Source: Alcaligenes ammonioxydans
GTDB lineage: Bacteria > Pseudomonadota > Gammaproteobacteria > Burkholderiales > Burkholderiaceae_B
Reading direction: 5' to 3'
Length of the DNA: 64,000 nucleotides
NCBI RefSeq assembly: GCF_019343455.1
Contig: NZ_CP049362.1
Span: 3,410,001 to 3,474,000 of the forward strand
Of this stretch, positions 1 to 64,000 are shown piece after piece. Numbering within the stretch: position 1 is the stretch's first letter; every line of letters starts with the position of its first letter. The position numbers and the translations under genes are program-made. The notes under the pieces are model-generated. The model saw only the letters and a program-made list of their open reading frames with translations, searched no databases and had not been told where the DNA came from.

Positions 1-1
1 G

Positions 2-160
2 CAGGCCCTGATCTGGGGTATCAATCCCTTCGATCAGTGGGGCGTGGAATACGGCAAAGTATTGGCCAATGGGATTTTGCAGGAGCTGTCTGGTGAAAAA
101 GAGATCTCTGTCATCCATGATGCGTCTACTCGGCATTGGATAGACGTTTTCAAAGGCTAA
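2..160 (+). CDS. pgi: Glucose-6-phosphate isomerase, C-terminal fragment
   Basis: Only the last 52 codons and the TAA stop lie in the window; the rest is to the left. The peptide contains [13 protein letters not shown], the well-known C-terminal block of phosphoglucose isomerase, and ends in HWIDVFKG. The enzyme interconverts glucose-6-phosphate and fructose-6-phosphate in the cytosol. It supplies the fructose-6-phosphate from which UDP-GlcNAc, the starting point of the wecBC step in this locus, is made. It is a housekeeping gene and marks the chromosomal flank of the capsule locus. The gene is cut by the window edge, so nothing can be said about its start or control. Confidence 0.9.
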
Positions 161-217
161 GCACACTAACTGCCAAATATCATCATTTACGCAAAAGACC
201 TATGTAGTAGACGCATC
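119..217. repeat. 12-bp inverted repeat linking pgi tail and intergenic DNA
   Basis: GATGCGTCTACT at 119-130, inside the last codons of pgi, is exactly reverse-complementary to AGTAGACGCATC at 206-217. The arms are 75 bases apart and the match does not extend. It could form a long-range stem at the pgi 3' end or be a trace of a rearrangement at the edge of the capsule locus. No T-run follows, so it is not a plain terminator. Confidence 0.5.
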
Positions 218-244
218 TAGGGACAATTTATATCGAGAAAAAAT

Positions 245-275
245 TATAGGCCTATAAAATCCTAGGTCTATAGGC
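245..275. repeat. Alternating TATAGGC/GCCTATA inverted repeats
   Basis: TATAGGCCTATA at 245-256 is a perfect 12-bp palindrome. Its right half GCCTATA (250-256) can also pair with TATAGGC at 269-275 across a loop that contains the palindrome CCTAGG. The element lies in the AT-rich gap between pgi and the asparagine-synthase-like gene. It may be a protein-binding site or a weak terminator; the sequence does not decide. The rest of the gap (161-429) shows no gene. Confidence 0.45.
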
Positions 276-429
276 TTAAGGATGATATACAGAAGTGGGC
301 ACAAAATCAAATGAGCTGATTTACAATAAAATCACGATGATTTTATGCACTATCCAATACCCTATAAAAATCCGCAGATCGCGATCAAGAGAAAAATACT
401 CGCACCCATAAATCAACACTGGAGCAAAA

Positions 430-1866
430 ATGCTTAAAGAATTGGATCTAAAATATAGATTTGGATTTTTGATAGAAACAAAACAAGAAAAACTAAATAC
501 ATCACACTGCAGTTTTCTTAACTCTTGGGATTTCACACAATGTGGAGAGGCCGTCATTGCTCACCACCACGAAGCAAAAATATCGAAATTCCAATTCAAA
601 GATCATTTTGTTTTCACTTTAGGTGATATCTTCTGCGCACATGGAACCGAAAATTTAGAAAACACATTAAAGCAATTCACAGAAGAAAATGACTGGGATG
701 CAATTGATAACCTATCTGGAAGATTTGCTATATTAACTTATAACAAAAAAAACAATAGTTTTGAAAAAATACTAACAGACCCTATTGGGTCCCGAACCCT
801 ATTTTACTCCACCATTCAACCAGGTTTAGTAGCAAGCCACTCGTCACTTCTAGCGGAAATTTTAAATATAAACAGAGACCAAGAAACAATAGAATTTACA
901 AAATCAGAAGATTTTCTAACAATAAGAACAAAATTTCTACCAGCTGATTTGACCATGTATAAAAACATATATGGATTACCAGCCAATCATTACTATTCAT
1001 TTGAAGAACACAAAGCCATCAGATTTTGGCCAAGAAACCCAATAAAACCAAATAACATTGAAAATCTACTTGAGATAAGCAAAGAGTATCTACTTAAACA
1101 AATTGAATATTTTTCAGCATTAGGAAAAAGGCCCGTTATAGGATTAACTGGAGGAGTAGACTGCAGATCAATAATAGCCGCCTGGAATAGCCGCAAGATT
1201 CATTTTAAATGCTTAACTTGGAATCGAAATCTATCAAATGAGGAAGTTATAATTATAAAAAAAATAAGCTCACATCTATACGCAGACAGCTATTTCCTAG
1301 ATGTTAAAAAAACCGAAAACACAGAACCATTCAAGGCACTAAAGAATTCTGGCTATATAAATCGAGGAAGTTTTATAGGGGGCGCAGTTCTTACAGCACA
1401 AACAGCTGAGTTTTCTGGCCCAAGCGATATATTTGTGAGAGGCTTAGGAGGAGAAATTTTGCGCGGCATGTTTAACAAAAAAACAAGCAAAGAAAGTAAA
1501 ATAGAAGACGGAACATATGCCATTAACTTGTACAAAACTAGTCGACTAAAAAATCCAACGACAGAATTCCGCCTATTCGTAGAAAAATCATACAATGATT
1601 TTTTTGATAGAATAAATTTAAAAAATCAAAAATTATTCAATTATGATTTTGGAGATTTAATTTATTGGGAACAAAGAATGAGCATGTGGGCTGCCTCTCT
1701 GCTTAACGAAGCCGACCCCGCACTCAAAAACATCGCTGGATTAAATAGCAGGAAAATGTATGAAGCAGCTTATGGACTTCCAGATGAAGAGCGCTTTCAG
1801 AGAGAGCTACTATTAAAAATCACTTCTAACTTTGACCCTTATCTTGCTAATTTACCAGTCACCTAG
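430..1866 (+). CDS. Asparagine-synthase-like ATP-dependent amidotransferase
   Basis: A 478-residue protein with the two-part layout of class II asparagine synthetases. The N-terminal third resembles the glutaminase fold (LSGRFAILTYN near 95-105, TDPIGSRTLFYS near 117-128). The C-terminal part is an ATP-pyrophosphatase domain with the PP-loop at 240-246, which reads TGGVDCR where the usual form is SGGxDSR. The nucleophile Cys at position 2 is absent, so glutamine hydrolysis is unlikely; it may use ammonia or form another amide or ester by adenylation. A later block reads GLGGEILRG instead of the usual GxGADELFGGY, so aspartate need not be its substrate. The start ATG at 430 follows GGAG at 421. 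The gene is much more AT-rich than pgi and faces the end of the capsule operon, which suggests transfer and a role in modifying the glycan; that role is inferred. Confidence 0.7.
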   Translation: MLKELDLKYRFGFLIETKQEKLNTSHCSFLNSWDFTQCGEAVIAHHHEAKISKFQFKDHFVFTLGDIFCAHGTENLENTLKQFTEENDWDAIDNLSGRFAILTYNKKNNSFEKILTDPIGSRTLFYSTIQPGLVASHSSLLAEILNINRDQETIEFTKSEDFLTIRTKFLPADLTMYKNIYGLPANHYYSFEEHKAIRFWPRNPIKPNNIENLLEISKEYLLKQIEYFSALGKRPVIGLTGGVDCRSIIAAWNSRKIHFKCLTWNRNLSNEEVIIIKKISSHLYADSYFLDVKKTENTEPFKALKNSGYINRGSFIGGAVLTAQTAEFSGPSDIFVRGLGGEILRGMFNKKTSKESKIEDGTYAINLYKTSRLKNPTTEFRLFVEKSYNDFFDRINLKNQKLFNYDFGDLIYWEQRMSMWAASLLNEADPALKNIAGLNSRKMYEAAYGLPDEERFQRELLLKITSNFDPYLANLPVT

Positions 1867-1903
1867 ACTTAGCCAGAAAAAACTGTTCTAAAAACTTTAT
1901 TAA

Positions 1904-3445
1904 TTAAAGCAAACCCACGATTCTCATCCATTCCCCAGCCAACTCCCCAATAACCCTGTTTTTTCGCTGTGTTACAGACTGCCCCTCAATGGAGTTCCAG
2001 ATAAAGTAATCCACATCCCCACACGGCGTCCCCAGAGCTGCGTAGACCGAGGGCATGATGGGAACATGGTCGCCATACCAACACAGGCTGGCTGGCCTAT
2101 CTGAAGAGCTCAAGGCTCCGCGCAGATGGGTCAGCATGGCATCAGCATTACGGATATGGCGCAAGTAAATCGTCAGATCCTCGCAGCCTGGCGGGGGGGC
2201 TTGCTGGTACAAGGCCTCGATATCACCCGCTGCCACCTTTTCCAGATGCAAAGGCCCGTGGTTCTCCATCGTAATCACATGAATGAATACCGGCCCGGTG
2301 GCCTGCTCCAGCACACTGGCAACTTTCTCCGCCACCGCCAGATCGCCGATATAAGGGCCTGTACGCTCTACATCGGCAAAGGTTTTGATGTCCAGAAACT
2401 CGTCAAAACCAAATAATGGAAACACGCGATGGCGTTGGTAAAAGCTGGCGGGATAAGGGTGAATGCAGATCGTACGGTAACCCTGCTGCTTCAACCAGGA
2501 AGCCAAAGTCGCCACGGACCATCCCGCGCACACGGCGCGATAAGGATTAAAGCGGTGCACACCCAACGCACGGTTTTCTATACCGCTTAAGAAGGAAAAC
2601 TCCGAGCGCACCGTGTTGGCTCCCCAGGCGGGAACCTGCAAATATCCGCTGGCAACCGCTTCAGATTTGAAGCGATCAAACTCCGCCAGAATCTCTGGCC
2701 GAATCCTGTCAGAAATTCGCCGGGCATCAAAGAAGGACTCGCTTTGCACGGAAACCAGATGAGGCAGATCGGCCAAGGAATCCGCAGCGCTCAGAACAGA
2801 CGTGGTCTTCGGAGCTGCATTTTCAAAAGGGGAAGACAAGCTTGGACGTTCTCGGCCTTGCTGCCAATAACGCCAGAAGCTGGCTAACAGCCCCAGGGCT
2901 TGCGCGTCCTGCTCCGGTGCAATCTGCACCATCAAACGCGCCCTATTGCCCCACAGCAACAAACCCAGGCTAAGCGCACCAATCAAGGCCAAGGCGCCCC
3001 ATTGCCCTGTCCAGGCCGCCCGCAAGGCGGGCACGGCTTCCAGCCACAAGCCAATCGTCAATGCGGCAATAAAACCCGCTGCTGCCAAAAAGAATTTGCC
3101 CCATCCCAGAAAAGGAATATAAAGCCGAGGGTGACGGATCGCATCCGTAAAATATTCGTAATCCTGAAACACAAAGGCTTCACGCAACGCCTTGAACTTG
3201 GCATTGCTGACCACAACCAGCAGCAGGAAAAAGGCGCACAGCAAGGCCGTGGCAAAGATAGGCCGCCCCAGCACAAAAACCAGCACGACATACGCCAGGC
3301 CATACAAACCCATATGCAAAGCCCAGGCCGCTGCAGGACGACGCAAGCGGGCTGCCGTTTGCAAAAAACGCTCCAGCCCGACTGTCAGAGCCAGCCCCGA
3401 CAAGGCAGCCAGGATTGCAGTCCAGAATCCCGGCTCAAGCGTCAT
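1904..3445 (-). CDS. Membrane sulfatase-fold phosphoglycerol transferase, WcbQ-like
   Basis: A 513-residue protein with several N-terminal membrane segments (about 8-27, 45-80, 115-140, 148-166) and a large C-terminal sulfatase/alkaline-phosphatase-fold domain. It has QSES at 234-237, GANTVRSEF around 275-283 with Thr278 as the likely nucleophile (as in LtaS-type lipoteichoic acid synthases), and YGDHVP near the C-terminus. It lacks the CxPxR formylglycine motif of true sulfatases. Members of this family move phosphoglycerol or phosphoethanolamine from a phospholipid onto a glycan or lipid outside the membrane. A protein of this kind (WcbQ) occurs in the Burkholderia pseudomallei capsule I locus. 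It is the last gene of the operon and overlaps the dehydrogenase upstream of it by 11 bp. The acceptor is unknown; capsule or its lipid anchor is inferred. Confidence 0.8.
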   Translation of the reverse strand: MTLEPGFWTAILAALSGLALTVGLERFLQTAARLRRPAAAWALHMGLYGLAYVVLVFVLGRPIFATALLCAFFLLLVVVSNAKFKALREAFVFQDYEYFTDAIRHPRLYIPFLGWGKFFLAAAGFIAALTIGLWLEAVPALRAAWTGQWGALALIGALSLGLLLWGNRARLMVQIAPEQDAQALGLLASFWRYWQQGRERPSLSSPFENAAPKTTSVLSAADSLADLPHLVSVQSESFFDARRISDRIRPEILAEFDRFKSEAVASGYLQVPAWGANTVRSEFSFLSGIENRALGVHRFNPYRAVCAGWSVATLASWLKQQGYRTICIHPYPASFYQRHRVFPLFGFDEFLDIKTFADVERTGPYIGDLAVAEKVASVLEQATGPVFIHVITMENHGPLHLEKVAAGDIEALYQQAPPPGCEDLTIYLRHIRNADAMLTHLRGALSSSDRPASLCWYGDHVPIMPSVYAALGTPCGDVDYFIWNSIEGQSVTQRKNRVIGELAGEWMRIVGLL

Positions 3446-4208
3446 AACCGATCTTGCTCAGAATAAAGACGGACACCCGGGCGGGCAGCACCGCCAGAAA
3501 CCAGCAACCAAGATTCAATGGAAACGGAAAGCTGATGCGCGCTTTATTGGCTTTCAGGCCACGGGCAATACGACGAGCCGCTTTTTTCGGAGTCCACAAA
3601 AACGGCTTGGGGCCTGGCATAGCATCACACATGGGCGAGCTAACGTAGCCTGGCATCACCACATTGACCTTGATCCCCTCCGGGGCCAACCAGCCGCGCA
3701 AACCTTCACCATAAGCTTTGACAGCCGCCTTGCTGGCGCTATAGGACGGCGTGGTGGGCAAACCAAAGTAGGCCGCCAAGGAACTCATAAAAGCGATCTG
3801 ACCGCGCCCTCTCGCCCGCATGGCAGGCAGCACCGATTGCACGACTCGCAGCGAGGCCTTAACGTTGATATCCAGCAGCAGCTCCGTATCTTCCCAGGCC
3901 TCCGGCTCGCCATTGGGGCCAACATGAATATTCATGCCCGCATTGACGATGACAAGATCAAACGCGGCACATTGCGACAAGCAGGCATGCAAGGCATCCA
4001 GATCACGCAAATCCAACTGATACGTCTGTACCTGGGCGCCCGCTAGCCGGCAGCGTTCGGCCAAAGGCTCCAGAATCGCGGCATTGCGACCATGCAAAGT
4101 CAGCTCTGTACCGGGCTTAGCATAGTAAAGCGCCAGCTCACCACCAATAGCACTGGTGGCACCGGTAATCAAAATCCGTTCCTGCCCTGCTGGTTCAGCT
4201 ACGCCCAC
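3435..4208 (-). CDS. Short-chain dehydrogenase/reductase, WcbP-like
   Basis: An NAD(P)-dependent Rossmann oxidoreductase of 257 residues. The cofactor motif TGATSAIG is at 15-22, NAG at 89-91, and the catalytic set is Ser142/143, Tyr156 and Lys160 (YSASK). A hydrophobic C-terminal tail of about 20 residues may bind the membrane. I take the GTG at 4208 as the start, since AAGGAG sits five bases upstream (4219-4214); the longer reading from 4271 adds residues unlike the family. It overlaps the end of the glycosyltransferase gene by 14 bp. The B. pseudomallei capsule locus has a similar gene, wcbP. One role that fits the nearby oxoamine synthase is reduction of a 3-keto amino-lipid, as 3-ketosphinganine reductase does; this is inference. 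A nucleotide-sugar reductase is the alternative. Confidence 0.8.
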   Translation of the reverse strand: MGVAEPAGQERILITGATSAIGGELALYYAKPGTELTLHGRNAAILEPLAERCRLAGAQVQTYQLDLRDLDALHACLSQCAAFDLVIVNAGMNIHVGPNGEPEAWEDTELLLDINVKASLRVVQSVLPAMRARGRGQIAFMSSLAAYFGLPTTPSYSASKAAVKAYGEGLRGWLAPEGIKVNVVMPGYVSSPMCDAMPGPKPFLWTPKKAARRIARGLKANKARISFPFPLNLGCWFLAVLPARVSVFILSKIGYDA

Positions 4209-5673
4209 GCGCTCTCCTTTCTTGAAAGGACCAGTACAAAACCATGCCAAAGCCGACACACACCGTGGCATTCAAAGGAACCAACAAGTAGTTACCCATA
4301 CGTATGGCCACATACATGGCCCATGCGGAATACAGGAAAGTGAACACTTCACCAATCAACAAATACAGATTGATGCGGGGCTGTCTTGCTGCCTTCTCGC
4401 CCTCGCCTTTGGGCGTACGGTTAAATTCTCCGTAGACCTTGAAGGCGGCTCGGACGCCACCGACAAAATAATACCAAGCCATAGGCGGGAACATAGCGAC
4501 ATACAAGTAGGTATGCCACACCGTCCCCAATACACCTGGCCTATCCTCAAAACGCGCGCCCTTGCGAGCCCCAAAGGCATTATTCAAGGCCCAGACAGCG
4601 ACCAACAAGAAAAACAGCGGCGCACCCCACAGTAAGACCACATGGTCGAAATCCAGCAAATAATTCAGGGGCAGGCTCAACAAAATCAAGGCGTAAATAG
4701 ACGCCAGCATGACCGATGAAAACATCATGGAAAACGCATGCATGCGCTTCATCAATGGCATATCCTGATGCCACATCTGCCCCAAATGCTTGAAGGCACT
4801 GTGGATCAAACCACGGCCCCAGCGCTCCCGCTGCACCCGGAACGCACTGATGTTCTCAGGCAAGGTGGACATGGACACCACATCGCGCAGATAAGCGTAC
4901 TTCCAGTCCCCAAACTGGGCCCGATAACCCAGGTCCACGTCCTCGGTAATGGTAGAGGCATTCCAGCCACCCAGGGCCTCCACGCAAGCGCGCCGCCAGA
5001 CACAGGAACTGCCGCTTAAGGAGGCCATATCCCCGTCTTCACTCAGGCCTACCGTCACATATTGCTGGTGACCCATTTCCATGGCCTGAAAGCGGGTCAG
5101 AAAAGAATGGTCGCGGTTTTCATAACCAATACCTGTCTGCAAAAAACCCAGCCTCTCGTCCTTGAAGGGTGGAATGGTTTTTTGCAAAAAATCAGCGGGA
5201 GGTAAAAAATCCGCATCGAAGATCGCAAAAAACTCGCCCTGGGAATGCTGAATGCCATGCACCAGATTCCCGGCCTTATAGCCTGCACGATCAGCACGCT
5301 GAATGCGGCGGATTGGCACACCTTGCCGAGCACACTGATCCACCTTGTTTTGGGCCAACAGCGCCGTCCTATCGGTAGAGTCATCCAGCACCAGAATTTC
5401 CAGCGCCGAAAACGGGTAATCCAGACGACAAGCCGCATCAATCAGACGCTCGACAACGGCGGCCTCGTTATAAATCGGTAATAAAACGCTGACCTTGGGA
5501 TACCAATCCTGCGGCAAGGCGGCAGACGTCTGCACGAGCTCGCTTAGCTTGCGACGCTCCACCCGCCGCGAGATCAACAGTACCCGCAGCTCCAAGAGCA
5601 CGTACAGGGCAAAGGCCCCAACAACCAACAAGAACAGCGCCTGAGTCAGGTACGCAAAAATGCTCACAATCAT
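4195..5673 (-). CDS. Processive-type family 2 glycosyltransferase (CslA/cellulose-synthase-like)
   Basis: A 492-residue membrane glycosyltransferase. An N-terminal membrane segment (about 4-30) precedes a GT-A domain with DDS at 97-99, DAD at 153-155, TED at 243-245 and QRERW at 281-285, the D, DxD, TED, QxxRW set of cellulose-synthase-like enzymes. Four or more C-terminal membrane segments follow (about 315-335, 345-365, 385-408, 440-480). Such enzymes use a nucleotide sugar in the cytosol to build a beta-linked chain or to glycosylate a lipid at the membrane. Its place between the sugar genes and the dehydrogenase/phosphotransferase pair fits either polymer synthesis or glycosylation of a lipid anchor. 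It starts 15 bp after the preceding gene. The class is secure; the sugar is not known. Confidence 0.85.
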   Translation of the reverse strand: MIVSIFAYLTQALFLLVVGAFALYVLLELRVLLISRRVERRKLSELVQTSAALPQDWYPKVSVLLPIYNEAAVVERLIDAACRLDYPFSALEILVLDDSTDRTALLAQNKVDQCARQGVPIRRIQRADRAGYKAGNLVHGIQHSQGEFFAIFDADFLPPADFLQKTIPPFKDERLGFLQTGIGYENRDHSFLTRFQAMEMGHQQYVTVGLSEDGDMASLSGSSCVWRRACVEALGGWNASTITEDVDLGYRAQFGDWKYAYLRDVVSMSTLPENISAFRVQRERWGRGLIHSAFKHLGQMWHQDMPLMKRMHAFSMMFSSVMLASIYALILLSLPLNYLLDFDHVVLLWGAPLFFLLVAVWALNNAFGARKGARFEDRPGVLGTVWHTYLYVAMFPPMAWYYFVGGVRAAFKVYGEFNRTPKGEGEKAARQPRINLYLLIGEVFTFLYSAWAMYVAIRMGNYLLVPLNATVCVGFGMVLYWSFQERRARGRS

Positions 5674-5688
5674 GGAAACAAGCGCACC

Positions 5689-6774
5689 CTAGAAGCCGAC
5701 CACATCAGCCAACTCCTGGAGGCGATGCTCCCAGGTGTGGAACTGGCGCACATAAGCCGCCCCCGCCGCCGCACGCTCGCAGTCCTGTGCAGTGGGACCT
5801 TGGCGCAGACGAGCAAATAATTCACTGGCCTGCTCACGGGAATGCACCACGTGGCAGAAGTCACGGAAATAACGATCCACCGCGCGACCGGGGTTAGTGA
5901 CCGCAATGCCTCCACTGGCCAGAATTTCCAGCAAGCGACGTGAGCACATGGTGTCCGAGTCTGTGACCGAATTCACATTCAGGCACATCACGTGCTCTTT
6001 GTAGATACGCCCCGTTTCTCGGTGCGGCACCTGAGCATGCACCTGTAAATGGGTCGAACGAGGAAAACGGAACTCAAGATGCCGGGACAGCCTGTCATGA
6101 TTTCTGTCGTAGGCATTCAGATGCAGTTGAGCATCCTCACACGCCCCAAAAATCATGTCCAGGAAACGGCGACGCTCACTGAGGATGCGGCGGTAATAAC
6201 TGCCCGTAAAACACCCTTCCTTGCGGGTAAACTCAAAGCCCGTGAAATGATGAAACGCTGGCTGATACGGCATGCTCAAGGTATTCACAGGCACATCAGG
6301 GCTCAAGCGGGCGCGATAGCGCGGCAGGCAATCGCTGTCCGTGGTGAATACATAATCAAAGGCCTTGGCCACATCGATGAAGTGCTCGAAATACGCCCCG
6401 TCGTCCTTGTTCCAGAACACCGTAGGCACGCCCTGATCTTTAGCAAACTGCACCAGCTTGTAAATCGTGCGAGGCGTACGCAAACGGATCAGCCGCGACT
6501 GCTTGGCCAGCTCATACCGCCACGCGCCACCCAGCCCATGAAACACGGACTCCACAAAAAGCAGATCAGGCTTCCAGGAGGAGATGACCTCCTGATAATT
6601 GCGCGGGTTAAGAATACGAATAGAGCACTCGGCGGACAGGCAGTCTGCCGTAAAGTAGTCCGAGACCAAGGCTACTTTCAGTTGCCCAAACTGCCCTGCG
6701 GGCTTGCCGTCTTCACTGACGGTGGGGTGCGTATAAATACGAGCACCCAAAGCCCGGATTGCACGACCGATCAT
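5689..6774 (-). CDS. Glycosyltransferase with CgeB-like C-terminal domain
   Basis: A 361-residue GT-B-type protein. The C-terminal part has SRRLLEILASGGIAVTNPGR followed by residues typical of the Glyco_trans_1_2 (CgeB) domain, which binds the nucleotide-sugar donor. The N-terminal half carries KPDLLFVESV and a DGAYFEHF segment, as in CgeB-like proteins. No signal peptide or membrane span is seen, so it acts in the cytosol. The ATG at 6774 overlaps the stop of the upstream glycosyltransferase (ATGA), which indicates translational coupling. The sugar and acceptor cannot be read from the sequence. Confidence 0.75.
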   Translation of the reverse strand: MIGRAIRALGARIYTHPTVSEDGKPAGQFGQLKVALVSDYFTADCLSAECSIRILNPRNYQEVISSWKPDLLFVESVFHGLGGAWRYELAKQSRLIRLRTPRTIYKLVQFAKDQGVPTVFWNKDDGAYFEHFIDVAKAFDYVFTTDSDCLPRYRARLSPDVPVNTLSMPYQPAFHHFTGFEFTRKEGCFTGSYYRRILSERRRFLDMIFGACEDAQLHLNAYDRNHDRLSRHLEFRFPRSTHLQVHAQVPHRETGRIYKEHVMCLNVNSVTDSDTMCSRRLLEILASGGIAVTNPGRAVDRYFRDFCHVVHSREQASELFARLRQGPTAQDCERAAAGAAYVRQFHTWEHRLQELADVVGF

Positions 6775-8087
6775 GAATTAGCCCCGGCCGGCAACGCATG
6801 CACCACAAAGTCCGCCCAACTACGACGCTGCGAGGCTTCTTCGCGCGCCAAGGCACCATCCTGCGCCAAGACTTCCGGCCCCGCCTGAAACGCCTCATCC
6901 AGCACACGGGCCAAGTCCTGTACATCACCCGCTTTAAAAAAGCGCACCGAACGACATGGACCAACTTCATCCTGAAACACCGGCAAATCCGGCACCAGAA
7001 CAGGCTTGCCCATCGCCATCGCCTCGACCAGCTTGATGGGAGGCACAATGCGGCACACTTCAAAGGGACGACGAGGAATACATACCAATGCAGCCTTGGC
7101 CTGCAAAGCACGGGCCTCTTCAGGCGAGACCCGGCCCACAAACAGCACGTGCTGCTCCATACCCAGACTTTGTACCTGTTCCTGCAACTGAGCACGCGCC
7201 TCCCCATCCCCAATAATGGTCAGGGTCACATCCTTGCCACGGCCCACCAGATCCGCCACAGCGTCAATCAAAACATCCAGCCCTTCATAAACAATCAGAG
7301 AACCGGCGTAGACAATGGTATTGGGCTGCACATCCTGGGAAGCGGCAGGAATAAAACGCGAGGGGTCCACGCAATTGGGCATCAAGCCCATGCGTGCCGG
7401 GTCTACATTCCAGTGCTCACGAGCGTACTGCCCCAACTGCTCGGAAATAACAAACAAACGGTCTGCCTGACTGGCGACCAGCCCCTCCAGCTCCAACCCT
7501 TGCTTGAAACCTTGTGAGTCCCGGAACTCCGGCATGCGGGAGGCCCGGCTCAGCTCCCATAAGCCACGCATTTCATAGTGAAACGGAATGCCCAACTGAC
7601 GCGCAGCAATCAAGGCAGGCAAGGCATTGACGTGGTTGGAAGCAGCATGAATGACGGCGACGCGTTGCTTGATGGCTTCCTGGGCGATGGAGGTGGCGGC
7701 TTCGATGGCGAACTGCATGACGGGGCGCTTGTTGGAGGGATTACGAGCGTGGGCGTAGCGCACCCCATCCACCAGGGTTTCGTCTAGCTCGGTGTCCACC
7801 AATCTGTCTTTACGATCCCATGGATAACCGGGGCGTGTCAGCACGCAGATATCCCCGCCTGCCGCTTGCATGGCGCGGATAATTTCATGAGTCCGAGTGG
7901 TGTAACCACTGATGTGATACGGCAAGGCACTGGCTGGCACATACAGCAACCGTCCTGGCACGGGCTCGTAAGGTGTTTCACGGCGCTGACCGCGTCGAGT
8001 CTGCCGACGCACCGTAAATAAGGTCAAACGCCGGCTCAGAGCCATCCAAGGCTCCCGCAACAGCCCACGCCATAACTTAAAGAGCAT
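6771..8087 (-). CDS. Family 4 glycosyltransferase
   Basis: A 438-residue GT-B retaining glycosyltransferase. The N-terminal domain has ALPYHISGYTTRTHEI and LTRPGYPWD, and the donor-binding domain has IVYAGSLIVYEGLD and PPIKLVEAMAMGKPVLVPD. The start at 8087 follows GAGGAAA. It sits 5 bp after the deacetylase pair. The N-terminal motif set (PYxxxGYxTRxH, RPGYP) recurs in the TPR-glycosyltransferase at 12819-14780, so the two appear to be distant paralogs, perhaps adding related sugars. It acts in the cytosol on the growing glycan; its specificity is unknown. Confidence 0.85.
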   Translation of the reverse strand: MLFKLWRGLLREPWMALSRRLTLFTVRRQTRRGQRRETPYEPVPGRLLYVPASALPYHISGYTTRTHEIIRAMQAAGGDICVLTRPGYPWDRKDRLVDTELDETLVDGVRYAHARNPSNKRPVMQFAIEAATSIAQEAIKQRVAVIHAASNHVNALPALIAARQLGIPFHYEMRGLWELSRASRMPEFRDSQGFKQGLELEGLVASQADRLFVISEQLGQYAREHWNVDPARMGLMPNCVDPSRFIPAASQDVQPNTIVYAGSLIVYEGLDVLIDAVADLVGRGKDVTLTIIGDGEARAQLQEQVQSLGMEQHVLFVGRVSPEEARALQAKAALVCIPRRPFEVCRIVPPIKLVEAMAMGKPVLVPDLPVFQDEVGPCRSVRFFKAGDVQDLARVLDEAFQAGPEVLAQDGALAREEASQRRSWADFVVHALPAGANS

Positions 8088-8092
8088 TTTCC

Positions 8093-9073
8093 TCAGGCCT
8101 TTTTCTGAATTTTATTGTCCGGTTCTGCTTGCAGCTCTGCCAGCGACAAGTCCACCGTATCAGGCACACCAATTTTTCCGCGAGCCTTCAAATCCAGAAA
8201 CTCTGCCGTTGTAATCACGTCATAGTCTTTAGTCAGGCGGGCCAGCAACTTGCGATAACCTTCCAAACGGCTATCGTCACGATATTCACCCAAACCGTTC
8301 TCGTCCCAGAACAACAAGGACCAGGAGTGCAGCAAGAAAACCGCAAATGAAGGGTTGCCACTAAGCGTATTCAACAGTAACTGCCCCCACCAGGGGCGGA
8401 AGCGGAAATAGCTGGACTCTGGGTAAGTAAGGCGAGCCCACCACTCCGGCTTGCCTACCTTACCTAAAATCCGTTTCTCGGTCATGGGCACTTCAATTAC
8501 GCCGTTGGACCAAACAAAAGGATTGTTCGTGGGCTTGCTGTAAATACACTGATTATTATGCATGGCGCATACAGAATTGTTGAAGGACAAAGGAATACCC
8601 ACTGCCTTCAGGGCACGAATCGTATCCGCATTCCAGCGGAACGAACCCGCACGATGCGCCAGAACCGGCTTGCCTGTTACCTCGGACATCAAACCCGCAA
8701 AGTGCTTGAACACGAACTCGGCACGAGCCTGCTCGGTGTACTGGTTCATGTACTGTGGACGGTTCGACAAACCATGCTCTTTCCAGAAGCTGTCAGGCAA
8801 GTACTCCGGATGCGTGTGTAGTTGCACATCCTGACCTTGCTCATCCAACCAACGCACCACTTCTTTCAGTTCGCCCAGACGGGAGTAAGCCCCGCACAAG
8901 TCGGTAAAGAACACATGCTTGGCACCGAACTCGTCACCGATCTTGCACATCTCGGCCACCCCGGCCGTACCCTTAGGAAATCGCCCCCAGATCAGACGAT
9001 TAACATGGTCGTCAGAGGCCCGCTTGGGCAGCGCCTCTGTGTCGACCGTAATCATTGCGTAGCGATCCCTCAT
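8093..9073 (-). CDS. WbmS-like polysaccharide deacetylase, copy 2
   Basis: A 326-residue protein closely related to the gene just upstream in the operon. Shared blocks include VDTEAL with an N-terminal Asp, GDEFGAKHVFF, WLDEQGQDVQLHTHPE (an HxH pair), VLAHRAGSFRWN and KDYDVITTAEFLDL. This matches what is known of WbmS from the Bordetella O-antigen locus, a divergent NodB-type deacetylase; the Asp and HxH fit a metal-dependent amide hydrolase. It lacks a signal peptide, so it would act in the cytosol on a nucleotide sugar or a lipid-linked intermediate. The ATG at 9073 overlaps the stop of copy 1 (ATGA). Acetamido sugars such as the wecBC product are possible substrates; this is inferred. Confidence 0.75.
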   Translation of the reverse strand: MRDRYAMITVDTEALPKRASDDHVNRLIWGRFPKGTAGVAEMCKIGDEFGAKHVFFTDLCGAYSRLGELKEVVRWLDEQGQDVQLHTHPEYLPDSFWKEHGLSNRPQYMNQYTEQARAEFVFKHFAGLMSEVTGKPVLAHRAGSFRWNADTIRALKAVGIPLSFNNSVCAMHNNQCIYSKPTNNPFVWSNGVIEVPMTEKRILGKVGKPEWWARLTYPESSYFRFRPWWGQLLLNTLSGNPSFAVFLLHSWSLLFWDENGLGEYRDDSRLEGYRKLLARLTKDYDVITTAEFLDLKARGKIGVPDTVDLSLAELQAEPDNKIQKKA

Positions 9074-10029
9074 ACCTGTGTTTCTACCTGCTCTAAGTTA
9101 ACTGTTCGCGAAAGACGGATTTTACCCCGCGCCTGCAGATCCAAAAAATCTGCTGTAGTGATCACGTCGTAGTCCTTAACAACTCGTTGCAAGAACAGGC
9201 GGTAGCCCTCCAGCAAACGATCGTTGGTGTAGTGGAAATGACCATTTTCATCCAAATCCAACAAGGACCAGGAATGCATCAACACCACCGAGACTTTGGG
9301 TAAAGACCACAGAGGATTCTTCCAGAAAGTCGTAGGCCGCGAACCATATTGAAAATAAGAAGACTCCGGATAAGTCAGGCTGGACCAGCGATCTGGTTTG
9401 GCATCGGACATACCGGGTGTAAAACGCTCTGTCACCGGGACTTCAATCGTGCCGTTGGACCAGGCGTAAGGCAAGCAATCAGGCTGACCTGTTGGGCAGC
9501 GTTTTAACAAAGCAGCCCGCATGGACTGGTTGAACGACAAAGGAATGCCGACCGCCTGCAAAGCACGGATTGTGAGGGCATTCCAGCGGAAAGAACCGGC
9601 GCGATGGGCAAGGATGGGTTTGCCGGTAACGTCGGAGATCAGCTTGCCGAAGTGTCGGAAGACGAATTCGGCACGGCTTTGGTCTTTGTACTCATTCATT
9701 AAAGCTGGACGATGGTCCAAACCGTGGTCCACCCAGAAAGACTTGGGCAAGGTTTCAGGATGGGCATGTAGTTGCACATCTTGACCTTGTTGATCCAGCC
9801 AGCGAACTGCTTCCAGCATGTCAGCTTGCTGCCCCAGCGTGGCGCACAAATCTACAAAGAACACATGCTTGGCACCGAACTCGTCGCCAATAGCGCTCAT
9901 TTCGCGGATGCCAGCAGCTCCGGTGGGGTGTTCGCCCCAGACCAAGCGTTGGACGTGTTTGTCCGACGCCCTGCGCTGAAGTGCTTCGGTGTCAACTGAA
10001 AGGATTAAAAAACGATTACTAAAAATCAA
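9070..10029 (-). CDS. WbmS-like polysaccharide deacetylase, copy 1
   Basis: A 319-residue member of the same WbmS-like deacetylase family as its downstream neighbour. It has SVDTEAL near residue 11, DVQLHAHPE with an HxH pair near 83-85, and VLAHRAGSFRWN. There is no ATG; the likely start is TTG at 10029, which overlaps the lyase stop codon (TTGA) and suggests translational coupling. The two copies differ mainly in the segment after SFNQS/SFNNS and at the C-terminus, so they may act on different residues of the glycan. It has the GC-rich composition of genes to its left, while the gene to its right is AT-rich, so the boundary near 10029 looks like a recombination joint. Confidence 0.75.
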   Translation of the reverse strand: MIFSNRFLILSVDTEALQRRASDKHVQRLVWGEHPTGAAGIREMSAIGDEFGAKHVFFVDLCATLGQQADMLEAVRWLDQQGQDVQLHAHPETLPKSFWVDHGLDHRPALMNEYKDQSRAEFVFRHFGKLISDVTGKPILAHRAGSFRWNALTIRALQAVGIPLSFNQSMRAALLKRCPTGQPDCLPYAWSNGTIEVPVTERFTPGMSDAKPDRWSSLTYPESSYFQYGSRPTTFWKNPLWSLPKVSVVLMHSWSLLDLDENGHFHYTNDRLLEGYRLFLQRVVKDYDVITTADFLDLQARGKIRLSRTVNLEQVETQV

Positions 10030-12806
10030 ACGGTAAGCTCAGCGTCTTGATAGTATTTCCTAATAGCTGTTTTTGCATCAAGACCATTAGGGAAACCAAC
10101 ACTATGATTTCTAATAGATTTTTTTTGCGCTACATCATTTCCACTAAAATGAATTCTCTTCAATACATTGGGAAACTTAGCCTCAAGGATAGCCTCCATC
10201 ATCGTATGATGGCTGATTGTATAATCGTCTAAATTACAATAACTCAAACATTCTTTAGGCCCAGGAACAGCATTAAACATAGATAAAAGACTAAAATCCT
10301 CAAACTCATCATCATTAGCAGAAACAGCCTTTTCTAAGTCAGAAAACTGAGAATGCTTTCTCGGGTCAAACTGACAATTCGATACCATTGCTGTTTGATT
10401 AAATCTAGCAGCCATATCTAGAGCCACATGCCCTCCGCCGCTACTGCCATAAAACAAAATATTTTTTATAGAGTATTTCTTAACATAATAAGAAACAACA
10501 TATTCAATCAAATCTCTTTGACTAACCTTTTTTGTATCCAAAAACCACCCAAGATAAACAGAGCTGTCTCTATAAAACTCCAGGAGCATATCTGAAAAAC
10601 AAAGGACGCTAGGAGCACCAACAAAAGACAGATTACTTAGCCTAAAAACAGGAAGAGCTGTCCCCGCATCATTAGAAGTTGGGGGCTTAATGGCACCATG
10701 AAAAGAAACAAATAAACTATGGGAGTTATTATCTTTAAATGAATGACTTAATCCATCAAAAACAAAATATTTTAAACCATCATAATGGCGGGCGAATTTC
10801 GGTTCGAAAAAAGTTAATTTCTTTCTATCAAATCCGATTTCCGAAGAAATCTCATCATTAGAGCAATAAAACCCACCCTCGCGAAATCCCACTATATCAG
10901 CTAAAGAACTATCAACAGGGGAATTAGCAAGAATCTTAGTAACAATTATTTTCTTCTTATTTACGTACGATTCAAAAATAGAGTTAACCACAGGCTGAGT
11001 GCTTAAATAAGAAGGTGAAGCCCAACCTAAAAGCTTCTTTCCATCATCAAAACCATAATTGCATTTGAAATTCAGATCACCAACCTCATCTACACTTTTT
11101 ATCGAAACTGTATCCACACCATCAAAACTTCTAGCAAAAACAGATTTTTTTGAAGAATCTATATTAAATCTAGGATCTAAATTCCATGAGAGTTCAATTT
11201 TCCTGGATTGCTTCGAATCTGAGTAGTTACATATAAAATCAATTACGTAAACCTCAACTGAAGGCTTAAACAATATCACCCTAGTGTGAATATATGAATC
11301 TCGCTTATGGTTGACGGTACCTTTCGATATCCAATAACCTGAACAATAGATAGGTTTATCTGCAAACCCAGAGCCATACATATCTTTAGGGCTTCGACTA
11401 GAGCTTTTTTCGTCAACGACTAAAGTGTTATGAGCATATCCACTAGTAAAATACGCTCTAAATCTATCACTTTTATAGCCGTACTTGCCACTATCAATTA
11501 ATAAATATTTACCTTTTTCTTGCCACACGAAAGATAAACAATCCGAGTGCTTATGCACACCGCTATGAAAAGAGCCTTGAAAAAAGAGAAAAGAGCTTTT
11601 ATCTAATTCAACTGTTGGCTTGGATCTAACAACAACATAACCATCCAATAGCGCAGAAATATAGCGACCATTAGAGTTATGGTCCCAATTGTAAATAAGC
11701 CGATTATTTGCAAGCTTTGTTGCCGTCCCTGAATCCCCTACAGGAACACACTCCAATGATGGAGTTACCAACCAATGTTTTGCAAGATCACCTTGATCTA
11801 TGATTTTATCAATCTTAGATTTCTCGATACCCTTCCACCAAGGAGCATTGATTAAAGAAACAATCTTTTTTAAAACAAAAAAATGATATTCTGGGGAATT
11901 CTCTGTATGCACGCCATATTCACCTAGCTGGTTCTTTAACAACAGTTCCATACTAGATACTGCATAATCCCTTACCCCTTGGAGATTAAGCCAATCGGCC
12001 TTCTTAACCAAACATGCTAAAGACATAAGACCATGGACTTGAAATAAACCATGATTTCCATAATTTAAATTATTAGGATTAGATAAGTTACATATATGTC
12101 TCTCTATAAGACTCTCAAGATTATTAATTTTATGAGAAATGCGAAGAGCTTTACACCGCAAAACAAAATAAGTGAGTTTCAAGGCTCTGATGCCAACAGC
12201 CATGTCGTACCAGAACCAATCACCAACCTGGTCGACCGTACTAACAGCAGCGTCCCAATCATTAATCACCTGGGAGATATAAGATACATCCTGCGGCTCA
12301 AATCGCAATAAAAATGGATCTATCATACGCCACGCCTGAAGCTGATACATCCAATTCCGATCATCATAAGGATCAGCAAGCCAATCAATTGGAAAAGAAA
12401 ATTTATGGGCTTTAAGATCTTCACGACCCATTGCCATAAAACCTTCTCGCTTGTAACGCTTAATCTCAGCTTCTAAATCCTTAAACCTTCTAATCTCATA
12501 AAAACGATCATCCAAATAGTCACCACCAAAAGCATCTATAAACACCATTTCTGACTTTTTTATAGAAACCTCATTAGACCATTTCTTTTCAATCCCTTTA
12601 GCAGTTTTAATATATAGCAAAACACGCCAATTACCAATTGAAGCTAAAGTTTTAAAACCAGGAGCATCCTTTTCATCTATATAACCAATTTTTTCTACAA
12701 CAACTCCATCTTTATAAAGCCGGTAAGCGATTTGACCGAAACCATTTAATTTTGCCTGAATAAAAAACAAGCCATTTTCAAAAAAAAACTTAATCATATC
12801 TTTCAT
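10026..12806 (-). CDS. Heparinase II/III-fold lyase fused to an alpha/beta hydrolase
   Basis: A 926-residue two-part protein. Residues 1-90 are a beta-rich segment. Residues about 100-660 look like an alginate/heparinase II/III-type polysaccharide lyase, with an all-alpha part followed by a beta-sheet part holding FHSGVHKHSD near 411-419, LLIDSGKYGY and AHNTLVVDE near 460. From about 670 to the end is an alpha/beta-hydrolase-like domain with FYGSSGGGH at 785-793 (nucleophile Ser789 in GSSGG). No signal peptide is seen, so it may act in the cytosol. Lyases of this fold cut next to uronic acids, and wecBC next door make UDP-ManNAcA; trimming of the polymer and removal or transfer of an ester group are plausible jobs. 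The gene is AT-rich, unlike the deacetylase genes. Confidence 0.7.
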   Translation of the reverse strand: MKDMIKFFFENGLFFIQAKLNGFGQIAYRLYKDGVVVEKIGYIDEKDAPGFKTLASIGNWRVLLYIKTAKGIEKKWSNEVSIKKSEMVFIDAFGGDYLDDRFYEIRRFKDLEAEIKRYKREGFMAMGREDLKAHKFSFPIDWLADPYDDRNWMYQLQAWRMIDPFLLRFEPQDVSYISQVINDWDAAVSTVDQVGDWFWYDMAVGIRALKLTYFVLRCKALRISHKINNLESLIERHICNLSNPNNLNYGNHGLFQVHGLMSLACLVKKADWLNLQGVRDYAVSSMELLLKNQLGEYGVHTENSPEYHFFVLKKIVSLINAPWWKGIEKSKIDKIIDQGDLAKHWLVTPSLECVPVGDSGTATKLANNRLIYNWDHNSNGRYISALLDGYVVVRSKPTVELDKSSFLFFQGSFHSGVHKHSDCLSFVWQEKGKYLLIDSGKYGYKSDRFRAYFTSGYAHNTLVVDEKSSSRSPKDMYGSGFADKPIYCSGYWISKGTVNHKRDSYIHTRVILFKPSVEVYVIDFICNYSDSKQSRKIELSWNLDPRFNIDSSKKSVFARSFDGVDTVSIKSVDEVGDLNFKCNYGFDDGKKLLGWASPSYLSTQPVVNSIFESYVNKKKIIVTKILANSPVDSSLADIVGFREGGFYCSNDEISSEIGFDRKKLTFFEPKFARHYDGLKYFVFDGLSHSFKDNNSHSLFVSFHGAIKPPTSNDAGTALPVFRLSNLSFVGAPSVLCFSDMLLEFYRDSSVYLGWFLDTKKVSQRDLIEYVVSYYVKKYSIKNILFYGSSGGGHVALDMAARFNQTAMVSNCQFDPRKHSQFSDLEKAVSANDDEFEDFSLLSMFNAVPGPKECLSYCNLDDYTISHHTMMEAILEAKFPNVLKRIHFSGNDVAQKKSIRNHSVGFPNGLDAKTAIRKYYQDAELTV

Positions 12807-12818
12807 GTTAAAAACACA

Positions 12819-14780
12819 CTAAGAATCAAAGCCATGATATCTAGCCAAGACATTCTGAGCAACTTCAGCGGTTTTAATCCAAGTCCTCTGATTCTCAACC
12901 CATGCTCTACCATTCATGCCTAATTTTTGTCGAAGTTCATTATTATGAATTAAAGTTTTTAGCTTTTCCGCTAAGTCTTTAATACTTCCCTTCTCGAAAA
13001 CCAAGCCTGTTTCATTCTCAATGACCATCTCCCTCAAAGCTTGAACAGAAGAAACTAAAATCGCTTTCTGCATCGCCAAAGCCTCCAAAGGCTTCATTGG
13101 AGATACCATTTCTGTAACTGGTTGCGGTTTCCTTGGAAATGGAGCTATATCAATTAATGAATAATATGCCTCAACTTGTTCATGAGGAATACGTCCAGGC
13201 ATAATCAGCTTTTCCGTTAACCCTTCCTCTGCGGCAACTCTCAAGATTTCTGCTGTGATCGGCCCACGCTCTGACCCAGATGCATTTTCATTTCCTACTA
13301 ACAATAACCTAAAGTCAATATTTTCTTTCACTAGCAAAGCACATGCCTGCGCTAAATTATCAAGCCCTTCATACTGGACAAAGCTTCCTATATAGCCGAT
13401 AACAGGCACATCACCTGGGATACCCAACTTAGTCGCTAAGTCTTTGTCTCGAACTCTAGGAGAGAATTTTTTTGGATCGCAAGAATTAGGCAGTATTGTA
13501 ATTTTATTCTGACTCACCCCTCTTCTGATTAGCTCATCTCGCATTGGCGAAGTCAACGTAAACACCTCATCTGCATACGTAGCTGCTAATTTCTCATTTT
13601 CAATTTGGGTCACATATAATCTAGTATTTTTAAAATCCGGCTCTCTAGAAAGTCGTGTAATCTCCCAAAAGCCTCGAACCTCATATATAAAAGGTATGCC
13701 TACTTGTTTAGCTGCAATTGCAGCCGGAATTGCATTCAAATGATTAGACGCAGCAACTACTACCTCAATTCTGTGCTCTTTCAGAAAATCAACAATTTTT
13801 TCAGAAGCCGATAACATATAATCCACCGCACTCAAACCCTTGCGCGATGGATCAAAAATTCTTAGATACCGTAATCCGTCAATGACATCCTCTGATGGCA
13901 GTATCTTCCCCTCATGATCTCCTGGTATATCAAATGGGTAACCAGGTCGAGATGCACAAACAACGTTATAGCCTAGTTCAGTCAATGCCACAGCCAAACC
14001 ATGACCTCGAGTAGCATAGCCTCCCGATGAGTAAGGAAGGCTATTATGCAGAAAATAAGCTATTTTCTTTGAAATAGGGGTATAAGATTTATTTTTTGTT
14101 TTTGATAATTTATTTTTTATTAAATCATACGCACCAGAGCTTTCTCTTATCTTCTCTCTTGCCTTTTCGATCCACTCAGCAGTGCTCAATCTTTTTTTTC
14201 CGATTTTTGAAATAAGATTGATCGCATTCTTCGCTATCTCATACTGCCCCACCTTTAAAGCAGCCCAAAATAATGACCTTAGAACTTTTTCATTTCCATG
14301 GATTGAATACGCGCATTTTAAAACACTGAAAATATATTCGCTTTTATTATTTTCCTTAAGCCATTTTTGAGAATCCACTAAGTCCAAAGACAACAGCTCT
14401 TTAACATTATCTTTATTGGCTATATTCGTCTTAAAAAAGCTTAATGCAGCCAAGTACCCACTTGAGGCAGCAGTCCAAAAACCAAATAATAGCTGCTCAT
14501 CAGCACTCTCACCCTTATTGTATCTCTTTGCCCTCTCAGCTACCCACCCACCATTCAAAACAGCTAATGTCTCCACAAATTCTGCAATAGAAGGATCAGA
14601 TTCTTCTTTATGATAACTCGGAACTTCTTGCAATTTTTTCTTGCAAAAATAGATATTAACTTTAAAAAACTCTTCACCTAAAAAATTAGACGCTTCTTGA
14701 TAAAGCTCTAAAGCCCCTTGGAAATCTCCATTTTTATATTTATTATATGCATCTGAAACAAGCTTACTTGAATTGTTCAT
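12819..14780 (-). CDS. TPR-like domain fused to family 4 glycosyltransferase
   Basis: A 653-residue protein. The first 230 or so residues are helical, with a TPR-like opening (AYNKYKNGDFQGALELYQEA). The rest is a GT-B family 4 transferase, with NSLPYSSGGYATRGH and ASRPGYPFD in the acceptor domain and VIGYIGSFVQYEGLD and PLEALAMQKAILVS in the donor domain. I choose ATG 14780, which has AAAGAG six bases upstream; an in-frame TTG lies two codons earlier. It is AT-rich like the lyase that follows 12 bp downstream, and a hairpin (14794-14823) separates it from wecC. The helical part may hold it to the assembly complex or to the growing chain; that is inference. Confidence 0.8.
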   Translation of the reverse strand: MNNSSKLVSDAYNKYKNGDFQGALELYQEASNFLGEEFFKVNIYFCKKKLQEVPSYHKEESDPSIAEFVETLAVLNGGWVAERAKRYNKGESADEQLLFGFWTAASSGYLAALSFFKTNIANKDNVKELLSLDLVDSQKWLKENNKSEYIFSVLKCAYSIHGNEKVLRSLFWAALKVGQYEIAKNAINLISKIGKKRLSTAEWIEKAREKIRESSGAYDLIKNKLSKTKNKSYTPISKKIAYFLHNSLPYSSGGYATRGHGLAVALTELGYNVVCASRPGYPFDIPGDHEGKILPSEDVIDGLRYLRIFDPSRKGLSAVDYMLSASEKIVDFLKEHRIEVVVAASNHLNAIPAAIAAKQVGIPFIYEVRGFWEITRLSREPDFKNTRLYVTQIENEKLAATYADEVFTLTSPMRDELIRRGVSQNKITILPNSCDPKKFSPRVRDKDLATKLGIPGDVPVIGYIGSFVQYEGLDNLAQACALLVKENIDFRLLLVGNENASGSERGPITAEILRVAAEEGLTEKLIMPGRIPHEQVEAYYSLIDIAPFPRKPQPVTEMVSPMKPLEALAMQKAILVSSVQALREMVIENETGLVFEKGSIKDLAEKLKTLIHNNELRQKLGMNGRAWVENQRTWIKTAEVAQNVLARYHGFDS

Positions 14781-14793
14781 ATACAACTCTTTA

Positions 14794-14823
14794 TTGTTCG
14801 GTCACTTTTCAGCAACCGAACAA
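14794..14823. repeat. 9-bp inverted repeat between wecC and glycosyltransferase gene
   Basis: TTGTTCGGT at 14794-14802 and ACCGAACAA at 14815-14823 form a perfect stem with a 12-base loop. In the operon direction it lies just before the glycosyltransferase ribosome site and is not followed by a T-run, so it is not a minus-strand terminator. On the plus strand it is followed by AAAAA, not T. It marks the change from GC-rich to AT-rich genes and may set mRNA stability or be a joint scar. Confidence 0.5.
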
Positions 14824-14848
14824 AAAAACCTTTTATATTAGATGAGAA

Positions 14849-16111
14849 TCAAACAACCAAACCGACAACATCAATCATATTTTCCTTACCTAGGATCATA
14901 TCAATGTTCTCAACAAAGGATTTATGCTTCACTAATACACATATAACATCTGCTTCTACCAAAGCTTCTTGCAATGAAGCCAACTTGATGTTTTCAGCTT
15001 TTAAGCTAGAAGGCAAAACATTCACATTCGGCTCAACAGCCTGTACTTGGCATCCGATCTCACTAATTTTCTTTGTAATCTTTAAAGCCGGACTCTCGCG
15101 CAAGTCATCAATATCGGGTTTAAAGGCCAGTCCCAAGCATGCCACTTTGATGTCTGCCATGCGTGCATCAGGACGCAGCGACAGCACTCCGGCAATAGCG
15201 GCTTTGACTTTCTCTACAACCCACTCAGGTTTGTAATCGTTGATCTCGCGAGCCAAGCGAACAATGCGAGCCTCTTCTGGTGTTTTGTCCACGATGAACC
15301 AAGGGTCCACAGCGATGCAATGACCACCCACCCCGGCACCAGGCTGCAAAATATTAACGCGTGGGTGACGGTTAGCCAGGCTAATCAGTTCCCACACATT
15401 AATATTCAAGCGATCACAAATCAGGGACAGCTCGTTGGCAAATGCGATATTGACATCGCGGAAGCTGTTCTCGGTCAGTTTGCACATTTCAGCGGTACGG
15501 GCATTGGTTGGCACCAAAGCACCTTCCACAAAGATCCGGTACAGCTCAATCGCCATCTCGGTCGCTTTTTGGGTCATGCCACCAATGACGCGGTCGTTAC
15601 TCACCAATTCATGAACGACACGACCTGGCAAAACACGCTCTGGGCAGTAGGCAACCTGAATGTCAGCTTCCTCGCCTGCTTGCTGAGGGAAACTCAAATC
15701 AGGGCGGGCCTCGGCCAGCCACTGGGCTAACTGCTCAGTCGTGCCCACAGGGGAAGTGGACTCCAGAATGACCAGATTGCCTTTGGCCAACACGGGTGCA
15801 ATGGCTTTGGCGGCGTCGGCGATATAGCTCAGGTCAGGTTTGTTGCCTTCCAGGAAGGGGGTGGGGACGGCAATCAAAAACGCGTCAGCGGGTTCTGGCG
15901 TCAGCGTAGCGCGCAAATAGCCACCGTGCACAGCAGCCTGCACCAGCATATCCAGTTCAGGTTCAACAATATGAATCCGGCCTTGATTAATTGTGTCGAC
16001 CGCGTAAGCGTTTACATCAACGCCAATGACATTTTTACGGCGGGAAGCAAATAATGTGGCAGTAGGCAGGCCAATATAGCCCAGGCCGATCATGGAGAGA
16101 GTTTCAAACAT
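14849..16111 (-). CDS. wecC: UDP-N-acetyl-D-mannosaminuronate dehydrogenase
   Basis: A 420-residue protein that closely follows Escherichia coli WecC as I remember it: SMIGLGYIGLPTATLFASRR with the NAD motif GLGYIG at 9-14, VILESTSPVGTTEQ, YCPERVLPGRV, KLTENSFRDVNIAFANELS and GAGVGGHCIAVDPWF with the catalytic Cys. It oxidises UDP-ManNAc to UDP-ManNAcA with two NAD. It directly follows wecB, so the pair converts UDP-GlcNAc to UDP-ManNAcA, a uronic acid building block for this capsule. ATG 16111 gives the E. coli-like N-terminus; a TTG at 16129 that overlaps the wecB stop adds six residues and is less likely. Confidence in the reaction is high. Confidence 0.93.
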   Translation of the reverse strand: MFETLSMIGLGYIGLPTATLFASRRKNVIGVDVNAYAVDTINQGRIHIVEPELDMLVQAAVHGGYLRATLTPEPADAFLIAVPTPFLEGNKPDLSYIADAAKAIAPVLAKGNLVILESTSPVGTTEQLAQWLAEARPDLSFPQQAGEEADIQVAYCPERVLPGRVVHELVSNDRVIGGMTQKATEMAIELYRIFVEGALVPTNARTAEMCKLTENSFRDVNIAFANELSLICDRLNINVWELISLANRHPRVNILQPGAGVGGHCIAVDPWFIVDKTPEEARIVRLAREINDYKPEWVVEKVKAAIAGVLSLRPDARMADIKVACLGLAFKPDIDDLRESPALKITKKISEIGCQVQAVEPNVNVLPSSLKAENIKLASLQEALVEADVICVLVKHKSFVENIDMILGKENMIDVVGLVV

Positions 16112-16125
16112 GCTGGTTTTCCGAA

Positions 16126-17247
16126 TCAAGAGATCAAGGTTTTTAGAATTTCGCTAATACGGGTGGCGGCTTTACCGTCCCCATAGGGGTTGTGCGCTCG
16201 CGCCATACGCTCATATTCCGCAGCGTCATCCAGCAACTGCGTGGCTGCGCTGACAATGGCGTGTGTTTCTGTTCCCACCAAACGCACCGTTCCAGCATCC
16301 ACGGCTTCCGGGCGCTCGGTTGTGTCTCGCATCACCAATACCGGTTTGCCCAAAGAAGGCGCTTCTTCCTGAATGCCGCCGGAGTCGGTGACCAAAAGGT
16401 CGCAACGATCCATTAGGTAAACAAAGGGCAAATAATCCAGTGGTTCGATCAAATGAACATCGGAAACGTCGGATAAGATACGACGTACTGGTTCCTGAAC
16501 ATTTGGATTCAAGTGCACGGGATACACCACCTGCACATCGCCACGGGAGGCAATCTGGCGCAAGGCCAGGCAGATGTTTTCAAAACCAGAGCCAAAGTTC
16601 TCGCGACGATGCCCCGTCACCAGAACCAAGCGTTTAGCTGGATTGATAAAAGAGAATTGCGACTCAAAACGGCTACGCAGCTCAGAGTCCTGGCGTACGC
16701 GTGCGGCTACATCCAGCAGCGCATCAATGACAGTGTTGCCCGTAATATGCACCGTCTTGGGATCCACACCTTCATGCAATAAATGAGACTGCGATTGCTC
16801 GGTTGGAGCAAAGTGCACATCAGCCAGCACACCCGCTTGGCGACGGTTCATTTCCTCTGGCCAAGGCGAGTACTTGTTGTGAGTACGCAGGCCAGCCTCT
16901 ACGTGACCGACCTTGATCTTGGCGTAATAAGCTGACAAGGCTGCAGCCATCGTGGTGGTCGTATCACCATGCACCAAAATCATGTCTGGTTGCCATTGCT
17001 TGTACACATCACGCATACCCAACAACACATTGCTGGTGATGTCATACAGGTCCTGACCTGGCTTCATCAGGTTCAAGTCAAAATCAGGTTTGATAGAAAA
17101 AATATCCAAAACCTGATCCAGCATCTGGCGGTGCTGACCCGTGACACACACGCGCGCTTCAAATGCAGAGTCAGCAGCCAATGCCTTAACGACTGGTGCC
17201 ATTTTGATGGCCTCCGGTCGTGTGCCAAATACAGTCAAAATTTTCAT
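16126..17247 (-). CDS. wecB: UDP-N-acetylglucosamine 2-epimerase, non-hydrolysing
   Basis: A 373-residue enzyme that matches the WecB family over its whole length: [18 protein letters not shown] at the start, [66 protein letters not shown] and [10 protein letters not shown]. It interconverts UDP-GlcNAc and UDP-ManNAc in the cytosol and feeds wecC, which follows within 15 bp. It lies 3 bp after the coiled-coil methyltransferase. Together with wecC it is the strongest clue to the composition of the polysaccharide. There is no sign of damage. Confidence 0.94.
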
Positions 17248-17250
17248 AAC

Positions 17251-19968
17251 TTACTTTGAGTTTTTAGGGTGAACAGTTAATAAACAGGCGTCTTTTTCAA
17301 GTTTGTATTCAGTGGATGTACCTGCAAGTCCTCGGGCTTCTATATCTGCCAACCAATGCTGAGCGATTTGCTTTTCATCCTCACGGATATAGTCATCCAT
17401 CAAAAAATCAATCTGGGCATTAGGGAAATGCTCCATCAACAAAGGCCCTGCGGGGTATCGGGCTTGAGGGCCCGTAGCCGCCGGAGGACCGTCCACAATA
17501 ACTAAAATGCGCTTTCGAGGAACTTGCTTTTGTCTGGCCAGTTTGGCCAAGGTGCTTTGGCAGCTGTAATACGGATAAACTTGGCCGTCCGCAGACTGCC
17601 AGTCCTTAAGTGGTGCCAGTGTCAGCTGTACTGCCTGCTCCAACCCTGCTTGTTGGAGATGAGCTAAGGTTTGCTCGTAATACGAATCCAAATGCTCAAA
17701 AGACACGAACTGGGTCTGTCGGGTATCACCACGTTCCGCCATCAACGCTAATGTCTTAGCCACAATAACGGTGGACACGCCTGACCCAAACTCAATGACC
17801 AGGTCGTAGGGTTTAAGCACCAATTGCCGCATCAAACATAATGCAAAGTCTGCAGAGATTGGCCAACTGTGGGCCTCACTGTTAAATGCAGGTAGCACTC
17901 CAGTGACAAAATACTCTTGCATCCCAACAAAGGACTGGAGCTGACGTACAGCATTAGCACTATTCTTCTTCACTGCTATTTCAAGATGGCGACGAATACG
18001 GAGCAGCTCTTCGGATTGCTTTTTAAACAATTCCTCTTGTATCCCTGGAACTGCCGCTTCACGAGCGGCCAAGGACTGCACTTGGGCACTCAAACGCTCT
18101 AGCAGATCTGTTTCACGCGCAGTCTGCGCCGACAATGATTGCTGTAACTCCAGTTGGCGTGCCTCCAGTGCGGCTTTACTCTTTTCCAAGCTCAGTTGCT
18201 CTTTAGCTTGCTGCAACAACTCTCCCTGACGCTGTGCAGCCAAAGCTATGTACTCATCACGAACTTGAAAAGCTTGACTCAATTGAGCCTGCAAAGACTT
18301 ATGGTCTGTTCGCTCCACATTGATTTGCTGCCTTGCCTCATCTCGTTCCTGCGTTATTGCCTGAACTTGAGATTGCAACGCGTGCACTTCATCCAAGCGC
18401 TGGGCAGCAAGCACAACCAATCCATCACGGGCCTGCCTTAACTCCTGCACTTGCAAAAGCAAAGAGTCCTTTTCTTCCTGAGTGTCTCGCAGTTGCACCC
18501 GAAATTCCTCACACTCTGCAACTGATTCCTCTAACTGCACCAGCAGGGACTCAACCTCCTCCAAACGTTGCTCTGCAATTGCAAGTGACTCATCATGAGC
18601 GATACGCAAAATTTGAAGCTGCGACAAGGCTTCCTCTTTCTCGCGGTGGTGCATCTGCAGCTCGCCCTTAAGCTGCTCACATTGCTGGGCCATATCCGCC
18701 AAGCCACCTTGCACAGTGACACATTGTTCAAACCATTGCCCTGCTTGTGCCTCTTTGTCCTCCAGAGCTTGCCTGATCCGTTTCAGATCAGCTTGCAAAC
18801 CCACGCACTCACGTTGCGTCTGTAACTGCAACTGTTCTTCTTGCTCCAGCTCACGCTTCAAATCCGCTACTTGTTTGAGTGCAGCCTGCGTATTGCCCTG
18901 CTCCTGACGCATGAACTGTCGCTGCTGATCTTCTTGCTGGCCTCGCTCTTGAAGGGTTTTCTGATGATCCTGCTGTAACTGCTGGATCTGTGCTCGCAAT
19001 GCTTCAACTACTACAAGTTGCTCTTGTTTTTCTTGATTCAGACGCTGCACCTCATCGCGCACGCTAGACAGCTGTATTCCTTGCTGTTTAAGCCTACTGA
19101 CCATCGCGTTGCGTGATTCAGCCAACTCCGCCCACTGACGCTGCACCGCCGCATGCTGCGCCTCAACCTCAGATACAGAGCGGACTTGATCCAAACGAAA
19201 CTCTTTCGCCTGCTTCAGCAAACGATCACGCTGACGCGCCTCAGAGTCAGTAAAAGACACATCCTCGGGTAAGAGCGCCAAGAGTGCTTCTGCCTCAAGC
19301 AAATCACCAGACTCATGCAATCGGAACGCCAACCATTTTTGACGAAACCCACGTGGCTCCAACGCAAAGGCCCGGCGCGCCATCGTCGCAACCAAGGTTG
19401 GTTCAACCGTCATATAAGTCCGGGCTACAGCTGTCCACGCACTGGCTTGCACACTTTTTGAAACTGAAGCCTGATCCAGCAAGGATTCGACTTGAGAGTC
19501 CCCCCCTTGCTGATACGCCTGAATAACTTTGTCGAAAGATTTCCCACCCAGTGCAGCAGGAGGCTGGGTGCGACGACTTTGACGCCAAGCCTGACGCAAA
19601 CGCCCCGGCACCGAGATCAACGAGCCTGTAGACTGCACACCCTCAATCAAAATGTCGCCAAGCTGTTTAGCTAAAGCATATTGAGTCTTTAAGTCATGTA
19701 GCTGGGTTTGCACCTTAAGCAGGCACTCCAAGCGAACACTTTCCGCCTGAATTTCGATAAGCCGCACATCCACAGGTGCCACATTAATGACTGTCGGCTT
19801 CAAATCACGCCCAGCTGCTTGGGGGTGATCATACAAACGCCCTAACTCTTCCTGCACAACTTGCAGTTGATCAAACAACAGCCGGTTCTCCTCTTCCAAA
19901 CATTGCACATGCGTGGATACCGGTTTCTCATGACCTAATTCAGAAGGCACAACAGGTGAAATAGACAT
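17251..19968 (-). CDS. Long coiled coil fused to SAM-methyltransferase-like domain; possible chain-length ruler
   Basis: A 905-residue protein in three parts. Residues 1-120 are helical and partly coiled. Residues about 130-265 look like a helical repeat segment. Residues about 265-660 are one almost unbroken coiled coil, very rich in Gln, Glu, Leu and Arg. The C-terminal 229 residues (677-905) form a class I methyltransferase-like domain with VIEFGSGVST at 724-733, and ILVIVDGPPAATG near 821-833. The known WbdD proteins that end E. coli O8/O9 chains also join a methyltransferase to a coiled coil that acts as a ruler. The place of this gene between kpsE and wecB fits a similar role here, but that is inference. 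The ATG at 19968 has AGGAAG upstream. Confidence 0.7.
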   Translation of the reverse strand: MSISPVVPSELGHEKPVSTHVQCLEEENRLLFDQLQVVQEELGRLYDHPQAAGRDLKPTVINVAPVDVRLIEIQAESVRLECLLKVQTQLHDLKTQYALAKQLGDILIEGVQSTGSLISVPGRLRQAWRQSRRTQPPAALGGKSFDKVIQAYQQGGDSQVESLLDQASVSKSVQASAWTAVARTYMTVEPTLVATMARRAFALEPRGFRQKWLAFRLHESGDLLEAEALLALLPEDVSFTDSEARQRDRLLKQAKEFRLDQVRSVSEVEAQHAAVQRQWAELAESRNAMVSRLKQQGIQLSSVRDEVQRLNQEKQEQLVVVEALRAQIQQLQQDHQKTLQERGQQEDQQRQFMRQEQGNTQAALKQVADLKRELEQEEQLQLQTQRECVGLQADLKRIRQALEDKEAQAGQWFEQCVTVQGGLADMAQQCEQLKGELQMHHREKEEALSQLQILRIAHDESLAIAEQRLEEVESLLVQLEESVAECEEFRVQLRDTQEEKDSLLLQVQELRQARDGLVVLAAQRLDEVHALQSQVQAITQERDEARQQINVERTDHKSLQAQLSQAFQVRDEYIALAAQRQGELLQQAKEQLSLEKSKAALEARQLELQQSLSAQTARETDLLERLSAQVQSLAAREAAVPGIQEELFKKQSEELLRIRRHLEIAVKKNSANAVRQLQSFVGMQEYFVTGVLPAFNSEAHSWPISADFALCLMRQLVLKPYDLVIEFGSGVSTVIVAKTLALMAERGDTRQTQFVSFEHLDSYYEQTLAHLQQAGLEQAVQLTLAPLKDWQSADGQVYPYYSCQSTLAKLARQKQVPRKRILVIVDGPPAATGPQARYPAGPLLMEHFPNAQIDFLMDDYIREDEKQIAQHWLADIEARGLAGTSTEYKLEKDACLLTVHPKNSK

Positions 19969-19993
19969 TTAGATGGGCTTCCTATCTTTCTTA

Positions 19994-21184
19994 TTAATCC
20001 ACATGGTCCAGGACAATGCTCTTGAGCAGCTTCAAAATCCCGGCCAGGATCAGCGCCAACAGCAAGGTCACCAAGGTGTTGTACAGACGGCGTGGTTCCA
20101 TCGGATACTCAGGCAAGGTGGCGGACTGCAGCACAGACACTTTCTCCAACATGCGAGTGGCGTCAATCCTGCCTTTCTCCAAAGCAGTCAAAGACGACTT
20201 GTAGAGCTCTTGCGTGAACTGCACATTCATCTCCAAGCGGTAGAACTCTTCTACGTACTTATTCAAGGTGCCACCCGATGGCGTCGCCAATTTGAGTTTC
20301 TCCGCTTTGATTTGCGCATCTACAGCCTTTAAAGACTGCTTGAGCATCTGGATGTTGGGATGGTCGCGATCCAGACTTTTGGGTAAGGAGGCCAACTGGG
20401 TCTGCAACTGCGCGCGCTGCCCTTCTAACGTCGCGATAATGGCGTTGATACTTTCCGCGGTCGCCTGGGGCGACAACAAGCCAGCCTTGTTTTGGTAGTT
20501 CAGCAGCTCCTGGCTGGCTTTCTGAAACCGTTCCTGAGCCTGATCAACCTGCGTGACCAGAAAATTGACTTGTACCTGGGCCATCTCATGGCCCAGCTCG
20601 TTCATATAACGTTCGCCTTCCTGGACCAACAGCTCGGTGATGGCCTGTGCCATCGCAGGCTCATAGGCCTGGACCTGAATGCGCAGCACGCCCGAAAACT
20701 CGTCGAACTCGACCTTCACTCGTGATAAATAATGGCGATGGAACCATTCCATCGACGCATCCTGGAACCACATGCGGGAAATCACGTCGTGCTCCGACGA
20801 ACTGTAGTGAGTCCGTAAATCCAGCGACTCATCCAGCTTCTTCAACATATCCACGGAAAGCAGATAGTCGCGCAGCAGCAGCTGATTAGCCCGGTCCGCA
20901 GATGCAACCCCCGATACCAGCATGCCCAGGTCAAAAGAAGGTGAGCCAACCGAGTCCGTCTTACGTATGATGACGTTCGCTTCGGAAACGTAGCGGTCCG
21001 AGGCAAAGAACAGCCAATAAGCCGTCGTCAGAACAGCCAGGATCAAAATCAGGCGTACCGCATGATCGAAAAGCCGCAACGAAAACCAGGCGCGCACACG
21101 CGCTATAAGCGAAGGTTTCTTAAGCGCCTCCTTGTCGGAAGAAGCACCAGGAGACTGCAGCGGAACGTGGGGTGTATCTGTCAT
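19994..21184 (-). CDS. kpsE: Capsule export inner-membrane protein KpsE
   Basis: A 396-residue polysaccharide co-polymerase/membrane-periplasmic adaptor. It has an N-terminal membrane segment at about 38-60 (AVRLILILAVLTTAYWLFF), a long periplasmic helical part (about 190-330) and a second membrane segment near the end (about 365-388, NTLVTLLLALILAGILKLL). This is the layout of KpsE/BexC/CtrB proteins, which link the KpsM-KpsT transporter to the outer-membrane channel in ABC-dependent capsule export. Its ATG overlaps the kpsT stop (ATGA). With KpsT, KpsM and the Wza/KpsD-like lipoprotein it forms one export complex. Confidence 0.9.
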   Translation of the reverse strand: MTDTPHVPLQSPGASSDKEALKKPSLIARVRAWFSLRLFDHAVRLILILAVLTTAYWLFFASDRYVSEANVIIRKTDSVGSPSFDLGMLVSGVASADRANQLLLRDYLLSVDMLKKLDESLDLRTHYSSSEHDVISRMWFQDASMEWFHRHYLSRVKVEFDEFSGVLRIQVQAYEPAMAQAITELLVQEGERYMNELGHEMAQVQVNFLVTQVDQAQERFQKASQELLNYQNKAGLLSPQATAESINAIIATLEGQRAQLQTQLASLPKSLDRDHPNIQMLKQSLKAVDAQIKAEKLKLATPSGGTLNKYVEEFYRLEMNVQFTQELYKSSLTALEKGRIDATRMLEKVSVLQSATLPEYPMEPRRLYNTLVTLLLALILAGILKLLKSIVLDHVD

Positions 21185-21843
21185 TTTGGAAGTGAATCCT
21201 TGTAGGCGTTAAGCGCATCATCGATCTGGTCGAACCAGTGCGCTTTTCCCTTATGCAGCCAGACACCAGCCTGGCAAAACTGTCTTAACGTATTGTTGTC
21301 GTGCGCGACCATAATCAGGCCGGCGCGGTTGGTCATGGTTTTAAAAGCATCTGCGGCTTTCTTGCGAAATGCCGCATCGCCTGCGGCGGTAACTTCGTCG
21401 GAAATGTACACATCAAAATTGAAGGCGAAAGACAAGGCAAATTGCAGCCTTGAGCGCATGCCCGACGAGTAGGTATAGACTGGCTCCTCAAATGCCTGTC
21501 CCAGTTCCGAGAAGTCTTTGATAAACGCCAGGCGGTCTGCCAGATCATCTTGATGACCATGAACACGGCATACGAACTTGGCGTTCTGGCGCCCGGTCAA
21601 CGTACCTTCCAAGCCGCCATTGCCCATCGGCCAGGACACACGACACAACCGCTCTACAGAGCCTTTGTTCGGGTGGTCTACCCCCCCAATGAGCCGAAGC
21701 AGGGTTGATTTACCCGCTCCATTAGACCCAATGAGCCCCACATTGACCTTGGGTGGAATAGTTAGATTCACACCTTCCAGGACCCATTTGCCGACACCGT
21801 GGGCCGTTTTGTAGCGTTTGTAAACGTCATTGACGATGATCAT
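21181..21843 (-). CDS. kpsT: Capsule export ABC transporter ATPase KpsT
   Basis: A 220-residue ABC ATPase of the polysaccharide export class, without the C-terminal glycan-binding extension of Wzt O-antigen transporters. The Walker A is GSNGAGKST at 39-47, the signature YSSGM is at 125-129 and Walker B VYISDE is at 145-150. The start is ATG 21843, which overlaps the kpsM stop (ATGA); a longer reading to 21912 runs into kpsM and lacks family support. It powers transfer of the finished capsule chain across the inner membrane. The lack of an extension fits group 2-type capsule export. Confidence 0.93.
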   Translation of the reverse strand: MIIVNDVYKRYKTAHGVGKWVLEGVNLTIPPKVNVGLIGSNGAGKSTLLRLIGGVDHPNKGSVERLCRVSWPMGNGGLEGTLTGRQNAKFVCRVHGHQDDLADRLAFIKDFSELGQAFEEPVYTYSSGMRSRLQFALSFAFNFDVYISDEVTAAGDAAFRKKAADAFKTMTNRAGLIMVAHDNNTLRQFCQAGVWLHKGKAHWFDQIDDALNAYKDSLPK

Positions 21844-22634
21844 TTCATCACCAACTGCTGGGAGAAACGTCGGTACAGCAGCAAGCCCAAAAACAAACTG
21901 GTGATACCCCACGCATACAGATACGCCATGCTTACCCCAGGCACCATATGGTAGTAACTTGAAAAGCCATGCCGCACAAACTCCAGGCCATGCACTAAAG
22001 GATTAAGAAGCAACCAATCCCGATAGGGCTGAGGCACAGCAGAAACTGGCATGATGACACCCGAAAGCAGATACAAGGGCATCATCAGAATCTTCAGAAT
22101 ATGCTCGGTTTCACGAACCAAGGCCATCAAGACCGAAGCGACCAGTCCGTAGCCCACGCCAAACAGCCATAAACCAAACATGGCGATAAAAACCCGCAAA
22201 GGGTCATCAGGTCGAACGTCATGCCCCAGCAAGGCCACCCCCGTCAGAATGACAGCCGCGACCAGGACCATCAAAAATGCTTCTAATGATCCACGTGCAA
22301 TAGCCGTATCAAACGGGTGAACTTGCCGATACGCGAACAAGGGCCTGTTGCTATCTGCCGCATACATCACCTGCATCGCCGTACGGCGAAACATAAAAAA
22401 CGCCAGCATCCCCACCACAATCCAGACGGTGACATCAATACCGCCCACGGTACGCAGGCGAATCACCGTAAAGATGAAGGTGATGAAACTGATATGCAGC
22501 ACCGGTTCCATCAACAACCAGAACCAGGCAGCCCGCATATCAAACAGTCGATCCAAGGATTCGCGCAACAGCAGCGCCCGCCACACCGCCCAGGTGACGG
22601 CCATGGGACTGCGCACCTGATTATTCATATCCAC
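21840..22634 (-). CDS. kpsM: Capsule export ABC transporter permease KpsM
   Basis: A 264-residue ABC-2 permease with about six membrane segments (starting near 30, 60, 110, 140, 170 and 230) and the family block REPVLHIS-like LMEPVLHISFITFIF near 40-54, plus MPLYLLSGVIMPVSAVP near 180-196. It forms the membrane channel partner of KpsT. The kpsT start overlaps its stop codon by 4 bp. A second ATG lies two codons downstream of the first; either may be used. It follows the lipoprotein gene by 36 bp. Confidence 0.92.
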   Translation of the reverse strand: MDMNNQVRSPMAVTWAVWRALLLRESLDRLFDMRAAWFWLLMEPVLHISFITFIFTVIRLRTVGGIDVTVWIVVGMLAFFMFRRTAMQVMYAADSNRPLFAYRQVHPFDTAIARGSLEAFLMVLVAAVILTGVALLGHDVRPDDPLRVFIAMFGLWLFGVGYGLVASVLMALVRETEHILKILMMPLYLLSGVIMPVSAVPQPYRDWLLLNPLVHGLEFVRHGFSSYYHMVPGVSMAYLYAWGITSLFLGLLLYRRFSQQLVMK

Positions 22635-22670
22635 CCCTGTTAGAGACGTTGGTTTGCGTCATCGTGCGCA

Positions 22671-23870
22671 TCACTTCATCATGTTGTTCAAGGTCGTGCT
22701 AGGCACCGCCACCGACACCACCAGGCGCAAGAATTTCTGGAACTCTGCTGCTGGCGAGTTGGATACGTAGATCACGTCCTTGTCCTGAACCGGGAAGTTC
22801 TGGGTGACAAAAAACGAGGCGGGATCGCGCAGATCAATTTCGTACACCACGGGTACCACGCCTTTCTTGTCCAGCAAGGTCGACTCGGTCGCCCCCTCCA
22901 CCAGCGCGGCGTCCTCAAAGCGGAAAACAAACACACCGCGAGCGTCAGCCCGCGAGGTGTCCAGACCGCCGGAACGGGCCAGCGCCTGCACCAGAGAAAT
23001 GCCCTGTGCTTCAAAGGGTATTTCTTCGTTCTTGCCGGTTGCGCCCAGAATAGAGAAGCTCTGGTTCTGGTAGAGCGCCGTGATCACATCGCCCGGTTTG
23101 AGCATGATGTTCTGGTTCGGATTGCGGATGATGGTATCCAGCGCCATCGTCGCTGTGTTTTGCTCACGCGAGAGCTGAATGGCAATGCGGTTGACCGCCT
23201 GCTTGACCCCACCGCCTGCCGCCAGCGCGTCCAGCAAACGTTCGCCTTTGGGCGTCAAGGGCATCAGAATGCTTTGATTGACCTCGCCAACCACGGTCAC
23301 GTTGGAAGTATTGTTCTGAATCACCCGCACCAGTACTTGAGGGTTGTTGGCCTTGCCTTGCAAACGCTTGGTAATGCTCTCTTCAATCTGTTGGGTGTTG
23401 CGGCCCTGAACCGGAATGCGGCCCGCAAACGGCATGCTGATCATGCCATCGGGCGTCACCATCTGCTCAGGAAAGGCAACGGCGTTGGTCGTTGCTGCGG
23501 TCGCCTTGGGGTCCAGGGAAATACTGCCAAACAACATGGCAGGCGGCGCCTCCCAAACGGACACTTCCAGAACGTCGCCGGGGCCGATCAGATAGTGGTT
23601 TGAACCGCTGCTGGGGAATTGCGCCGCAAAGTCGCCCATGCGTTTTTTTGCGGCCAGCTTCTTGGTCAAGGAGTCGGTGACATTGACCAGGGTGATGCCC
23701 TCAATCCGACCTTCGCGACGTTCCTGTACCTGCTGGCGGCTGGGGCCGTCGGCGGGCATCCAGTCGGGCATCGTGGCGCATCCGGCCAGTACCGAAACCA
23801 AGGCGCTGGCCATGAAGGGACGTCCCAGTGCTGCCATCTTGCTAACTGCTGTGTGTAGTAATTGAGCCAT
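22671..23870 (-). CDS. Outer-membrane polysaccharide export lipoprotein, Wza/KpsD/WcbC-like
   Basis: A 399-residue secreted lipoprotein. The signal peptide ends in the lipobox LAGC with Cys31. A Poly_export domain follows (HYLIGPGDVLEVSVWE near 93-108) and then two SLBB-type repeats, with LKPGDVITALYQNQ and VQDKDVIYVSNSPAAEFQKFL. Proteins of this family form the outer-membrane channel for capsule, as Wza in group 1 and KpsD/CtrA in ABC-dependent systems. Its place beside kpsMTE indicates the latter role. It starts 2 bp after the oxoamine synthase stop. No damage is seen. Confidence 0.9.
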   Translation of the reverse strand: MAQLLHTAVSKMAALGRPFMASALVSVLAGCATMPDWMPADGPSRQQVQERREGRIEGITLVNVTDSLTKKLAAKKRMGDFAAQFPSSGSNHYLIGPGDVLEVSVWEAPPAMLFGSISLDPKATAATTNAVAFPEQMVTPDGMISMPFAGRIPVQGRNTQQIEESITKRLQGKANNPQVLVRVIQNNTSNVTVVGEVNQSILMPLTPKGERLLDALAAGGGVKQAVNRIAIQLSREQNTATMALDTIIRNPNQNIMLKPGDVITALYQNQSFSILGATGKNEEIPFEAQGISLVQALARSGGLDTSRADARGVFVFRFEDAALVEGATESTLLDKKGVVPVVYEIDLRDPASFFVTQNFPVQDKDVIYVSNSPAAEFQKFLRLVVSVAVPSTTLNNMMK

Positions 23871-23872
23871 GC

Positions 23873-25198
23873 TTATTTCTTCATGAGCGTGTGAACGGTC
23901 TCACACGCCAGATCTATGTCATCGCGGCTATGCGTGGAGGACAGGAAAAAGCGCAGCCGTGCCGCTTTTTCTTCCACCGCCGGATGAATAATGGGTTGCA
24001 CATTCATGCCGGCATCAAACAACTGACCGGACAGTTTGACTGCTTTAAGAGAACTGCCTGTGATCGCGGGAATGACGGCATAGCCTTGGGCAAAGCCGGT
24101 ATTGATTCCCATCGAACGCATCAAATTCAGAAACTGCTTACCACGCTCTTGCAGGGCATGCACACGCTCGGGTTCCCGGCGCATGATCTGCAAGGCTTGG
24201 AGCGAGGCAGCCGCCAGCACAGGAGAAATACCCACGCTGTACACAAAGCCGGAGGCGGCATATTTGAGCAATTCCACCAGCGCACGGTCACCTGCGATAT
24301 AACCGCCGCAACTTGCCAAGGTCTTGCTCAAGGTCCCCATCCAGATGTCCACGTCACCGCCGGCCACATCAAAGTGCTCGTGCGAACCACGACCGGTTTT
24401 GCCCAGCACGCCCAATGCGTGAGCCTCATCGACCATCAAGAACGCTTTATAGCGCCGTTTTATGTCAGTAAATGCAGGCAGGTCGGGGATGTCGCCATCC
24501 ATGCTGTACAAGCCTTCGATCACAATCAGCACGCGTTCGAACTGCCCCCGAATCTCGGCCAGAATGCGCTCCAGCGCAGCGCTGTCGTTATGGGGAAAGG
24601 AACGGCGAGCGGCACCCGATAGCTGGATGCCTTGCAAAATACTGTTGTGAATCAGGCTATCGTGGATGACCAGATCCTTGGGGCCAAACAAGTAACCAAT
24701 GGTGCTGACGTTGGTGGCGTGTCCGCTGACAAATACAACGCAGTCCTCCACCTCGTAGTTACGGGCCAGTTCTTCTTCCAGTTCACGCTGCACACGACGC
24801 TCGCCCGCCACCAAACGGCTGGCCGAGGCAGAGGTGCCGTACTGGTCCATGGCGGCTTTGGCCGCCGCATTCACTTCCGGGTGTGCGGACAGACCCAGAT
24901 AGTTGTAATTGGCAAAGTTCAGATAATCGCGCCCGTTGATACGGGTACGTGCCGCGGCCGCGCCGTCATGGCTGCGAAAAAAGGGATTACGCACCCCCAT
25001 GCGATCCGCCATGGCCTTGGGCACCAGCATTTTCTCGTAGCCAGGGTGCCGGTCAAAGCGGGTAAAGGCATCCGGAATGGCGCTGGCCACCGTGCGATCG
25101 GCCATACGGCCATCACTGGCCGCCTGCCCCGTCTTACGTCCCAAAATGCGCTGTATCAATTGTGCTTTGCTGCCTGGCGCCAGATCGTTCTTACTCAT
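23873..25198 (-). CDS. PLP-dependent alpha-oxoamine synthase, WcbT-like
   Basis: A 441-residue enzyme of the BioF/Kbl/serine palmitoyltransferase family. An N-terminal extension of about 90 residues precedes FANYNYLGLSAHPEV. The PLP pocket shows H160 (VSGHATN), DEAH at 257-260 and the Schiff-base lysine K292 (TLSKTLASCGG). Such enzymes condense an amino acid with an acyl thioester and release CO2. The start codon overlaps the PKS gene by 8 bp, and the PKS ends in an acyl carrier protein without a thioesterase. I infer that this enzyme takes the acyl chain from that carrier and gives an alpha-amino ketone, as Fum8p does in fumonisin synthesis. There are no biotin genes nearby, so BioF is unlikely. 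The B. pseudomallei capsule locus has a similar gene, wcbT. Confidence 0.85.
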   Translation of the reverse strand: MSKNDLAPGSKAQLIQRILGRKTGQAASDGRMADRTVASAIPDAFTRFDRHPGYEKMLVPKAMADRMGVRNPFFRSHDGAAAARTRINGRDYLNFANYNYLGLSAHPEVNAAAKAAMDQYGTSASASRLVAGERRVQRELEEELARNYEVEDCVVFVSGHATNVSTIGYLFGPKDLVIHDSLIHNSILQGIQLSGAARRSFPHNDSAALERILAEIRGQFERVLIVIEGLYSMDGDIPDLPAFTDIKRRYKAFLMVDEAHALGVLGKTGRGSHEHFDVAGGDVDIWMGTLSKTLASCGGYIAGDRALVELLKYAASGFVYSVGISPVLAAASLQALQIMRREPERVHALQERGKQFLNLMRSMGINTGFAQGYAVIPAITGSSLKAVKLSGQLFDAGMNVQPIIHPAVEEKAARLRFFLSSTHSRDDIDLACETVHTLMKK

Positions 25199-28100
25199 TG
25201 ATCAGTGATGTTCCTTTTTCTGCCAAGCGCTGTACGTCCTGCGCCAGACCTTGCAAATCCGCCTCGGACATCTCGTCTCCATGCTGACGTACGACACCGG
25301 CGACCAAATGCCCTGTTTCCTGTTCGGCTACATCCCCGTCCACGGCGATCAGCTTGTCCACAATGCGGGTGGCCACGTTCCAAACGGTCGGCGAGTCGTT
25401 CAGCACCATGGCGGGCAACTGCACACCAAACCGTTGCTCCAGACCCAAGGCCAGCTCCACGGCCATCAGGGAGTCCATGCCCAGGTCATGCAAGGAACGC
25501 TGTGTTTCGATGCGGTCCACTTCCGTGCGCAAGATGCTGGCCACTTCCTGCGCCACCCACTCGGCCACCAGGGCGTGGATCTGCTCGGGCGTCTTGCCCT
25601 GCATCAGCGCCTGAATATCCTGGCCTTCACTGCCCGCCTCATGATCCTTGAGGGCACGGTTCAGAATGGCAAAGCGTTCGCTCTGCGCGCAGGCCAGCAA
25701 GCGGGACAGGGCACTCCAGTCGAAGTTGGCGACGATGGACACATCGCCATTGCAGGCCAGCACACGATCCAGCTGATCCAGTGCCTGCTCGGACGGCAAG
25801 GGTGCCTTGCCCAATCGTTTGCTCAAGCTGTCTTTGACGGTTTCATTGCGAGTCAAATAACCGGCATCACCAATCGGCCCCCAAGCAATGCACGAGGCGG
25901 CCAGACCCAGACGCTGACGCAAGCGCGTCAGCCCTTCCAGGCCCGCGTTGGCCGCCACGTAGTTCGCCTGCCCCGGATTACCGATAGCCGTTGTCACCGA
26001 GGAATACAGCACGAAATGCGACAGGGCCAGATCCCGAGTGGCCTGGTGCAGATTCCAGGCACCGACCAACTTGGTTTGCAGCACCTTGTCCAGACTGTCC
26101 TGATCCATATTGGCGATCAGGCGATCATCAAACACGGCAGCAGCATGCAACACTCCGGTCAGCGGGCGATCGCCCGCCTGAATGTGTGCCACCACGGCCT
26201 GTACGGCAGCGTAATCGGTGACATCACAGGCCACGATGTGTACATGACAGCCTTGTGCGCGCAGTTGCTCTTGCAATTCAGGCGCTCCGGGCGTATCCGC
26301 ACCACGGCGTCCGGCCAGCACCACCGAGCGCAGGCCACGCTTAACCAGCCACTGAGCCGATGCCAGACCAAAGCCCGACAAGCCGCCCGTAATCAGCCAG
26401 GTTCCCTGTGCGGACAAGTCCACGGAAGCGGCCACTGGCTCAACTGGCAACGTGGGTTGCGCATCCTTTAAGCCGACCACCAGCTTCCCAATATGACGGG
26501 CCTGCTGCATGGCGCGGAATGCGTCGACCACATGATCGGCACCGAAACGGCGATACGGCAGCGGGAACAGTGCGCCATCATGAAACAGGTCCATGACTTC
26601 TTTGAACAGGCGTCCTGCCAAAGCGGGACGCCCCGTCAACAATTGGTCGGCATCAATACCGAAATAACTGATATTGCTCTTGAAGGGACGCAGGCCAATC
26701 GGTGTGTTCTCGAAGAAATCACGTTTGCCCAGCTCCAGGAAACGGCCAAATGGGCTCAGCACATCGAGGCTGCGACGCATGGCTTCACCGGCCAGCGAGT
26801 TCAGCACCACATCCACCCCTGTCCCACCGGTGGCATCCATCACATCCTGTGCAAAGCTCAGGCTGCGCGAATCAAATACATGGTCGGCGCCCAGCAGGGC
26901 GGCAAATACCCGTTTTTCGTCCGTGCCGGCCGTGGCATAAATTTCTGCCCCCAGGTGTCGGGCCAACTGAATAGCCGCAATCCCCACCCCACCTGCAGCG
27001 CCGTGAATCAGCACTTTTTCACCAGGCTGAATATGAGCCAGATGCGTCAGCGCGTAATACACCGTGAAGAACACGGTAGGAACGGTGGCCGCCGCCTCAA
27101 AACTCCAGCCTTCGGGCATGGGGGCGATTGCGTCAGCTCGCGTCACGACATGGCTGGCAAAGCAGGAGGACCCAAAGCCCATCACTGGCTGGCCCACGGT
27201 CAAGTGCGTGACACCGGCGCCCAGACGAGTGACGACCCCCGAAAACTCCAGGCCCAGGCTGGCACCGGCAAAACCGTTTTCTACGGCTTCGTCTGGCAAC
27301 AGCCCCATCAGGTACATCACATCGCGAAAGTTCAGGCCGGCAGCCATGGTCCGGACTTCAACCTGGTCCGCAGCCAGTTCGGGCTCTTGCACCGCCTGCC
27401 ACTCCAGGTTGCGCAATTGTCCTGGCACCTGGAAGTCCAGCTTGAAGCGGGTATTCTGGCTCAACGGTGCCGTCGTTTTCTGAGTGGACTCTACCAAGAC
27501 CAAGGTATGACGCGCGTCTTGCGACAAGACAATTTCTGTGGCCCTATCCGGCCACAACAACTCTCGCTCCAGACGCGCCGCAACATCGCCGGCACTCACA
27601 TCACCGGCCAGATCAATCAATGTAGAGGACAAGGCTGGCAGCTCGTTCATGACGACGCGGGCAAAGCCCCACAGGGCCGACTGGGCGGGGTTCACCACCC
27701 AATCCAGCTTTTGTGCCGTTGCAGGCAAGGCTCCGCCTTGTGTCACCAGGAACAAGCGGCTGGCGCCAGCACGGGCGGACAGGCGCTGGGTCAAGTTCAA
27801 TAGCGTGGCGCTGTTCTGGCTCACGGCGTCAAGCGTATCGCCCCATCCCAGCATAGACACCACGTTGAGGGCGCCTTCCCCCATCAGCGCAGCATCCTCC
27901 AGCGGCCATGCCTGAGCGCTGACGCTTTGCCCTGTGGCTTGCAGGCGCGCCTGTAAAGACTGGGCCTGACGCTGGGAATGCCTATCAAATATGAGCAGCC
28001 AATTGCCAGCGGCCACGGTCTCCTGGTCCTGTTGGGCCTGGGTGCCCGCTGCACTGGCCACAAGCAGATAAGCGCCTTCGTTAAAGTCCTGAGCGGCTGG

Positions 28101-31100
28101 CTCCGGGGCGATCAGCGCCTGCTCAAAACCGGCCTCATCCAAGGCCTTGCGCCAACCCGCTGGTGATAGCAAGGAGGAAGATGGCGTATCGCTGCTGACA
28201 TGCCACCAGCTCGGGTCCAGGCCGGACAGGAAATCCGCATGCCAATCGGGATGACATTCCGCCAGCAATAACACACCACCCGCACAGAGCCATTGCTGGC
28301 TACGCACCAACGCCGAGGACACCTGCACGGTGCGATGCAAACTGTGACGCAAGATCACCACATCAAACGGCGTGGTGTCGCTGCGCTCCAGCTGCCACTC
28401 CTGCAGGTCAAAACCGATAACCTGCACATTGGCCAGATCATGATGCTGGGTGGCCTGACGCGCCTGCAAATCAGCGTCCGGTAAAGCCAGCACATATTCA
28501 AATCGATCTTCAGGCAGACACGCCGCCAGGGTTCTGGGCAAATCGCTGGGCCCCACCGCGACTTCCAGCACACGCAGTCGCTGGGACACAGGCAGGTTCA
28601 TCGCCAGCGCATGCAACTGGTTCTGCAACGCCAGACGTACCCCACGATACATGGGGTCATCGTCATACAGCACTTCCAGCACCGGGGATCGACGCAGGGA
28701 CGCCAACAGGGCCTCACCTGCAATCTCTCCACGCAGCAAAGCGGGGAGTTCACGGCCCACTAACCCGATCTGAGCAAGCAAGGGCAGACTGTCCGGCGAA
28801 TCCTGCAAAATGCTGCGCCACAAGTCCTGGGCTGCAGGCATGTCAGCCTGCTCCACCACACACCCGTCCTGAGCTTCTTGCAGCAGACCCTCTGCACGCA
28901 GCAGCGCTGTCATCCAGCGGCCATAGGGACTGTTCACGACCTCGTCGCTTCGCTCAGCGGCCTGGGTCTGCAGGAAGGCTTCATACACAAAAGACAGGCT
29001 CAAGGCATCGAGCAAGGGCAGGGTTTGCTGAAACCAGTCCTGACGCACCTGCTGCTGATCCGCCAGCGCGGCCCAACCACCTTGGACCAGCTGGTCGGGC
29101 GAGAGCGTAACGGCGGCTCGCTCATCACGCGGATGAGGACGCAGGTAAGGAGTGATCTGCCAGGTAGAGACGGCCTGACGATCCTGCCGCAAGAAATAGG
29201 CAGCACGGAAGCGGCAGGCCTGGGCGCTGGCCAACAAACGGCCATCGGCACCATAGAGTTCAAAATCCGCCAGTACGGAGCGGGCGCTGCTACGGCGTAG
29301 GTGAGCACGGAAATGCGTCACCTGCCCGTCGGTGGACAGCGTAAATCGTCCTACCTTCACGGGTAACAGGGCCACGCCTTGACCAGCCTCGATATCCCGT
29401 GCAAAGAAATCCACTAAGGACTGGTAGCACACGTCCATCAAGGCCGGGTGCAGCAAATAGCCGCCCTGCTCCAGGCTGACAGGCAGGGCCAGCTCTGCAT
29501 TCAGGTAAGCGCCTTGAACCCGGGAGGCTTTCAGGCCCTGGAAAGCCGGGCCGTAATCCAGACCCAGGGAATGCGCCAGACGATAGTGGCGTGCCTGGTC
29601 AATCTGCAGTTCAGCCGAATCCAGAGGGGATAGCTGAGCCAAGGGCATGCGCTCATCCGAGGCCAGAATACGACCGCTGGCATGCACAACCCACTCATCC
29701 TGGCTCAGGCGTTGGCGGCTCTTGATATGGAAGCTGCCATCGCGCGGGCTCAATACAAAACGCAGGCTGCGGGCATGTTCTCCGTCAAAGACCAGGGGAG
29801 CCAGAATATCCAGTTCATCGACCAGAATCAGTGTCTCTCCCAGCCATTCACGGGCGGCGGCCAACGCCATTTCCAGGTACGCGGCACCGGGGAACACCAT
29901 CGCCCCGCCCACTTTGTGGTCGGCCAGCCAAGGCAAGATCACCGGATCAAGTACGTTTTCCCAGCTGATGTCACTGTCGGGCAAGCGCCAGCCCAGCAAG
30001 TCATGCACACGACGACGCTCCATGGAGCGCATCCCCTCTGCGCTGGCTTTGTACCAGTGGCGTTCGCGCTGCCATGGATACAGTGGCAGGCTCACCGCTT
30101 TACCGGGCACCGGAAAGCGGCCCTTCAACTTGGAGGGCAACAAGGCCAATGTGCGCAGTGCGGTTTCAGCCAGACGCTGCGGACCATCATCCTGCTTGCG
30201 CAGAGAGGACAGCACCACACCCTGAACCTCGCTTTGACTCAAGGTGTCACGAATATAGCGTTGCAAAATGGCATGCGGGCCAATTTCCAGGAAAACACGA
30301 CACCCCTGTCTGGCGAGACACGCAATGGCTTGCTCAAACTGCACCGGCTCACGAATATTACGCCACCAGTAGTCCACGCCCAGCTCTTGCGCCGGCAGTT
30401 CCTGACCAGTCACGGTAGACACAAAACGGGCCTGGGGTGCCTGCTGACCAGGCTGCAAATCGCCCAGATTCTGTTGCAGGTGCGGCAACAAGCCATCCAT
30501 ATAAGGACTGTGAAACGCGTAATCCAGATCCAGCAGGCGAAAGAAAACGCTTTGGCCTTCCAGCGCAGCTTGGATACGTTGCAATCCATGCAGGCTGCCC
30601 GACAAGGTAATGTTGGACGGGCTGTTCACCCCTGCCACGTTCACCCCCAGGTCTGAGCCCAGGCCATCGAGCAAAGTGTTTACCGCATCCAATGACAGGC
30701 CAATGACGGCCATCCGACCTTGCCCCCGGGTCAGCCCTTGAGCCTGACTACGAGCACAAATCACACGTATGGCTTGGTCCAGGTCCAGGGCGCCGGCGGC
30801 CCAGGCGGCCGCAATTTCGCCCACGCTGTGACCGGTCACCGCATCGGGCCGGATACCATCCTCGCGCAGCATGCGCGTCACAATGACCTGAATGGCAAAC
30901 AGCAAAGGCTGGGCAACCGTGGTGTCGTCCATGCGGGAGGCCGCGGCGTCAGCCTGCAGTTGCTCCAGCAAGGAAAAACCGGCCAGAGGCCGCATCATCG
31001 TATCCAGCTCGGACAATAAGGCAGCAAAGCGGGGAGACTGGCGCAACAGGCTCAGGCCCATCCCCAACCACTGTGCGCCGTTACCGGCATACACAAAGGC

Positions 31101-32765
31101 CAACTGGCCTTCTTTATCCAGAGAATCTACCGTATACAGACCTTGCGGGTCCTGGCCTTGAGCGAAGGCTCGCAATTGCGCCACGCCCTCCTGAACCGTT
31201 TCAGGATGAATAATCAGGCCACGCGCCAAAGTTTGGCGACGATGTGCCGCAGCGTAACTAACGTCGTAAAAATCTTCGCCAGTCTTGCCGTCGAGCAAAT
31301 CCGCGTAATTGCCCGCCTGCGCACGTAGTGCGGCTTCCGTTTTTGCGGACAGGACCAATGGTGGCAGACCCAGCTCGGGTTGTTGTGCCCCGACAGGGGC
31401 CTGCGCCACAGGAGCCTGCAGCAAGACATGCGCATTCGCCCCACCAAAGCCAAAAGAATTCAGGCCAGCGACCAAAGGCTTGCCGTCGGCACGCTGCAAG
31501 GCACGACCCTGAACAAGCAACTCCAGATTCAGGCCGTCAAAATCAATCGCGGGATTGGGCGTATGTAAGTGCAAGGCAGGCGGCAGTGCCTTATGCTGCA
31601 GGGCCAGCACCGTCTTGACCAGCCCGGCCATGCCGGAGGCGGACTCCATATGCCCCAGATTCGCCTTGACCGAACCGATGGGCAGGCGCTCTTTACGCGC
31701 TTTGCCATACACCGCGCTGATCGCCCGGGTTTCAATCGGGTCACCCACGGCCGTACCAGTTCCGTGGGCCTCCACAAAGTCCACGTCCCCCGCAGCCAGC
31801 CCACTGCGCTCCAGCACGGAACGCATCAATTCGATTTGTCCTTGGCAACTGGGAATCGTGATGCCCGTCTTGCGGGCACCGTCTGCATTCACTCCCGTGG
31901 CCAAAATGACCGCCTGCACCTGATCCCCGTCAGCTAATGCCTGCTCCAAGGGTTTGAGCATCAACACCGCACCGCCTTCGGAGCGCACGTAGCCATTGCC
32001 TGATTCATCAAATACCTTGCAGCGGCCATCGGCCGACAACATCGAGGCCTTGGTAAAACCGACAAAAGGATAAGGATGCAACAACAGATTGACGCCACCG
32101 ACCAACGCGGTCGAAGCCTCGCCACTGCGCAGACTGGCGCATGCCTGATGCAAAGCGACCAGCGAGGACGAGCAGGCGGTATCGACCGCCATGGACGGTC
32201 CGTGCAAATCGTAGATATAGGACAGACGATTGGCCGCAATACTCATGGTATTGCCGGTCATCATATGGGAGGTCAGGCTGGCCAGATCGTCCAGCCCCCG
32301 CATGCCGTAATCCAGCCCGGAAATGCCGACATAGACGGCGCAGTCACTGCCGGCCAGCGTCGAAGGCAGGACGCCGGCGTTTTCCATGGCTTCCCAGGAC
32401 AACTCCAGCAACAGGCGCTGCTGAGGGTCCAGCCACGCGGCCTCACGTGGAGAGATGCCAAAAAAATCTGCGTCGAACTCGTCGATGCGCGAGAGCACCC
32501 CTGCCGAAAAGGTGATGCTGCGGCCTGGCTCGGCGCGCTTGTCATGCTGCAGCTCGGCCGTTGCCCAGCGATCGGCCGGAATTTGCGTGACCAGATCGCG
32601 CTTTTCAATTAGGGCATTCCAGAACTGATCGGGTTGCGACAAGTCACCCGGAAAGCGAAACGCCATACCAATAATGGCGATTGCACCAGACGAAACATTG
32701 CTTTTATTAATATCCGTACCGGATGCTTCAAACTTCTGAGCACCCTTGCCTGTATTTTGAGACAC
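25191..32765 (-). CDS. Type I highly reducing polyketide synthase, WcbR-like
   Basis: One module of 2524 residues. Ketosynthase: about 28-450, Cys198 in DTACSSS, His334, His372. Acyltransferase: about 555-860, GHSVGE with Ser647; YAFHS near 749-753 suggests malonyl units. Dehydratase: about 918-1190, His950 and Asp1111. A degenerate methyltransferase-like stretch: about 1360-1560. Enoylreductase: about 1785-2095, HGAAGGVG at 1921-1928. Ketoreductase: about 2120-2300, GGLSGFGLA, Lys2232, Ser2255, Tyr2269, Asn2273. Acyl carrier protein: about 2395-2475, GMDSL with Ser2432. No thioesterase follows. A full reductive loop in one module implies repeated use to make a saturated or nearly saturated chain. 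It is the first gene of the capsule operon and overlaps the oxoamine synthase gene. A capsule PKS of about this size, WcbR, is known in B. pseudomallei. Anchor-lipid synthesis is inferred. Confidence 0.9.
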   Translation of the reverse strand: MSQNTGKGAQKFEASGTDINKSNVSSGAIAIIGMAFRFPGDLSQPDQFWNALIEKRDLVTQIPADRWATAELQHDKRAEPGRSITFSAGVLSRIDEFDADFFGISPREAAWLDPQQRLLLELSWEAMENAGVLPSTLAGSDCAVYVGISGLDYGMRGLDDLASLTSHMMTGNTMSIAANRLSYIYDLHGPSMAVDTACSSSLVALHQACASLRSGEASTALVGGVNLLLHPYPFVGFTKASMLSADGRCKVFDESGNGYVRSEGGAVLMLKPLEQALADGDQVQAVILATGVNADGARKTGITIPSCQGQIELMRSVLERSGLAAGDVDFVEAHGTGTAVGDPIETRAISAVYGKARKERLPIGSVKANLGHMESASGMAGLVKTVLALQHKALPPALHLHTPNPAIDFDGLNLELLVQGRALQRADGKPLVAGLNSFGFGGANAHVLLQAPVAQAPVGAQQPELGLPPLVLSAKTEAALRAQAGNYADLLDGKTGEDFYDVSYAAAHRRQTLARGLIIHPETVQEGVAQLRAFAQGQDPQGLYTVDSLDKEGQLAFVYAGNGAQWLGMGLSLLRQSPRFAALLSELDTMMRPLAGFSLLEQLQADAAASRMDDTTVAQPLLFAIQVIVTRMLREDGIRPDAVTGHSVGEIAAAWAAGALDLDQAIRVICARSQAQGLTRGQGRMAVIGLSLDAVNTLLDGLGSDLGVNVAGVNSPSNITLSGSLHGLQRIQAALEGQSVFFRLLDLDYAFHSPYMDGLLPHLQQNLGDLQPGQQAPQARFVSTVTGQELPAQELGVDYWWRNIREPVQFEQAIACLARQGCRVFLEIGPHAILQRYIRDTLSQSEVQGVVLSSLRKQDDGPQRLAETALRTLALLPSKLKGRFPVPGKAVSLPLYPWQRERHWYKASAEGMRSMERRRVHDLLGWRLPDSDISWENVLDPVILPWLADHKVGGAMVFPGAAYLEMALAAAREWLGETLILVDELDILAPLVFDGEHARSLRFVLSPRDGSFHIKSRQRLSQDEWVVHASGRILASDERMPLAQLSPLDSAELQIDQARHYRLAHSLGLDYGPAFQGLKASRVQGAYLNAELALPVSLEQGGYLLHPALMDVCYQSLVDFFARDIEAGQGVALLPVKVGRFTLSTDGQVTHFRAHLRRSSARSVLADFELYGADGRLLASAQACRFRAAYFLRQDRQAVSTWQITPYLRPHPRDERAAVTLSPDQLVQGGWAALADQQQVRQDWFQQTLPLLDALSLSFVYEAFLQTQAAERSDEVVNSPYGRWMTALLRAEGLLQEAQDGCVVEQADMPAAQDLWRSILQDSPDSLPLLAQIGLVGRELPALLRGEIAGEALLASLRRSPVLEVLYDDDPMYRGVRLALQNQLHALAMNLPVSQRLRVLEVAVGPSDLPRTLAACLPEDRFEYVLALPDADLQARQATQHHDLANVQVIGFDLQEWQLERSDTTPFDVVILRHSLHRTVQVSSALVRSQQWLCAGGVLLLAECHPDWHADFLSGLDPSWWHVSSDTPSSSLLSPAGWRKALDEAGFEQALIAPEPAAQDFNEGAYLLVASAAGTQAQQDQETVAAGNWLLIFDRHSQRQAQSLQARLQATGQSVSAQAWPLEDAALMGEGALNVVSMLGWGDTLDAVSQNSATLLNLTQRLSARAGASRLFLVTQGGALPATAQKLDWVVNPAQSALWGFARVVMNELPALSSTLIDLAGDVSAGDVAARLERELLWPDRATEIVLSQDARHTLVLVESTQKTTAPLSQNTRFKLDFQVPGQLRNLEWQAVQEPELAADQVEVRTMAAGLNFRDVMYLMGLLPDEAVENGFAGASLGLEFSGVVTRLGAGVTHLTVGQPVMGFGSSCFASHVVTRADAIAPMPEGWSFEAAATVPTVFFTVYYALTHLAHIQPGEKVLIHGAAGGVGIAAIQLARHLGAEIYATAGTDEKRVFAALLGADHVFDSRSLSFAQDVMDATGGTGVDVVLNSLAGEAMRRSLDVLSPFGRFLELGKRDFFENTPIGLRPFKSNISYFGIDADQLLTGRPALAGRLFKEVMDLFHDGALFPLPYRRFGADHVVDAFRAMQQARHIGKLVVGLKDAQPTLPVEPVAASVDLSAQGTWLITGGLSGFGLASAQWLVKRGLRSVVLAGRRGADTPGAPELQEQLRAQGCHVHIVACDVTDYAAVQAVVAHIQAGDRPLTGVLHAAAVFDDRLIANMDQDSLDKVLQTKLVGAWNLHQATRDLALSHFVLYSSVTTAIGNPGQANYVAANAGLEGLTRLRQRLGLAASCIAWGPIGDAGYLTRNETVKDSLSKRLGKAPLPSEQALDQLDRVLACNGDVSIVANFDWSALSRLLACAQSERFAILNRALKDHEAGSEGQDIQALMQGKTPEQIHALVAEWVAQEVASILRTEVDRIETQRSLHDLGMDSLMAVELALGLEQRFGVQLPAMVLNDSPTVWNVATRIVDKLIAVDGDVAEQETGHLVAGVVRQHGDEMSEADLQGLAQDVQRLAEKGTSLINE

Positions 32766-32899
32766 GCACCCTACCCTTTCGATCTTTACTGACTTGCCCT
32801 GTCACCCCGGAGCACGGAATAGTCATATTTGATAAAACGCTATTTTGGACAACGACCTTTAACTCCGTCGCGTCTCACGCAGCACACCAGTAAACAATG

Positions 32900-33075
32900 G
32901 CGAAACTTACAGCTAGTTACTACGAATTACAAATTTTAATTACATGGAAAAAATATTTATTCCATATAATTTCAAAATATCTGTTTTCGATTTTTATTTA
33001 AGCAATAGTGCAAAAAACAAATATAAAAACTCAATCCAAAACAATATTGAATTTTTATTTATTTTCTTGCCATCA
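32900..33075. other. Strongly AT-rich stretch upstream of the capsule operon
   Basis: About 175 bases made mostly of A and T runs, in contrast with the GC-rich PKS gene. It is part of the roughly 1-kb gap 32766-33768, which has no supported protein gene. Stretches like this often bend and bind H-NS-type silencers, and capsule promoters are common targets. Several weak -10-like hexamers exist on the minus strand but no convincing sigma-70 pair, so I do not name a promoter. No ops/JUMPstart element was found. Confidence 0.45.
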
Positions 33076-33101
33076 AACACCGGCGTTTGAAAAATAACAA
33101 A

Positions 33102-33124
33102 GCCTTGGAAGCATTTACCAAGGC
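33102..33124 (-). terminator. Terminator-like hairpin in the leader of the capsule operon
   Basis: GCCTTGG (33102-33108) and CCAAGGC (33118-33124) form a perfect stem with a 9-base loop. Read on the minus strand it is followed by TTTGTTATTTTT, as in a rho-independent terminator. It lies about 340 bases before the PKS start, so it would stop transcripts that begin farther upstream unless read-through occurs. That makes attenuation possible; equally it may simply insulate the operon. Confidence 0.5.
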
Positions 33125-33219
33125 AGTCGCGTCAAGCCACCAGGGAAAATATCAAATTCTTTTTATTTCGCAGCCACACTACGCAAAATAAAAAACTTAA
33201 TTTAATATTCGGCAAAAAC

Positions 33220-33237
33220 CTTTTTCGACCGAAAAAG
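33220..33237. repeat. 8-bp inverted repeat, possible operator
   Basis: CTTTTTCG and CGAAAAAG face each other across two bases (AC) in the capsule-operon leader region. The close spacing makes a binding site for a dimeric regulator more likely than a hairpin. There is no direct evidence of which protein binds. Confidence 0.35.
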
Positions 33238-33364
33238 CGCCACGTTCCAGACGGTCGCCGCCAGCACTTCAAAAAGATTTTCAGTTGCGAATGTTACCAT
33301 TACGCAGTTGTTCTAATCTATAAAGAATTGAAATGAAGCAGGGGTGCTCTGTAACAATCCGATG

Positions 33365-33641
33365 CTGCACCAGAGGCGCCATACAGTCATGTGAACAACT
33401 ATTAGGTGGCTCATAGACTCGGCCTCGGTGTGACTGTAGAACAACGGCTCAGACCAGATAAAACCAACCAGTCGTATCCAATGTACTCATTTTTGATACA
33501 AACTCGACCGCCTCGTGACGGGTGCAATACCTTTACCATGGCCGCGCAACAAGGATTGCGGGCTTGCGCCTGACAATATGTGACCAAAGCAGTGTTTTCC
33601 CTTAGCCTGTACAAAAACGCCCGAATCAGGGCGTTTTTTTT
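33365..33641 (+). ncRNA. Possible small RNA ending at an orphan terminator
   Basis: A strong plus-strand terminator ends at 33641, yet no plus-strand protein gene precedes it: the next gene upstream is the oppositely oriented PKS. Something must be transcribed toward it. A weak promoter-like pair (TTGAAA near 33328, AACAAT near 33353) would give a transcript of roughly 280 bases. Local structure includes GCGCAA pairing with TTGCGC around 33544-33570. I could not match it to 6S or another known RNA by eye. The 5' end given is a guess. Confidence 0.3.
33614..33641 (+). terminator. Rho-independent terminator
   Basis: AAAACGCCC (33614-33622), a six-base loop and GGGCGTTTT (33629-33637), with the T-run continuing to 33641. 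The stem is perfect and the T-run is on the plus strand. It sits about 130 bases before the permease start and belongs to whatever is transcribed from the left. Confidence 0.8.
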
Positions 33642-33725
33642 CGGGGTTATCCCTCATCTATAGGCTGGTTCGCCTAGGCGCTATACGAATTGTCTTATGG
33701 CGCGCCTGTCGCACGCCGTTACATT

Positions 33726-33768
33726 GAGATGGCTACATCTAATAATTAATCCACTCTGGAGACATCTC
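33726..33768 (+). promoter_or_regulatory. Alternative hairpins at the permease start site
   Basis: GAGATG at 33726-33731 can pair with CATCTC at 33763-33768, directly before the ATG at 33769, which would enclose the ribosome site CTGGAG (33755-33760). AGATG (33727-33731) can instead close a short hairpin with CATCT at 33736-33740 over the loop GCTA. The two pairings exclude each other. This could control translation; it may also be chance. Confidence 0.4.
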
Positions 33769-35259
33769 ATGGGTACGAACGCGACCACCGCACCCGTCGA
33801 CGAACGATTACCGAATGGCAGGCTGGCTGCATTGGGCCTGCAGCACGTTTTGGTAATGTACGCCGGTGCCGTCGCGGTTCCACTAATTGTGGGCCGGGCT
33901 TTAAATCTGTCGTCTGAAGAAGTATCTATCCTGATCGCCGCAGACCTGTTTGTCTGCGGCATCGTATCCATCATTCAATCGATGGGTTTTACGCAGTACT
34001 TTGGCATCAAGCTGCCTGTCATGATGGGCGTTACCTTCGCTGCCGTGGGTCCCATGGTGTCCATGGCCCAGTCCAACCCCGGTCATGAGGGCGCTCAAAT
34101 GCTGTTTGGCACCGTCATCGGGGCCGGGATCATCACCATGATCATTGCCCCTGCCGTGAGCCGGATGCTGCGTTTTTTCCCGCCGGTGGTCACTGGCACG
34201 ATTATTGCCATGATCGGCATTACGCTGATGCGTGTGGGCATCAACTGGATTTTCGGCAATCCTGTCGGCCCGACTGCGCCCAGCGTCATCAACCCCGACC
34301 ATCTGGCCTGGATACAGCACGCCCAATCCGCTGCCGCCATGCCCGGCTCCGCCCTGCCACCGCCCCCGGAAGGACTGGCCTTGAAAGCCACCGTTCCCAA
34401 CCCCCGTTACGCCAACCTGACAGGTCTGGGCATTGCGGCCATCGTACTGACATCGATTCTGTTGATTGCCAAATTCGCAAAAGGCTTTCTGGCTAACGTG
34501 GCTGTCTTGCTGGGTATTGTCATTGGCGCGGTTGTGGCCTCGGCCATGGGCATCATGACTTACGAAAAAGTGGCCAACGCGGCCTGGGTTGATCTGGTTC
34601 TGCCGTTTCACTTTGGCATGCCCAAGTTCAACATTTTGCACATTGCGACCATGACCCTGGTCATGATTGTGGTGCTGATTGAATCGACCGGCATGTTCCT
34701 GGCGCTGAGCGACATGACGGGCAAGAAGGTGGATCAGAAGGATCTGGCGCGTGGTCTGCGTACCGATGGTCTGGGCACCTTGCTGGGCGGTATCTTCAAT
34801 ACCTTCCCCTACTCCAGCTTCTCGCAGAACGTGGGTCTGGTCGCCGTAACGGGTGTGCGCAGTCGCTTTGTGTGCGTGGCAGGCGGCGTGATTCTGATTA
34901 TTCTGGGCCTGCTGCCCAAGATGGCCGCCTTGGTGGAATCCTTGCCTACCGTGGTTCTGGGCGGTGCCGGCATTGTGATGTTCGGTATGGTCACCGCCAC
35001 CGGCATCCGTATTCTGTCCGGCGTGGACTACAAGACCAACCGCAACAACTCCATGATTGTCGCCATCTCGATTGGCGTGGGCATGATCCCGCTGGTGGCG
35101 CCCAATTACATGCAGTGGATGCCCCACGCCATCCATCCGCTGATCGAATCGGGTATTTTGCTGACCTCGATGGCCGCCGTTTTACTAAACCTGTTCTTTA
35201 ATGGCGCCAAAGAAGACACCCACGCAGCGGTAGAAGCCGCCAAACACGCCGAAGCGTAG
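33769..35259 (+). CDS. NCS2-family nucleobase/urate:cation symporter
   Basis: A 496-residue inner-membrane permease with 12-14 membrane segments. The NCS2 signature QNVGLVAVTGVRSR is at about 352-365, and the transport-core residues GVTFAAVGP and ESTGMFLALSD are present. This set is closer to the xanthine/urate branch (XanQ, UacT) than to UraA. It carries purines or uric acid into the cell with protons. I take ATG 33769, preceded by CTGGAG; a longer reading from 33697 adds 24 residues with no family support. It is not part of the capsule operon and is transcribed away from it. Substrate choice among xanthine, urate and uracil cannot be settled by eye. Confidence 0.88.
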   Translation: MGTNATTAPVDERLPNGRLAALGLQHVLVMYAGAVAVPLIVGRALNLSSEEVSILIAADLFVCGIVSIIQSMGFTQYFGIKLPVMMGVTFAAVGPMVSMAQSNPGHEGAQMLFGTVIGAGIITMIIAPAVSRMLRFFPPVVTGTIIAMIGITLMRVGINWIFGNPVGPTAPSVINPDHLAWIQHAQSAAAMPGSALPPPPEGLALKATVPNPRYANLTGLGIAAIVLTSILLIAKFAKGFLANVAVLLGIVIGAVVASAMGIMTYEKVANAAWVDLVLPFHFGMPKFNILHIATMTLVMIVVLIESTGMFLALSDMTGKKVDQKDLARGLRTDGLGTLLGGIFNTFPYSSFSQNVGLVAVTGVRSRFVCVAGGVILIILGLLPKMAALVESLPTVVLGGAGIVMFGMVTATGIRILSGVDYKTNRNNSMIVAISIGVGMIPLVAPNYMQWMPHAIHPLIESGILLTSMAAVLLNLFFNGAKEDTHAAVEAAKHAEA

Positions 35260-35279
35260 TTAACGCCCGGCATGATTGA

Positions 35280-35321
35280 AAACCGGCCTGTTTGTTGTCA
35301 TGATGAAAAACAGGCCGGTTT
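35280..35321. terminator. Long inverted repeat, probable bidirectional terminator
   Basis: A perfect 14-bp inverted repeat (AAACCGGCCTGTTT at 35280-35293, AAACAGGCCGGTTT at 35308-35321) with a 14-base loop lies between the permease stop and the convergent exporter gene. T-rich ends are present on both strands (GTTT/GGTTT). It can stop transcription from both sides. Confidence 0.75.
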
Positions 35322-35395
35322 GATCGACACAGGTGCCCTGGGTCTGGGGGCCACCGCTCAAGGCCAAACGGGCCATACGGCGAACAGCGCTTGTC

Positions 35396-36260
35396 TCAGG
35401 AAGCAAAACGCCGCGCCCCCGCCACACACAAGGCGGCCCCCATCGTGACCCAGATCATGCTGGCATTGACGGCCTCGCCCAGCAGGACCGCAGCCAATGC
35501 CAAGCCCATAAAAGGTTGCAGCAACTGCAACTGTCCGACTGCCGCGATGCCCCCCCTGCGCCAGTCCTCGATACCAGAACACAAAGCCCAAAAACATACT
35601 GAAGACCGACACGTAGCCAAACCCCAGCCAGGCCGAGAGGGTGACCGTGTCAAAGCTGGCGGGCCAGAACCAGATCATCATGAGGAACATCAAGGGCAAG
35701 GACAGCACCAACGCCCAGCAAATTACTTGCCAGCCTCCCAGGCGGCGCGACAGACGCCCACCTTCGGCGTAGCCCATGCCACAGACCACCACCGCTGCCA
35801 GCATATACAGATCGCCTTGCCAGGCCGCTTCCAGCCCTTGCTGCGCGGCATAGCTCATCACCAGCAGGCAGCCCAAAACAGAGCATAACCAGAACACGGG
35901 TTTATGCCGTTCACCGGCCAAGACCACCCCAAAAAGCGCAGTGCACAAAGGCAACAAGGCGACATACACAATAGAATGCGCCGAAGTGATGTACTGCAGG
36001 GCCAGCGCGGTCAACAAGGGGAATCCCAGCACGACACCAAAACCGACCACGGCCAGGGACAACAGATCCGATCGCTGTGGCCGTGCCACGCGCCCCAGCA
36101 GCAACCAGACGCTGGCCAGCAACGCAGCCACGACGGCTCGCGCACCCGTCAGGAAAAATGGGTCCATACCCAGCACAGCGACCCGTGTAGCCGGTAAAGA
36201 ACCAGCAAAAATCGCTACCCCCATAAAACCATTCAGCCAGCTGACCGCCTTGCTATCCAT
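35396..36260 (-). pseudogene. DMT/EamA exporter with frameshift at a run of seven G
   Basis: The frame opened at 36260 encodes about 235 residues of a typical ten-segment EamA exporter, up to FVFWYRGLAQGG. It then passes a run of seven G on the minus strand (35550-35556) and goes out of frame into a tail unlike the family. If one G is removed, the frame continues as GGIAAVGQLQLLQPFMGLAL and ends at 35396 in the normal EamA C-terminus, giving about 288 residues. So the gene is broken by one base here, by mutation, by slippage at the homopolymer, or by a sequencing error. The gene is divergent from a MocR-type regulator that may control it. Such exporters move amino acids or related metabolites out of the cell. 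Confidence 0.75.
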
Positions 36261-36287
36261 CGCTTTTTCTCCCCCAAAGAAGCTTGT

Positions 36288-36352
36288 CAGTACAACACAG
36301 CTATGCCAGGATACCCAGGCACAGTCCAGTACAGTTTTAAAAAACTGTATTG
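36288..36352. promoter_or_regulatory. CAGTACA boxes and palindrome between exporter and MocR regulator
   Basis: CAGTACA occurs at 36288-36294 and 36327-36333. The second copy begins a near-perfect inverted repeat: CCAGTACAGTTTT (36326-36338), AA, AAAACTGTATTGG (36341-36353), one mismatch in 13 bp. MocR-type regulators bind direct or inverted repeats in divergent intergenic regions, so these are probable operators for the regulator at 36389. Confidence 0.6.
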
Positions 36353-36388
36353 GCCTTTATCCCCATACACCGTGCCTAACCCTGCCTC

Positions 36389-37780
36389 ATGCCTGCCTTG
36401 ACCCGTATCGACCACCTCATGCAATCCGTGCGTGAACGCATCGCCGCACGGACCTATCCGCCGGGCACACGCCTGCCTTCTGTGCGGGCACACGCCCGTT
36501 CATCCGGCGTCTCGGTCTCTACGATTGTGGAGGCGTACGGCCGGCTGGCGGCAGAAGGGCTGATCGAAGCCCGGCCCGGCTCCGGCTTTTATGTGACGGC
36601 CCCTTTGGCCCCCCTGAGCCTGACGGCCCTGGAACCTGCACTGGACAGGGATATAGACCCTTTGTGGATCTCTCGTCAGTCTCTGGAGGCCGACGACGAT
36701 GCACTCATGCCCGGCTGTGGCTGGCTGCCCTCGGACTGGATGTATGAACAAGGCGTGCGGCGGGGGCTGCGCAAAGCAGCACGCAGTGCCAGCCAGGACC
36801 TGACGGACTATGGCTCACCCCTCGGTCTGGAGCCTCTGCGACAACGACTGGCCCGCCGTCTTGTGCAATCTGATATTGAAGTTGGGCCGCATCAAATCAT
36901 GCTGACCGATTCAGGCACTCAGGCTATTGACCTGATTTGCCGATTTCTTCTGGAAGCAGGCGATACCGTGCTGGTGGACGACCCTTGCTACTTCAATTTT
37001 CACGCTTTGCTACGGGCGCACAGGGCCAACGTCGTCAGTGTGCCCTACACCCACCAGGGGCTGGATCTGACCGCTTTTGAAGCGGCACTTCAACAGCACA
37101 AGCCCCGCCTCTACATCAGTAATTCGGGGATCCACAACCCGACCGGAGCACGGCTTTCGGCCGCTACAGCGCACAGTGTTCTGGCAATGGCGCAGCGTGC
37201 CGACCTCTACATTATCGAGGACGACATTTTCGGCGATCTGGAAACGCGCCCGACAACCCGTCTGGCGGCACTGGATGGCTTGTCCCGCGTCGTGCAAATA
37301 GGCAGTTTTTCCAAAACCCTGTCGGCGTCGCTGCGTTGCGGCTACATCGCCGCACAGGCGCCCTGGATAGAAAGTCTGGTGGATTTGCGCACGGCAACCA
37401 GTTTCAGCAGCAACCGCCTGGCTTCGCATATTCTGAACAGTGCGCTGGGCGACAGCGGCTATCGTAAACATCTTGAGCACATTCGATACCGGCTGTCCAA
37501 GGCCATGGACGTGACCCTGACGCGCCTGGAGCAGCTCGGCCTCAGTCCGTGGCTACGCCCGCGCGAAGGCATGTTTCTCTGGGCCCGTCTGCCCGAAGGC
37601 CACGACGCCCTGAGTCTGGCTCGCGCCTGCCTGCCCCATGGCGTGATCCTGGCTCCTGGCCCCGTGTTCAGTCAAGCAGCGGATGCCGCTCAGTTCTTGC
37701 GCTTTAATGTTGCCCAATGCAGCGACACGCGTATTTTTACGGTGCTCAAGAACGCGCTTGATCAAGCGCGACCCGATTAA
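36389..37780 (+). CDS. MocR-type GntR/aminotransferase-fold transcription regulator
   Basis: A 463-residue protein. Residues 1-70 are a GntR-type winged helix (YPPGTRLPSVRAHARSSGVS, then AYGRLAAEGLIEARPGSGFYV). Residues about 105-460 have the fold-type I aminotransferase domain with DSGTQAI at 174-180, NPTG at 250-253 and the PLP lysine K309 in GSFSKT. Regulators of this kind sense PLP or an amino-acid ligand. It is divergent from the frameshifted exporter, with clear repeats in the gap, and a second exporter gene follows downstream. It most likely controls one or both exporters; this is inferred from position. The start at 36389 gives a normal N-terminus for the family. Confidence 0.9.
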   Translation: MPALTRIDHLMQSVRERIAARTYPPGTRLPSVRAHARSSGVSVSTIVEAYGRLAAEGLIEARPGSGFYVTAPLAPLSLTALEPALDRDIDPLWISRQSLEADDDALMPGCGWLPSDWMYEQGVRRGLRKAARSASQDLTDYGSPLGLEPLRQRLARRLVQSDIEVGPHQIMLTDSGTQAIDLICRFLLEAGDTVLVDDPCYFNFHALLRAHRANVVSVPYTHQGLDLTAFEAALQQHKPRLYISNSGIHNPTGARLSAATAHSVLAMAQRADLYIIEDDIFGDLETRPTTRLAALDGLSRVVQIGSFSKTLSASLRCGYIAAQAPWIESLVDLRTATSFSSNRLASHILNSALGDSGYRKHLEHIRYRLSKAMDVTLTRLEQLGLSPWLRPREGMFLWARLPEGHDALSLARACLPHGVILAPGPVFSQAADAAQFLRFNVAQCSDTRIFTVLKNALDQARPD

Positions 37781-37902
37781 GCCCTTGAACAGTGTTCGCC
37801 CTCTTGCCACGGAAACGGGCAATGATGCTCTGCCGGGGGTGGGGGATTACAATCTGTTCTGTTGGGCGGCCCATGCGGACCGCCGCCACCGATCCCATTC
37901 CC

Positions 37903-38778
37903 ATGTCCCCCAAAGACTTACGCGATTTATTCCTGCTGGCCGCCATCTGGGGCGGCTCATTTTTATTTACCCTGCAGGCGGTTCCCGACTTTGGCCCTTT
38001 CCCGCTGACCGCCGTGCGCGTCGGTGTCAGCGCCCTGGCCCTGATGAGCTATATCACCGCCACGGGCCGCCTGCTAGTGTTCCTGGCGAACTGGAAGCCC
38101 ATTTTTGCGCTCGGAGTCCTCAATGCCGCCGCGCCTTTTTCCCTGTATGCCTTTGCGGCATTGCGACTGGAATCGGGCCTGCTGGCGGTCCTCAATGCCA
38201 TGGCACCCCTGTTTGGCGCACTGGTTGCCCGGGTCTGGCTCAAAGAACGCCTGACGCCCAGCCGCATTCTGGGCCTGTGCGTCGGCTTTTTAGGCATTCT
38301 GATTCTGGTGTACGACAAGCTCAGCTTTAACAAAGGGGCCGAAGGCTGGGCTGTCCTGGCGTCTTTGCTGGCCACCGTGTTTTACGGCATTGCCGCCAAC
38401 TTCACCGCGCGCTATCTGCGCGGAGTCCAACCCCAAGCGGTCGCGGCTGGCAGCATGGTCAGCGCCACCCTGGTTTTGCTGCCCGCCGCCATATACTGGT
38501 GGCCGGCTCAAACACCAGGCGTGCCCGCCTGGGGCGCGGCGCTGTCCCTATCCCTGTTATGTACCGCCGTTGCCTACCTGATTTTCTATCGTCTGCTCGC
38601 CAACGTCGGCCCCTCCAAAACCATCACAGTCACATTTCTGGTGCCACCTTTCGGAGTGCTCTGGGGCGCCTTGCTGCTGGACGAAGCGCTGACCGCGCAA
38701 ATGTTGATCGGCATGAGCACGGTCTTGTTGGGTACATTGCTGGCCACCGGTCTGATTGGCAGACGCAAGGCGGTCTAA
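37903..38778 (+). CDS. DMT/EamA family exporter
   Basis: A 291-residue membrane protein with two EamA repeats and about ten membrane segments. It opens with LFLLAAIWGGSFLF, and the first repeat ends in LKERLTPSRILGLCVGFLGI; the second ends in LDEALTAQMLIGMSTVLLG. I prefer ATG 37903 (MSPKDLRDLF), which gives the usual length; longer readings to 37792 add residues unlike the family. It lies about 120 bases downstream of the MocR gene on the same strand. Family members export amino acids and other small metabolites. The substrate is unknown. It converges with the next gene without a clear terminator between them. Confidence 0.85.
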   Translation: MSPKDLRDLFLLAAIWGGSFLFTLQAVPDFGPFPLTAVRVGVSALALMSYITATGRLLVFLANWKPIFALGVLNAAAPFSLYAFAALRLESGLLAVLNAMAPLFGALVARVWLKERLTPSRILGLCVGFLGILILVYDKLSFNKGAEGWAVLASLLATVFYGIAANFTARYLRGVQPQAVAAGSMVSATLVLLPAAIYWWPAQTPGVPAWGAALSLSLLCTAVAYLIFYRLLANVGPSKTITVTFLVPPFGVLWGALLLDEALTAQMLIGMSTVLLGTLLATGLIGRRKAV

Positions 38779-38810
38779 GTCAGCCCCCACCGCCTTGCCC
38801 CACTCGTCAA

Positions 38811-40259
38811 CTAGTTGAATGCATGTTTGACGCTGGCTGTCTGTCCTGATCGCACCCGTACCGTGCTGCTAAACGGCGGCAGGCCGGCATTTTTAATCAG
38901 GATGCGGTGTGTGCCGGCCGGCAAGGACAAGGACTTCAACGGCGGGCTGACTCCCTGCTTGCGTCCATTGACATAGATCTCGCCCCACGGCCGCACATCC
39001 AGCACGACGGTACCTTTGGCCGTGGGCGCCGCTTGCGTCGGTGCAACGGCTTCAGGCTTGGCAGTATCCGCAGGGGTCGGCTCAACCCGCGGTAGACGGC
39101 TCGGCTCATCGGACGCTTGCTCTGGCTGGGCTGGCTGCGATGGCAGGGCATCCAACCCAGCCGACATGTCTGATACCTGTACCGCCTCGGCAGCCGGCTC
39201 GACAGCCTGAACCCGTGCCTGCCCGGCTAACACGCTGGCTTGAGCCGACATGGGCGCCAACGATGGAATGGCATCGGTCGTAACGGGTTGCACCGCCTGA
39301 AGCGCGACTGGTCCGCCTTCCTGCCCCTGCCCGGACACGGCAACGGATAACCCTGGCGGGGAAGACGGCTCACTCTCGCTCGAGGTGTTCGGGAGCGCCG
39401 CGACTGGCTCTGAAACGGCCTGTACGGACCCCTCTGCCGTCGGCAAACCCCGCAGATCCGCCTGGCCCTCCTGCCCTTTGGGAGCCGCCCCTCTGGAAGG
39501 GGTTTCGGCCATCAAGGCCTGGCCGCTCTCTGTGGTGGCAACAAGCGATCCTGACTCCTCACTGCCTGTGCTCCAGTACCCTACTGCCAGCCCTACCACC
39601 AGCAGCAAGGCCAAGCCGCCCAGCCAACGCCAGCCAAAGGCGCGGCGTTCGGTTCGTATGGGCAACACGGGCCGCGCCAGCGCTGTCTGCTCAGAGACAG
39701 AGTCAGACACCTGTCCTAACCTTTCCAGTCGTCGATACGACAGCATGGATTGCGGGCGCTGAACCCAGTCCAATGCCAAGCCCTGCAACATGGCCTGGGT
39801 GGGGCCATCCGCCTCCTCATCCATCCCCACCGGGTCCCTTAGCTGTCGCCAGGGTGCGGCCGTCAAGGGCGCGCCCGTCGTCAAGTGCCAGCGCAACGCG
39901 GCATAGCCGTAGACATCTGTCCACGGCCCAGCAGGCCGGGTCGGGTCGTCCACATACTGTTCAGGGGCCGCACAAGGCTCATCAAACGCCATGCCATAAG
40001 CACGGGCCTGAGTCAGGTTACGCTTGTGCAGGACCTGCGCCAGCGCTTGTAACTGAACCAGGCCCTCGTCGGTCAATATCACCGTATCCAAACCTAACGC
40101 GCCATACCATTCCTGCCGCTCATGCAATTGGGCCAGTTGCAAGGCCAAATGCTCCAGAATAAGCAGCCGCTGGTCCAGCGACAAAGAATCCAGAACCTGC
40201 CCCAAAGGACGGCCCTGTCCATCATGGGCAGAAGTCGTTCGTTTCATGAAAGTTCTCAC
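38811..40259 (-). CDS. T6SS-linked pseudokinase membrane protein with PEGA domain
   Basis: A 482-residue protein. Residues about 20-185 resemble only the C-lobe of a Ser/Thr kinase: LHERQEWYGALGLDTVIL at 45-62 stands where LHxxxxxHRDLKPxNIL would be, APEQ is at 98-101, and GPWTDVYGYAALRWHL at 111-126 is where the GPWSDVYSLG block falls. The N-lobe, the HRD aspartate and DFG are missing, so it should not phosphorylate. A membrane segment at 211-229 and a Pro/Ser/Gln-rich linker follow. A PEGA domain ends the protein (about 413-480, VRPWGEIYVNGRKQGVSPP). It follows tagF with a GTGA overlap; an ATG at 40247 is another possible start. A scaffold in the cell envelope at the secretion apparatus is the likeliest role. 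Confidence 0.75.
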   Translation of the reverse strand: MRTFMKRTTSAHDGQGRPLGQVLDSLSLDQRLLILEHLALQLAQLHERQEWYGALGLDTVILTDEGLVQLQALAQVLHKRNLTQARAYGMAFDEPCAAPEQYVDDPTRPAGPWTDVYGYAALRWHLTTGAPLTAAPWRQLRDPVGMDEEADGPTQAMLQGLALDWVQRPQSMLSYRRLERLGQVSDSVSEQTALARPVLPIRTERRAFGWRWLGGLALLLVVGLAVGYWSTGSEESGSLVATTESGQALMAETPSRGAAPKGQEGQADLRGLPTAEGSVQAVSEPVAALPNTSSESEPSSPPGLSVAVSGQGQEGGPVALQAVQPVTTDAIPSLAPMSAQASVLAGQARVQAVEPAAEAVQVSDMSAGLDALPSQPAQPEQASDEPSRLPRVEPTPADTAKPEAVAPTQAAPTAKGTVVLDVRPWGEIYVNGRKQGVSPPLKSLSLPAGTHRILIKNAGLPPFSSTVRVRSGQTASVKHAFN

Positions 40260-40999
40260 CAGGATTGAGAGAGACGGCCATCAAGATCGGCCGCTGTAAC
40301 TGAGGTAAACAAGCGTCGAAACAGGGCAAGGCTCAACTCACCACGATGGGTCACGCTACGCCAGTTGGGGTTGTTCATCCCCAAACACCACCAGTAGCTG
40401 CGTTGAGAGCCGGGTTCCAGGCAAGGCTGTAACACCGCCCATGGGTCTTGCGGCACAGCTCCCCCACGCGTGCCATACAACACATCCAGAATGTCCTGAC
40501 CTGCCTCGCGTTGTTCCAGCCGGGCGGCAGCACTGTCAGCCAACAAGCCAGCAACCGGCAGCGCACGGCACAAGGTCTGGTCTACCTGCGTCGCGGCCCA
40601 GCAAAACCGCACCCCTTGCTGCAAGACCAGCCCCAGTTGCTCAACCAGACTGGCAAGAACAGGCAGACGAACGCGCTGACATTGCTCCAGATCCAAGGCC
40701 ACCAGGGCACAGACCAGATACTCCCGTCCAACCCGGTCCTGACTGGGCATGACCGCGCCCGCCTGCACCCCGCCCTGAGGCAAGGACCTGACAAACCCCC
40801 AGACCGGAACGGCGGAGCCCGCTAGATTGACACCAGCCGGCTTAGTGAATGGACGAATCTGACTGACCCCACTACTGAACCAGCGCTCCCACGGCAGCAG
40901 AATCGAGTCGGGCATGCGTCTGCGCACGAAATCGCCCATTGCTGGAATCTTGCCGTACCACATGACGGCAAGGTTCGCGTCCAACTCATCGTTGAGCAT
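40256..40999 (-). CDS. tagF: Type VI secretion-associated protein TagF
   Basis: A 247-residue protein whose start has the TagF/ImpM motif WYGKIPAMGDFVRRR at about 14-28, followed by WERWFSSGV and PVWGFVRSL. TagF is a cytosolic post-translational repressor of type VI firing in Pseudomonas and is often fused or next to phosphatase or kinase modules. I take ATG 40999, one base past the tssM stop; longer readings run into tssM. The following gene encodes a pseudokinase rather than an active kinase, so this branch of control may be altered here. Confidence 0.88.
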   Translation of the reverse strand: MLNDELDANLAVMWYGKIPAMGDFVRRRMPDSILLPWERWFSSGVSQIRPFTKPAGVNLAGSAVPVWGFVRSLPQGGVQAGAVMPSQDRVGREYLVCALVALDLEQCQRVRLPVLASLVEQLGLVLQQGVRFCWAATQVDQTLCRALPVAGLLADSAAARLEQREAGQDILDVLYGTRGGAVPQDPWAVLQPCLEPGSQRSYWWCLGMNNPNWRSVTHRGELSLALFRRLFTSVTAADLDGRLSQSW

Positions 41000-41000
41000 C

Positions 41001-44000
41001 TCACTGGCTCCCCGGACAAGTAAACCCTCGCATTTCCGCCAGACGCCATGGATTTTTGGAACTGTTGGCCACCACATCCACGACAAACTGACGTCCGCCC
41101 AGGGCAAAGGACAGGCGCTGGGCACCTGCTGGTGCTCCTGGCACGACTTGCGCCTTGTCCAGCAAGCGCAACAGCGCCCACGCGCCAGTGGCCCTTATAC
41201 CCGCCCCCTCGGACTGCGGTTGGGCCTCCAGGCTGACCTGACGGCCTCCTCGCGGCCCAGGCCACTGCACTCCCATCGCTACCTGGGGGCCATGCGCGTA
41301 CCGCAACACCTGCCCATCCACATCCAGAAGCACTTGCGACAGCGCCGCATCCAGTTGCACCGGGGTGAATGCCAGATCAATACGTGGCTGAGTGCTTCCG
41401 GCTGGAAAAAACACGTCACGAATCACGGCGGCACGCTGAAACGCATCCAGATAACGGAAGCTGGCCGCCGCCTGCCCGTCTATACCCGGCTTGAAACGCC
41501 AGCGCCCGCCCGACATATCCACCTGATGCATCAAATGCTCTTGAAAGAAAGCATCCATCAAGCCACCCGGTGCGAACAGACGAGCAAAGTCGTTAGGAGC
41601 AACATCCTGGCTGGATTGCCCCGCAAAGGGATAACGCCCTGCGATCGCGCTACGGCAAAACTGGCCCAAGGTGGCATCGAGCAACTGCCCCAGACTCGCT
41701 TGCGTGCGTGAGGCAATCTCGGCAGAGGCGCCTACCGAGAACTGGTCCAGCGCATCACGCAAAGGTCCGGGCAAACGCCCTGCCTCGGCCTGCAACTTGG
41801 TCAGCACATTGGACGGCGGCGGAGTTCCTGCACTGCGCAAAGCAGCATCCGAGGAGGTCAGAAAGGCATAGAACTCATCGAGCAGCTCCAACGTGCCATC
41901 AATGGGTGCAGGCGCGCCCCCCGTGCTGGAGGCCAGGCGGTGATAAGGCTCAAAGTGCTGATCCACAATCGCCTCGACCTGTTTGGCCTGAGGCTCATTA
42001 CGACGGCTCCCCTCCAGACCGACCGGACCGAACATCTGTTCCAAGGCCTGGCGCGTATCGTCCAATCTCACCTTGGCCTGCGCACCCAGCGATGCTCCTT
42101 GCTGAGCATCCTCGCGCAACAAACGGGTTTGCAATGCCACTTGCTGCACCAGCTGTTTCAAGGGCGAGTCGGCCATGGACAAGGTACGGGCCAACTGAAT
42201 GTTTTCCAGCAAACTGCCGCCTTGCAGCAGACGCAAATCCGCCAGATAGTCATCCCACACACGCACATAATCGAGCAGATACAGGCGGCGCAATTCCTGG
42301 CTGGCGGCCCGGCGCGCCGCCTCGGATTGGGCGGCGCCCGTGTCCAAGCCCAGAATCCAGCGATCATCCTCGCGCATCTGTCGCAACTCGCTGTCAATCC
42401 GCGGTTCGACCACCGTCCAGTACCCTTCGTAGGTGTACAAGCCGTCCACCCCTTCGGTTAAGGGCTTGCCGCTGGCACGCTGGAACACGGAAGCGGCATA
42501 AGGCCCCGCCATCCCCGCGACCGACATCGGCAACAAGCCGGGCGTGGCCGCCAACATGCGACGCATGCGGCTGTACGTGCGCTGCTCCAGGCTGATGCGC
42601 GCCAGCCGCTCCCGACTTTGCGCGATCAAAGCCTCATTACGAGGAAAGGGATTCAGTAGCAGACCGGCCTGGGTTACCGCGCGAACGTGGCCCTCCAGCC
42701 TGTCGTACTGCGACTGGGTAAAACCGGCTGGCAAGTCCTGCTTCAAACTGCCCAGCAACCAGGTCTGCAAATGGACAGCGTCATAGCGTCGCGTGTCGTA
42801 GAGCATCAGGTAAGCGCGCAAGGCCTCGTAACCATACTCCAGGTCCTGGGCCTGTTCGCTGCGCAGCACAGTTTCAATACGACGTGCCAGCAAGGGAGCC
42901 AGCAGCTTTTCCAAGGCCCGCTGATACACCGTATCCGCAGCGGCTTTCATCTTCTGGCCCTGATATAAACCCATGCGCCGCTCCAACCCCGGTGCATCCA
43001 GAGAAAACTGATCGCTTTGCGGCAACAGCGACAACATATCGAGCAAAGGCAGCAACCCTACTGCCGGCGTGGTGTCCAGCACCTGTGTCTGATCCGCTTG
43101 TTGCTGGGCCTGGGGGATACGAGTCTCTACCTGTTCCACGTAAGCGCGATTCAGGAGAACGCTGCGGCCCCAGGCCAGCCCCAACAGCAGCACACCGGCC
43201 GCCACCAGACCGTAAACCAGAAAATGGCGCAGGCGCACGCGGCGCTCCCAGCGCTCGTCCCGGCCCGCCACGCCGGCCTCCTGAAAAATCAGTTCTTTGA
43301 GCAACTGGGTCAGAAAGTAGCTGCGGCCCTGGTTCGCCACAGGCTGAGCGTGATCCGCCTGTACATCCACCTCCAGATATTCACGCAGGGGATCACGCAC
43401 CTGGTCCAGGCGCACCCCGCCTTGACGCCCACTGGTGAAGTACACGCCGCGCAGCAAAAGCGGTGCCTCGAATCGGGACTGGCTAAATACCTGTTCCAGA
43501 AACTCTTCCAGCACCGGCCCCAGGCGGGCAAACTGTTGCGGAAGCAGATACGCCTCGGCGCGTACACGTTCATCAGGCTGCTCAGCCATTACTGCGGCAA
43601 GGCCACGCTCCAGGCGCTGATGCAAGGCCTCATACTCGCGCCCATAGGTGTGAGACAAGGAAAACCCCGCCTCCCGCGCACGCTCATACGGCAGGGTAAA
43701 GCCCCAGACCTGTTCCAGCTCCTGGCGGCTGCAATGATCGAAATACTCCTGAAAACCCTGGAGCAAATCCATCTTGGTGACCAGCACATAAATAGGGAAC
43801 TGAATCCCGAGCCGCTCGCGCAGCTCAGCCAGACGCTGGCGCAATACCTGTGCGTGGTCGTGACGTTGCTCCGGGGTACTGGACAACAGGTCCGGCACAC
43901 TGATTGTCAGCAAGGTGCCATTGATCGGTTGGCGGCGACGGTAGCGCTTGAGCAGACCCAGAAACCCCCGCCACTCCTGCTCATCACCCACCGGATCACT

Positions 44001-44600
44001 CTCATGGGTGGTGTAGCGGCCTGCCGTATCCAGCAACACCGCTTCGTCGGTAAACCACCAGTCACAGTTACGCGTCCCGCCCACCCCGCGCAAGGAGGTT
44101 TTCCCATAGCGTTCCGACAAGGGAAACTGCAGTCCCGAATTGACCAGTGCCGTTGTTTTACCGGCACCTGGCGCCCCGATAAAGACGTACCAGGGCAACT
44201 GGTACACGTACTGACGTGACAAAAGGGAGCGCAGGCGCCCGCCCACATGCGAGCCGAAACGAATCCGCTTGAGCAATTCGATCGCTTCGTCAAACTGGCT
44301 TTGCAATGGATGGGCAGTGACGCTCGCAGCCGCGGCCGCCGCCTTTGGCGCGGGACGGCTCAGCTGTCCCAGCAACTGCGCGTTCAAGCGGCCTTCGCGC
44401 CAACTGCGCCAAAGCAGACGCACCAGCCAGAACAGCAACACTGCCGCCATTGCTATCCAGCGTGACAACTCGGTTTCCAGCGGCCGGGTCTGACCCACCG
44501 CCAGCAAGGGCCCCAGTACCCAGATCAGCACCAGCAGGATCACGACGCCCACAAAGGTCCAGACGCCGCGGCTAAAGACCAGATTCAACAGACGTGTCAT
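41001..44600 (-). CDS. tssM: Type VI secretion membrane complex protein TssM (IcmF)
   Basis: A 1199-residue inner-membrane protein. Two membrane segments lie at about 13-35 and 48-64, then a cytosolic GTPase-like domain with Walker A GAPGAGKT at 142-149 and a downstream LLDTAGRY block near 190. A third membrane segment (about 450-470, FLVYGLVAAGVLLLGLAWG) leads to the large periplasmic part with IcmF-related and TssM C-terminal beta domains. TssM spans the periplasm with TssL and TssJ and forms the membrane anchor of the sheath machine. Its ATG overlaps the tssL stop (ATGA). Length is typical and no damage is seen. Confidence 0.95.
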   Translation of the reverse strand: MTRLLNLVFSRGVWTFVGVVILLVLIWVLGPLLAVGQTRPLETELSRWIAMAAVLLFWLVRLLWRSWREGRLNAQLLGQLSRPAPKAAAAAASVTAHPLQSQFDEAIELLKRIRFGSHVGGRLRSLLSRQYVYQLPWYVFIGAPGAGKTTALVNSGLQFPLSERYGKTSLRGVGGTRNCDWWFTDEAVLLDTAGRYTTHESDPVGDEQEWRGFLGLLKRYRRRQPINGTLLTISVPDLLSSTPEQRHDHAQVLRQRLAELRERLGIQFPIYVLVTKMDLLQGFQEYFDHCSRQELEQVWGFTLPYERAREAGFSLSHTYGREYEALHQRLERGLAAVMAEQPDERVRAEAYLLPQQFARLGPVLEEFLEQVFSQSRFEAPLLLRGVYFTSGRQGGVRLDQVRDPLREYLEVDVQADHAQPVANQGRSYFLTQLLKELIFQEAGVAGRDERWERRVRLRHFLVYGLVAAGVLLLGLAWGRSVLLNRAYVEQVETRIPQAQQQADQTQVLDTTPAVGLLPLLDMLSLLPQSDQFSLDAPGLERRMGLYQGQKMKAAADTVYQRALEKLLAPLLARRIETVLRSEQAQDLEYGYEALRAYLMLYDTRRYDAVHLQTWLLGSLKQDLPAGFTQSQYDRLEGHVRAVTQAGLLLNPFPRNEALIAQSRERLARISLEQRTYSRMRRMLAATPGLLPMSVAGMAGPYAASVFQRASGKPLTEGVDGLYTYEGYWTVVEPRIDSELRQMREDDRWILGLDTGAAQSEAARRAASQELRRLYLLDYVRVWDDYLADLRLLQGGSLLENIQLARTLSMADSPLKQLVQQVALQTRLLREDAQQGASLGAQAKVRLDDTRQALEQMFGPVGLEGSRRNEPQAKQVEAIVDQHFEPYHRLASSTGGAPAPIDGTLELLDEFYAFLTSSDAALRSAGTPPPSNVLTKLQAEAGRLPGPLRDALDQFSVGASAEIASRTQASLGQLLDATLGQFCRSAIAGRYPFAGQSSQDVAPNDFARLFAPGGLMDAFFQEHLMHQVDMSGGRWRFKPGIDGQAAASFRYLDAFQRAAVIRDVFFPAGSTQPRIDLAFTPVQLDAALSQVLLDVDGQVLRYAHGPQVAMGVQWPGPRGGRQVSLEAQPQSEGAGIRATGAWALLRLLDKAQVVPGAPAGAQRLSFALGGRQFVVDVVANSSKNPWRLAEMRGFTCPGSQ

Positions 44601-45853
44601 TGCCCGGACTCCTTGCTCAAGGGCACGATGGTGATTTCCACCCGGCGATTCTGGGCACGACCCTGAGCGCTGCGATTGTCGGCCACGGGCGCGGCATCGG
44701 CCCGGCCTTGAGCACGCACGCGTTCAGGCTGGCTCAACCGCTCCTGCAGCACGGCTTTTACCGAGTCGGCGCGCGCCTGCGAAAGATGAAAATTAGATGG
44801 AAAGCGCACACTGCGTATGGGCACGTTATCGGTATAACCTTCTACCAACACCAGCCCCGGCGCGGCCTCCACGCCATCGGCAATGCGTGCAATGACAGGC
44901 AGCAGCGGTGCGCGGACCTGGTCCGCTCCGGAGTCAAACAAACCGTCTCCGCGCAAGACAATGACACTGCGGTCGGCCTGGTCCCTGACGGTCAGCAGCC
45001 CCTCGGCAATCTCAGGAGCCAGCAGCTCTGCCAAGGCCAAAGGCGCAGGTGGCGTCACACTGGCTGGTTCGGTCAGCCCTTGTGTCTGCAAGGCTGGCAA
45101 GCGCAGGGCCACGATGTCCTCAAAGACCTGATCCGATTGCCGGTTGAGCAACAGGTTTGCGCCCAGATACATCAGCATGCACAGCAGCAGCGCCACGCAA
45201 ACCGCAACCCAGATCGGCACCGGTAAGGGTTTGCCCACTTTTTGCGCCGGTTTGTCCCGCCAATGTGGAGACAGGGCTGCCGCCACTGTGGGACCGTACT
45301 GACGCAAGCTCAGGTAAAGACGCTGACGCACCGTCTCCAGTTGGCTCGCTCCCTGCTCATGGACGCGGTAGCGGCCTTGAAACCCCAAGGCCAGGCAAAA
45401 ATACATCAGCTCCAGTAAGTGCAAATGCGCAGCCGGGCTTTGCATCAGCTTGTCCAGAAGCTGGAAGAACTTCTCTCCCCCCCAGGTCTCGTTGTGAAAA
45501 GTGACTAGCAAAGTATGCGAGGACCAGACGCCCGCCTGCCCCCAAGGCGTCAAGGCGGCTGCCTCGTCCAAGGTCGTACACAAGCAATAACGGGCCGCCA
45601 AAATGGTCTCATTGGCTACTGGTACCGCCTGTGCGCGCAACTCGAACTGACGGATTTCAGCCACCAGCTTGGCACGCAAGCCCGCCGGGTCTGCATGGTG
45701 GGTGCTACGACGAATATCCGACACCATGACCAACAAGGGGTTGGCGGCCTCCAACAGGGGATTGGCGCCTTGAGCGATATAGCGCGGTGCGTCCGCGCGC
45801 GATGGGCGCGGTTCGGGCACCGAGCCCGCGCCCCAGGAAACTGTCTCGTTCAT
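44597..45853 (-). CDS. tssL: TssL (DotU) with C-terminal OmpA-like domain
   Basis: A 418-residue protein. Residues about 30-200 form the cytosolic DotU domain (NPLLVMVSDIRR, FFQLLDKLMQSP, LELMYFCLALGFQGRY). A single membrane segment follows (about 213-233, PIWVAVCVALLLCMLMYLGA). The C-terminal part (about 300-405) is an OmpA/MotB peptidoglycan-binding domain (VEGYTDNVPI, NFHLSQARADSV, NRRVEI). This is the 'evolved' TssL form that binds cell wall itself. I choose ATG 45853 with GGAG seven bases upstream, 15 bp after the tssK stop in coordinates; earlier in-frame starts overlap tssK. Confidence 0.93.
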   Translation of the reverse strand: MNETVSWGAGSVPEPRPSRADAPRYIAQGANPLLEAANPLLVMVSDIRRSTHHADPAGLRAKLVAEIRQFELRAQAVPVANETILAARYCLCTTLDEAAALTPWGQAGVWSSHTLLVTFHNETWGGEKFFQLLDKLMQSPAAHLHLLELMYFCLALGFQGRYRVHEQGASQLETVRQRLYLSLRQYGPTVAAALSPHWRDKPAQKVGKPLPVPIWVAVCVALLLCMLMYLGANLLLNRQSDQVFEDIVALRLPALQTQGLTEPASVTPPAPLALAELLAPEIAEGLLTVRDQADRSVIVLRGDGLFDSGADQVRAPLLPVIARIADGVEAAPGLVLVEGYTDNVPIRSVRFPSNFHLSQARADSVKAVLQERLSQPERVRAQGRADAAPVADNRSAQGRAQNRRVEITIVPLSKESGQ

Positions 45854-45867
45854 AGCCATGCTCCGGT

Positions 45868-47190
45868 TCAGCGGCGTATCGCCCAAAACTCAAGTTGCAG
45901 ACCAGGAAAATCTCCGGCCAGATGCAGGGCCAAGGCGCCATTGTGCTCAAGCTGACGCCATAACTCGCCACCTTTTTCCAGCTCGAAGTAGGTGAACCCG
46001 GCGTGATAGGGCAAAGCACGCGGCGCAACAGACAAGGGCTGCAAACCGATACCGGGCAATTGCAGATGGACCAGATCGCGAATGCGCTCCACCGGCCCCA
46101 GTTTCACTTGCGCTGCAAAATGCTGGCGTACTGTCTGAGCAGGCAAGTCAGCCTGTACGGCCAGAATGAAACCTGCCTGCTGCAAGAGCGAACGATCGGC
46201 AATGTGAGCCAGGCGCACGCCCTGGCCTTTATCCTCCAGCGCAATCGACACGGCCTGCTGCTCCAGCACTACGGCCAAGGCCCGGCGTAACTCCAGTACC
46301 AGGGGCAAGAAGGACTGGGCCAGATCGTCATGCAGATAGGGAGGCCAGACCAGCGGCTGTCGCCCATCCTGGGTGTAGGTGGCCAAAGCGCCATACAGCT
46401 CCATCCAGATCTGAAACAGCTCGCTGGGGTGTACATGAGCGCGCTGTTCCATGGCCCATAGGGCCGCCCGATAACGGTTGACCAGTTCCAGCATCATGAA
46501 GTCAGCCACATCGCCCTGCCCCCGCCCTCCCGGCCCCAGTCGCTGGGCCAACGCCTGGGCGCGGGCCTGCAACAAGGCCTGTACATCAGCGCTCAACACG
46601 CTCAGCCGCGCGTGCGCCTGAATGGACAGGACAGGAGCAATAAAATCAGGGTCCAGCACCAAGGAACGATCAGACCGGCGTTCCAGAATGCGCGCCACCG
46701 GCATGGCAACGCTGTCTTCATAGACCTCGGACTCCGGCAAGAGCACAGGCTGCAAACGCCCCAATTGAGACAGACAAGGCTCGGGGGACAGGCCGCTGCT
46801 GTCATACAAGTCCTGCTCGCTGACCACATAGCGCGAACGACGTGCGCTGCTCACGTCAAACTGAACTTCTGCTCGACCTGCCTGAGGCCGAGGCAACACC
46901 AACATCAGTCGCTCGGGACGCACAAGCTCAGGGGCGGTCCAGGCCGCGATCTGCATGGCGCCCGGCCTGCTGTCAAATGGCGTCCCGTCGGGCAGCAGGC
47001 CACGCGCTTCACGCAGCGCTACACTGCCCATGCTCAGGGCCTGCTCGTCAAGAATCAAGGCTTCAAAGCCCCAAAAAAAGGGCTGTGTGGCACGCCGTCC
47101 AGCCTGGGCGTAATGCTCCAGATACCGCTCCATCTGCTGAAAATGCTGGGGCCGTAAAAAAAGCCCTTCGGTCCAAATCACTTTATCCAT
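45868..47190 (-). CDS. tssK: Type VI baseplate protein TssK
   Basis: A 440-residue protein with the TssK opening MDKVIWTEGLFLRPQHFQQ and the family blocks FWGFEALILD, DVSSARRSRYVVSEQ and a C-terminal LPGIGLQPLSVAPRALPYH. TssK links the baseplate to the TssL-TssM membrane complex. ATG 47190 gives the family N-terminus; a TTG at 47217 overlaps the tssJ stop and would add nine residues. It lies within the tssJ-tssK-tssL-tssM-tagF operon. Confidence 0.95.
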   Translation of the reverse strand: MDKVIWTEGLFLRPQHFQQMERYLEHYAQAGRRATQPFFWGFEALILDEQALSMGSVALREARGLLPDGTPFDSRPGAMQIAAWTAPELVRPERLMLVLPRPQAGRAEVQFDVSSARRSRYVVSEQDLYDSSGLSPEPCLSQLGRLQPVLLPESEVYEDSVAMPVARILERRSDRSLVLDPDFIAPVLSIQAHARLSVLSADVQALLQARAQALAQRLGPGGRGQGDVADFMMLELVNRYRAALWAMEQRAHVHPSELFQIWMELYGALATYTQDGRQPLVWPPYLHDDLAQSFLPLVLELRRALAVVLEQQAVSIALEDKGQGVRLAHIADRSLLQQAGFILAVQADLPAQTVRQHFAAQVKLGPVERIRDLVHLQLPGIGLQPLSVAPRALPYHAGFTYFELEKGGELWRQLEHNGALALHLAGDFPGLQLEFWAIRR

Positions 47191-47213
47191 TGAATTAATC
47201 CGTTCCACACCTA

Positions 47214-47717
47214 TCAATCAAGCACTTGAATGGCGTTTTTGCGTAATTGCAGACTGACCTGGACGGCATCGGGAGCCGATTGCCAGAACTTGTAAATATT
47301 GGTGGTGCGCGACTCGGGCAGCGGCAGCAACACTCGCCACACACTGGCATCCAACTCGCGATAGCCCACGACAACGCCGACGGCGGTGGCCTGCAGGTCG
47401 CCCGGCCTTTTGAAGGTATGGGTCTGGCCGGGACGCAGCACGATCTGCGCGACATTGAGCAGGTCAGCTTGCAAGGCTTGTTGCGGGTCGGACTGCAGGG
47501 CAAAGAAATCCCGCGACTCAAAAGCACTTCCCGAGCGCAGCTCGAACACCAGCACCTGGACCGGAGAAGGCCGACCCGTGGTATCCGGGTTGAGCTGATC
47601 GTCCGCAGTCAGAACGATTTCATAAGGCACGGCCATGCGACTGGAGGTGGACGCGCACGCGGTCAACACGCCCAACATCAGCAGCGAACACAAACGAAGC
47701 AATCGGCAAACGGTCAC
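47214..47717 (-). CDS. tssJ: Type VI outer-membrane lipoprotein TssJ
   Basis: A 167-residue lipoprotein with signal peptide and lipobox LTAC (Cys21). The mature part has the TssJ beta-sandwich traits: NPDTTGRPSPVQVLVFEL, FFALQSDP and VVVGYRELDASVWR. TssJ sits in the outer membrane and holds TssM. I choose GTG 47717, preceded by AAGGAG at five bases; the longer reading from 47747 has no ribosome site. It begins the tssJKLM-tagF-pseudokinase operon, which is divergent from the TssQ-like gene. Confidence 0.92.
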   Translation of the reverse strand: MTVCRLLRLCSLLMLGVLTACASTSSRMAVPYEIVLTADDQLNPDTTGRPSPVQVLVFELRSGSAFESRDFFALQSDPQQALQADLLNVAQIVLRPGQTHTFKRPGDLQATAVGVVVGYRELDASVWRVLLPLPESRTTNIYKFWQSAPDAVQVSLQLRKNAIQVLD

Positions 47718-47903
47718 GACGTCTCCTTGAATGACAATGCGCCCCATCTAAAAGCATGAATGCGACAACTTTGTTAAGGACACGGGGTGTTTCGGTGCTT
47801 ACCCTTGCGCAACAACTCTTACAAAAGCATCCGCGTCATGTCATCTGGCTGTCTTTTTCCTTTCCTAGTCTTGGTGGCAAGTTCAACTTTTCTTTTTTCT
47901 GCC

Positions 47904-48293
47904 ATGTATTTACCTGCCCGCCTGATTTCACCGGCTCTGGCCTTGTTGCTGGCGGCCTGCGCCCAGACCCCGAACAAACCGGTGGCTGTATTCAGCCCGG
48001 CTGCCGAAGCTGAGCTGGAGCAGATCCGCTCTGCCTTTCACGAAGGCGACTACACCGCCGTGATCCGGCAAGTAGGACGCTCCAGCACCTTGCCTGCTGC
48101 CGCGTCCCATCAATACAGCGAAGCCTTGAAACTGCAGGCCTTCAGCTTTTGTGTGCGCGACTACACCTTTTTGTGTGAAGAGCGTTTCAAGCAGGCACGG
48201 GTGGTGGACCCTGGTTTTAGCTTGGCCCGGGCCGAGCGCGGTCACCCCATCTGGGGGCCGGTTTATGAAAAAGTGGCGGGAGCCCAGCCATGA
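47904..48293 (+). CDS. TssQ-like type VI-associated lipoprotein
   Basis: A 129-residue protein with a signal peptide and lipobox LAAC (Cys19). The mature part is mostly helical (AELEQIRSAFHEGDYTAVIR, then FKQARVVDPGFSLARAERGHP) and resembles a TPR-like unit; it fits the TssQ family of lipoproteins found in betaproteobacterial type VI loci. The ATG at 47904 is preferred because it gives a proper signal peptide; longer readings from 47787 do not. It is on the plus strand between the two minus-strand T6SS operons and overlaps the FHA-like gene by 4 bp. Its role is not known in detail; assembly at the outer membrane beside TssJ is inferred. Confidence 0.75.
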   Translation: MYLPARLISPALALLLAACAQTPNKPVAVFSPAAEAELEQIRSAFHEGDYTAVIRQVGRSSTLPAAASHQYSEALKLQAFSFCVRDYTFLCEERFKQARVVDPGFSLARAERGHPIWGPVYEKVAGAQP

Positions 48294-48880
48294 GCACGTC
48301 GTTAGACTGGCGTTTACACGCCGAATCCGGTGGCCCTCCCCGCCCAGTGCCTGAACCCGGTCTGGTGTGTGGCTCCTGGACGCAGGCTGATCTGGTCTTA
48401 CCCGACAACAATCAGACACCGCCCGTCCTGTCTTACCTGCGACGTCAGCAAAATGTGCTGACGATTCAACGAGCCAGCGCAGACGGTCAGGTCGCCGTCA
48501 ATGGCATCGAGCTGGCACTGGAGCAGGTCCAGACTTTGCACAATGGGGATCGCCTGACCTTAGGAGACATGCACTACCGGGTGGAGTCGGGTGCCCATCC
48601 TGGCACGCAGCCTGAAACGCCTTTGGCTGCGGCGCCCATGGCCGATCCTTTCGCAGACCTGCATGTTCCCGGCATGGTCCCGGTGGGCGGCCCCATGCCG
48701 GCCCCTTCGGACAAGCATCCCTTTGAGGCCGCCGCCCAACCGGGCCGCTCGACCAGCACCGACAGCCCGATTCCGGCAGTCAGCTGGCAGCCCGAATTGG
48801 GCCACGCGCCGGAATGGGTCAGCACCTTGTCGGACAAGGAAAATGCGTTCGATCTTTTGCAGGGAATGCGTCAGGCCTAA
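48290..48880 (+). CDS. FHA-like type VI-associated protein
   Basis: A 196-residue protein. The first 100 residues look like a divergent FHA domain: GLVCGSWTQADLVLPDN, an Arg-rich strand, then VAVNGIELALEQVQTLHNGDRLTLGDMHYRV split over residues about 66-98, the end of the domain (NG...L..GDxLxLG). The rest is Pro-rich and disordered, with WQPELGHAPEWVSTLSDKE near the end. In other type VI systems an FHA protein (Fha1/TagH) is the phosphorylation target of the kinase PpkA. Here the only kinase-like gene lacks catalytic residues. The start overlaps the TssQ-like stop (ATGA), and the gene converges on tssG with three bases between the ends. Confidence 0.7.
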   Translation: MSTSLDWRLHAESGGPPRPVPEPGLVCGSWTQADLVLPDNNQTPPVLSYLRRQQNVLTIQRASADGQVAVNGIELALEQVQTLHNGDRLTLGDMHYRVESGAHPGTQPETPLAAAPMADPFADLHVPGMVPVGGPMPAPSDKHPFEAAAQPGRSTSTDSPIPAVSWQPELGHAPEWVSTLSDKENAFDLLQGMRQA

Positions 48881-48883
48881 GCC

Positions 48884-49927
48884 TTAGCGCCGCGGATCGT
48901 GCCAATCGGGGCGGCTGTCCAGAAACAGGCACAGATCCGCTCGGTCCTGCGTGCCGGGTTTTCCCAGCCAGGTTTCCTGGCCCAGCCCCACTCCCGCCCC
49001 CAGGCCCAGATCAGGCTGTTCACTGGCATGCAGCACCAGTTGCAGTTGAACCGACCACTCCAGCCCCAGATACAGAGCCAGGCAATAGCGCAATTGCCGC
49101 CACGCCGGACGGCCCGGCAAGAAGCGTCCATAATCCTGCCGACTCAAGGGGCCAATCCGTATGCGTATGGTTTGCTGCACGTCCAGAATACGCGCCCCCA
49201 GCACGGCATTTTTCCCCAGCCCCGAACAGCTGCGGCCCAGACAGACCTGGGTTTGATCATCCAGCGCGACCCAAACCGGCACGTTCTGCTGAATGCTGAC
49301 GGGCACTTGAAAATAGCTGGCCAGAAGCGCTTGCAGGGCAGGCGCACTGCGAGTTTGGGACGCCAGCGCAGGCGCCTGAAAATACACGGCATGATCGCTC
49401 ATGGGAGCCGATTCGCCCTGACTCCCTACTCCAGCCAGACTGGCCAGCCAACGCGTGAAACCATCCTGATCATGTTCCAGGTCACAGACCGCCTGCGCTT
49501 GTGCCCATGCTCTGAAAAACAGCAAAAACAGACGGTGATGAAACTGGTCCAGAAAGGCCACACCGGCATGGTCACCAAAGTTGCGGCTCCGCTGGAAAAA
49601 GTACTCTGTCATGTGCAGTGGCAAAGGGCCATTGGGCCCCCACAAGCCAAAGCCTTGCACATCCAGATGCAGTTGTTCATCTTCCCAGCGCGCGGTTTGC
49701 ACGCTGGAAGCCGCAAACGCCAGACTCGGCGGCTGGCCTACCCGCACCTCTTCCTGACGCGGCGTAGGCGCGGTTCCCAAGCGAGGCTGGCCCTGGGCTG
49801 CCTGCAAGGCATCAACGGCCCGCAAGACCCGAAACAGATCATGCCCAAAAGGCCATTGCTGAATGATCCGACCCAGCTCCTCCAAGGAAGCCTGTGGCTT
49901 GAGCTGCTCTTGCTCGGCCCGGTTCAC
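48884..49927 (-). CDS. tssG: Type VI baseplate protein TssG
   Basis: A 347-residue protein with the TssG/VasB blocks FGHDLFRVLRAVDAL, FGLWGPNGPLPLHMTEY (near 105-121), FLDQFHHRLFLLFFRAW, and CLGRSCSGLGKNAVLGAR. It forms the TssE-TssF-TssG-TssK wedge of the baseplate. Its start overlaps the tssF stop (ATGA). It is the last gene of the tssA-to-tssG operon; the place where tssH (clpV) is often found is taken by convergent plus-strand genes. Confidence 0.94.
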   Translation of the reverse strand: MNRAEQEQLKPQASLEELGRIIQQWPFGHDLFRVLRAVDALQAAQGQPRLGTAPTPRQEEVRVGQPPSLAFAASSVQTARWEDEQLHLDVQGFGLWGPNGPLPLHMTEYFFQRSRNFGDHAGVAFLDQFHHRLFLLFFRAWAQAQAVCDLEHDQDGFTRWLASLAGVGSQGESAPMSDHAVYFQAPALASQTRSAPALQALLASYFQVPVSIQQNVPVWVALDDQTQVCLGRSCSGLGKNAVLGARILDVQQTIRIRIGPLSRQDYGRFLPGRPAWRQLRYCLALYLGLEWSVQLQLVLHASEQPDLGLGAGVGLGQETWLGKPGTQDRADLCLFLDSRPDWHDPRR

Positions 49928-51810
49928 AGCACCGCCCGCGTACCTGCTTGCGGCCCCCAGGCGCCCAGTTCCACTCCTGCTTCGGAACGAAATTGGGTAG
50001 AAACAAAACTGTTCAGACTGACATGGCGGGCCAGGTAACGACTGAGCACAGCGGCCAGAACAAACGGACGGCCACCGGGAAAACCACTCTGATCCAGCGT
50101 GACCTCAAAATGCACGCCACGCGCCATCACCAACGGCCCTGGCCCAGGCATGGCCCGCTGCACGGGCCGCGCCTGAACCGCCATAAGGGACGCCAGCTGG
50201 CGCAGAGCACCCGCATCAGCGCTGTCCACATGCGGAGCCAGCAAGGCACGCCAGCGATCCGCCGCCTGTATCGGGTCTGACTGCGCCACACCCAACTGGG
50301 CCAAGCTCATCTGCGCGATCAGCTCCCAGGCCTGGCGGCCTCCCGTCGAGGCCGCTCGCGGTCGGGTCAGTCCACCCAACAGGCGGATACCGGCCACAGG
50401 GGCCGACACCTGCAAACTGAAATCCGACTCAGGCGAACGAGGCAGCAGCAAAGGTAAATCACGGTTACTGCACCAGGCGGTCACACTGATCTGATTCATG
50501 CCAAAAAACTCGGACTGCTCATGCTGATTGACCAGCGAGACATAGACTTCACTGCCTACGTAACTGCTGCGTCCCCCCCAACGCTTCTGGGCATCGGACA
50601 CGAGGCGCGGTTCACGGCGCAACGTGTAATAGCGGCCATATGCCCCTCCATCCTGAGCCGTACTGGCATACAAGGGGCGAAACACAACATCGTCTGTTCC
50701 TCGTCGGCCATGGCCTTGCACCCGCTCCATCAGGCAAACTTCAAAGTCCATGGGACGGGTTCTGTCCATGACCACGTGATGATCGCTTGCCTGGGGACGC
50801 AAGGCCATACGTTCACTGCGTCGACGAAACAAATTCACGACGGGCGTGCAATACAAACGCACATGGCCAGGCCCGACTCGAGCGGCCAGATCAGGCCAGG
50901 CCTGTTTCAACACAATGTGCACACTCCAGCGACGGCTTTTCAGCGCCTGCGCCCGCGCTCTGGCAATTGCGGCTTGCAAACCCCGTAGCCGCACGAAAGC
51001 AAATCGCCCCGGCAAGGCAAAGTACTCCCGCAACAAGCGATGGCCGGAGAACTCCTGGGACACCATGGGCAAGATGGCTTGATCATCTTCCAGGCCATCG
51101 TGTGTCAGGCAATCGGACATCGCTAGAAACTGCGGCGCCTCGTCCTCCATCTGCACGAATACCCCCAAGGCCTGACGCAACAAGGCATCGAGCAACACGC
51201 TGCTGTCAGACTCCGGGCCAGCCAGATGCAGGCTCAACTCATCTACCGCCAATTCTTCCAGTGTCAGGCCGCCTTGTACCGAAAAGTCCAGCCGCAAGGC
51301 CGAACGAGCCTGTGCCGCCTGTCGACTACCCAGCGCCGCCAGCGGCAGATCAGCAGCGACATCACCCAGTTGCACATGCGTCAAGGCCATGGGCCACAAA
51401 GAGACGGTATGACAGGTGGAAAACTCACAGGCGGTTTGCTCTCCAGCCGGAATACGGGAGCGCAAGGTGGTGTGACGCGGCACCGTAAAACCTTTGGCCA
51501 GCGCCCCTTCGCTCATGCTGGGACAAAACTGCACCAAGCCCATGCTGGGAGTGGGCATCAGCCAGGAAGGCTGGATCACATCCAGCAATTGCTGGCTCAG
51601 GCGGGGAAACTCCGCGTCCATCTTCAGCTGGATGCGGGCCGTCAGAAAGCTGAACCCCTCCAGAAGGCGCTCGACATAGGGATCAGCGACCGCCGTATCG
51701 TGGACACCCAGACGGGCAGCCACCTTCGGGTAGGCTTGCGCAAACTCGGCGCCCAGCTCGCGCAGATACGCCAGTTCACGATTGTAGTAATGCAAAAGCT
51801 CCGGATTCAT
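49924..51810 (-). CDS. tssF: Type VI baseplate protein TssF
   Basis: A 628-residue protein with the classic TssF start LLHYYNRELAYLRELGAEFA, followed by FAQAYPKVAARLG, DPYVERLLEGFSFLTARI and LLDVIQPSWLMPTPSM. Later blocks include TRPMDFEVC, YVGSEVYVSLV and the C-terminal FVLAAVLSRYLARHVSLNSF. It is a baseplate wedge protein that works with TssG. The start overlaps the tssE stop and the stop overlaps the tssG start (4 bp each), so the three are translationally coupled. Confidence 0.95.
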   Translation of the reverse strand: MNPELLHYYNRELAYLRELGAEFAQAYPKVAARLGVHDTAVADPYVERLLEGFSFLTARIQLKMDAEFPRLSQQLLDVIQPSWLMPTPSMGLVQFCPSMSEGALAKGFTVPRHTTLRSRIPAGEQTACEFSTCHTVSLWPMALTHVQLGDVAADLPLAALGSRQAAQARSALRLDFSVQGGLTLEELAVDELSLHLAGPESDSSVLLDALLRQALGVFVQMEDEAPQFLAMSDCLTHDGLEDDQAILPMVSQEFSGHRLLREYFALPGRFAFVRLRGLQAAIARARAQALKSRRWSVHIVLKQAWPDLAARVGPGHVRLYCTPVVNLFRRRSERMALRPQASDHHVVMDRTRPMDFEVCLMERVQGHGRRGTDDVVFRPLYASTAQDGGAYGRYYTLRREPRLVSDAQKRWGGRSSYVGSEVYVSLVNQHEQSEFFGMNQISVTAWCSNRDLPLLLPRSPESDFSLQVSAPVAGIRLLGGLTRPRAASTGGRQAWELIAQMSLAQLGVAQSDPIQAADRWRALLAPHVDSADAGALRQLASLMAVQARPVQRAMPGPGPLVMARGVHFEVTLDQSGFPGGRPFVLAAVLSRYLARHVSLNSFVSTQFRSEAGVELGAWGPQAGTRAVL

Positions 51811-52349
51811 CCCGATGCGTCACTCTCTTCAAGATCCAGTTGCCCGCTTTCCAGATCAATGCTGGTGCGCAGTAGAAATTCCTGCGGATACGGTTCACAC
51901 CAGACATGGCCCTGAATACGCAGACTTAGCACGTTATGCAGATCCTGCTGGGAGCGGTGATCCAGACAATGCACCTGCAAGGTATCGGGCAAAATGCGGG
52001 GCTCGAAATGCAAAATCGCGGTGCGCAGCGCCTGTTCCACATCCAGCCACTCCACCTCGCTCATGGTCTTGCCGGCCAGCGGGCTCAAACCATAATTCAG
52101 GCAGGAGCGACGCACATGGACCAAGGCCTGCATCAAGGGAGTCGCCCCCTGATTGGGGGTATTGAGCAAATGACCCAGATCGCGCAACACCGCCTGGCGC
52201 ATCTGGTACTGGCTCATGGGCTGGGGTGGCTCCCAAATCTGATCGGGCCGCTCGTCGGTCAACCGGTCCAGCAGACACGGTTGCAAGCGATCTGCCTGAC
52301 CGCGCATCAGCGCGGCCCCGCGGCGTCCCGGTAAGCGAAAGCGGTCCAT
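51807..52349 (-). CDS. tssE: Type VI baseplate protein TssE (gp25-like)
   Basis: A 180-residue protein of the T4 gp25 lysozyme-like family. It has LLDRLTD near 27-33, AVLRDLGHLLNTPNQ, RRSCLNYGLSPLAG, and the conserved FEPRI near 134-138. TssE starts sheath assembly at the baseplate. It follows hcp by 29 bp and overlaps tssF. The N-terminal 45 residues are longer than the core of the family. Confidence 0.92.
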   Translation of the reverse strand: MDRFRLPGRRGAALMRGQADRLQPCLLDRLTDERPDQIWEPPQPMSQYQMRQAVLRDLGHLLNTPNQGATPLMQALVHVRRSCLNYGLSPLAGKTMSEVEWLDVEQALRTAILHFEPRILPDTLQVHCLDHRSQQDLHNVLSLRIQGHVWCEPYPQEFLLRTSIDLESGQLDLEESDASG

Positions 52350-52378
52350 GGCGGCCCTACCTCTAGAAGCCAGCCCGA

Positions 52379-52861
52379 TCAGGCCTCTTTATTCTGCTTG
52401 ATATCCCAGGCCACCAGGGTTTCAGCCCCTTTGCTGCCGCGCTCGGACTGCTCCCAATATTGCTGCTTGACGCGTGCGGCCTGAAAGGAATAGTTGACCA
52501 TCACACTTTCCACATCACGCTCGGCATTGAGCTGAACCGAAGTCACCAGGACTTCTTCCAGCGTAATTTTGGTGTATTCCACCTGCTCGCCACCGGCCTT
52601 GCACACCGACAGCTCCACCTTGCCCAGATGTTTGCCACTGGCGCAATGCTTCATCACCGCTGGGGCGGCCTTGTCAATGCGGGCGAGCACATGCAGATCA
52701 TTGAAGTTGGCTTTGCCCTGACCGCCGCCCCCGCCCGAGCTCATGCTGCCGGGCTGGGAGGCGCCCCATGAGAACGACAGAATATCGGTCCAGTCTTTGT
52801 GGTTGGCATCTTTGGACTCGCCATTGGCGCCTTCAATCTTCATGAACATATCAACAGACAC
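52379..52861 (-). CDS. hcp: Type VI tube protein Hcp
   Basis: A 160-residue Hcp (TssD). It begins VDMFMKIEGANGESKD, with DWTDILSFSWGASQP, then a Gly/Ser loop, DLHVLARIDKAAPAVMKHCA and the C-terminal EQSERGSKGAETLVAWDI. Hcp hexamers stack into the secreted tube and carry small effectors. It lies between tssC and tssE, 49 bp after tssC, with its own ribosome site (AAGGAG, within 52869-52874). Confidence 0.96.
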   Translation of the reverse strand: MSVDMFMKIEGANGESKDANHKDWTDILSFSWGASQPGSMSSGGGGGQGKANFNDLHVLARIDKAAPAVMKHCASGKHLGKVELSVCKAGGEQVEYTKITLEEVLVTSVQLNAERDVESVMVNYSFQAARVKQQYWEQSERGSKGAETLVAWDIKQNKEA

Positions 52862-52910
52862 GCTTTTCTCCTTGGAGGTCGAATAAGGCCATCAAAGGCC
52901 AGGATGGAAA

Positions 52911-54404
52911 TCAGTTCTGCTCGCCTTTCAATGACGGCAAGCGCGATACCAGTCGCAACGAAACCGTCAGGCCTTCCAGTTGGTAATGCGGGCGCAAGAA
53001 GAACTTGGCGGCGTAGTAACCGGGGTTATCGGGGACCTCCTGCACCGACACTTCAGCTGCCGCCAATGGCTTGCGCGCCTTGGTTTCCTGCGAGGAGTTG
53101 GTGGGATCGCCATCTACATAATTCATGATCCATCCGTTCAGCCAACGCTCCATATCGTCACGTTCGCGAAAGGAGCCGATCTTGTCACGCACGATGCATT
53201 TGAGGTAATGCGCGAACCGGCAGCAGGCAAACAGATAAGGCAGACGCGCTGCCAGACGGGCGTTGGCCGTGGCATCGGCATCGTAGTATTCCTGAGGTTT
53301 TTGCAAAGACTGCGCACCGATGAAGGCGGCAAAATCCGAGTTCTTGCGATGGACCAGCGGCATAAAGCCGTTCTTGGCCAGCTCGGCCTCGCGACGGTCG
53401 CTGATCGCAATTTCGGTGGGACACTTGATGTCCACGCCCCCATCGTCCGTCGGGAATGTGTGGCAGGGCAGATTCTCGACAGCGCCTCCCGACTCTACAC
53501 CCCGGATCGCCGTACACCAGCCAAAATGCTTGAAGGAGCGATTGATGTTTACCGCCATGGCATAGGCCGAGTTGGCCCAGGTATACCGATCATGATTCGC
53601 GCCGTCCGTGTCTTCCTCGAAATCGAACTCATCGACGGGGTTGGTGCGTGCGCCATAGGGGAGCCGCGCCAGAAAACGCGGCATGGCCAGGCCGAGATAA
53701 CGGGCATCCTCCGACTCACGCAAGCTTTGCCAGGCCGCGTATTCGGTATTGGAAAAAATCTTGGTCAGATCCCGCGGATTGGCCAGCTCCTGCCAGGACT
53801 CCATCTGCATGACCGACGGCGCAGCCCCGGCGATAAAGGGGCTATGCGCCGCAGCCCCAATGCGCGCCAGCTCGCCAAGCATTTCCACATCGGGCGGGCT
53901 GTGATCAAAGTGATAATCCCCCACCAGACAACCAAAAGGCTCACCACCAAACTGTCCGTATTCCTGCTCATAGACTTTTTTGAACAAGGGGCTTTGATCC
54001 CAGGCCACACCTTTGTAGCGCTTCAGATTGCGAGCCAGCTCTTTTTTGGTCGCAGGAAGCACGCGGATACGCAGCAGCTCATCCGTTTCCGTATTGCTGA
54101 CCAGATAATGAAGGCCACGCCATGCCCCTTCCAGGCGCTGAAACTCGGGGTGATGCAGGATGTGATTGATCTGCTCGGTCATCTTCTGGTCGATCTGGGC
54201 AATCACGGCTTGAATGGTTTGATAGGCGTCCTCACTCAAGGTCACGGACTGGTCCAGGGCCTGCTCGGCCAAGGTGGACACAGCAAACTCAACCGCTTGC
54301 TGGGCCTGCTCGGTCTTGGGACGAAATTCCTGCTGCAACAGACGGGACAGCTCATCGAGCTGGGCCGTGTCACGGGTAGCGGTCAAGGTCTGGGGGGAAG
54401 TCAT
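52911..54404 (-). CDS. tssC: Type VI sheath large subunit TssC
   Basis: A 497-residue protein with the TssC (EvpB/VipB) blocks FQRLEGAWRGLHYLVSNTET, FGGEPFGCLVGDYHFDHSP, GAAAHSPFIAGAAP, FLARLPYGARTNPVDEFDFE, NCDQR-like ISDRREAELAKNGFMPL, and the C-terminal PGYYAAKFFLRPHYQLEGL. It pairs with TssB to make the contractile sheath that drives the Hcp tube. Length is normal. It follows tssB by 13 bp. Confidence 0.97.
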   Translation of the reverse strand: MTSPQTLTATRDTAQLDELSRLLQQEFRPKTEQAQQAVEFAVSTLAEQALDQSVTLSEDAYQTIQAVIAQIDQKMTEQINHILHHPEFQRLEGAWRGLHYLVSNTETDELLRIRVLPATKKELARNLKRYKGVAWDQSPLFKKVYEQEYGQFGGEPFGCLVGDYHFDHSPPDVEMLGELARIGAAAHSPFIAGAAPSVMQMESWQELANPRDLTKIFSNTEYAAWQSLRESEDARYLGLAMPRFLARLPYGARTNPVDEFDFEEDTDGANHDRYTWANSAYAMAVNINRSFKHFGWCTAIRGVESGGAVENLPCHTFPTDDGGVDIKCPTEIAISDRREAELAKNGFMPLVHRKNSDFAAFIGAQSLQKPQEYYDADATANARLAARLPYLFACCRFAHYLKCIVRDKIGSFRERDDMERWLNGWIMNYVDGDPTNSSQETKARKPLAAAEVSVQEVPDNPGYYAAKFFLRPHYQLEGLTVSLRLVSRLPSLKGEQN

Positions 54405-54417
54405 GAGGTAGGGCTCC

Positions 54418-54975
54418 TTATGCGTGGGGATCGCTGTCCTGATCGCCTTGAGACTCGTTCATTGTCAGGGCCTGGGGTGGGCGGCCAGCCAGGGCGCGCA
54501 ATAGCTCCGGCTGCTCAAGCAAACGCGACAGCAGCGCTTCCGCCCCGCTTTTGCCATCCATATAAGTCAGCAAATTGGCCAGTTGGGTACGGGCTTCGAG
54601 CAGGCGTGCCAAAGGCTCGATCTGACGGGCCAGTTCGGCAGGAGAAAAACTGTCCATGGAATCAAAAGAGATTTCCACGCCCAGCATTCCGTCCCCCGTC
54701 AAACTATTGGGGACCTGCATGTTCAGCTTGGGCGCAATGGACTTCATGCGGTCATCGAAGTTATCCACGTCAATTTCCATAAACTTGCGCTCGCCCAGAT
54801 CCGGCAGGCTCTCCGTGTTGTGTCCAGCCAGATCAGCCAGAACGCCCATCACAAAAGGCAGTTGCACACGGTGCTCGGCACCGTACAGTTCGACGTCATA
54901 TTCAATTTGCACACGCGGAGCCCGATTGCGCCCAAGGAATTTCTGTCCACTACCCGAATTGGATTTCACAGACAT
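54418..54975 (-). CDS. tssB: Type VI sheath small subunit TssB
   Basis: A 185-residue protein of the TssB (VipA/ImpB) family: FLGRNRAPRVQIEYDVELYG, LPFVMGVLADLAGHNTESLP, ERKFMEIDVDNFDDRMKSI and SFDSMDSFSPAELARQI. With TssC it forms the sheath. A ClpV ATPase normally recycles contracted sheaths through the N-terminal helix of TssC; no clpV is in this window. It lies 27 bp downstream of tssA. Confidence 0.97.
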   Translation of the reverse strand: MSVKSNSGSGQKFLGRNRAPRVQIEYDVELYGAEHRVQLPFVMGVLADLAGHNTESLPDLGERKFMEIDVDNFDDRMKSIAPKLNMQVPNSLTGDGMLGVEISFDSMDSFSPAELARQIEPLARLLEARTQLANLLTYMDGKSGAEALLSRLLEQPELLRALAGRPPQALTMNESQGDQDSDPHA

Positions 54976-55002
54976 CAGGTCTTCTCCAGTTGATTGATGG
55001 AA

Positions 55003-56070
55003 TTAAGAGGCCGCCGAGGCCGCCTCGGATCGAGGCATGAAAACCTGGATCTGTTCCCAGGCGCCGGGAGCCAGATCACGAATCAGCTCGTGAAAGCCCA
55101 TAGGCACCAGTTGCTGGGCGCGCCGCAACAGCAAAGGGGCGGGATGACTAGGTTCGTACTGCTCGAAATACGCCACCAGCTTGTCCAGCAGCAGCACCAC
55201 TTCTTCGCGCGATGAAACATGCAGGCTCTGCCAGTTGAGCAAATCCATGGGGGGGACTGACGGACGGCCAGACGACAATGTCACCGTACTCGTGGCACTT
55301 TCCTGTATGGGTTCAGGAGCCAGCGGCGCAGACGGGGAGGTCGCTGCATCCAGGACCGCGCTGGCCGCTTCCACGGTATCCCAGGCCCCATCGAGCCGCA
55401 GCGCCCATTCCGTCTCCAGATGCTGCCGCACCAAGGCCTCCAGCTCCTGGCGGAACTGGCGTAGACGACGCAAGGCCTGGGTCTGACTCTGGCCGGCGGC
55501 AAAAGCACGACGCAATTCTTCTACCAGTCGGTCTCGCCCAGGCAGGCCAGAGTCTTTCTGCCCCCCATCCAGTACGTATCCGACTTCGCGCAAATTCAAT
55601 TGACGGTGCCCCAGGCTGACCACAGGGGCTTCACGCATCAACCGCCCCAGCCCATCAATCGCCGACAAACCCGCCAGGGCATTGACACGGGGCAACGGGT
55701 CCAGCTCGCCATCTTCATACAGGCGTGGGTGGACGTACTCCCAGCCCTCTTGCAATGCACCTAACAGCCATTGGCATACGTCCACCAAGGCAGGCAGTCC
55801 ACCGGTCTGCAAACGCGCCTGGGCCAGAACCACCAGCAAGCGGATATCGGCCGAGCGATCCAGCAAATCCTGCACCAGACGGACGATGCGCGTCCAATCG
55901 GGAACCTGGGCCGGAATGATGGTTTGGCCAAACTGCTGTTCACCCTGTACGTGGAGCGCCTGCATCAAGGCCAGAAAATCTGCCTCGTACTCCAGGTTCT
56001 CCCCGTAAAGAGCCTTGTCAGGCGCCACGCTCCAGGCTGGCTGCCACGGTTCCTGCATGCCTTCGACCAT
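55003..56070 (-). CDS. tssA: Type VI cap/priming protein TssA
   Basis: A 355-residue protein. The N-terminal half is an ImpA_N domain (GENLEYEADFLALMQAL, PDWTRIVRLVQDLLDRSADIRL split over about 40-85, GWEYVHPRLYEDGELDPLPR). The C-terminal half carries a helical segment (LLLRRAQQLVPMGFHELIRDLAP), as in the short TssA types. TssA helps to start and orient sheath-tube growth. It is the first gene of the core operon, after the terminator at 56201-56228 and two palindromes that may be control sites. A second ATG four codons downstream is possible. Confidence 0.93.
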   Translation of the reverse strand: MVEGMQEPWQPAWSVAPDKALYGENLEYEADFLALMQALHVQGEQQFGQTIIPAQVPDWTRIVRLVQDLLDRSADIRLLVVLAQARLQTGGLPALVDVCQWLLGALQEGWEYVHPRLYEDGELDPLPRVNALAGLSAIDGLGRLMREAPVVSLGHRQLNLREVGYVLDGGQKDSGLPGRDRLVEELRRAFAAGQSQTQALRRLRQFRQELEALVRQHLETEWALRLDGAWDTVEAASAVLDAATSPSAPLAPEPIQESATSTVTLSSGRPSVPPMDLLNWQSLHVSSREEVVLLLDKLVAYFEQYEPSHPAPLLLRRAQQLVPMGFHELIRDLAPGAWEQIQVFMPRSEAASAAS

Positions 56071-56115
56071 AGCTGTCGTCTCGAAAAACTGATTACGCAG
56101 CCAGTCTAGGAAGCG

Positions 56116-56165
56116 AAGGTGACACCTTTTTGACTAAAATTTTTCCTTACTTATTTTGCAAAATA
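56116..56165. promoter_or_regulatory. Two palindromes upstream of tssA
   Basis: TATTTTGCAAAATA at 56152-56165 is a perfect 14-bp palindrome. AAGGTG-A-CACCTT at 56116-56128 is a perfect inverted repeat with one central base. Both lie within 100 bases of the tssA start in AT-rich DNA and after the upstream terminator. They are candidate binding sites for a regulator of the core T6SS operon. No convincing -35/-10 pair was found. Confidence 0.5.
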
Positions 56166-56200
56166 GATGTATTTACGCTCTTTTTGAAGCATATAAACGC

Positions 56201-56228
56201 AAAAGCGCCGCCCGCAGGCAGCGCTTTT
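56201..56228 (-). terminator. Terminator between effector island and tssA
   Basis: AAAAGCGC (56201-56208) pairs with GCGCTTTT (56221-56228), with GCC/GGC extending the stem over one mismatch and CGCA as the loop. On the minus strand it is followed by GCGTTTATAT after the TTTT of the stem. It separates the effector/immunity genes from the tss core operon. Confidence 0.7.
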
Positions 56229-56254
56229 CAAACCAACACAGAGAGCGGGCAAAA

Positions 56255-56707
56255 TCAGCTATCCAGCCCCTGCTCCTGTCGCCAATGCTGATAACGTTGC
56301 TCCAGAACCGGTCGCAGGGTCTCGTAACTGTCCCAGTCGTCGGGCACATGGTAGATAGAGGGCAGCACCTCGTCGTCCAGCGTATCCACGTAATCGTCCA
56401 GATACAGCTCGTCGTAATAAAAATCGCTGAAAGCCTTGCCCAACTCGGACATATCTTCGCTGACCAGCACGTCGTCGCAGCAGTCTTGCAACAATTGCGA
56501 GCCTTTGAGCATGTGATCGCGGCACTGGCGCACCTCGTTGGGATAGCGATCGACAAAGGTATCGGCCAGCAAACCTTTTTCCACCAGCCAGGCCAGGTAC
56601 ATGCCAATATGGGTGCGCCCGCCCTGCGGGCCCAGACCAGCAGGATAGTCCCCACCGACATGCCAGTCCACAGCGTCATATTTAACGGGATCAGTGTGCG
56701 TTTTCAA
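56255..56707 (-). CDS. Probable immunity protein for the adjacent nuclease effector
   Basis: A 150-residue acidic protein with no signal peptide or membrane span. It has DAVDWHVGGDYPAGLG and THIGMYLAWLVEKGLLA near 12-48, a pattern I recall from a family of small uncharacterised proteins often beside toxins, and a run of Asp/Tyr-rich sequence (DFYYDELYLDDYVDTLDD). Its ATG overlaps the stop of the nuclease effector gene (ATGA). That coupling and its acidity fit a cytosolic immunity protein that blocks a basic nuclease domain. This is inferred from context; no structure-level motif proves it. Confidence 0.65.
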   Translation of the reverse strand: MKTHTDPVKYDAVDWHVGGDYPAGLGPQGGRTHIGMYLAWLVEKGLLADTFVDRYPNEVRQCRDHMLKGSQLLQDCCDDVLVSEDMSELGKAFSDFYYDELYLDDYVDTLDDEVLPSIYHVPDDWDSYETLRPVLEQRYQHWRQEQGLDS

Positions 56708-57513
56708 TGTCGTACCTCCGTAGGTATGCGTAGGTTCTTGGGAAGGGGCTGGCGGGGCGCATTCTTGCCAATCAATTCTGCTCCCCTGCTCTCCATCGCC
56801 TTGTCCTTGGCCTTCTGGGTTGCGGACCGGCGTGCTCCCCCACTTTTGACTTCGACCGCCCGGATTTTGCCCGTGTTCTTGTCCTTGATCAGTATATCGA
56901 TCACACGGCGGGTCAGCGGTGTTTTTGCAGATACCTGCGTACCCATCACCTCATGGCCTTCCTGCTTCAGCTCGGCCTCAACCTCGCGTTCCCGCTGCGC
57001 GCCACGACGCCGGTTGCGTTTAAGCTGCGCCCGCTTGGCCTCCCGTGCCGCCGCCTTGCGCGCCGCCTCCGGCCCGCTGCCCGAGACGCCTTTGCCGCCT
57101 TTACCGACTCCGCCACCGGCACCACCGCCACCTAGCAACAGCACTTTGAACTGGCTGGGCACCACCCGCATGCCCACTGTGTTGACGGTATTTTGCATGC
57201 TCAGGCTGGTCAGGCGGGTGGCTGGAATTCCCTTCCACAGCACATTGGGCACACAGGTAATGGAGCGCGAACGCGACATCACGGTTTGCGAGATCAAGCC
57301 CAAGGCTACACCCGGATTGTCGCCATTACTCAAGGGTATCGTCGTGAGCAGATTATGGGCAGGGCCGCCCTGCAACAAGATGTTCCACGCATTGGGGATG
57401 CCCATCAGCCCCGTCGCAAAATTGGGGTAAGGAATGGGCAACAGAGCCGGTGGCGTCTTGCAGATGTCGGGAAAGGCGATGTCCATACCGCCCCGTTGGC
57501 AATTGGCAAACAT
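56704..57513 (-). CDS. PAAR-like (DUF4150) effector with PD-(D/E)XK nuclease-type tail
   Basis: A 269-residue protein in two parts. Residues 1-125 form a PAAR-like DUF4150 domain (MFANCQRGGMDIAFPDICKT, then PIPYPNFA), which tips the VgrG spike. A Gly-rich linker (127-147) and a Lys/Arg-rich helix follow. The last 90 residues look like a restriction-endonuclease fold: E177 in the helix, D206 in RVIDILI, and E221-V-K223 (AVEVKSG), as in PD-(D/E)XK nucleases. So it is a type VI effector that likely cuts nucleic acid in target cells. The immunity gene overlaps its end. The pentapeptide and DUF2169 proteins encoded before it are the likely loading adaptors. Confidence 0.8.
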   Translation of the reverse strand: MFANCQRGGMDIAFPDICKTPPALLPIPYPNFATGLMGIPNAWNILLQGGPAHNLLTTIPLSNGDNPGVALGLISQTVMSRSRSITCVPNVLWKGIPATRLTSLSMQNTVNTVGMRVVPSQFKVLLLGGGGAGGGVGKGGKGVSGSGPEAARKAAAREAKRAQLKRNRRRGAQREREVEAELKQEGHEVMGTQVSAKTPLTRRVIDILIKDKNTGKIRAVEVKSGGARRSATQKAKDKAMESRGAELIGKNAPRQPLPKNLRIPTEVRH

Positions 57514-57522
57514 CCGGGCTCC

Positions 57523-58584
57523 TTACTCAAGATTCATATAACGCGCCGTCCAGCTTTCGGATTCGTGCAAAGCCGGATCATTGGGCAGGCAGCCTGCAAC
57601 CTGCTCCTGTCCGGCCTTGTCCAGCAGGCAACGATGAAACTGGGTGCGTTCAAAATGCGCGCCATCCCAACGGGCCCGGCGGCAATCTGCATACGAGAAA
57701 TCCGCATAACGCAGCTGGCTATGCTCGAAACGGGCCTGCTCCAGTACCGCCTGCGCGAAGTAGGCTTGCTGTAAAACCGAACCGCGAAAATCCGCCTCGG
57801 GGGCATGGGCTTGAGCCCACAGGCTTTGCGTCAGATTGGCTTGCCGCATTTGCAAGCCTTGGGCTTGCGCCTGAACAAACAACGCCTGCTCGGCCTGCAC
57901 CTGGTTCAGCACGGCCTGATTCAGGATGGCAGACTTGAAATTGGTGCTGCAAAGGCGGGCGTGGCTTAGGTCCGCCTGAGTAAAGTCGGTCCCCATCAAA
58001 ACACTGCCACCCAGATCCAGCCCGGACAAGTTCATGCCTTGGAAATTGCAGTCAATCGCGGTGACCCGGCTCCAGCGACTGCCTGCCAGCAGGCTGCCGC
58101 GCCAATCCAGTTCCATCACCGCCACCTCTTCCAGCCGGGTTGACCGCAAGGACAGCTCGCCAGCCCGGCAACCTGTCCAGGTACAGGCTTGCAACAAAGC
58201 CTGATCGAAATTTCCTGACCGCAGCACACAATGCGCCCAATGCGTCTCGATCCAGGCACCGCCTTGCCAAAGAGCACCCTGCAAATCGCAGTCCTGCCAG
58301 GTCACCTCACTTGCCTGTACATGTTTGCAAGACAGCTCCTTGAGTACACTGTCCATAAAAACGCAGCCGTCCAGGGTACTGGCATCCAAGACGGCCCCGC
58401 TCAGATCGCACTGGTGAAAATGGCTACCCGCCAGATTGACACCTAATGCCTTCACGCGTGGCAAGCGGCAGGACAGGAACACGGCCCCGGAGTAATCACC
58501 TGGCGGCAGATACAAGTCACTTAAATCCAGACCTTGCAATGGCTCACCCTGGCGGATGCGCAAACGCAAAACATGAGCGTCCAT
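57523..58584 (-). CDS. Pentapeptide-repeat protein of the effector island
   Basis: A 353-residue protein made almost wholly of pentapeptide repeats of the A(D/N)LxX type (LQGLDLSDLYL, CDLSGAVLDASTLDGCVF, MNLSGLDLGGSVLMGTDFTQ), which form a right-handed quadrilateral beta-helix. The length allows about 60 units, or some 15 coils. The last 50 residues diverge (HRCLLDKAGQEQVAG). Its start touches the stop of the DUF2169-pentapeptide gene by one base, and the effector gene follows 9 bp downstream. It probably acts with the adaptor in loading the effector; a direct role as a toxin or shield cannot be excluded. Confidence 0.8.
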   Translation of the reverse strand: MDAHVLRLRIRQGEPLQGLDLSDLYLPPGDYSGAVFLSCRLPRVKALGVNLAGSHFHQCDLSGAVLDASTLDGCVFMDSVLKELSCKHVQASEVTWQDCDLQGALWQGGAWIETHWAHCVLRSGNFDQALLQACTWTGCRAGELSLRSTRLEEVAVMELDWRGSLLAGSRWSRVTAIDCNFQGMNLSGLDLGGSVLMGTDFTQADLSHARLCSTNFKSAILNQAVLNQVQAEQALFVQAQAQGLQMRQANLTQSLWAQAHAPEADFRGSVLQQAYFAQAVLEQARFEHSQLRYADFSYADCRRARWDGAHFERTQFHRCLLDKAGQEQVAGCLPNDPALHESESWTARYMNLE

Positions 58585-61103
58585 CAGACCGGGCCTCCCG
58601 CCGGTCCACGACGTGCGGTGCGCAGGTAGACATTCCGGCTACGAGTACGCATGTCGGTTTGCCATCCTTGCAGATCAGCCCGAAACAGATTCACCGTATC
58701 CAGCAAGGCTCCGCGCACATTCGCTCCGCCGGCCAGACTGTTGCTCATATCAACCTTGCTCAGCACGGCTTGACTGAAGTCCGCATCAATCAAAATGCAC
58801 TCTCGCAAAACGGCCTGACTCCATTGCGAACCGTGCAGATTGGCACGGGATAAATCGCAACACTGGAGCTGAGCTTGTTCAAAGCAGGACTGGGATAAAT
58901 CCACGCCTCGCAGATTGCTCTCTTCCAGACGCGCCCCCTGCCAGTTTGACCCTGGCATATCCAGGCCGGACACCACACTTTGGTGCCATGTACTCGCACT
59001 GCAATCTGCCACACCATCGAGCAAACCCAACAGCCAGGACGACTCTTTCAGCGTGGAGCCGCGCAAGGACAGCCCACGCAGATCACAATCCAGCCAGAGG
59101 CATTGCTGCAGCTGGCAATCCTGATACCTCACCCCAGACAAGCGCGAGCGCATCAAATACTGCACTTCCTGCAACTGGGAGGACTCGAACGTACAGCGCA
59201 GCATATCCACATCCAGCCATTCCTGTTCCTGCAAATGGGACTGCTGAAACAGCACATCCTGCCAACTGGATTCGCGGGGTTGCCAACGTATCGCCTGCAC
59301 GTGACGAAACTGCACCGACTGCAAGACCGCTGCGCTGAAATCCACATCATCCAACTGGGACTGGGTGAACTGCACCTGCTCCAGGCGAGCCCGCACAAAA
59401 CTCGCCCCTGAGCAATCCGCCCCCGCAAATGTGCCTTCTGTCAGAACGGCATCGTTAAAGCAGGTGCCCACACAGCGCACACCGGAAAAGTCGAAACCCT
59501 GCAAATGCAGGCCGCTCAAATCCAGACCGGAAAGATTCCGCGTTCCTGCCAAAATCAGTTCCACGCGCCTGCGCAAACGCTGTTGCCTCAGCTCGGAGAC
59601 CAGCATGGCATCGCCATAGGCTTGCATGGCCTGCCTGGCCTGTTCGACAGGCTTGGCCAGCACCCCGGATACCGCAGCGTTATCACTACCCATCCTATCG
59701 AGTTCATCTAAAAGGTGTTGGGTTTCCCGGGCAGCAACCCGATAAGCCGCCTTGTCCTGAAAAGGGGATTGGCGCTGCATATCCTGCACCTGCTCCATGC
59801 CCGCAGCCAGTTTCTGACGCGCATCCCACAGCTGACGATTGGACTGACGCACTTCCTGCACCCAGTCTGTCCGGTCTATATCCATAGGCTTGGGAGGCCC
59901 TGCCTGTGTCAGCGAAAAAAAGTCATCTTGCCAGGCGGGGTGAGCTTGCGCCGCCTCCTGCGCCCACCGCTCCAGACGCGTGCGCATCGTCAATGACAAG
60001 GGATCGTCCGGGCTGCTTAGCACCTCACCCAGGGGGGCACAGCAAGTCTGGGGCAGCAAGTCTTGATCGCGCAAGGCAAACAGGCCAGCCTGATCTCCTT
60101 CGCTGCGCAAGTGCAGCACGCGCTCATAATGATCCTGGCCGCGAGCTTGTCCTGCCAGCTCCACTGCGGGCATTAACAAACTTACATCTTGAGCCTGCGC
60201 ATCCTGCACGGACACACTTCCCTGATACAGCAGCAACATGTGGCCCAGGTCCGGAAAAAACCAGACTGTGGTGTGCAGCAGATCCAGCTTTTGCAATCCG
60301 GGGACCCGACGATCCTGATACCAGCACATGGCTTGCCACTGCGGCAAGGTGCCGCACCACTGGGGTCGTTGTGCATGCAGATGGTGTAGCTCCCACGTAC
60401 TGTCTGCAGGCCAGTGGCTCTGCCTGGGCCACCACTGATCTGGCTCCGCCGTGTTGAAAAAATGCGGGTCCAGGCTGTCGAGCATCATGCCCGGATCATG
60501 TTGCAACCAGGCGGGATCATAATGACCGGCCAAACGAAAACGTCGTGGTCGCAACGGAGAGACGGGCCCCAAACCGGCCGGGCTGCCTTGCTGACCAGAA
60601 CGATGCAAACGCCCCTCCCAGGGTTCGACCTGAGGCAACGTCAGCGGCTCTCCAGGAGCGGCAAGCTCCATCCCCATGCCTGCCGGATTATCGGGATACT
60701 GCGGCCCTCCCCAGCTACGGCTACCATCCAAGGGCACACGCGTAAAAGGCGCTGCCTCGCCGGGCCTGCCTTGACGCCATTGGCGTCGCCCGAACACGGC
60801 CAGCCTCTTTTCAATGGGGCCGACACGGGCTTGAACCACCAGTTGCGAGACCTCTTGCCCATGCGGAGCACAGGCATGTCCCGATACCAGAAACTCCGCG
60901 CAAGGCTTGGGTAAAGCCAGATCCACCACCTCATCGTCCAAGATCAGGCTCGACACCCCCTGCCACATGCGTGCATCAGTGCTTAATAAATGCGGCGCAT
61001 CCATCGAGCACCAGGCCTGGACTGAAACACCCAACGCATGCTGACCACGCCAGCTCCAGGGACGCGCCAAAACACCCAAGCGCAATGGCTTGACTAGGCG
61101 CAT
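58584..61103 (-). CDS. DUF2169 adaptor fused to pentapeptide repeats
   Basis: An 839-residue protein. Residues 1 to about 300 are a DUF2169 domain (MRLVKPLRLGVLARPWSWRG, then KRLAVFGRRQW and DGSRSWGGPQYPDNPAGMG over two segments). DUF2169 proteins are known adaptors that load PAAR-like effectors onto VgrG. Residues about 300-500 are a linker with a helical part. Residues about 500-830 are pentapeptide repeats (NLSGLDLSGLHLQGFDFSGV, ATLTEG-like VLTEGTFAGADCSGASF, ESNLRGVDLSQSCFEQAQL). Its partner by context is the DUF4150 nuclease. It lies between the two small membrane-protein genes and the second pentapeptide gene on one transcript. Confidence 0.85.
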   Translation of the reverse strand: MRLVKPLRLGVLARPWSWRGQHALGVSVQAWCSMDAPHLLSTDARMWQGVSSLILDDEVVDLALPKPCAEFLVSGHACAPHGQEVSQLVVQARVGPIEKRLAVFGRRQWRQGRPGEAAPFTRVPLDGSRSWGGPQYPDNPAGMGMELAAPGEPLTLPQVEPWEGRLHRSGQQGSPAGLGPVSPLRPRRFRLAGHYDPAWLQHDPGMMLDSLDPHFFNTAEPDQWWPRQSHWPADSTWELHHLHAQRPQWCGTLPQWQAMCWYQDRRVPGLQKLDLLHTTVWFFPDLGHMLLLYQGSVSVQDAQAQDVSLLMPAVELAGQARGQDHYERVLHLRSEGDQAGLFALRDQDLLPQTCCAPLGEVLSSPDDPLSLTMRTRLERWAQEAAQAHPAWQDDFFSLTQAGPPKPMDIDRTDWVQEVRQSNRQLWDARQKLAAGMEQVQDMQRQSPFQDKAAYRVAARETQHLLDELDRMGSDNAAVSGVLAKPVEQARQAMQAYGDAMLVSELRQQRLRRRVELILAGTRNLSGLDLSGLHLQGFDFSGVRCVGTCFNDAVLTEGTFAGADCSGASFVRARLEQVQFTQSQLDDVDFSAAVLQSVQFRHVQAIRWQPRESSWQDVLFQQSHLQEQEWLDVDMLRCTFESSQLQEVQYLMRSRLSGVRYQDCQLQQCLWLDCDLRGLSLRGSTLKESSWLLGLLDGVADCSASTWHQSVVSGLDMPGSNWQGARLEESNLRGVDLSQSCFEQAQLQCCDLSRANLHGSQWSQAVLRECILIDADFSQAVLSKVDMSNSLAGGANVRGALLDTVNLFRADLQGWQTDMRTRSRNVYLRTARRGPAGGPV

Positions 61104-61165
61104 ATGAACTCCTTAGCCATGTTTGCTGGTCCGATCATTGTTTCTGTTCATCCTGCCGCATAAGG

Positions 61166-61672
61166 TCAATCACCATAGGAAGTGAAGACAGGCCGCAATT
61201 GCAATACGACCTGTTCACGATCAAGCGCGCAACGTTTCGGTTCATGGAGGTCGCCCAGCACGGCCACCACCTGACCTGGCTCAAACCGGCTGTGCAATTC
61301 GGGTTGAATCAACACCTCTATAAACGTCCTGCGCCCCTCGACGTCCAGACTAAGACGCAACAAGGGATAAACCAGCTTGAATACACCCGGCAGCAACTCC
61401 TCTTGAGCCACGATGCGCGCCTGGCATCGCAGCGCCTTCCTGGAGCGCAGCCGCTGATACACGCGTTGCTCGGGCCAGGCACGCCAATAACGCACAAGCG
61501 CTCGAGCACCAGCCACCAAGAAGCCCACCGGCACCACCAGCACGATGGCGACCAGATATGGTAAAAAACCACTCCATTCCAAAGCCATGCCGATACGTAC
61601 CATCATCGCCGCCAGACTCAGCGCCAGAAACATCCAAAGAAGCAGCCCTAGCATCTCAGCCCTTTTTCCCAA
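61166..61672 (-). CDS. Small membrane protein of the effector island, paralog B
   Basis: A 168-residue protein with two N-terminal membrane segments (about 7-26 and 36-56), then a soluble part with RYWRAWPEQRVYQRL, a beta-rich middle (VYPLLRLSLDVEGRRTFIEV) and CALDREQVVLQLRPVFTSYGD at the end. It resembles its neighbour at 61688-62173 over the whole soluble part, so the two come from a tandem duplication. I do not recognise the family. Being coded between vgrG and the DUF2169 adaptor, it may be a second immunity protein in the inner membrane or a helper in delivery. Confidence 0.7.
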   Translation of the reverse strand: MGKRAEMLGLLLWMFLALSLAAMMVRIGMALEWSGFLPYLVAIVLVVPVGFLVAGARALVRYWRAWPEQRVYQRLRSRKALRCQARIVAQEELLPGVFKLVYPLLRLSLDVEGRRTFIEVLIQPELHSRFEPGQVVAVLGDLHEPKRCALDREQVVLQLRPVFTSYGD

Positions 61673-61687
61673 AGCCGGAACCTGACA

Positions 61688-62173
61688 CTAATCCACATAC
61701 GGGCTGTGCACAGGTTTGAGCTGCAAAGCCACCTGCTCACGATCAATGGCGCATTGGCGTGGATCAGTCGCGTCACAGAGCACCGCCACCGTATTACCCG
61801 GCCTGAATCTGTACCCCAGTTCAGGCTGCATCAGCACATCCAGATCAACGCGTGTTCCCTGCACATCCAAAACCAGGCGTACCAAGGGATAAGCATGTGT
61901 GCGCCCTTCCCGCAATGGGGTGCACTCCACAATCTCCGCCTGTACCCGCACTGCATTTCCCCGGACCAGCTTTCTGTATCTGGCCTGCTCCGGCCAGGCG
62001 CGGTAATGCTGCATGAAATCGCGGCGCGTCGTCTCCAGCGCTATCAGGAAAAACAGGTACAAGAAAATAGAGATATAAAAGCCCGGCCCTTCCCACTGGG
62101 TCATCACGCCCACGTAGGTAATCATCGCCGTCAGGAACAAGAGCATTAAGCCTGTGCGTACCGCCGTTGCCAT
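61688..62173 (-). CDS. Small membrane protein of the effector island, paralog A
   Basis: A 161-residue protein with two N-terminal membrane segments (about 7-25 and 32-48), then HYRAWPEQARYRKL, the beta-rich stretch YPLVRLVLDVQGTRVDLDVL and the ending CAIDREQVALQLKPVHSPYVD. These match paralog B, 15 bp downstream. The function is unknown. It directly follows vgrG in the transcript with a 21-bp gap. Confidence 0.7.
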   Translation of the reverse strand: MATAVRTGLMLLFLTAMITYVGVMTQWEGPGFYISIFLYLFFLIALETTRRDFMQHYRAWPEQARYRKLVRGNAVRVQAEIVECTPLREGRTHAYPLVRLVLDVQGTRVDLDVLMQPELGYRFRPGNTVAVLCDATDPRQCAIDREQVALQLKPVHSPYVD

Positions 62174-62194
62174 CGTGAATCTGCCCCTCCTTGA

Positions 62195-64000
62195 TTACAT
62201 GAACAAATGCAGGATGGCCTTACGCAAACTCATCATCGATTTGTGCGTTTCCATGCCTATCTTCTTCAAGGCCAAGCCTTTCTTCTTGATATCGAGCATG
62301 ACCTCATCGTTTTTGAAGGTCGCCTTATCGATCTTGTAATAGGCCCACTGATAGTTCAGCCCATACGCCTGTGCCCGCATGCCCCAGGCATCCAGGGAAG
62401 CGCCTGTCCCGTTCAGGCGAAACCCCGTCACCCTTTCGGTGTGAGGCACCCAGAAGCGCTCCAGACTCGTGACATTGACCTTCCAGCTGGGCGTGGTGAT
62501 GTTCACCCCTGTTGAGGCGGTAATGTCCACGGGCCCGGAAATGCTTTTGGTCAGATTGCCGGTCAGGGTGTCAGTGACATTGCCAGTGGTAGTCAGGTCC
62601 ACATTACCCGTAACGGTTTCTTTAACATCGCCGGTCACGGTGTAGTCCACCGCGCCAGTAATCGTGCGGGTGTAGTCGCCGGTTTGAGTGGAGTTGCGGG
62701 TGCCGGTGATGGCGTCCGTGACCTCGCCCGTGACGGTATGGGTGACATCGCCGGTAATCGTTCTGCTCAGATCCCCGGTCAGCGTATCGGTCACATTGCC
62801 TGTCACCGTGCGCGTCACATCACCGGTGTGAGTGCGCGTCTGCTCGCCCTCTATGGTTTCGACCAGATCTCCGATGACTGTGCGTACAACCCCGCTATTG
62901 AAGGTCTCGGTTTCCAGATCCTGCACCGTGGTGGTGCGGGTCGCCATAACGCTCAAGGTATCGTGGCCGGTAATCACGGTAGTCCGGTTGCCATCGACGG
63001 TATGGGTTTCGTCCCCTTCAACTTCCGTGTCCAGATTGCGCTCGGCATGTAGCCAGATACGCTCCTGACCGGCCCTGTCCTCGAACATGAAGGCGTTGGC
63101 GTTGCTGGGGTCACCGTCTTTGGAGCGGCTCAAAAAGCCGCTTTGCGTCGCATTGTCCGGCAGGTTCCAGGGTGGCATATTGCTGGCGTTATACACGCGT
63201 CCGACCGCAATGGGCCGATCCGGGTCGCCCCCCAGAAAGTCCACAATCACTTCGTCGCCCACGCGGGGCAATTGAATGCCCCCAAAGCCGCCGCCTGCCC
63301 ACGGGCTGGAGACGCGCAGCCAGCAGGAGCTGTTTTCATTGGCCTGCCCATAGCGGTCCCACAAAAACTGAACCTTGATGCGACCATACTGATCGGTCCA
63401 CAGTTGCTCGCCGCTCTTGCCCACCACCTTGGCGGTTTGAGGGCCGTAGGTGCGTGGAACCGGCGTAAGCCGCAAAGGACGGTAAGGCTGGCTGGATGGC
63501 ATCACCCGAAAATCAATAAAGTAGTGGCTGGCCATGCCACTCTCACCGGTATGGCTGACATCGAGAAAATCGTAATCAACCTGGGTCACCAGGTAATCGC
63601 GATTGTCCTCCAGACGCGGATGATTGCGCACGGACAACACATACCCTGGCGCGACCCCGCGCGCATTGGTCTGGGCTTGCGCCTGACTGCGTACCGCCTG
63701 CAAGGCTTCGAGCCGCAAGCGAGAGTAATGCTCACCGTGGTGAGGCTCGGTGTAGCCACCCGCCCATTCGTACACTTCCAGATCACCCAAGGCGTGTTCA
63801 GCGGGGTTGCTGCGCGTGGCGTCCAGGCTGGCCCCCGGCTTGCAATAGTCGTAATCGGCCGTCGCGTAACGGCCCGGAGTGACTTGCTCATACGGGTGCC
63901 AGGCATGGATATGCTCGACATCGGGATGCGCTACCCGGTCGGGGGACACAAAGGGTAGTTCAGTCAACCAGGGCGCAGCCGCATGCTGGCCGGCATCATC
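62195..64000 (-). CDS. vgrG: VgrG (TssI) spike protein, N-terminus beyond the window
   Basis: The reading frame stays open to the window edge (base 64000), so only about 600 C-terminal residues are seen; the gp27-like N-terminal part is missing. The visible part has the end of the gp27-like region, the gp5-like OB-fold (QYGRIKVQFLWDRYGQ, SSPWAGGGFGGIQLPRVGDE, VDFLGGDPDRPIAVGRVYN), the FEDRAGQERIWLHAERN block, a needle of twelve 8-residue repeats and a C-terminal tail of about 110 residues that does not look like a known toxin. VgrG trimers form the spike on the Hcp tube and carry the PAAR-like effector coded downstream. Confidence 0.93.
   Translation of the reverse strand, partial: DDAGQHAAAPWLTELPFVSPDRVAHPDVEHIHAWHPYEQVTPGRYATADYDYCKPGASLDATRSNPAEHALGDLEVYEWAGGYTEPHHGEHYSRLRLEALQAVRSQAQAQTNARGVAPGYVLSVRNHPRLEDNRDYLVTQVDYDFLDVSHTGESGMASHYFIDFRVMPSSQPYRPLRLTPVPRTYGPQTAKVVGKSGEQLWTDQYGRIKVQFLWDRYGQANENSSCWLRVSSPWAGGGFGGIQLPRVGDEVIVDFLGGDPDRPIAVGRVYNASNMPPWNLPDNATQSGFLSRSKDGDPSNANAFMFEDRAGQERIWLHAERNLDTEVEGDETHTVDGNRTTVITGHDTLSVMATRTTTVQDLETETFNSGVVRTVIGDLVETIEGEQTRTHTGDVTRTVTGNVTDTLTGDLSRTITGDVTHTVTGEVTDAITGTRNSTQTGDYTRTITGAVDYTVTGDVKETVTGNVDLTTTGNVTDTLTGNLTKSISGPVDITASTGVNITTPSWKVNVTSLERFWVPHTERVTGFRLNGTGASLDAWGMRAQAYGLNYQWAYYKIDKATFKNDEVMLDIKKKGLALKKIGMETHKSMMSLRKAILHLFM
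62540..62827 (-). repeat. Twelve 24-bp tandem units coding VgrG needle octads
   Basis: The segment codes for exactly twelve 8-residue units of the form TG(D/N)VTxTV, for example TGDVTRTV, TGNVTDTL and TGDLSRTI. Octads with a fixed Gly are known from the triple beta-helix needle of phage T4 gp5. The units differ at DNA level, so this is protein-level rather than recent DNA repetition. It is not a CRISPR array. Confidence 0.9.

Follow-up and report, generated by a model that had tools for sequence, protein, structure and literature searches.

A PKS and α-oxoamine synthase within a capsule gene cluster of Alcaligenes ammonioxydans: a predicted sphingolipid anchor

Genes of the capsule cluster

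The stretch of DNA considered in this study, referred to below as the window, is 64,000 nucleotides long and corresponds to positions 3410001-3474000 of the single-contig, 3.77 Mb genome of Alcaligenes ammonioxydans. Its capsule genes, on the minus strand, are listed here by their coordinates within the window, with the evidence for each assignment in brackets. Other genomes (G) and loci (L) are designated by number where they need to be told apart.

25191-32765, minus: iterative single-module PKS, rkpA/wcbR/sgaA type, TE-less, with degenerate MT (Pfam, catalytic motifs)
23873-25198, minus: alpha-oxoamine synthase (AOS), rkpG/wcbT/sgaB type, predicted SPT-like off-loading enzyme (Pfam/NCBIfam)
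22671-23870, minus: Wza-like outer-membrane polysaccharide export protein (Pfam/NCBIfam)
21840-22634, minus: KpsM-type ABC permease (Pfam/NCBIfam)
21181-21912, minus: KpsT-type ABC ATPase (Pfam/NCBIfam)
19994-21184, minus: KpsE, BexC/CtrB/KpsE family (TIGR01010, 273 bits, under the cut-off of 437.5)
17251-19968, minus: u905, charged, coiled-coil-like protein of 905 aa (composition)
16126-17247, minus: WecB, UDP-GlcNAc 2-epimerase (TIGR00236, 518 bits, over cut-off)
14849-16129, minus: WecC, UDP-ManNAc dehydrogenase (NF008286, 703.9 bits, over cut-off)
12819-14786, minus: GT4a, a GT4 protein in the variable, low-GC middle
10026-12806, minus: heparinase II/III-like protein in the variable, low-GC middle
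9070-10029, minus: u319, second CE4-deacetylase-like protein (59% identity to u326)
8093-9073, minus: u326, polysaccharide deacetylase of predicted CE4/NodB fold, marker of the KpsC/S-free linker set (AlphaFold, Foldseek)
6771-8087, minus: GT4b, GT4 glycosyltransferase of the linker set
5689-6774, minus: GT1c, GT1-like glycosyltransferase (Glyco_trans_1_2) of the linker set
4195-5673, minus: GT2, a membrane protein resembling cellulose synthase (passes the GT21 Pfam cut-off too)
3435-4271, minus: SDR, rkpH/wcbP/sgaC type, predicted 3-ketosphinganine reductase
1904-3445, minus: RkpI/WcbQ-type membrane protein, predicted phosphoglycerol transferase, LtaS/GacH fold

The export genes of a group 2/3 capsule (KpsM, KpsT, KpsE and Wza) are all present, KpsE falling below its TIGR01010 cut-off, and the cluster shares with group 2/3 ABC-dependent capsules a layout of conserved ends and variable middle. 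It differs from them in having no match to KpsC or KpsS, and hence no poly-Kdo-PG linker is expected. The gene adjoining KpsE encodes u905, which has no Pfam match at 0.001 and a long charged, coiled-coil-like stretch at about residues 240-660. Its C-terminal part looks by eye like a methyltransferase, a resemblance that Pfam does not support. The protein is possibly a chain-length factor, serving as ruler or terminator in the manner of WbdD. Elsewhere in the window, Type VI secretion genes (TagF, IcmF, DotU, VasE) occupy 38811-47217 on the minus strand, and genes for a permease, an EamA-transporter and a GntR-aminotransferase lie between them and the capsule cluster.

RkpI is found in 8 of 10 Alcaligenes genomes, that of A. 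ammonioxydans included, and its named relatives include proteins of A. aquatilis and A. faecalis. The seven other Alcaligenes genomes that were fetched all contain RkpI, SDR, GT2, GT1c, GT4b and u326 at 85-98% identity and wecC, wecB, KpsE, KpsT, KpsM, Wza, AOS and PKS at 82-100%. The heparinase-like protein and GT4a have no orthologue in those seven (best matches 22-32%, partial), and u905 and u319 vary between Alcaligenes genomes. The GC content is 36-38% at 10-14 kb, compared with 50-61% at 2-10 and 16-32 kb and 49% at 32-34 kb. The variable low-GC region at 10026-14786 likely represents the strain-specific capsule type. The lipid module (PKS, AOS, SDR and RkpI) and the linker set (GT2, GT1c, GT4b and the deacetylase u326) behave like common export machinery and not like serotype genes. 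A preliminary description of this DNA had proposed that the product of PKS and AOS is used by the capsule system, perhaps as its lipid anchor. Use by the capsule system gains support from the position of the module within a KpsM/T/E-Wza cluster, at ends conserved in 7/7 of the other Alcaligenes genomes fetched; the capsule may be attached to the lipid.

A four-gene lipid module

The PKS (2524 aa, GTG start) has the Pfam domain order KS (28-400), AT (557-866), DH (921-1188), a weak methyltransferase (1423-1548; E 3.5e-5, 24 bits, under the cut-off of 27), ER (1799-2097), KR (2121-2299) and ACP (2402-2467). Pfam matches no thioesterase in the PKS, the ACP being followed by 57 residues and then the stop. 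Over 74 distinct full-length PKSs, that of the window included, the catalytic residues examined in KS, AT, DH, KR and ACP and the GGVG motif of ER are 97-100% conserved, and the glycine motif of MT is degenerate. The preliminary description, which saw a TE-less single module of the form KS-AT-DH-degenerate MT-ER-KR-ACP overlapped by 8 bp by the AOS gene, agrees with the domain order, the motif comparison and the coordinates of the overlap (25191-25198). The PKS is 36% identical to that of Sinorhizobium meliloti over nearly its full length.

The AOS (441 aa) retains the PLP-site residues H184, D257, H260, K292 and R416, which do not vary among 86 distinct sequences, the window's included. Spacing was measured at 76 loci, a few genomes contributing twice; in 60 of them AOS and PKS lie between -20 and +60 nt apart, and the pairing is therefore not a matter of chance. 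In Planktothrix the two are a single polypeptide (L140), the one true fusion among six loci tested; the long AOS frames of the other five (L009, L014, L015, L030, L035) gave no PKS match at 1e-10. The Planktothrix fusion, encoded near glycosyltransferases on plasmid p3 of P. agardhii (L140:5614-13212), has no match to the MT region of the window PKS.

Sequence scores alone do not pick among the possible activities of the AOS. Its NCBIfam scores for bioF (346.8), glycine C-acetyltransferase (303) and SPT (302) are similar and all under cut-off, and its best PDB match, the bacterial SPT 3a2b (217.9 bits), is closely followed by a glycine C-acetyltransferase (215.5). These similar scores are what could be said for regarding the AOS as another BioF, or as a glycine C-acetyltransferase, with the PKS product released otherwise. 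I find that idea hardly credible. The genome has a better match to bioF (419.1 bits, itself just under the TIGR00858 cut-off of 426.45 that the window AOS also fails to reach), situated beside genes for a BioA-like aminotransferase class III, a P450 and a BioD-like ATPase, neighbors such as one would expect in a biotin operon. The AOS gene overlaps that of the PKS, fusion of the two exists, and the homologue SgaB uses serine to the virtual exclusion of alanine and glycine (PMC12134224). BioF activity, which the preliminary description had named among the findings that would overturn its proposal, is thus not indicated, and to judge from the sequences the window AOS is not the housekeeping BioF.

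That homologue belongs to Pseudomonas fluorescens MYb115, whose PfSgaAB (PKS and AOS) gives rise in vivo to C24, C26 and C28 sphinganines, lost on deletion of either gene; SgaB in vitro is a palmitoyltransferase that joins acyl-CoA to L-serine; SgaC, an SDR, is the presumed reductase; and further lipids, heavier by 154 Da, have been assigned as phosphoglycerol sphingolipids (PMC12134224). The portions of that article drawn on here name no transferase for the phosphoglycerol step, and its text contains neither "capsul" nor "polysaccharide". The window resembles PfSgaAB(C) in possessing PKS, AOS and SDR and differs from it in that the module lies within a capsule cluster, there being no capsule link in the Pseudomonas case. 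The MYb115 sphinganines support the sphingoid-like amino ketone that the preliminary description had ascribed to the PKS-AOS pair, and its statement that no settled product was known has been overtaken, now that the basic chemistry is known from PfSgaAB (PMC12134224). A correction concerns the amino ketone: because an SDR is present, it is probably an intermediate, and the lipid may go on to gain phosphoglycerol.

PKS and AOS are in fact half of a four-gene module. The preliminary description did not mention the other half, SDR and RkpI, at the opposite end of the cluster about 19.6 kb from AOS, nor the absence of KpsC/KpsS. The SDR, only 25% identical to that of S. meliloti, adjoins RkpI at all 28 RkpI loci compared, one per genome (L106-L133); in another genome, G514, there is an RkpI with no SDR match. 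When window genes were compared by tblastn with 80 related loci, RkpI, SDR, PKS and AOS were found near each other in some: all four cluster in loci of Halomonas, Methylococcaceae, Desulfobulbus, Amphritea and Paenalcaligenes, and RkpI, PKS and AOS occur together in Burkholderia and Paraburkholderia. Going by record names, module genes also have genes for capsule export or KpsS as neighbors in beta-, gamma-, alpha- and delta-proteobacteria.

The rkp-1 (fix-23) region of S. meliloti, to which synthesis of a lipid carrier or anchor has been ascribed with no structure given (PMC3557214, PMC4881576), has PKS, AOS, SDR and an LtaS-type RkpI in one row. In L138 the order PKS-AOS-SDR-RkpI-KpsS corresponds to rkpA-G-H-I-J; RkpI is missing from the incomplete gene table, but its translation matches PF00884 and shows LtaS-type motifs. 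The region differs from the window in that KpsS (rkpJ) follows RkpI, the slot that the window fills with GT2, GT1, GT4 and deacetylase. (The L138 record, CP090106.1, is called "plasmid pSymB", but at 3.7 Mb and with secD as well as the rkp-1 genes the label looks wrong.) The wcb operon of Cobetia is described as a lipid-carrier operon of little-known functions, wcbPQRT being termed "capsular polysaccharide lipid biosynthesis" (PMC11766843). By name this Cobetia/Burkholderia set is the same as the window module; it differs in that kpsSC co-occurs with it in Cobetia. A capsule cluster on a Pseudomonas plasmid (L139:6479-24662) has PKS-AOS, RkpI-SDR and three PF05159 proteins, together with a phytanoyl-CoA dioxygenase and a GNAT protein that might hydroxylate or N-acylate the lipid. 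From PKS to SDR its locus tags cover 30 numbers, a figure shared with MYb115 (NZ_CP078138; RS19805 to RS19775, SgaC being KW062_RS19775); since RkpI in L139 adjoins SDR on the side facing PKS, RS19780 is the candidate for an RkpI in MYb115.

RkpI has an AlkP fold with the E, Thr nucleophile, H, D and H of LtaS-type enzymes. Five transmembrane segments are predicted in 159 of 164 sequences, and the structure model has five long N-terminal helices. A search for a sixth put 13 of 167 sequences over the threshold in the region concerned; among five inspected, that of S. meliloti is a plausible segment, the other four being linkers rich in Ala, Ser and Pro. The mean number of K+R per loop over the 159 relatives (0.1/3.0/1.0/5.1/1.0/3.8) is opposite in pattern to that of E. 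coli EptA, where it fits the known orientation; the control with E. coli OpgB (6 vs 6) was balanced and uninformative. Loop charge hints at an inverted, cytoplasmic RkpI, but the full-length structural match of RkpI to EptA speaks against this.

In a serious rival explanation, RkpI/WcbQ adds glycerol phosphate to the polymer, and PKS, AOS and SDR alone make the anchor. In its favor, the outer face is where LtaS and GacH work. I nonetheless consider it unlikely, since RkpI belongs to the conserved part of the cluster while the polymer region varies, and since it lies beside SDR in 28/28 loci; the sphinganine derivatives of +154 Da in MYb115 (PMC12134224) also weigh against it.

Linker genes without KpsC/KpsS

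PF05159, the family of KpsC and KpsS, has no match in the whole genome of A. ammonioxydans, in a search that does detect the E. coli control. I examined two collections of genomes in this regard, some of them MAGs, where absence of a gene is weak evidence. The first consists of 36 genomes with AOS that could be searched (from 38 given, from 80 loci), 26 of them with PF05159 and 10 without. The second consists of genomes with KpsE (TIGR01010, E 1e-40), 16 of 370 at the class level and 44 of 399 at the order level, A. ammonioxydans being in both, for a union of 59. Nine of the 59 lack PF05159. AOS at 53% identity or better is present in 31, of which 4 lack PF05159 (G000, G471, G514, G804), and RkpI is present in 20. 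The notion that presence of the module equals absence of KpsC/S can be rejected, as 27 of the 50 PF05159-positive genomes carry AOS: the lipid module is compatible with both. Five KpsE-positive genomes without KpsC/S have neither RkpI nor u326, and these must have some other solution.

What stands in place of KpsC/KpsS may be seen from the genes next to SDR-RkpI. Among the 28 of 36 AOS genomes with RkpI, 19 have a PF05159 gene there and 8 a GT2 of the window type beyond SDR, though in G015 it is only a partial match of 42% and in G001 some 1.8 kb of inserted DNA precedes it; G033 has the GT2 set at the cluster's opposite end. The marker u326 is present in 9 of the 36 (a partial match in G015), and it and PF05159 nearly exclude each other: 8 genomes have u326 only, 25 PF05159 only, 1 both and 2 neither (Fisher p=1.25e-5, with no correction for kinship). 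Both genomes with neither are MAGs. The one with both, Achromobacter pulmonis, has two capsule clusters: KpsC/KpsS belongs to one and GT2/deacetylase to the other, and each has its own copy of RkpI-SDR (L107/L143, L134/L144). When 15 of the 59 KpsE genomes are left out, u326 occurs in 2 of the 44 remaining: G514, with no PF05159, and G674, with only a partial PF05159 match on another contig. G674 and Paraburkholderia dinghuensis combine RkpI and PKS of 40-43% identity with linker genes of 58-76%, and so lipid module and linker set seem, by sequence comparison, to be exchanged independently. KpsT does not strictly track the linker set, since window-like KpsT (75%, 65%) occurs in two genomes with KpsC/S (L004, L023). 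The linker set was seen in Alcaligenes, Leeia, Nitrosomonas, Methylobacillus, Achromobacter and Paraburkholderia.

With no Pfam match at 0.001, u326 was modeled by AlphaFold (pLDDT 89.4), and the best Foldseek match of the model is ArnD (8t0j, E 7.5e-10), a deformylase of a lipid-linked sugar. The model suggests that u326 folds as a CE4 deacetylase. GT2 passes the Pfam cut-off for GT21, a family with ceramide glucosyltransferases, and is closer to cellulose synthase; it is a candidate for the first glycosyltransferase to act on the lipid.

It might be supposed that a KpsC/KpsS so divergent as to be invisible to PF05159 makes a normal poly-Kdo linker, for a Pfam search is blind to extreme divergence and u905 is still without a family. 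This strikes me as very improbable. Even at first look PF05159 yielded 0 candidates in the genome, u326, just as devoid of Pfam matches, has the predicted fold of a deacetylase, with u319 59% identical to it, and GT2 fills the slot beside SDR-RkpI.

The Vi antigen system of Salmonella is not known to include a PKS or AOS. That system resembles the window as an ABC capsule without KpsS/KpsC and differs from it in its use of VexE and a diacyl-HexNAc (PMC12220298).

A proposed anchor and its significance

I propose, with a probability of roughly 0.6 for the scheme as a whole, that the cluster builds its capsule on a PKS-derived sphingolipid anchor in six steps. (1) On its own ACP the iterative PKS would assemble an acyl chain, saturated and very long. 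(2) AOS would off-load the chain in a decarboxylative condensation, with serine as the most likely amino acid partner, to give 3-ketosphinganine, (3) which SDR would reduce to sphinganine. (4) RkpI would move phosphoglycerol from phosphatidylglycerol to give sphinganine-phosphoglycerol, which resembles lyso-phosphatidylglycerol. (5) GT2, GT1 and GT4, the CE4 deacetylases and possibly a sugar from WecB/WecC would construct a linker replacing the poly-Kdo of KpsS/KpsC. (6) Strain-specific genes of the middle would make the polymer, to be exported by Wza-KpsMTE.

In the homologous system of MYb115 the products of steps 1-3 have been shown (the role of SDR being presumed), along with lipids whose mass fits step 4. 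Serine is presumably the substrate of the window AOS as well. I infer the assignment of step 4 to RkpI, all of step 5, and the role of the lipid as anchor. The RkpI product would be analogous to the lipid of phosphatidylglycerol type that bears the capsules of E. coli, and would be the carrier here. A broader proposal, that PKS-derived sphinganine-phosphoglycerol is a further widespread Gram-negative anchor, replacing lyso-phosphatidylglycerol and combined with either linker set (poly-Kdo or Kdo-transferase-free), is tentative, a nearly even call.

The sphingolipid might instead be a free membrane or signaling lipid whose genes simply happen to lie among those of the capsule, with another anchor for the capsule itself. 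The correlation of MYb115 sphingolipids with host protection (PMC12134224) would accord with this, as would the five KpsE-positive genomes lacking KpsC/S, RkpI and u326. I judge it improbable. In all seven other Alcaligenes genomes fetched, each of the two conserved ends of the cluster holds module genes; going by record names, such genes recur next to capsule export or KpsS genes across four classes of proteobacteria, A. pulmonis has one RkpI-SDR copy per capsule cluster, and reviews describe rkp-1 mutants as KPS-deficient.

The proposal of a capsule on a sphingolipid anchor offers three new elements: a lipid module filled out to four genes and divided between the two conserved ends of a single capsule cluster; RkpI as the proposed maker of the published PG-sphingolipid in the capacity of capsule carrier; and a KpsC/S-free linker set, apparently exchangeable. 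Among the matches listed in a search of open-access literature, no paper joins capsule, AOS and sphingolipid. The rkp/wcb lipid carrier is still described as undefined (PMC3557214, PMC4881576, PMC11766843), and bringing capsule genetics together with the PG-sphingolipid chemistry of 2025 gives it a concrete, testable structure, with RkpI/WcbQ offered as the missing phosphoglycerol step. A 2025 review considers KpsS/KpsC conserved across ABC-dependent capsules apart from Vi (PMC12220298), and the linker set described here would be a further exception to that statement.

If the proposal is true, there would be a sphingolipid route of capsule anchoring in plant symbionts, nitrifiers and opportunists. 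Sphingolipids are usually linked with animals and plants; many bacteria not counted among their producers would then display capsules resembling glycosphingolipids.
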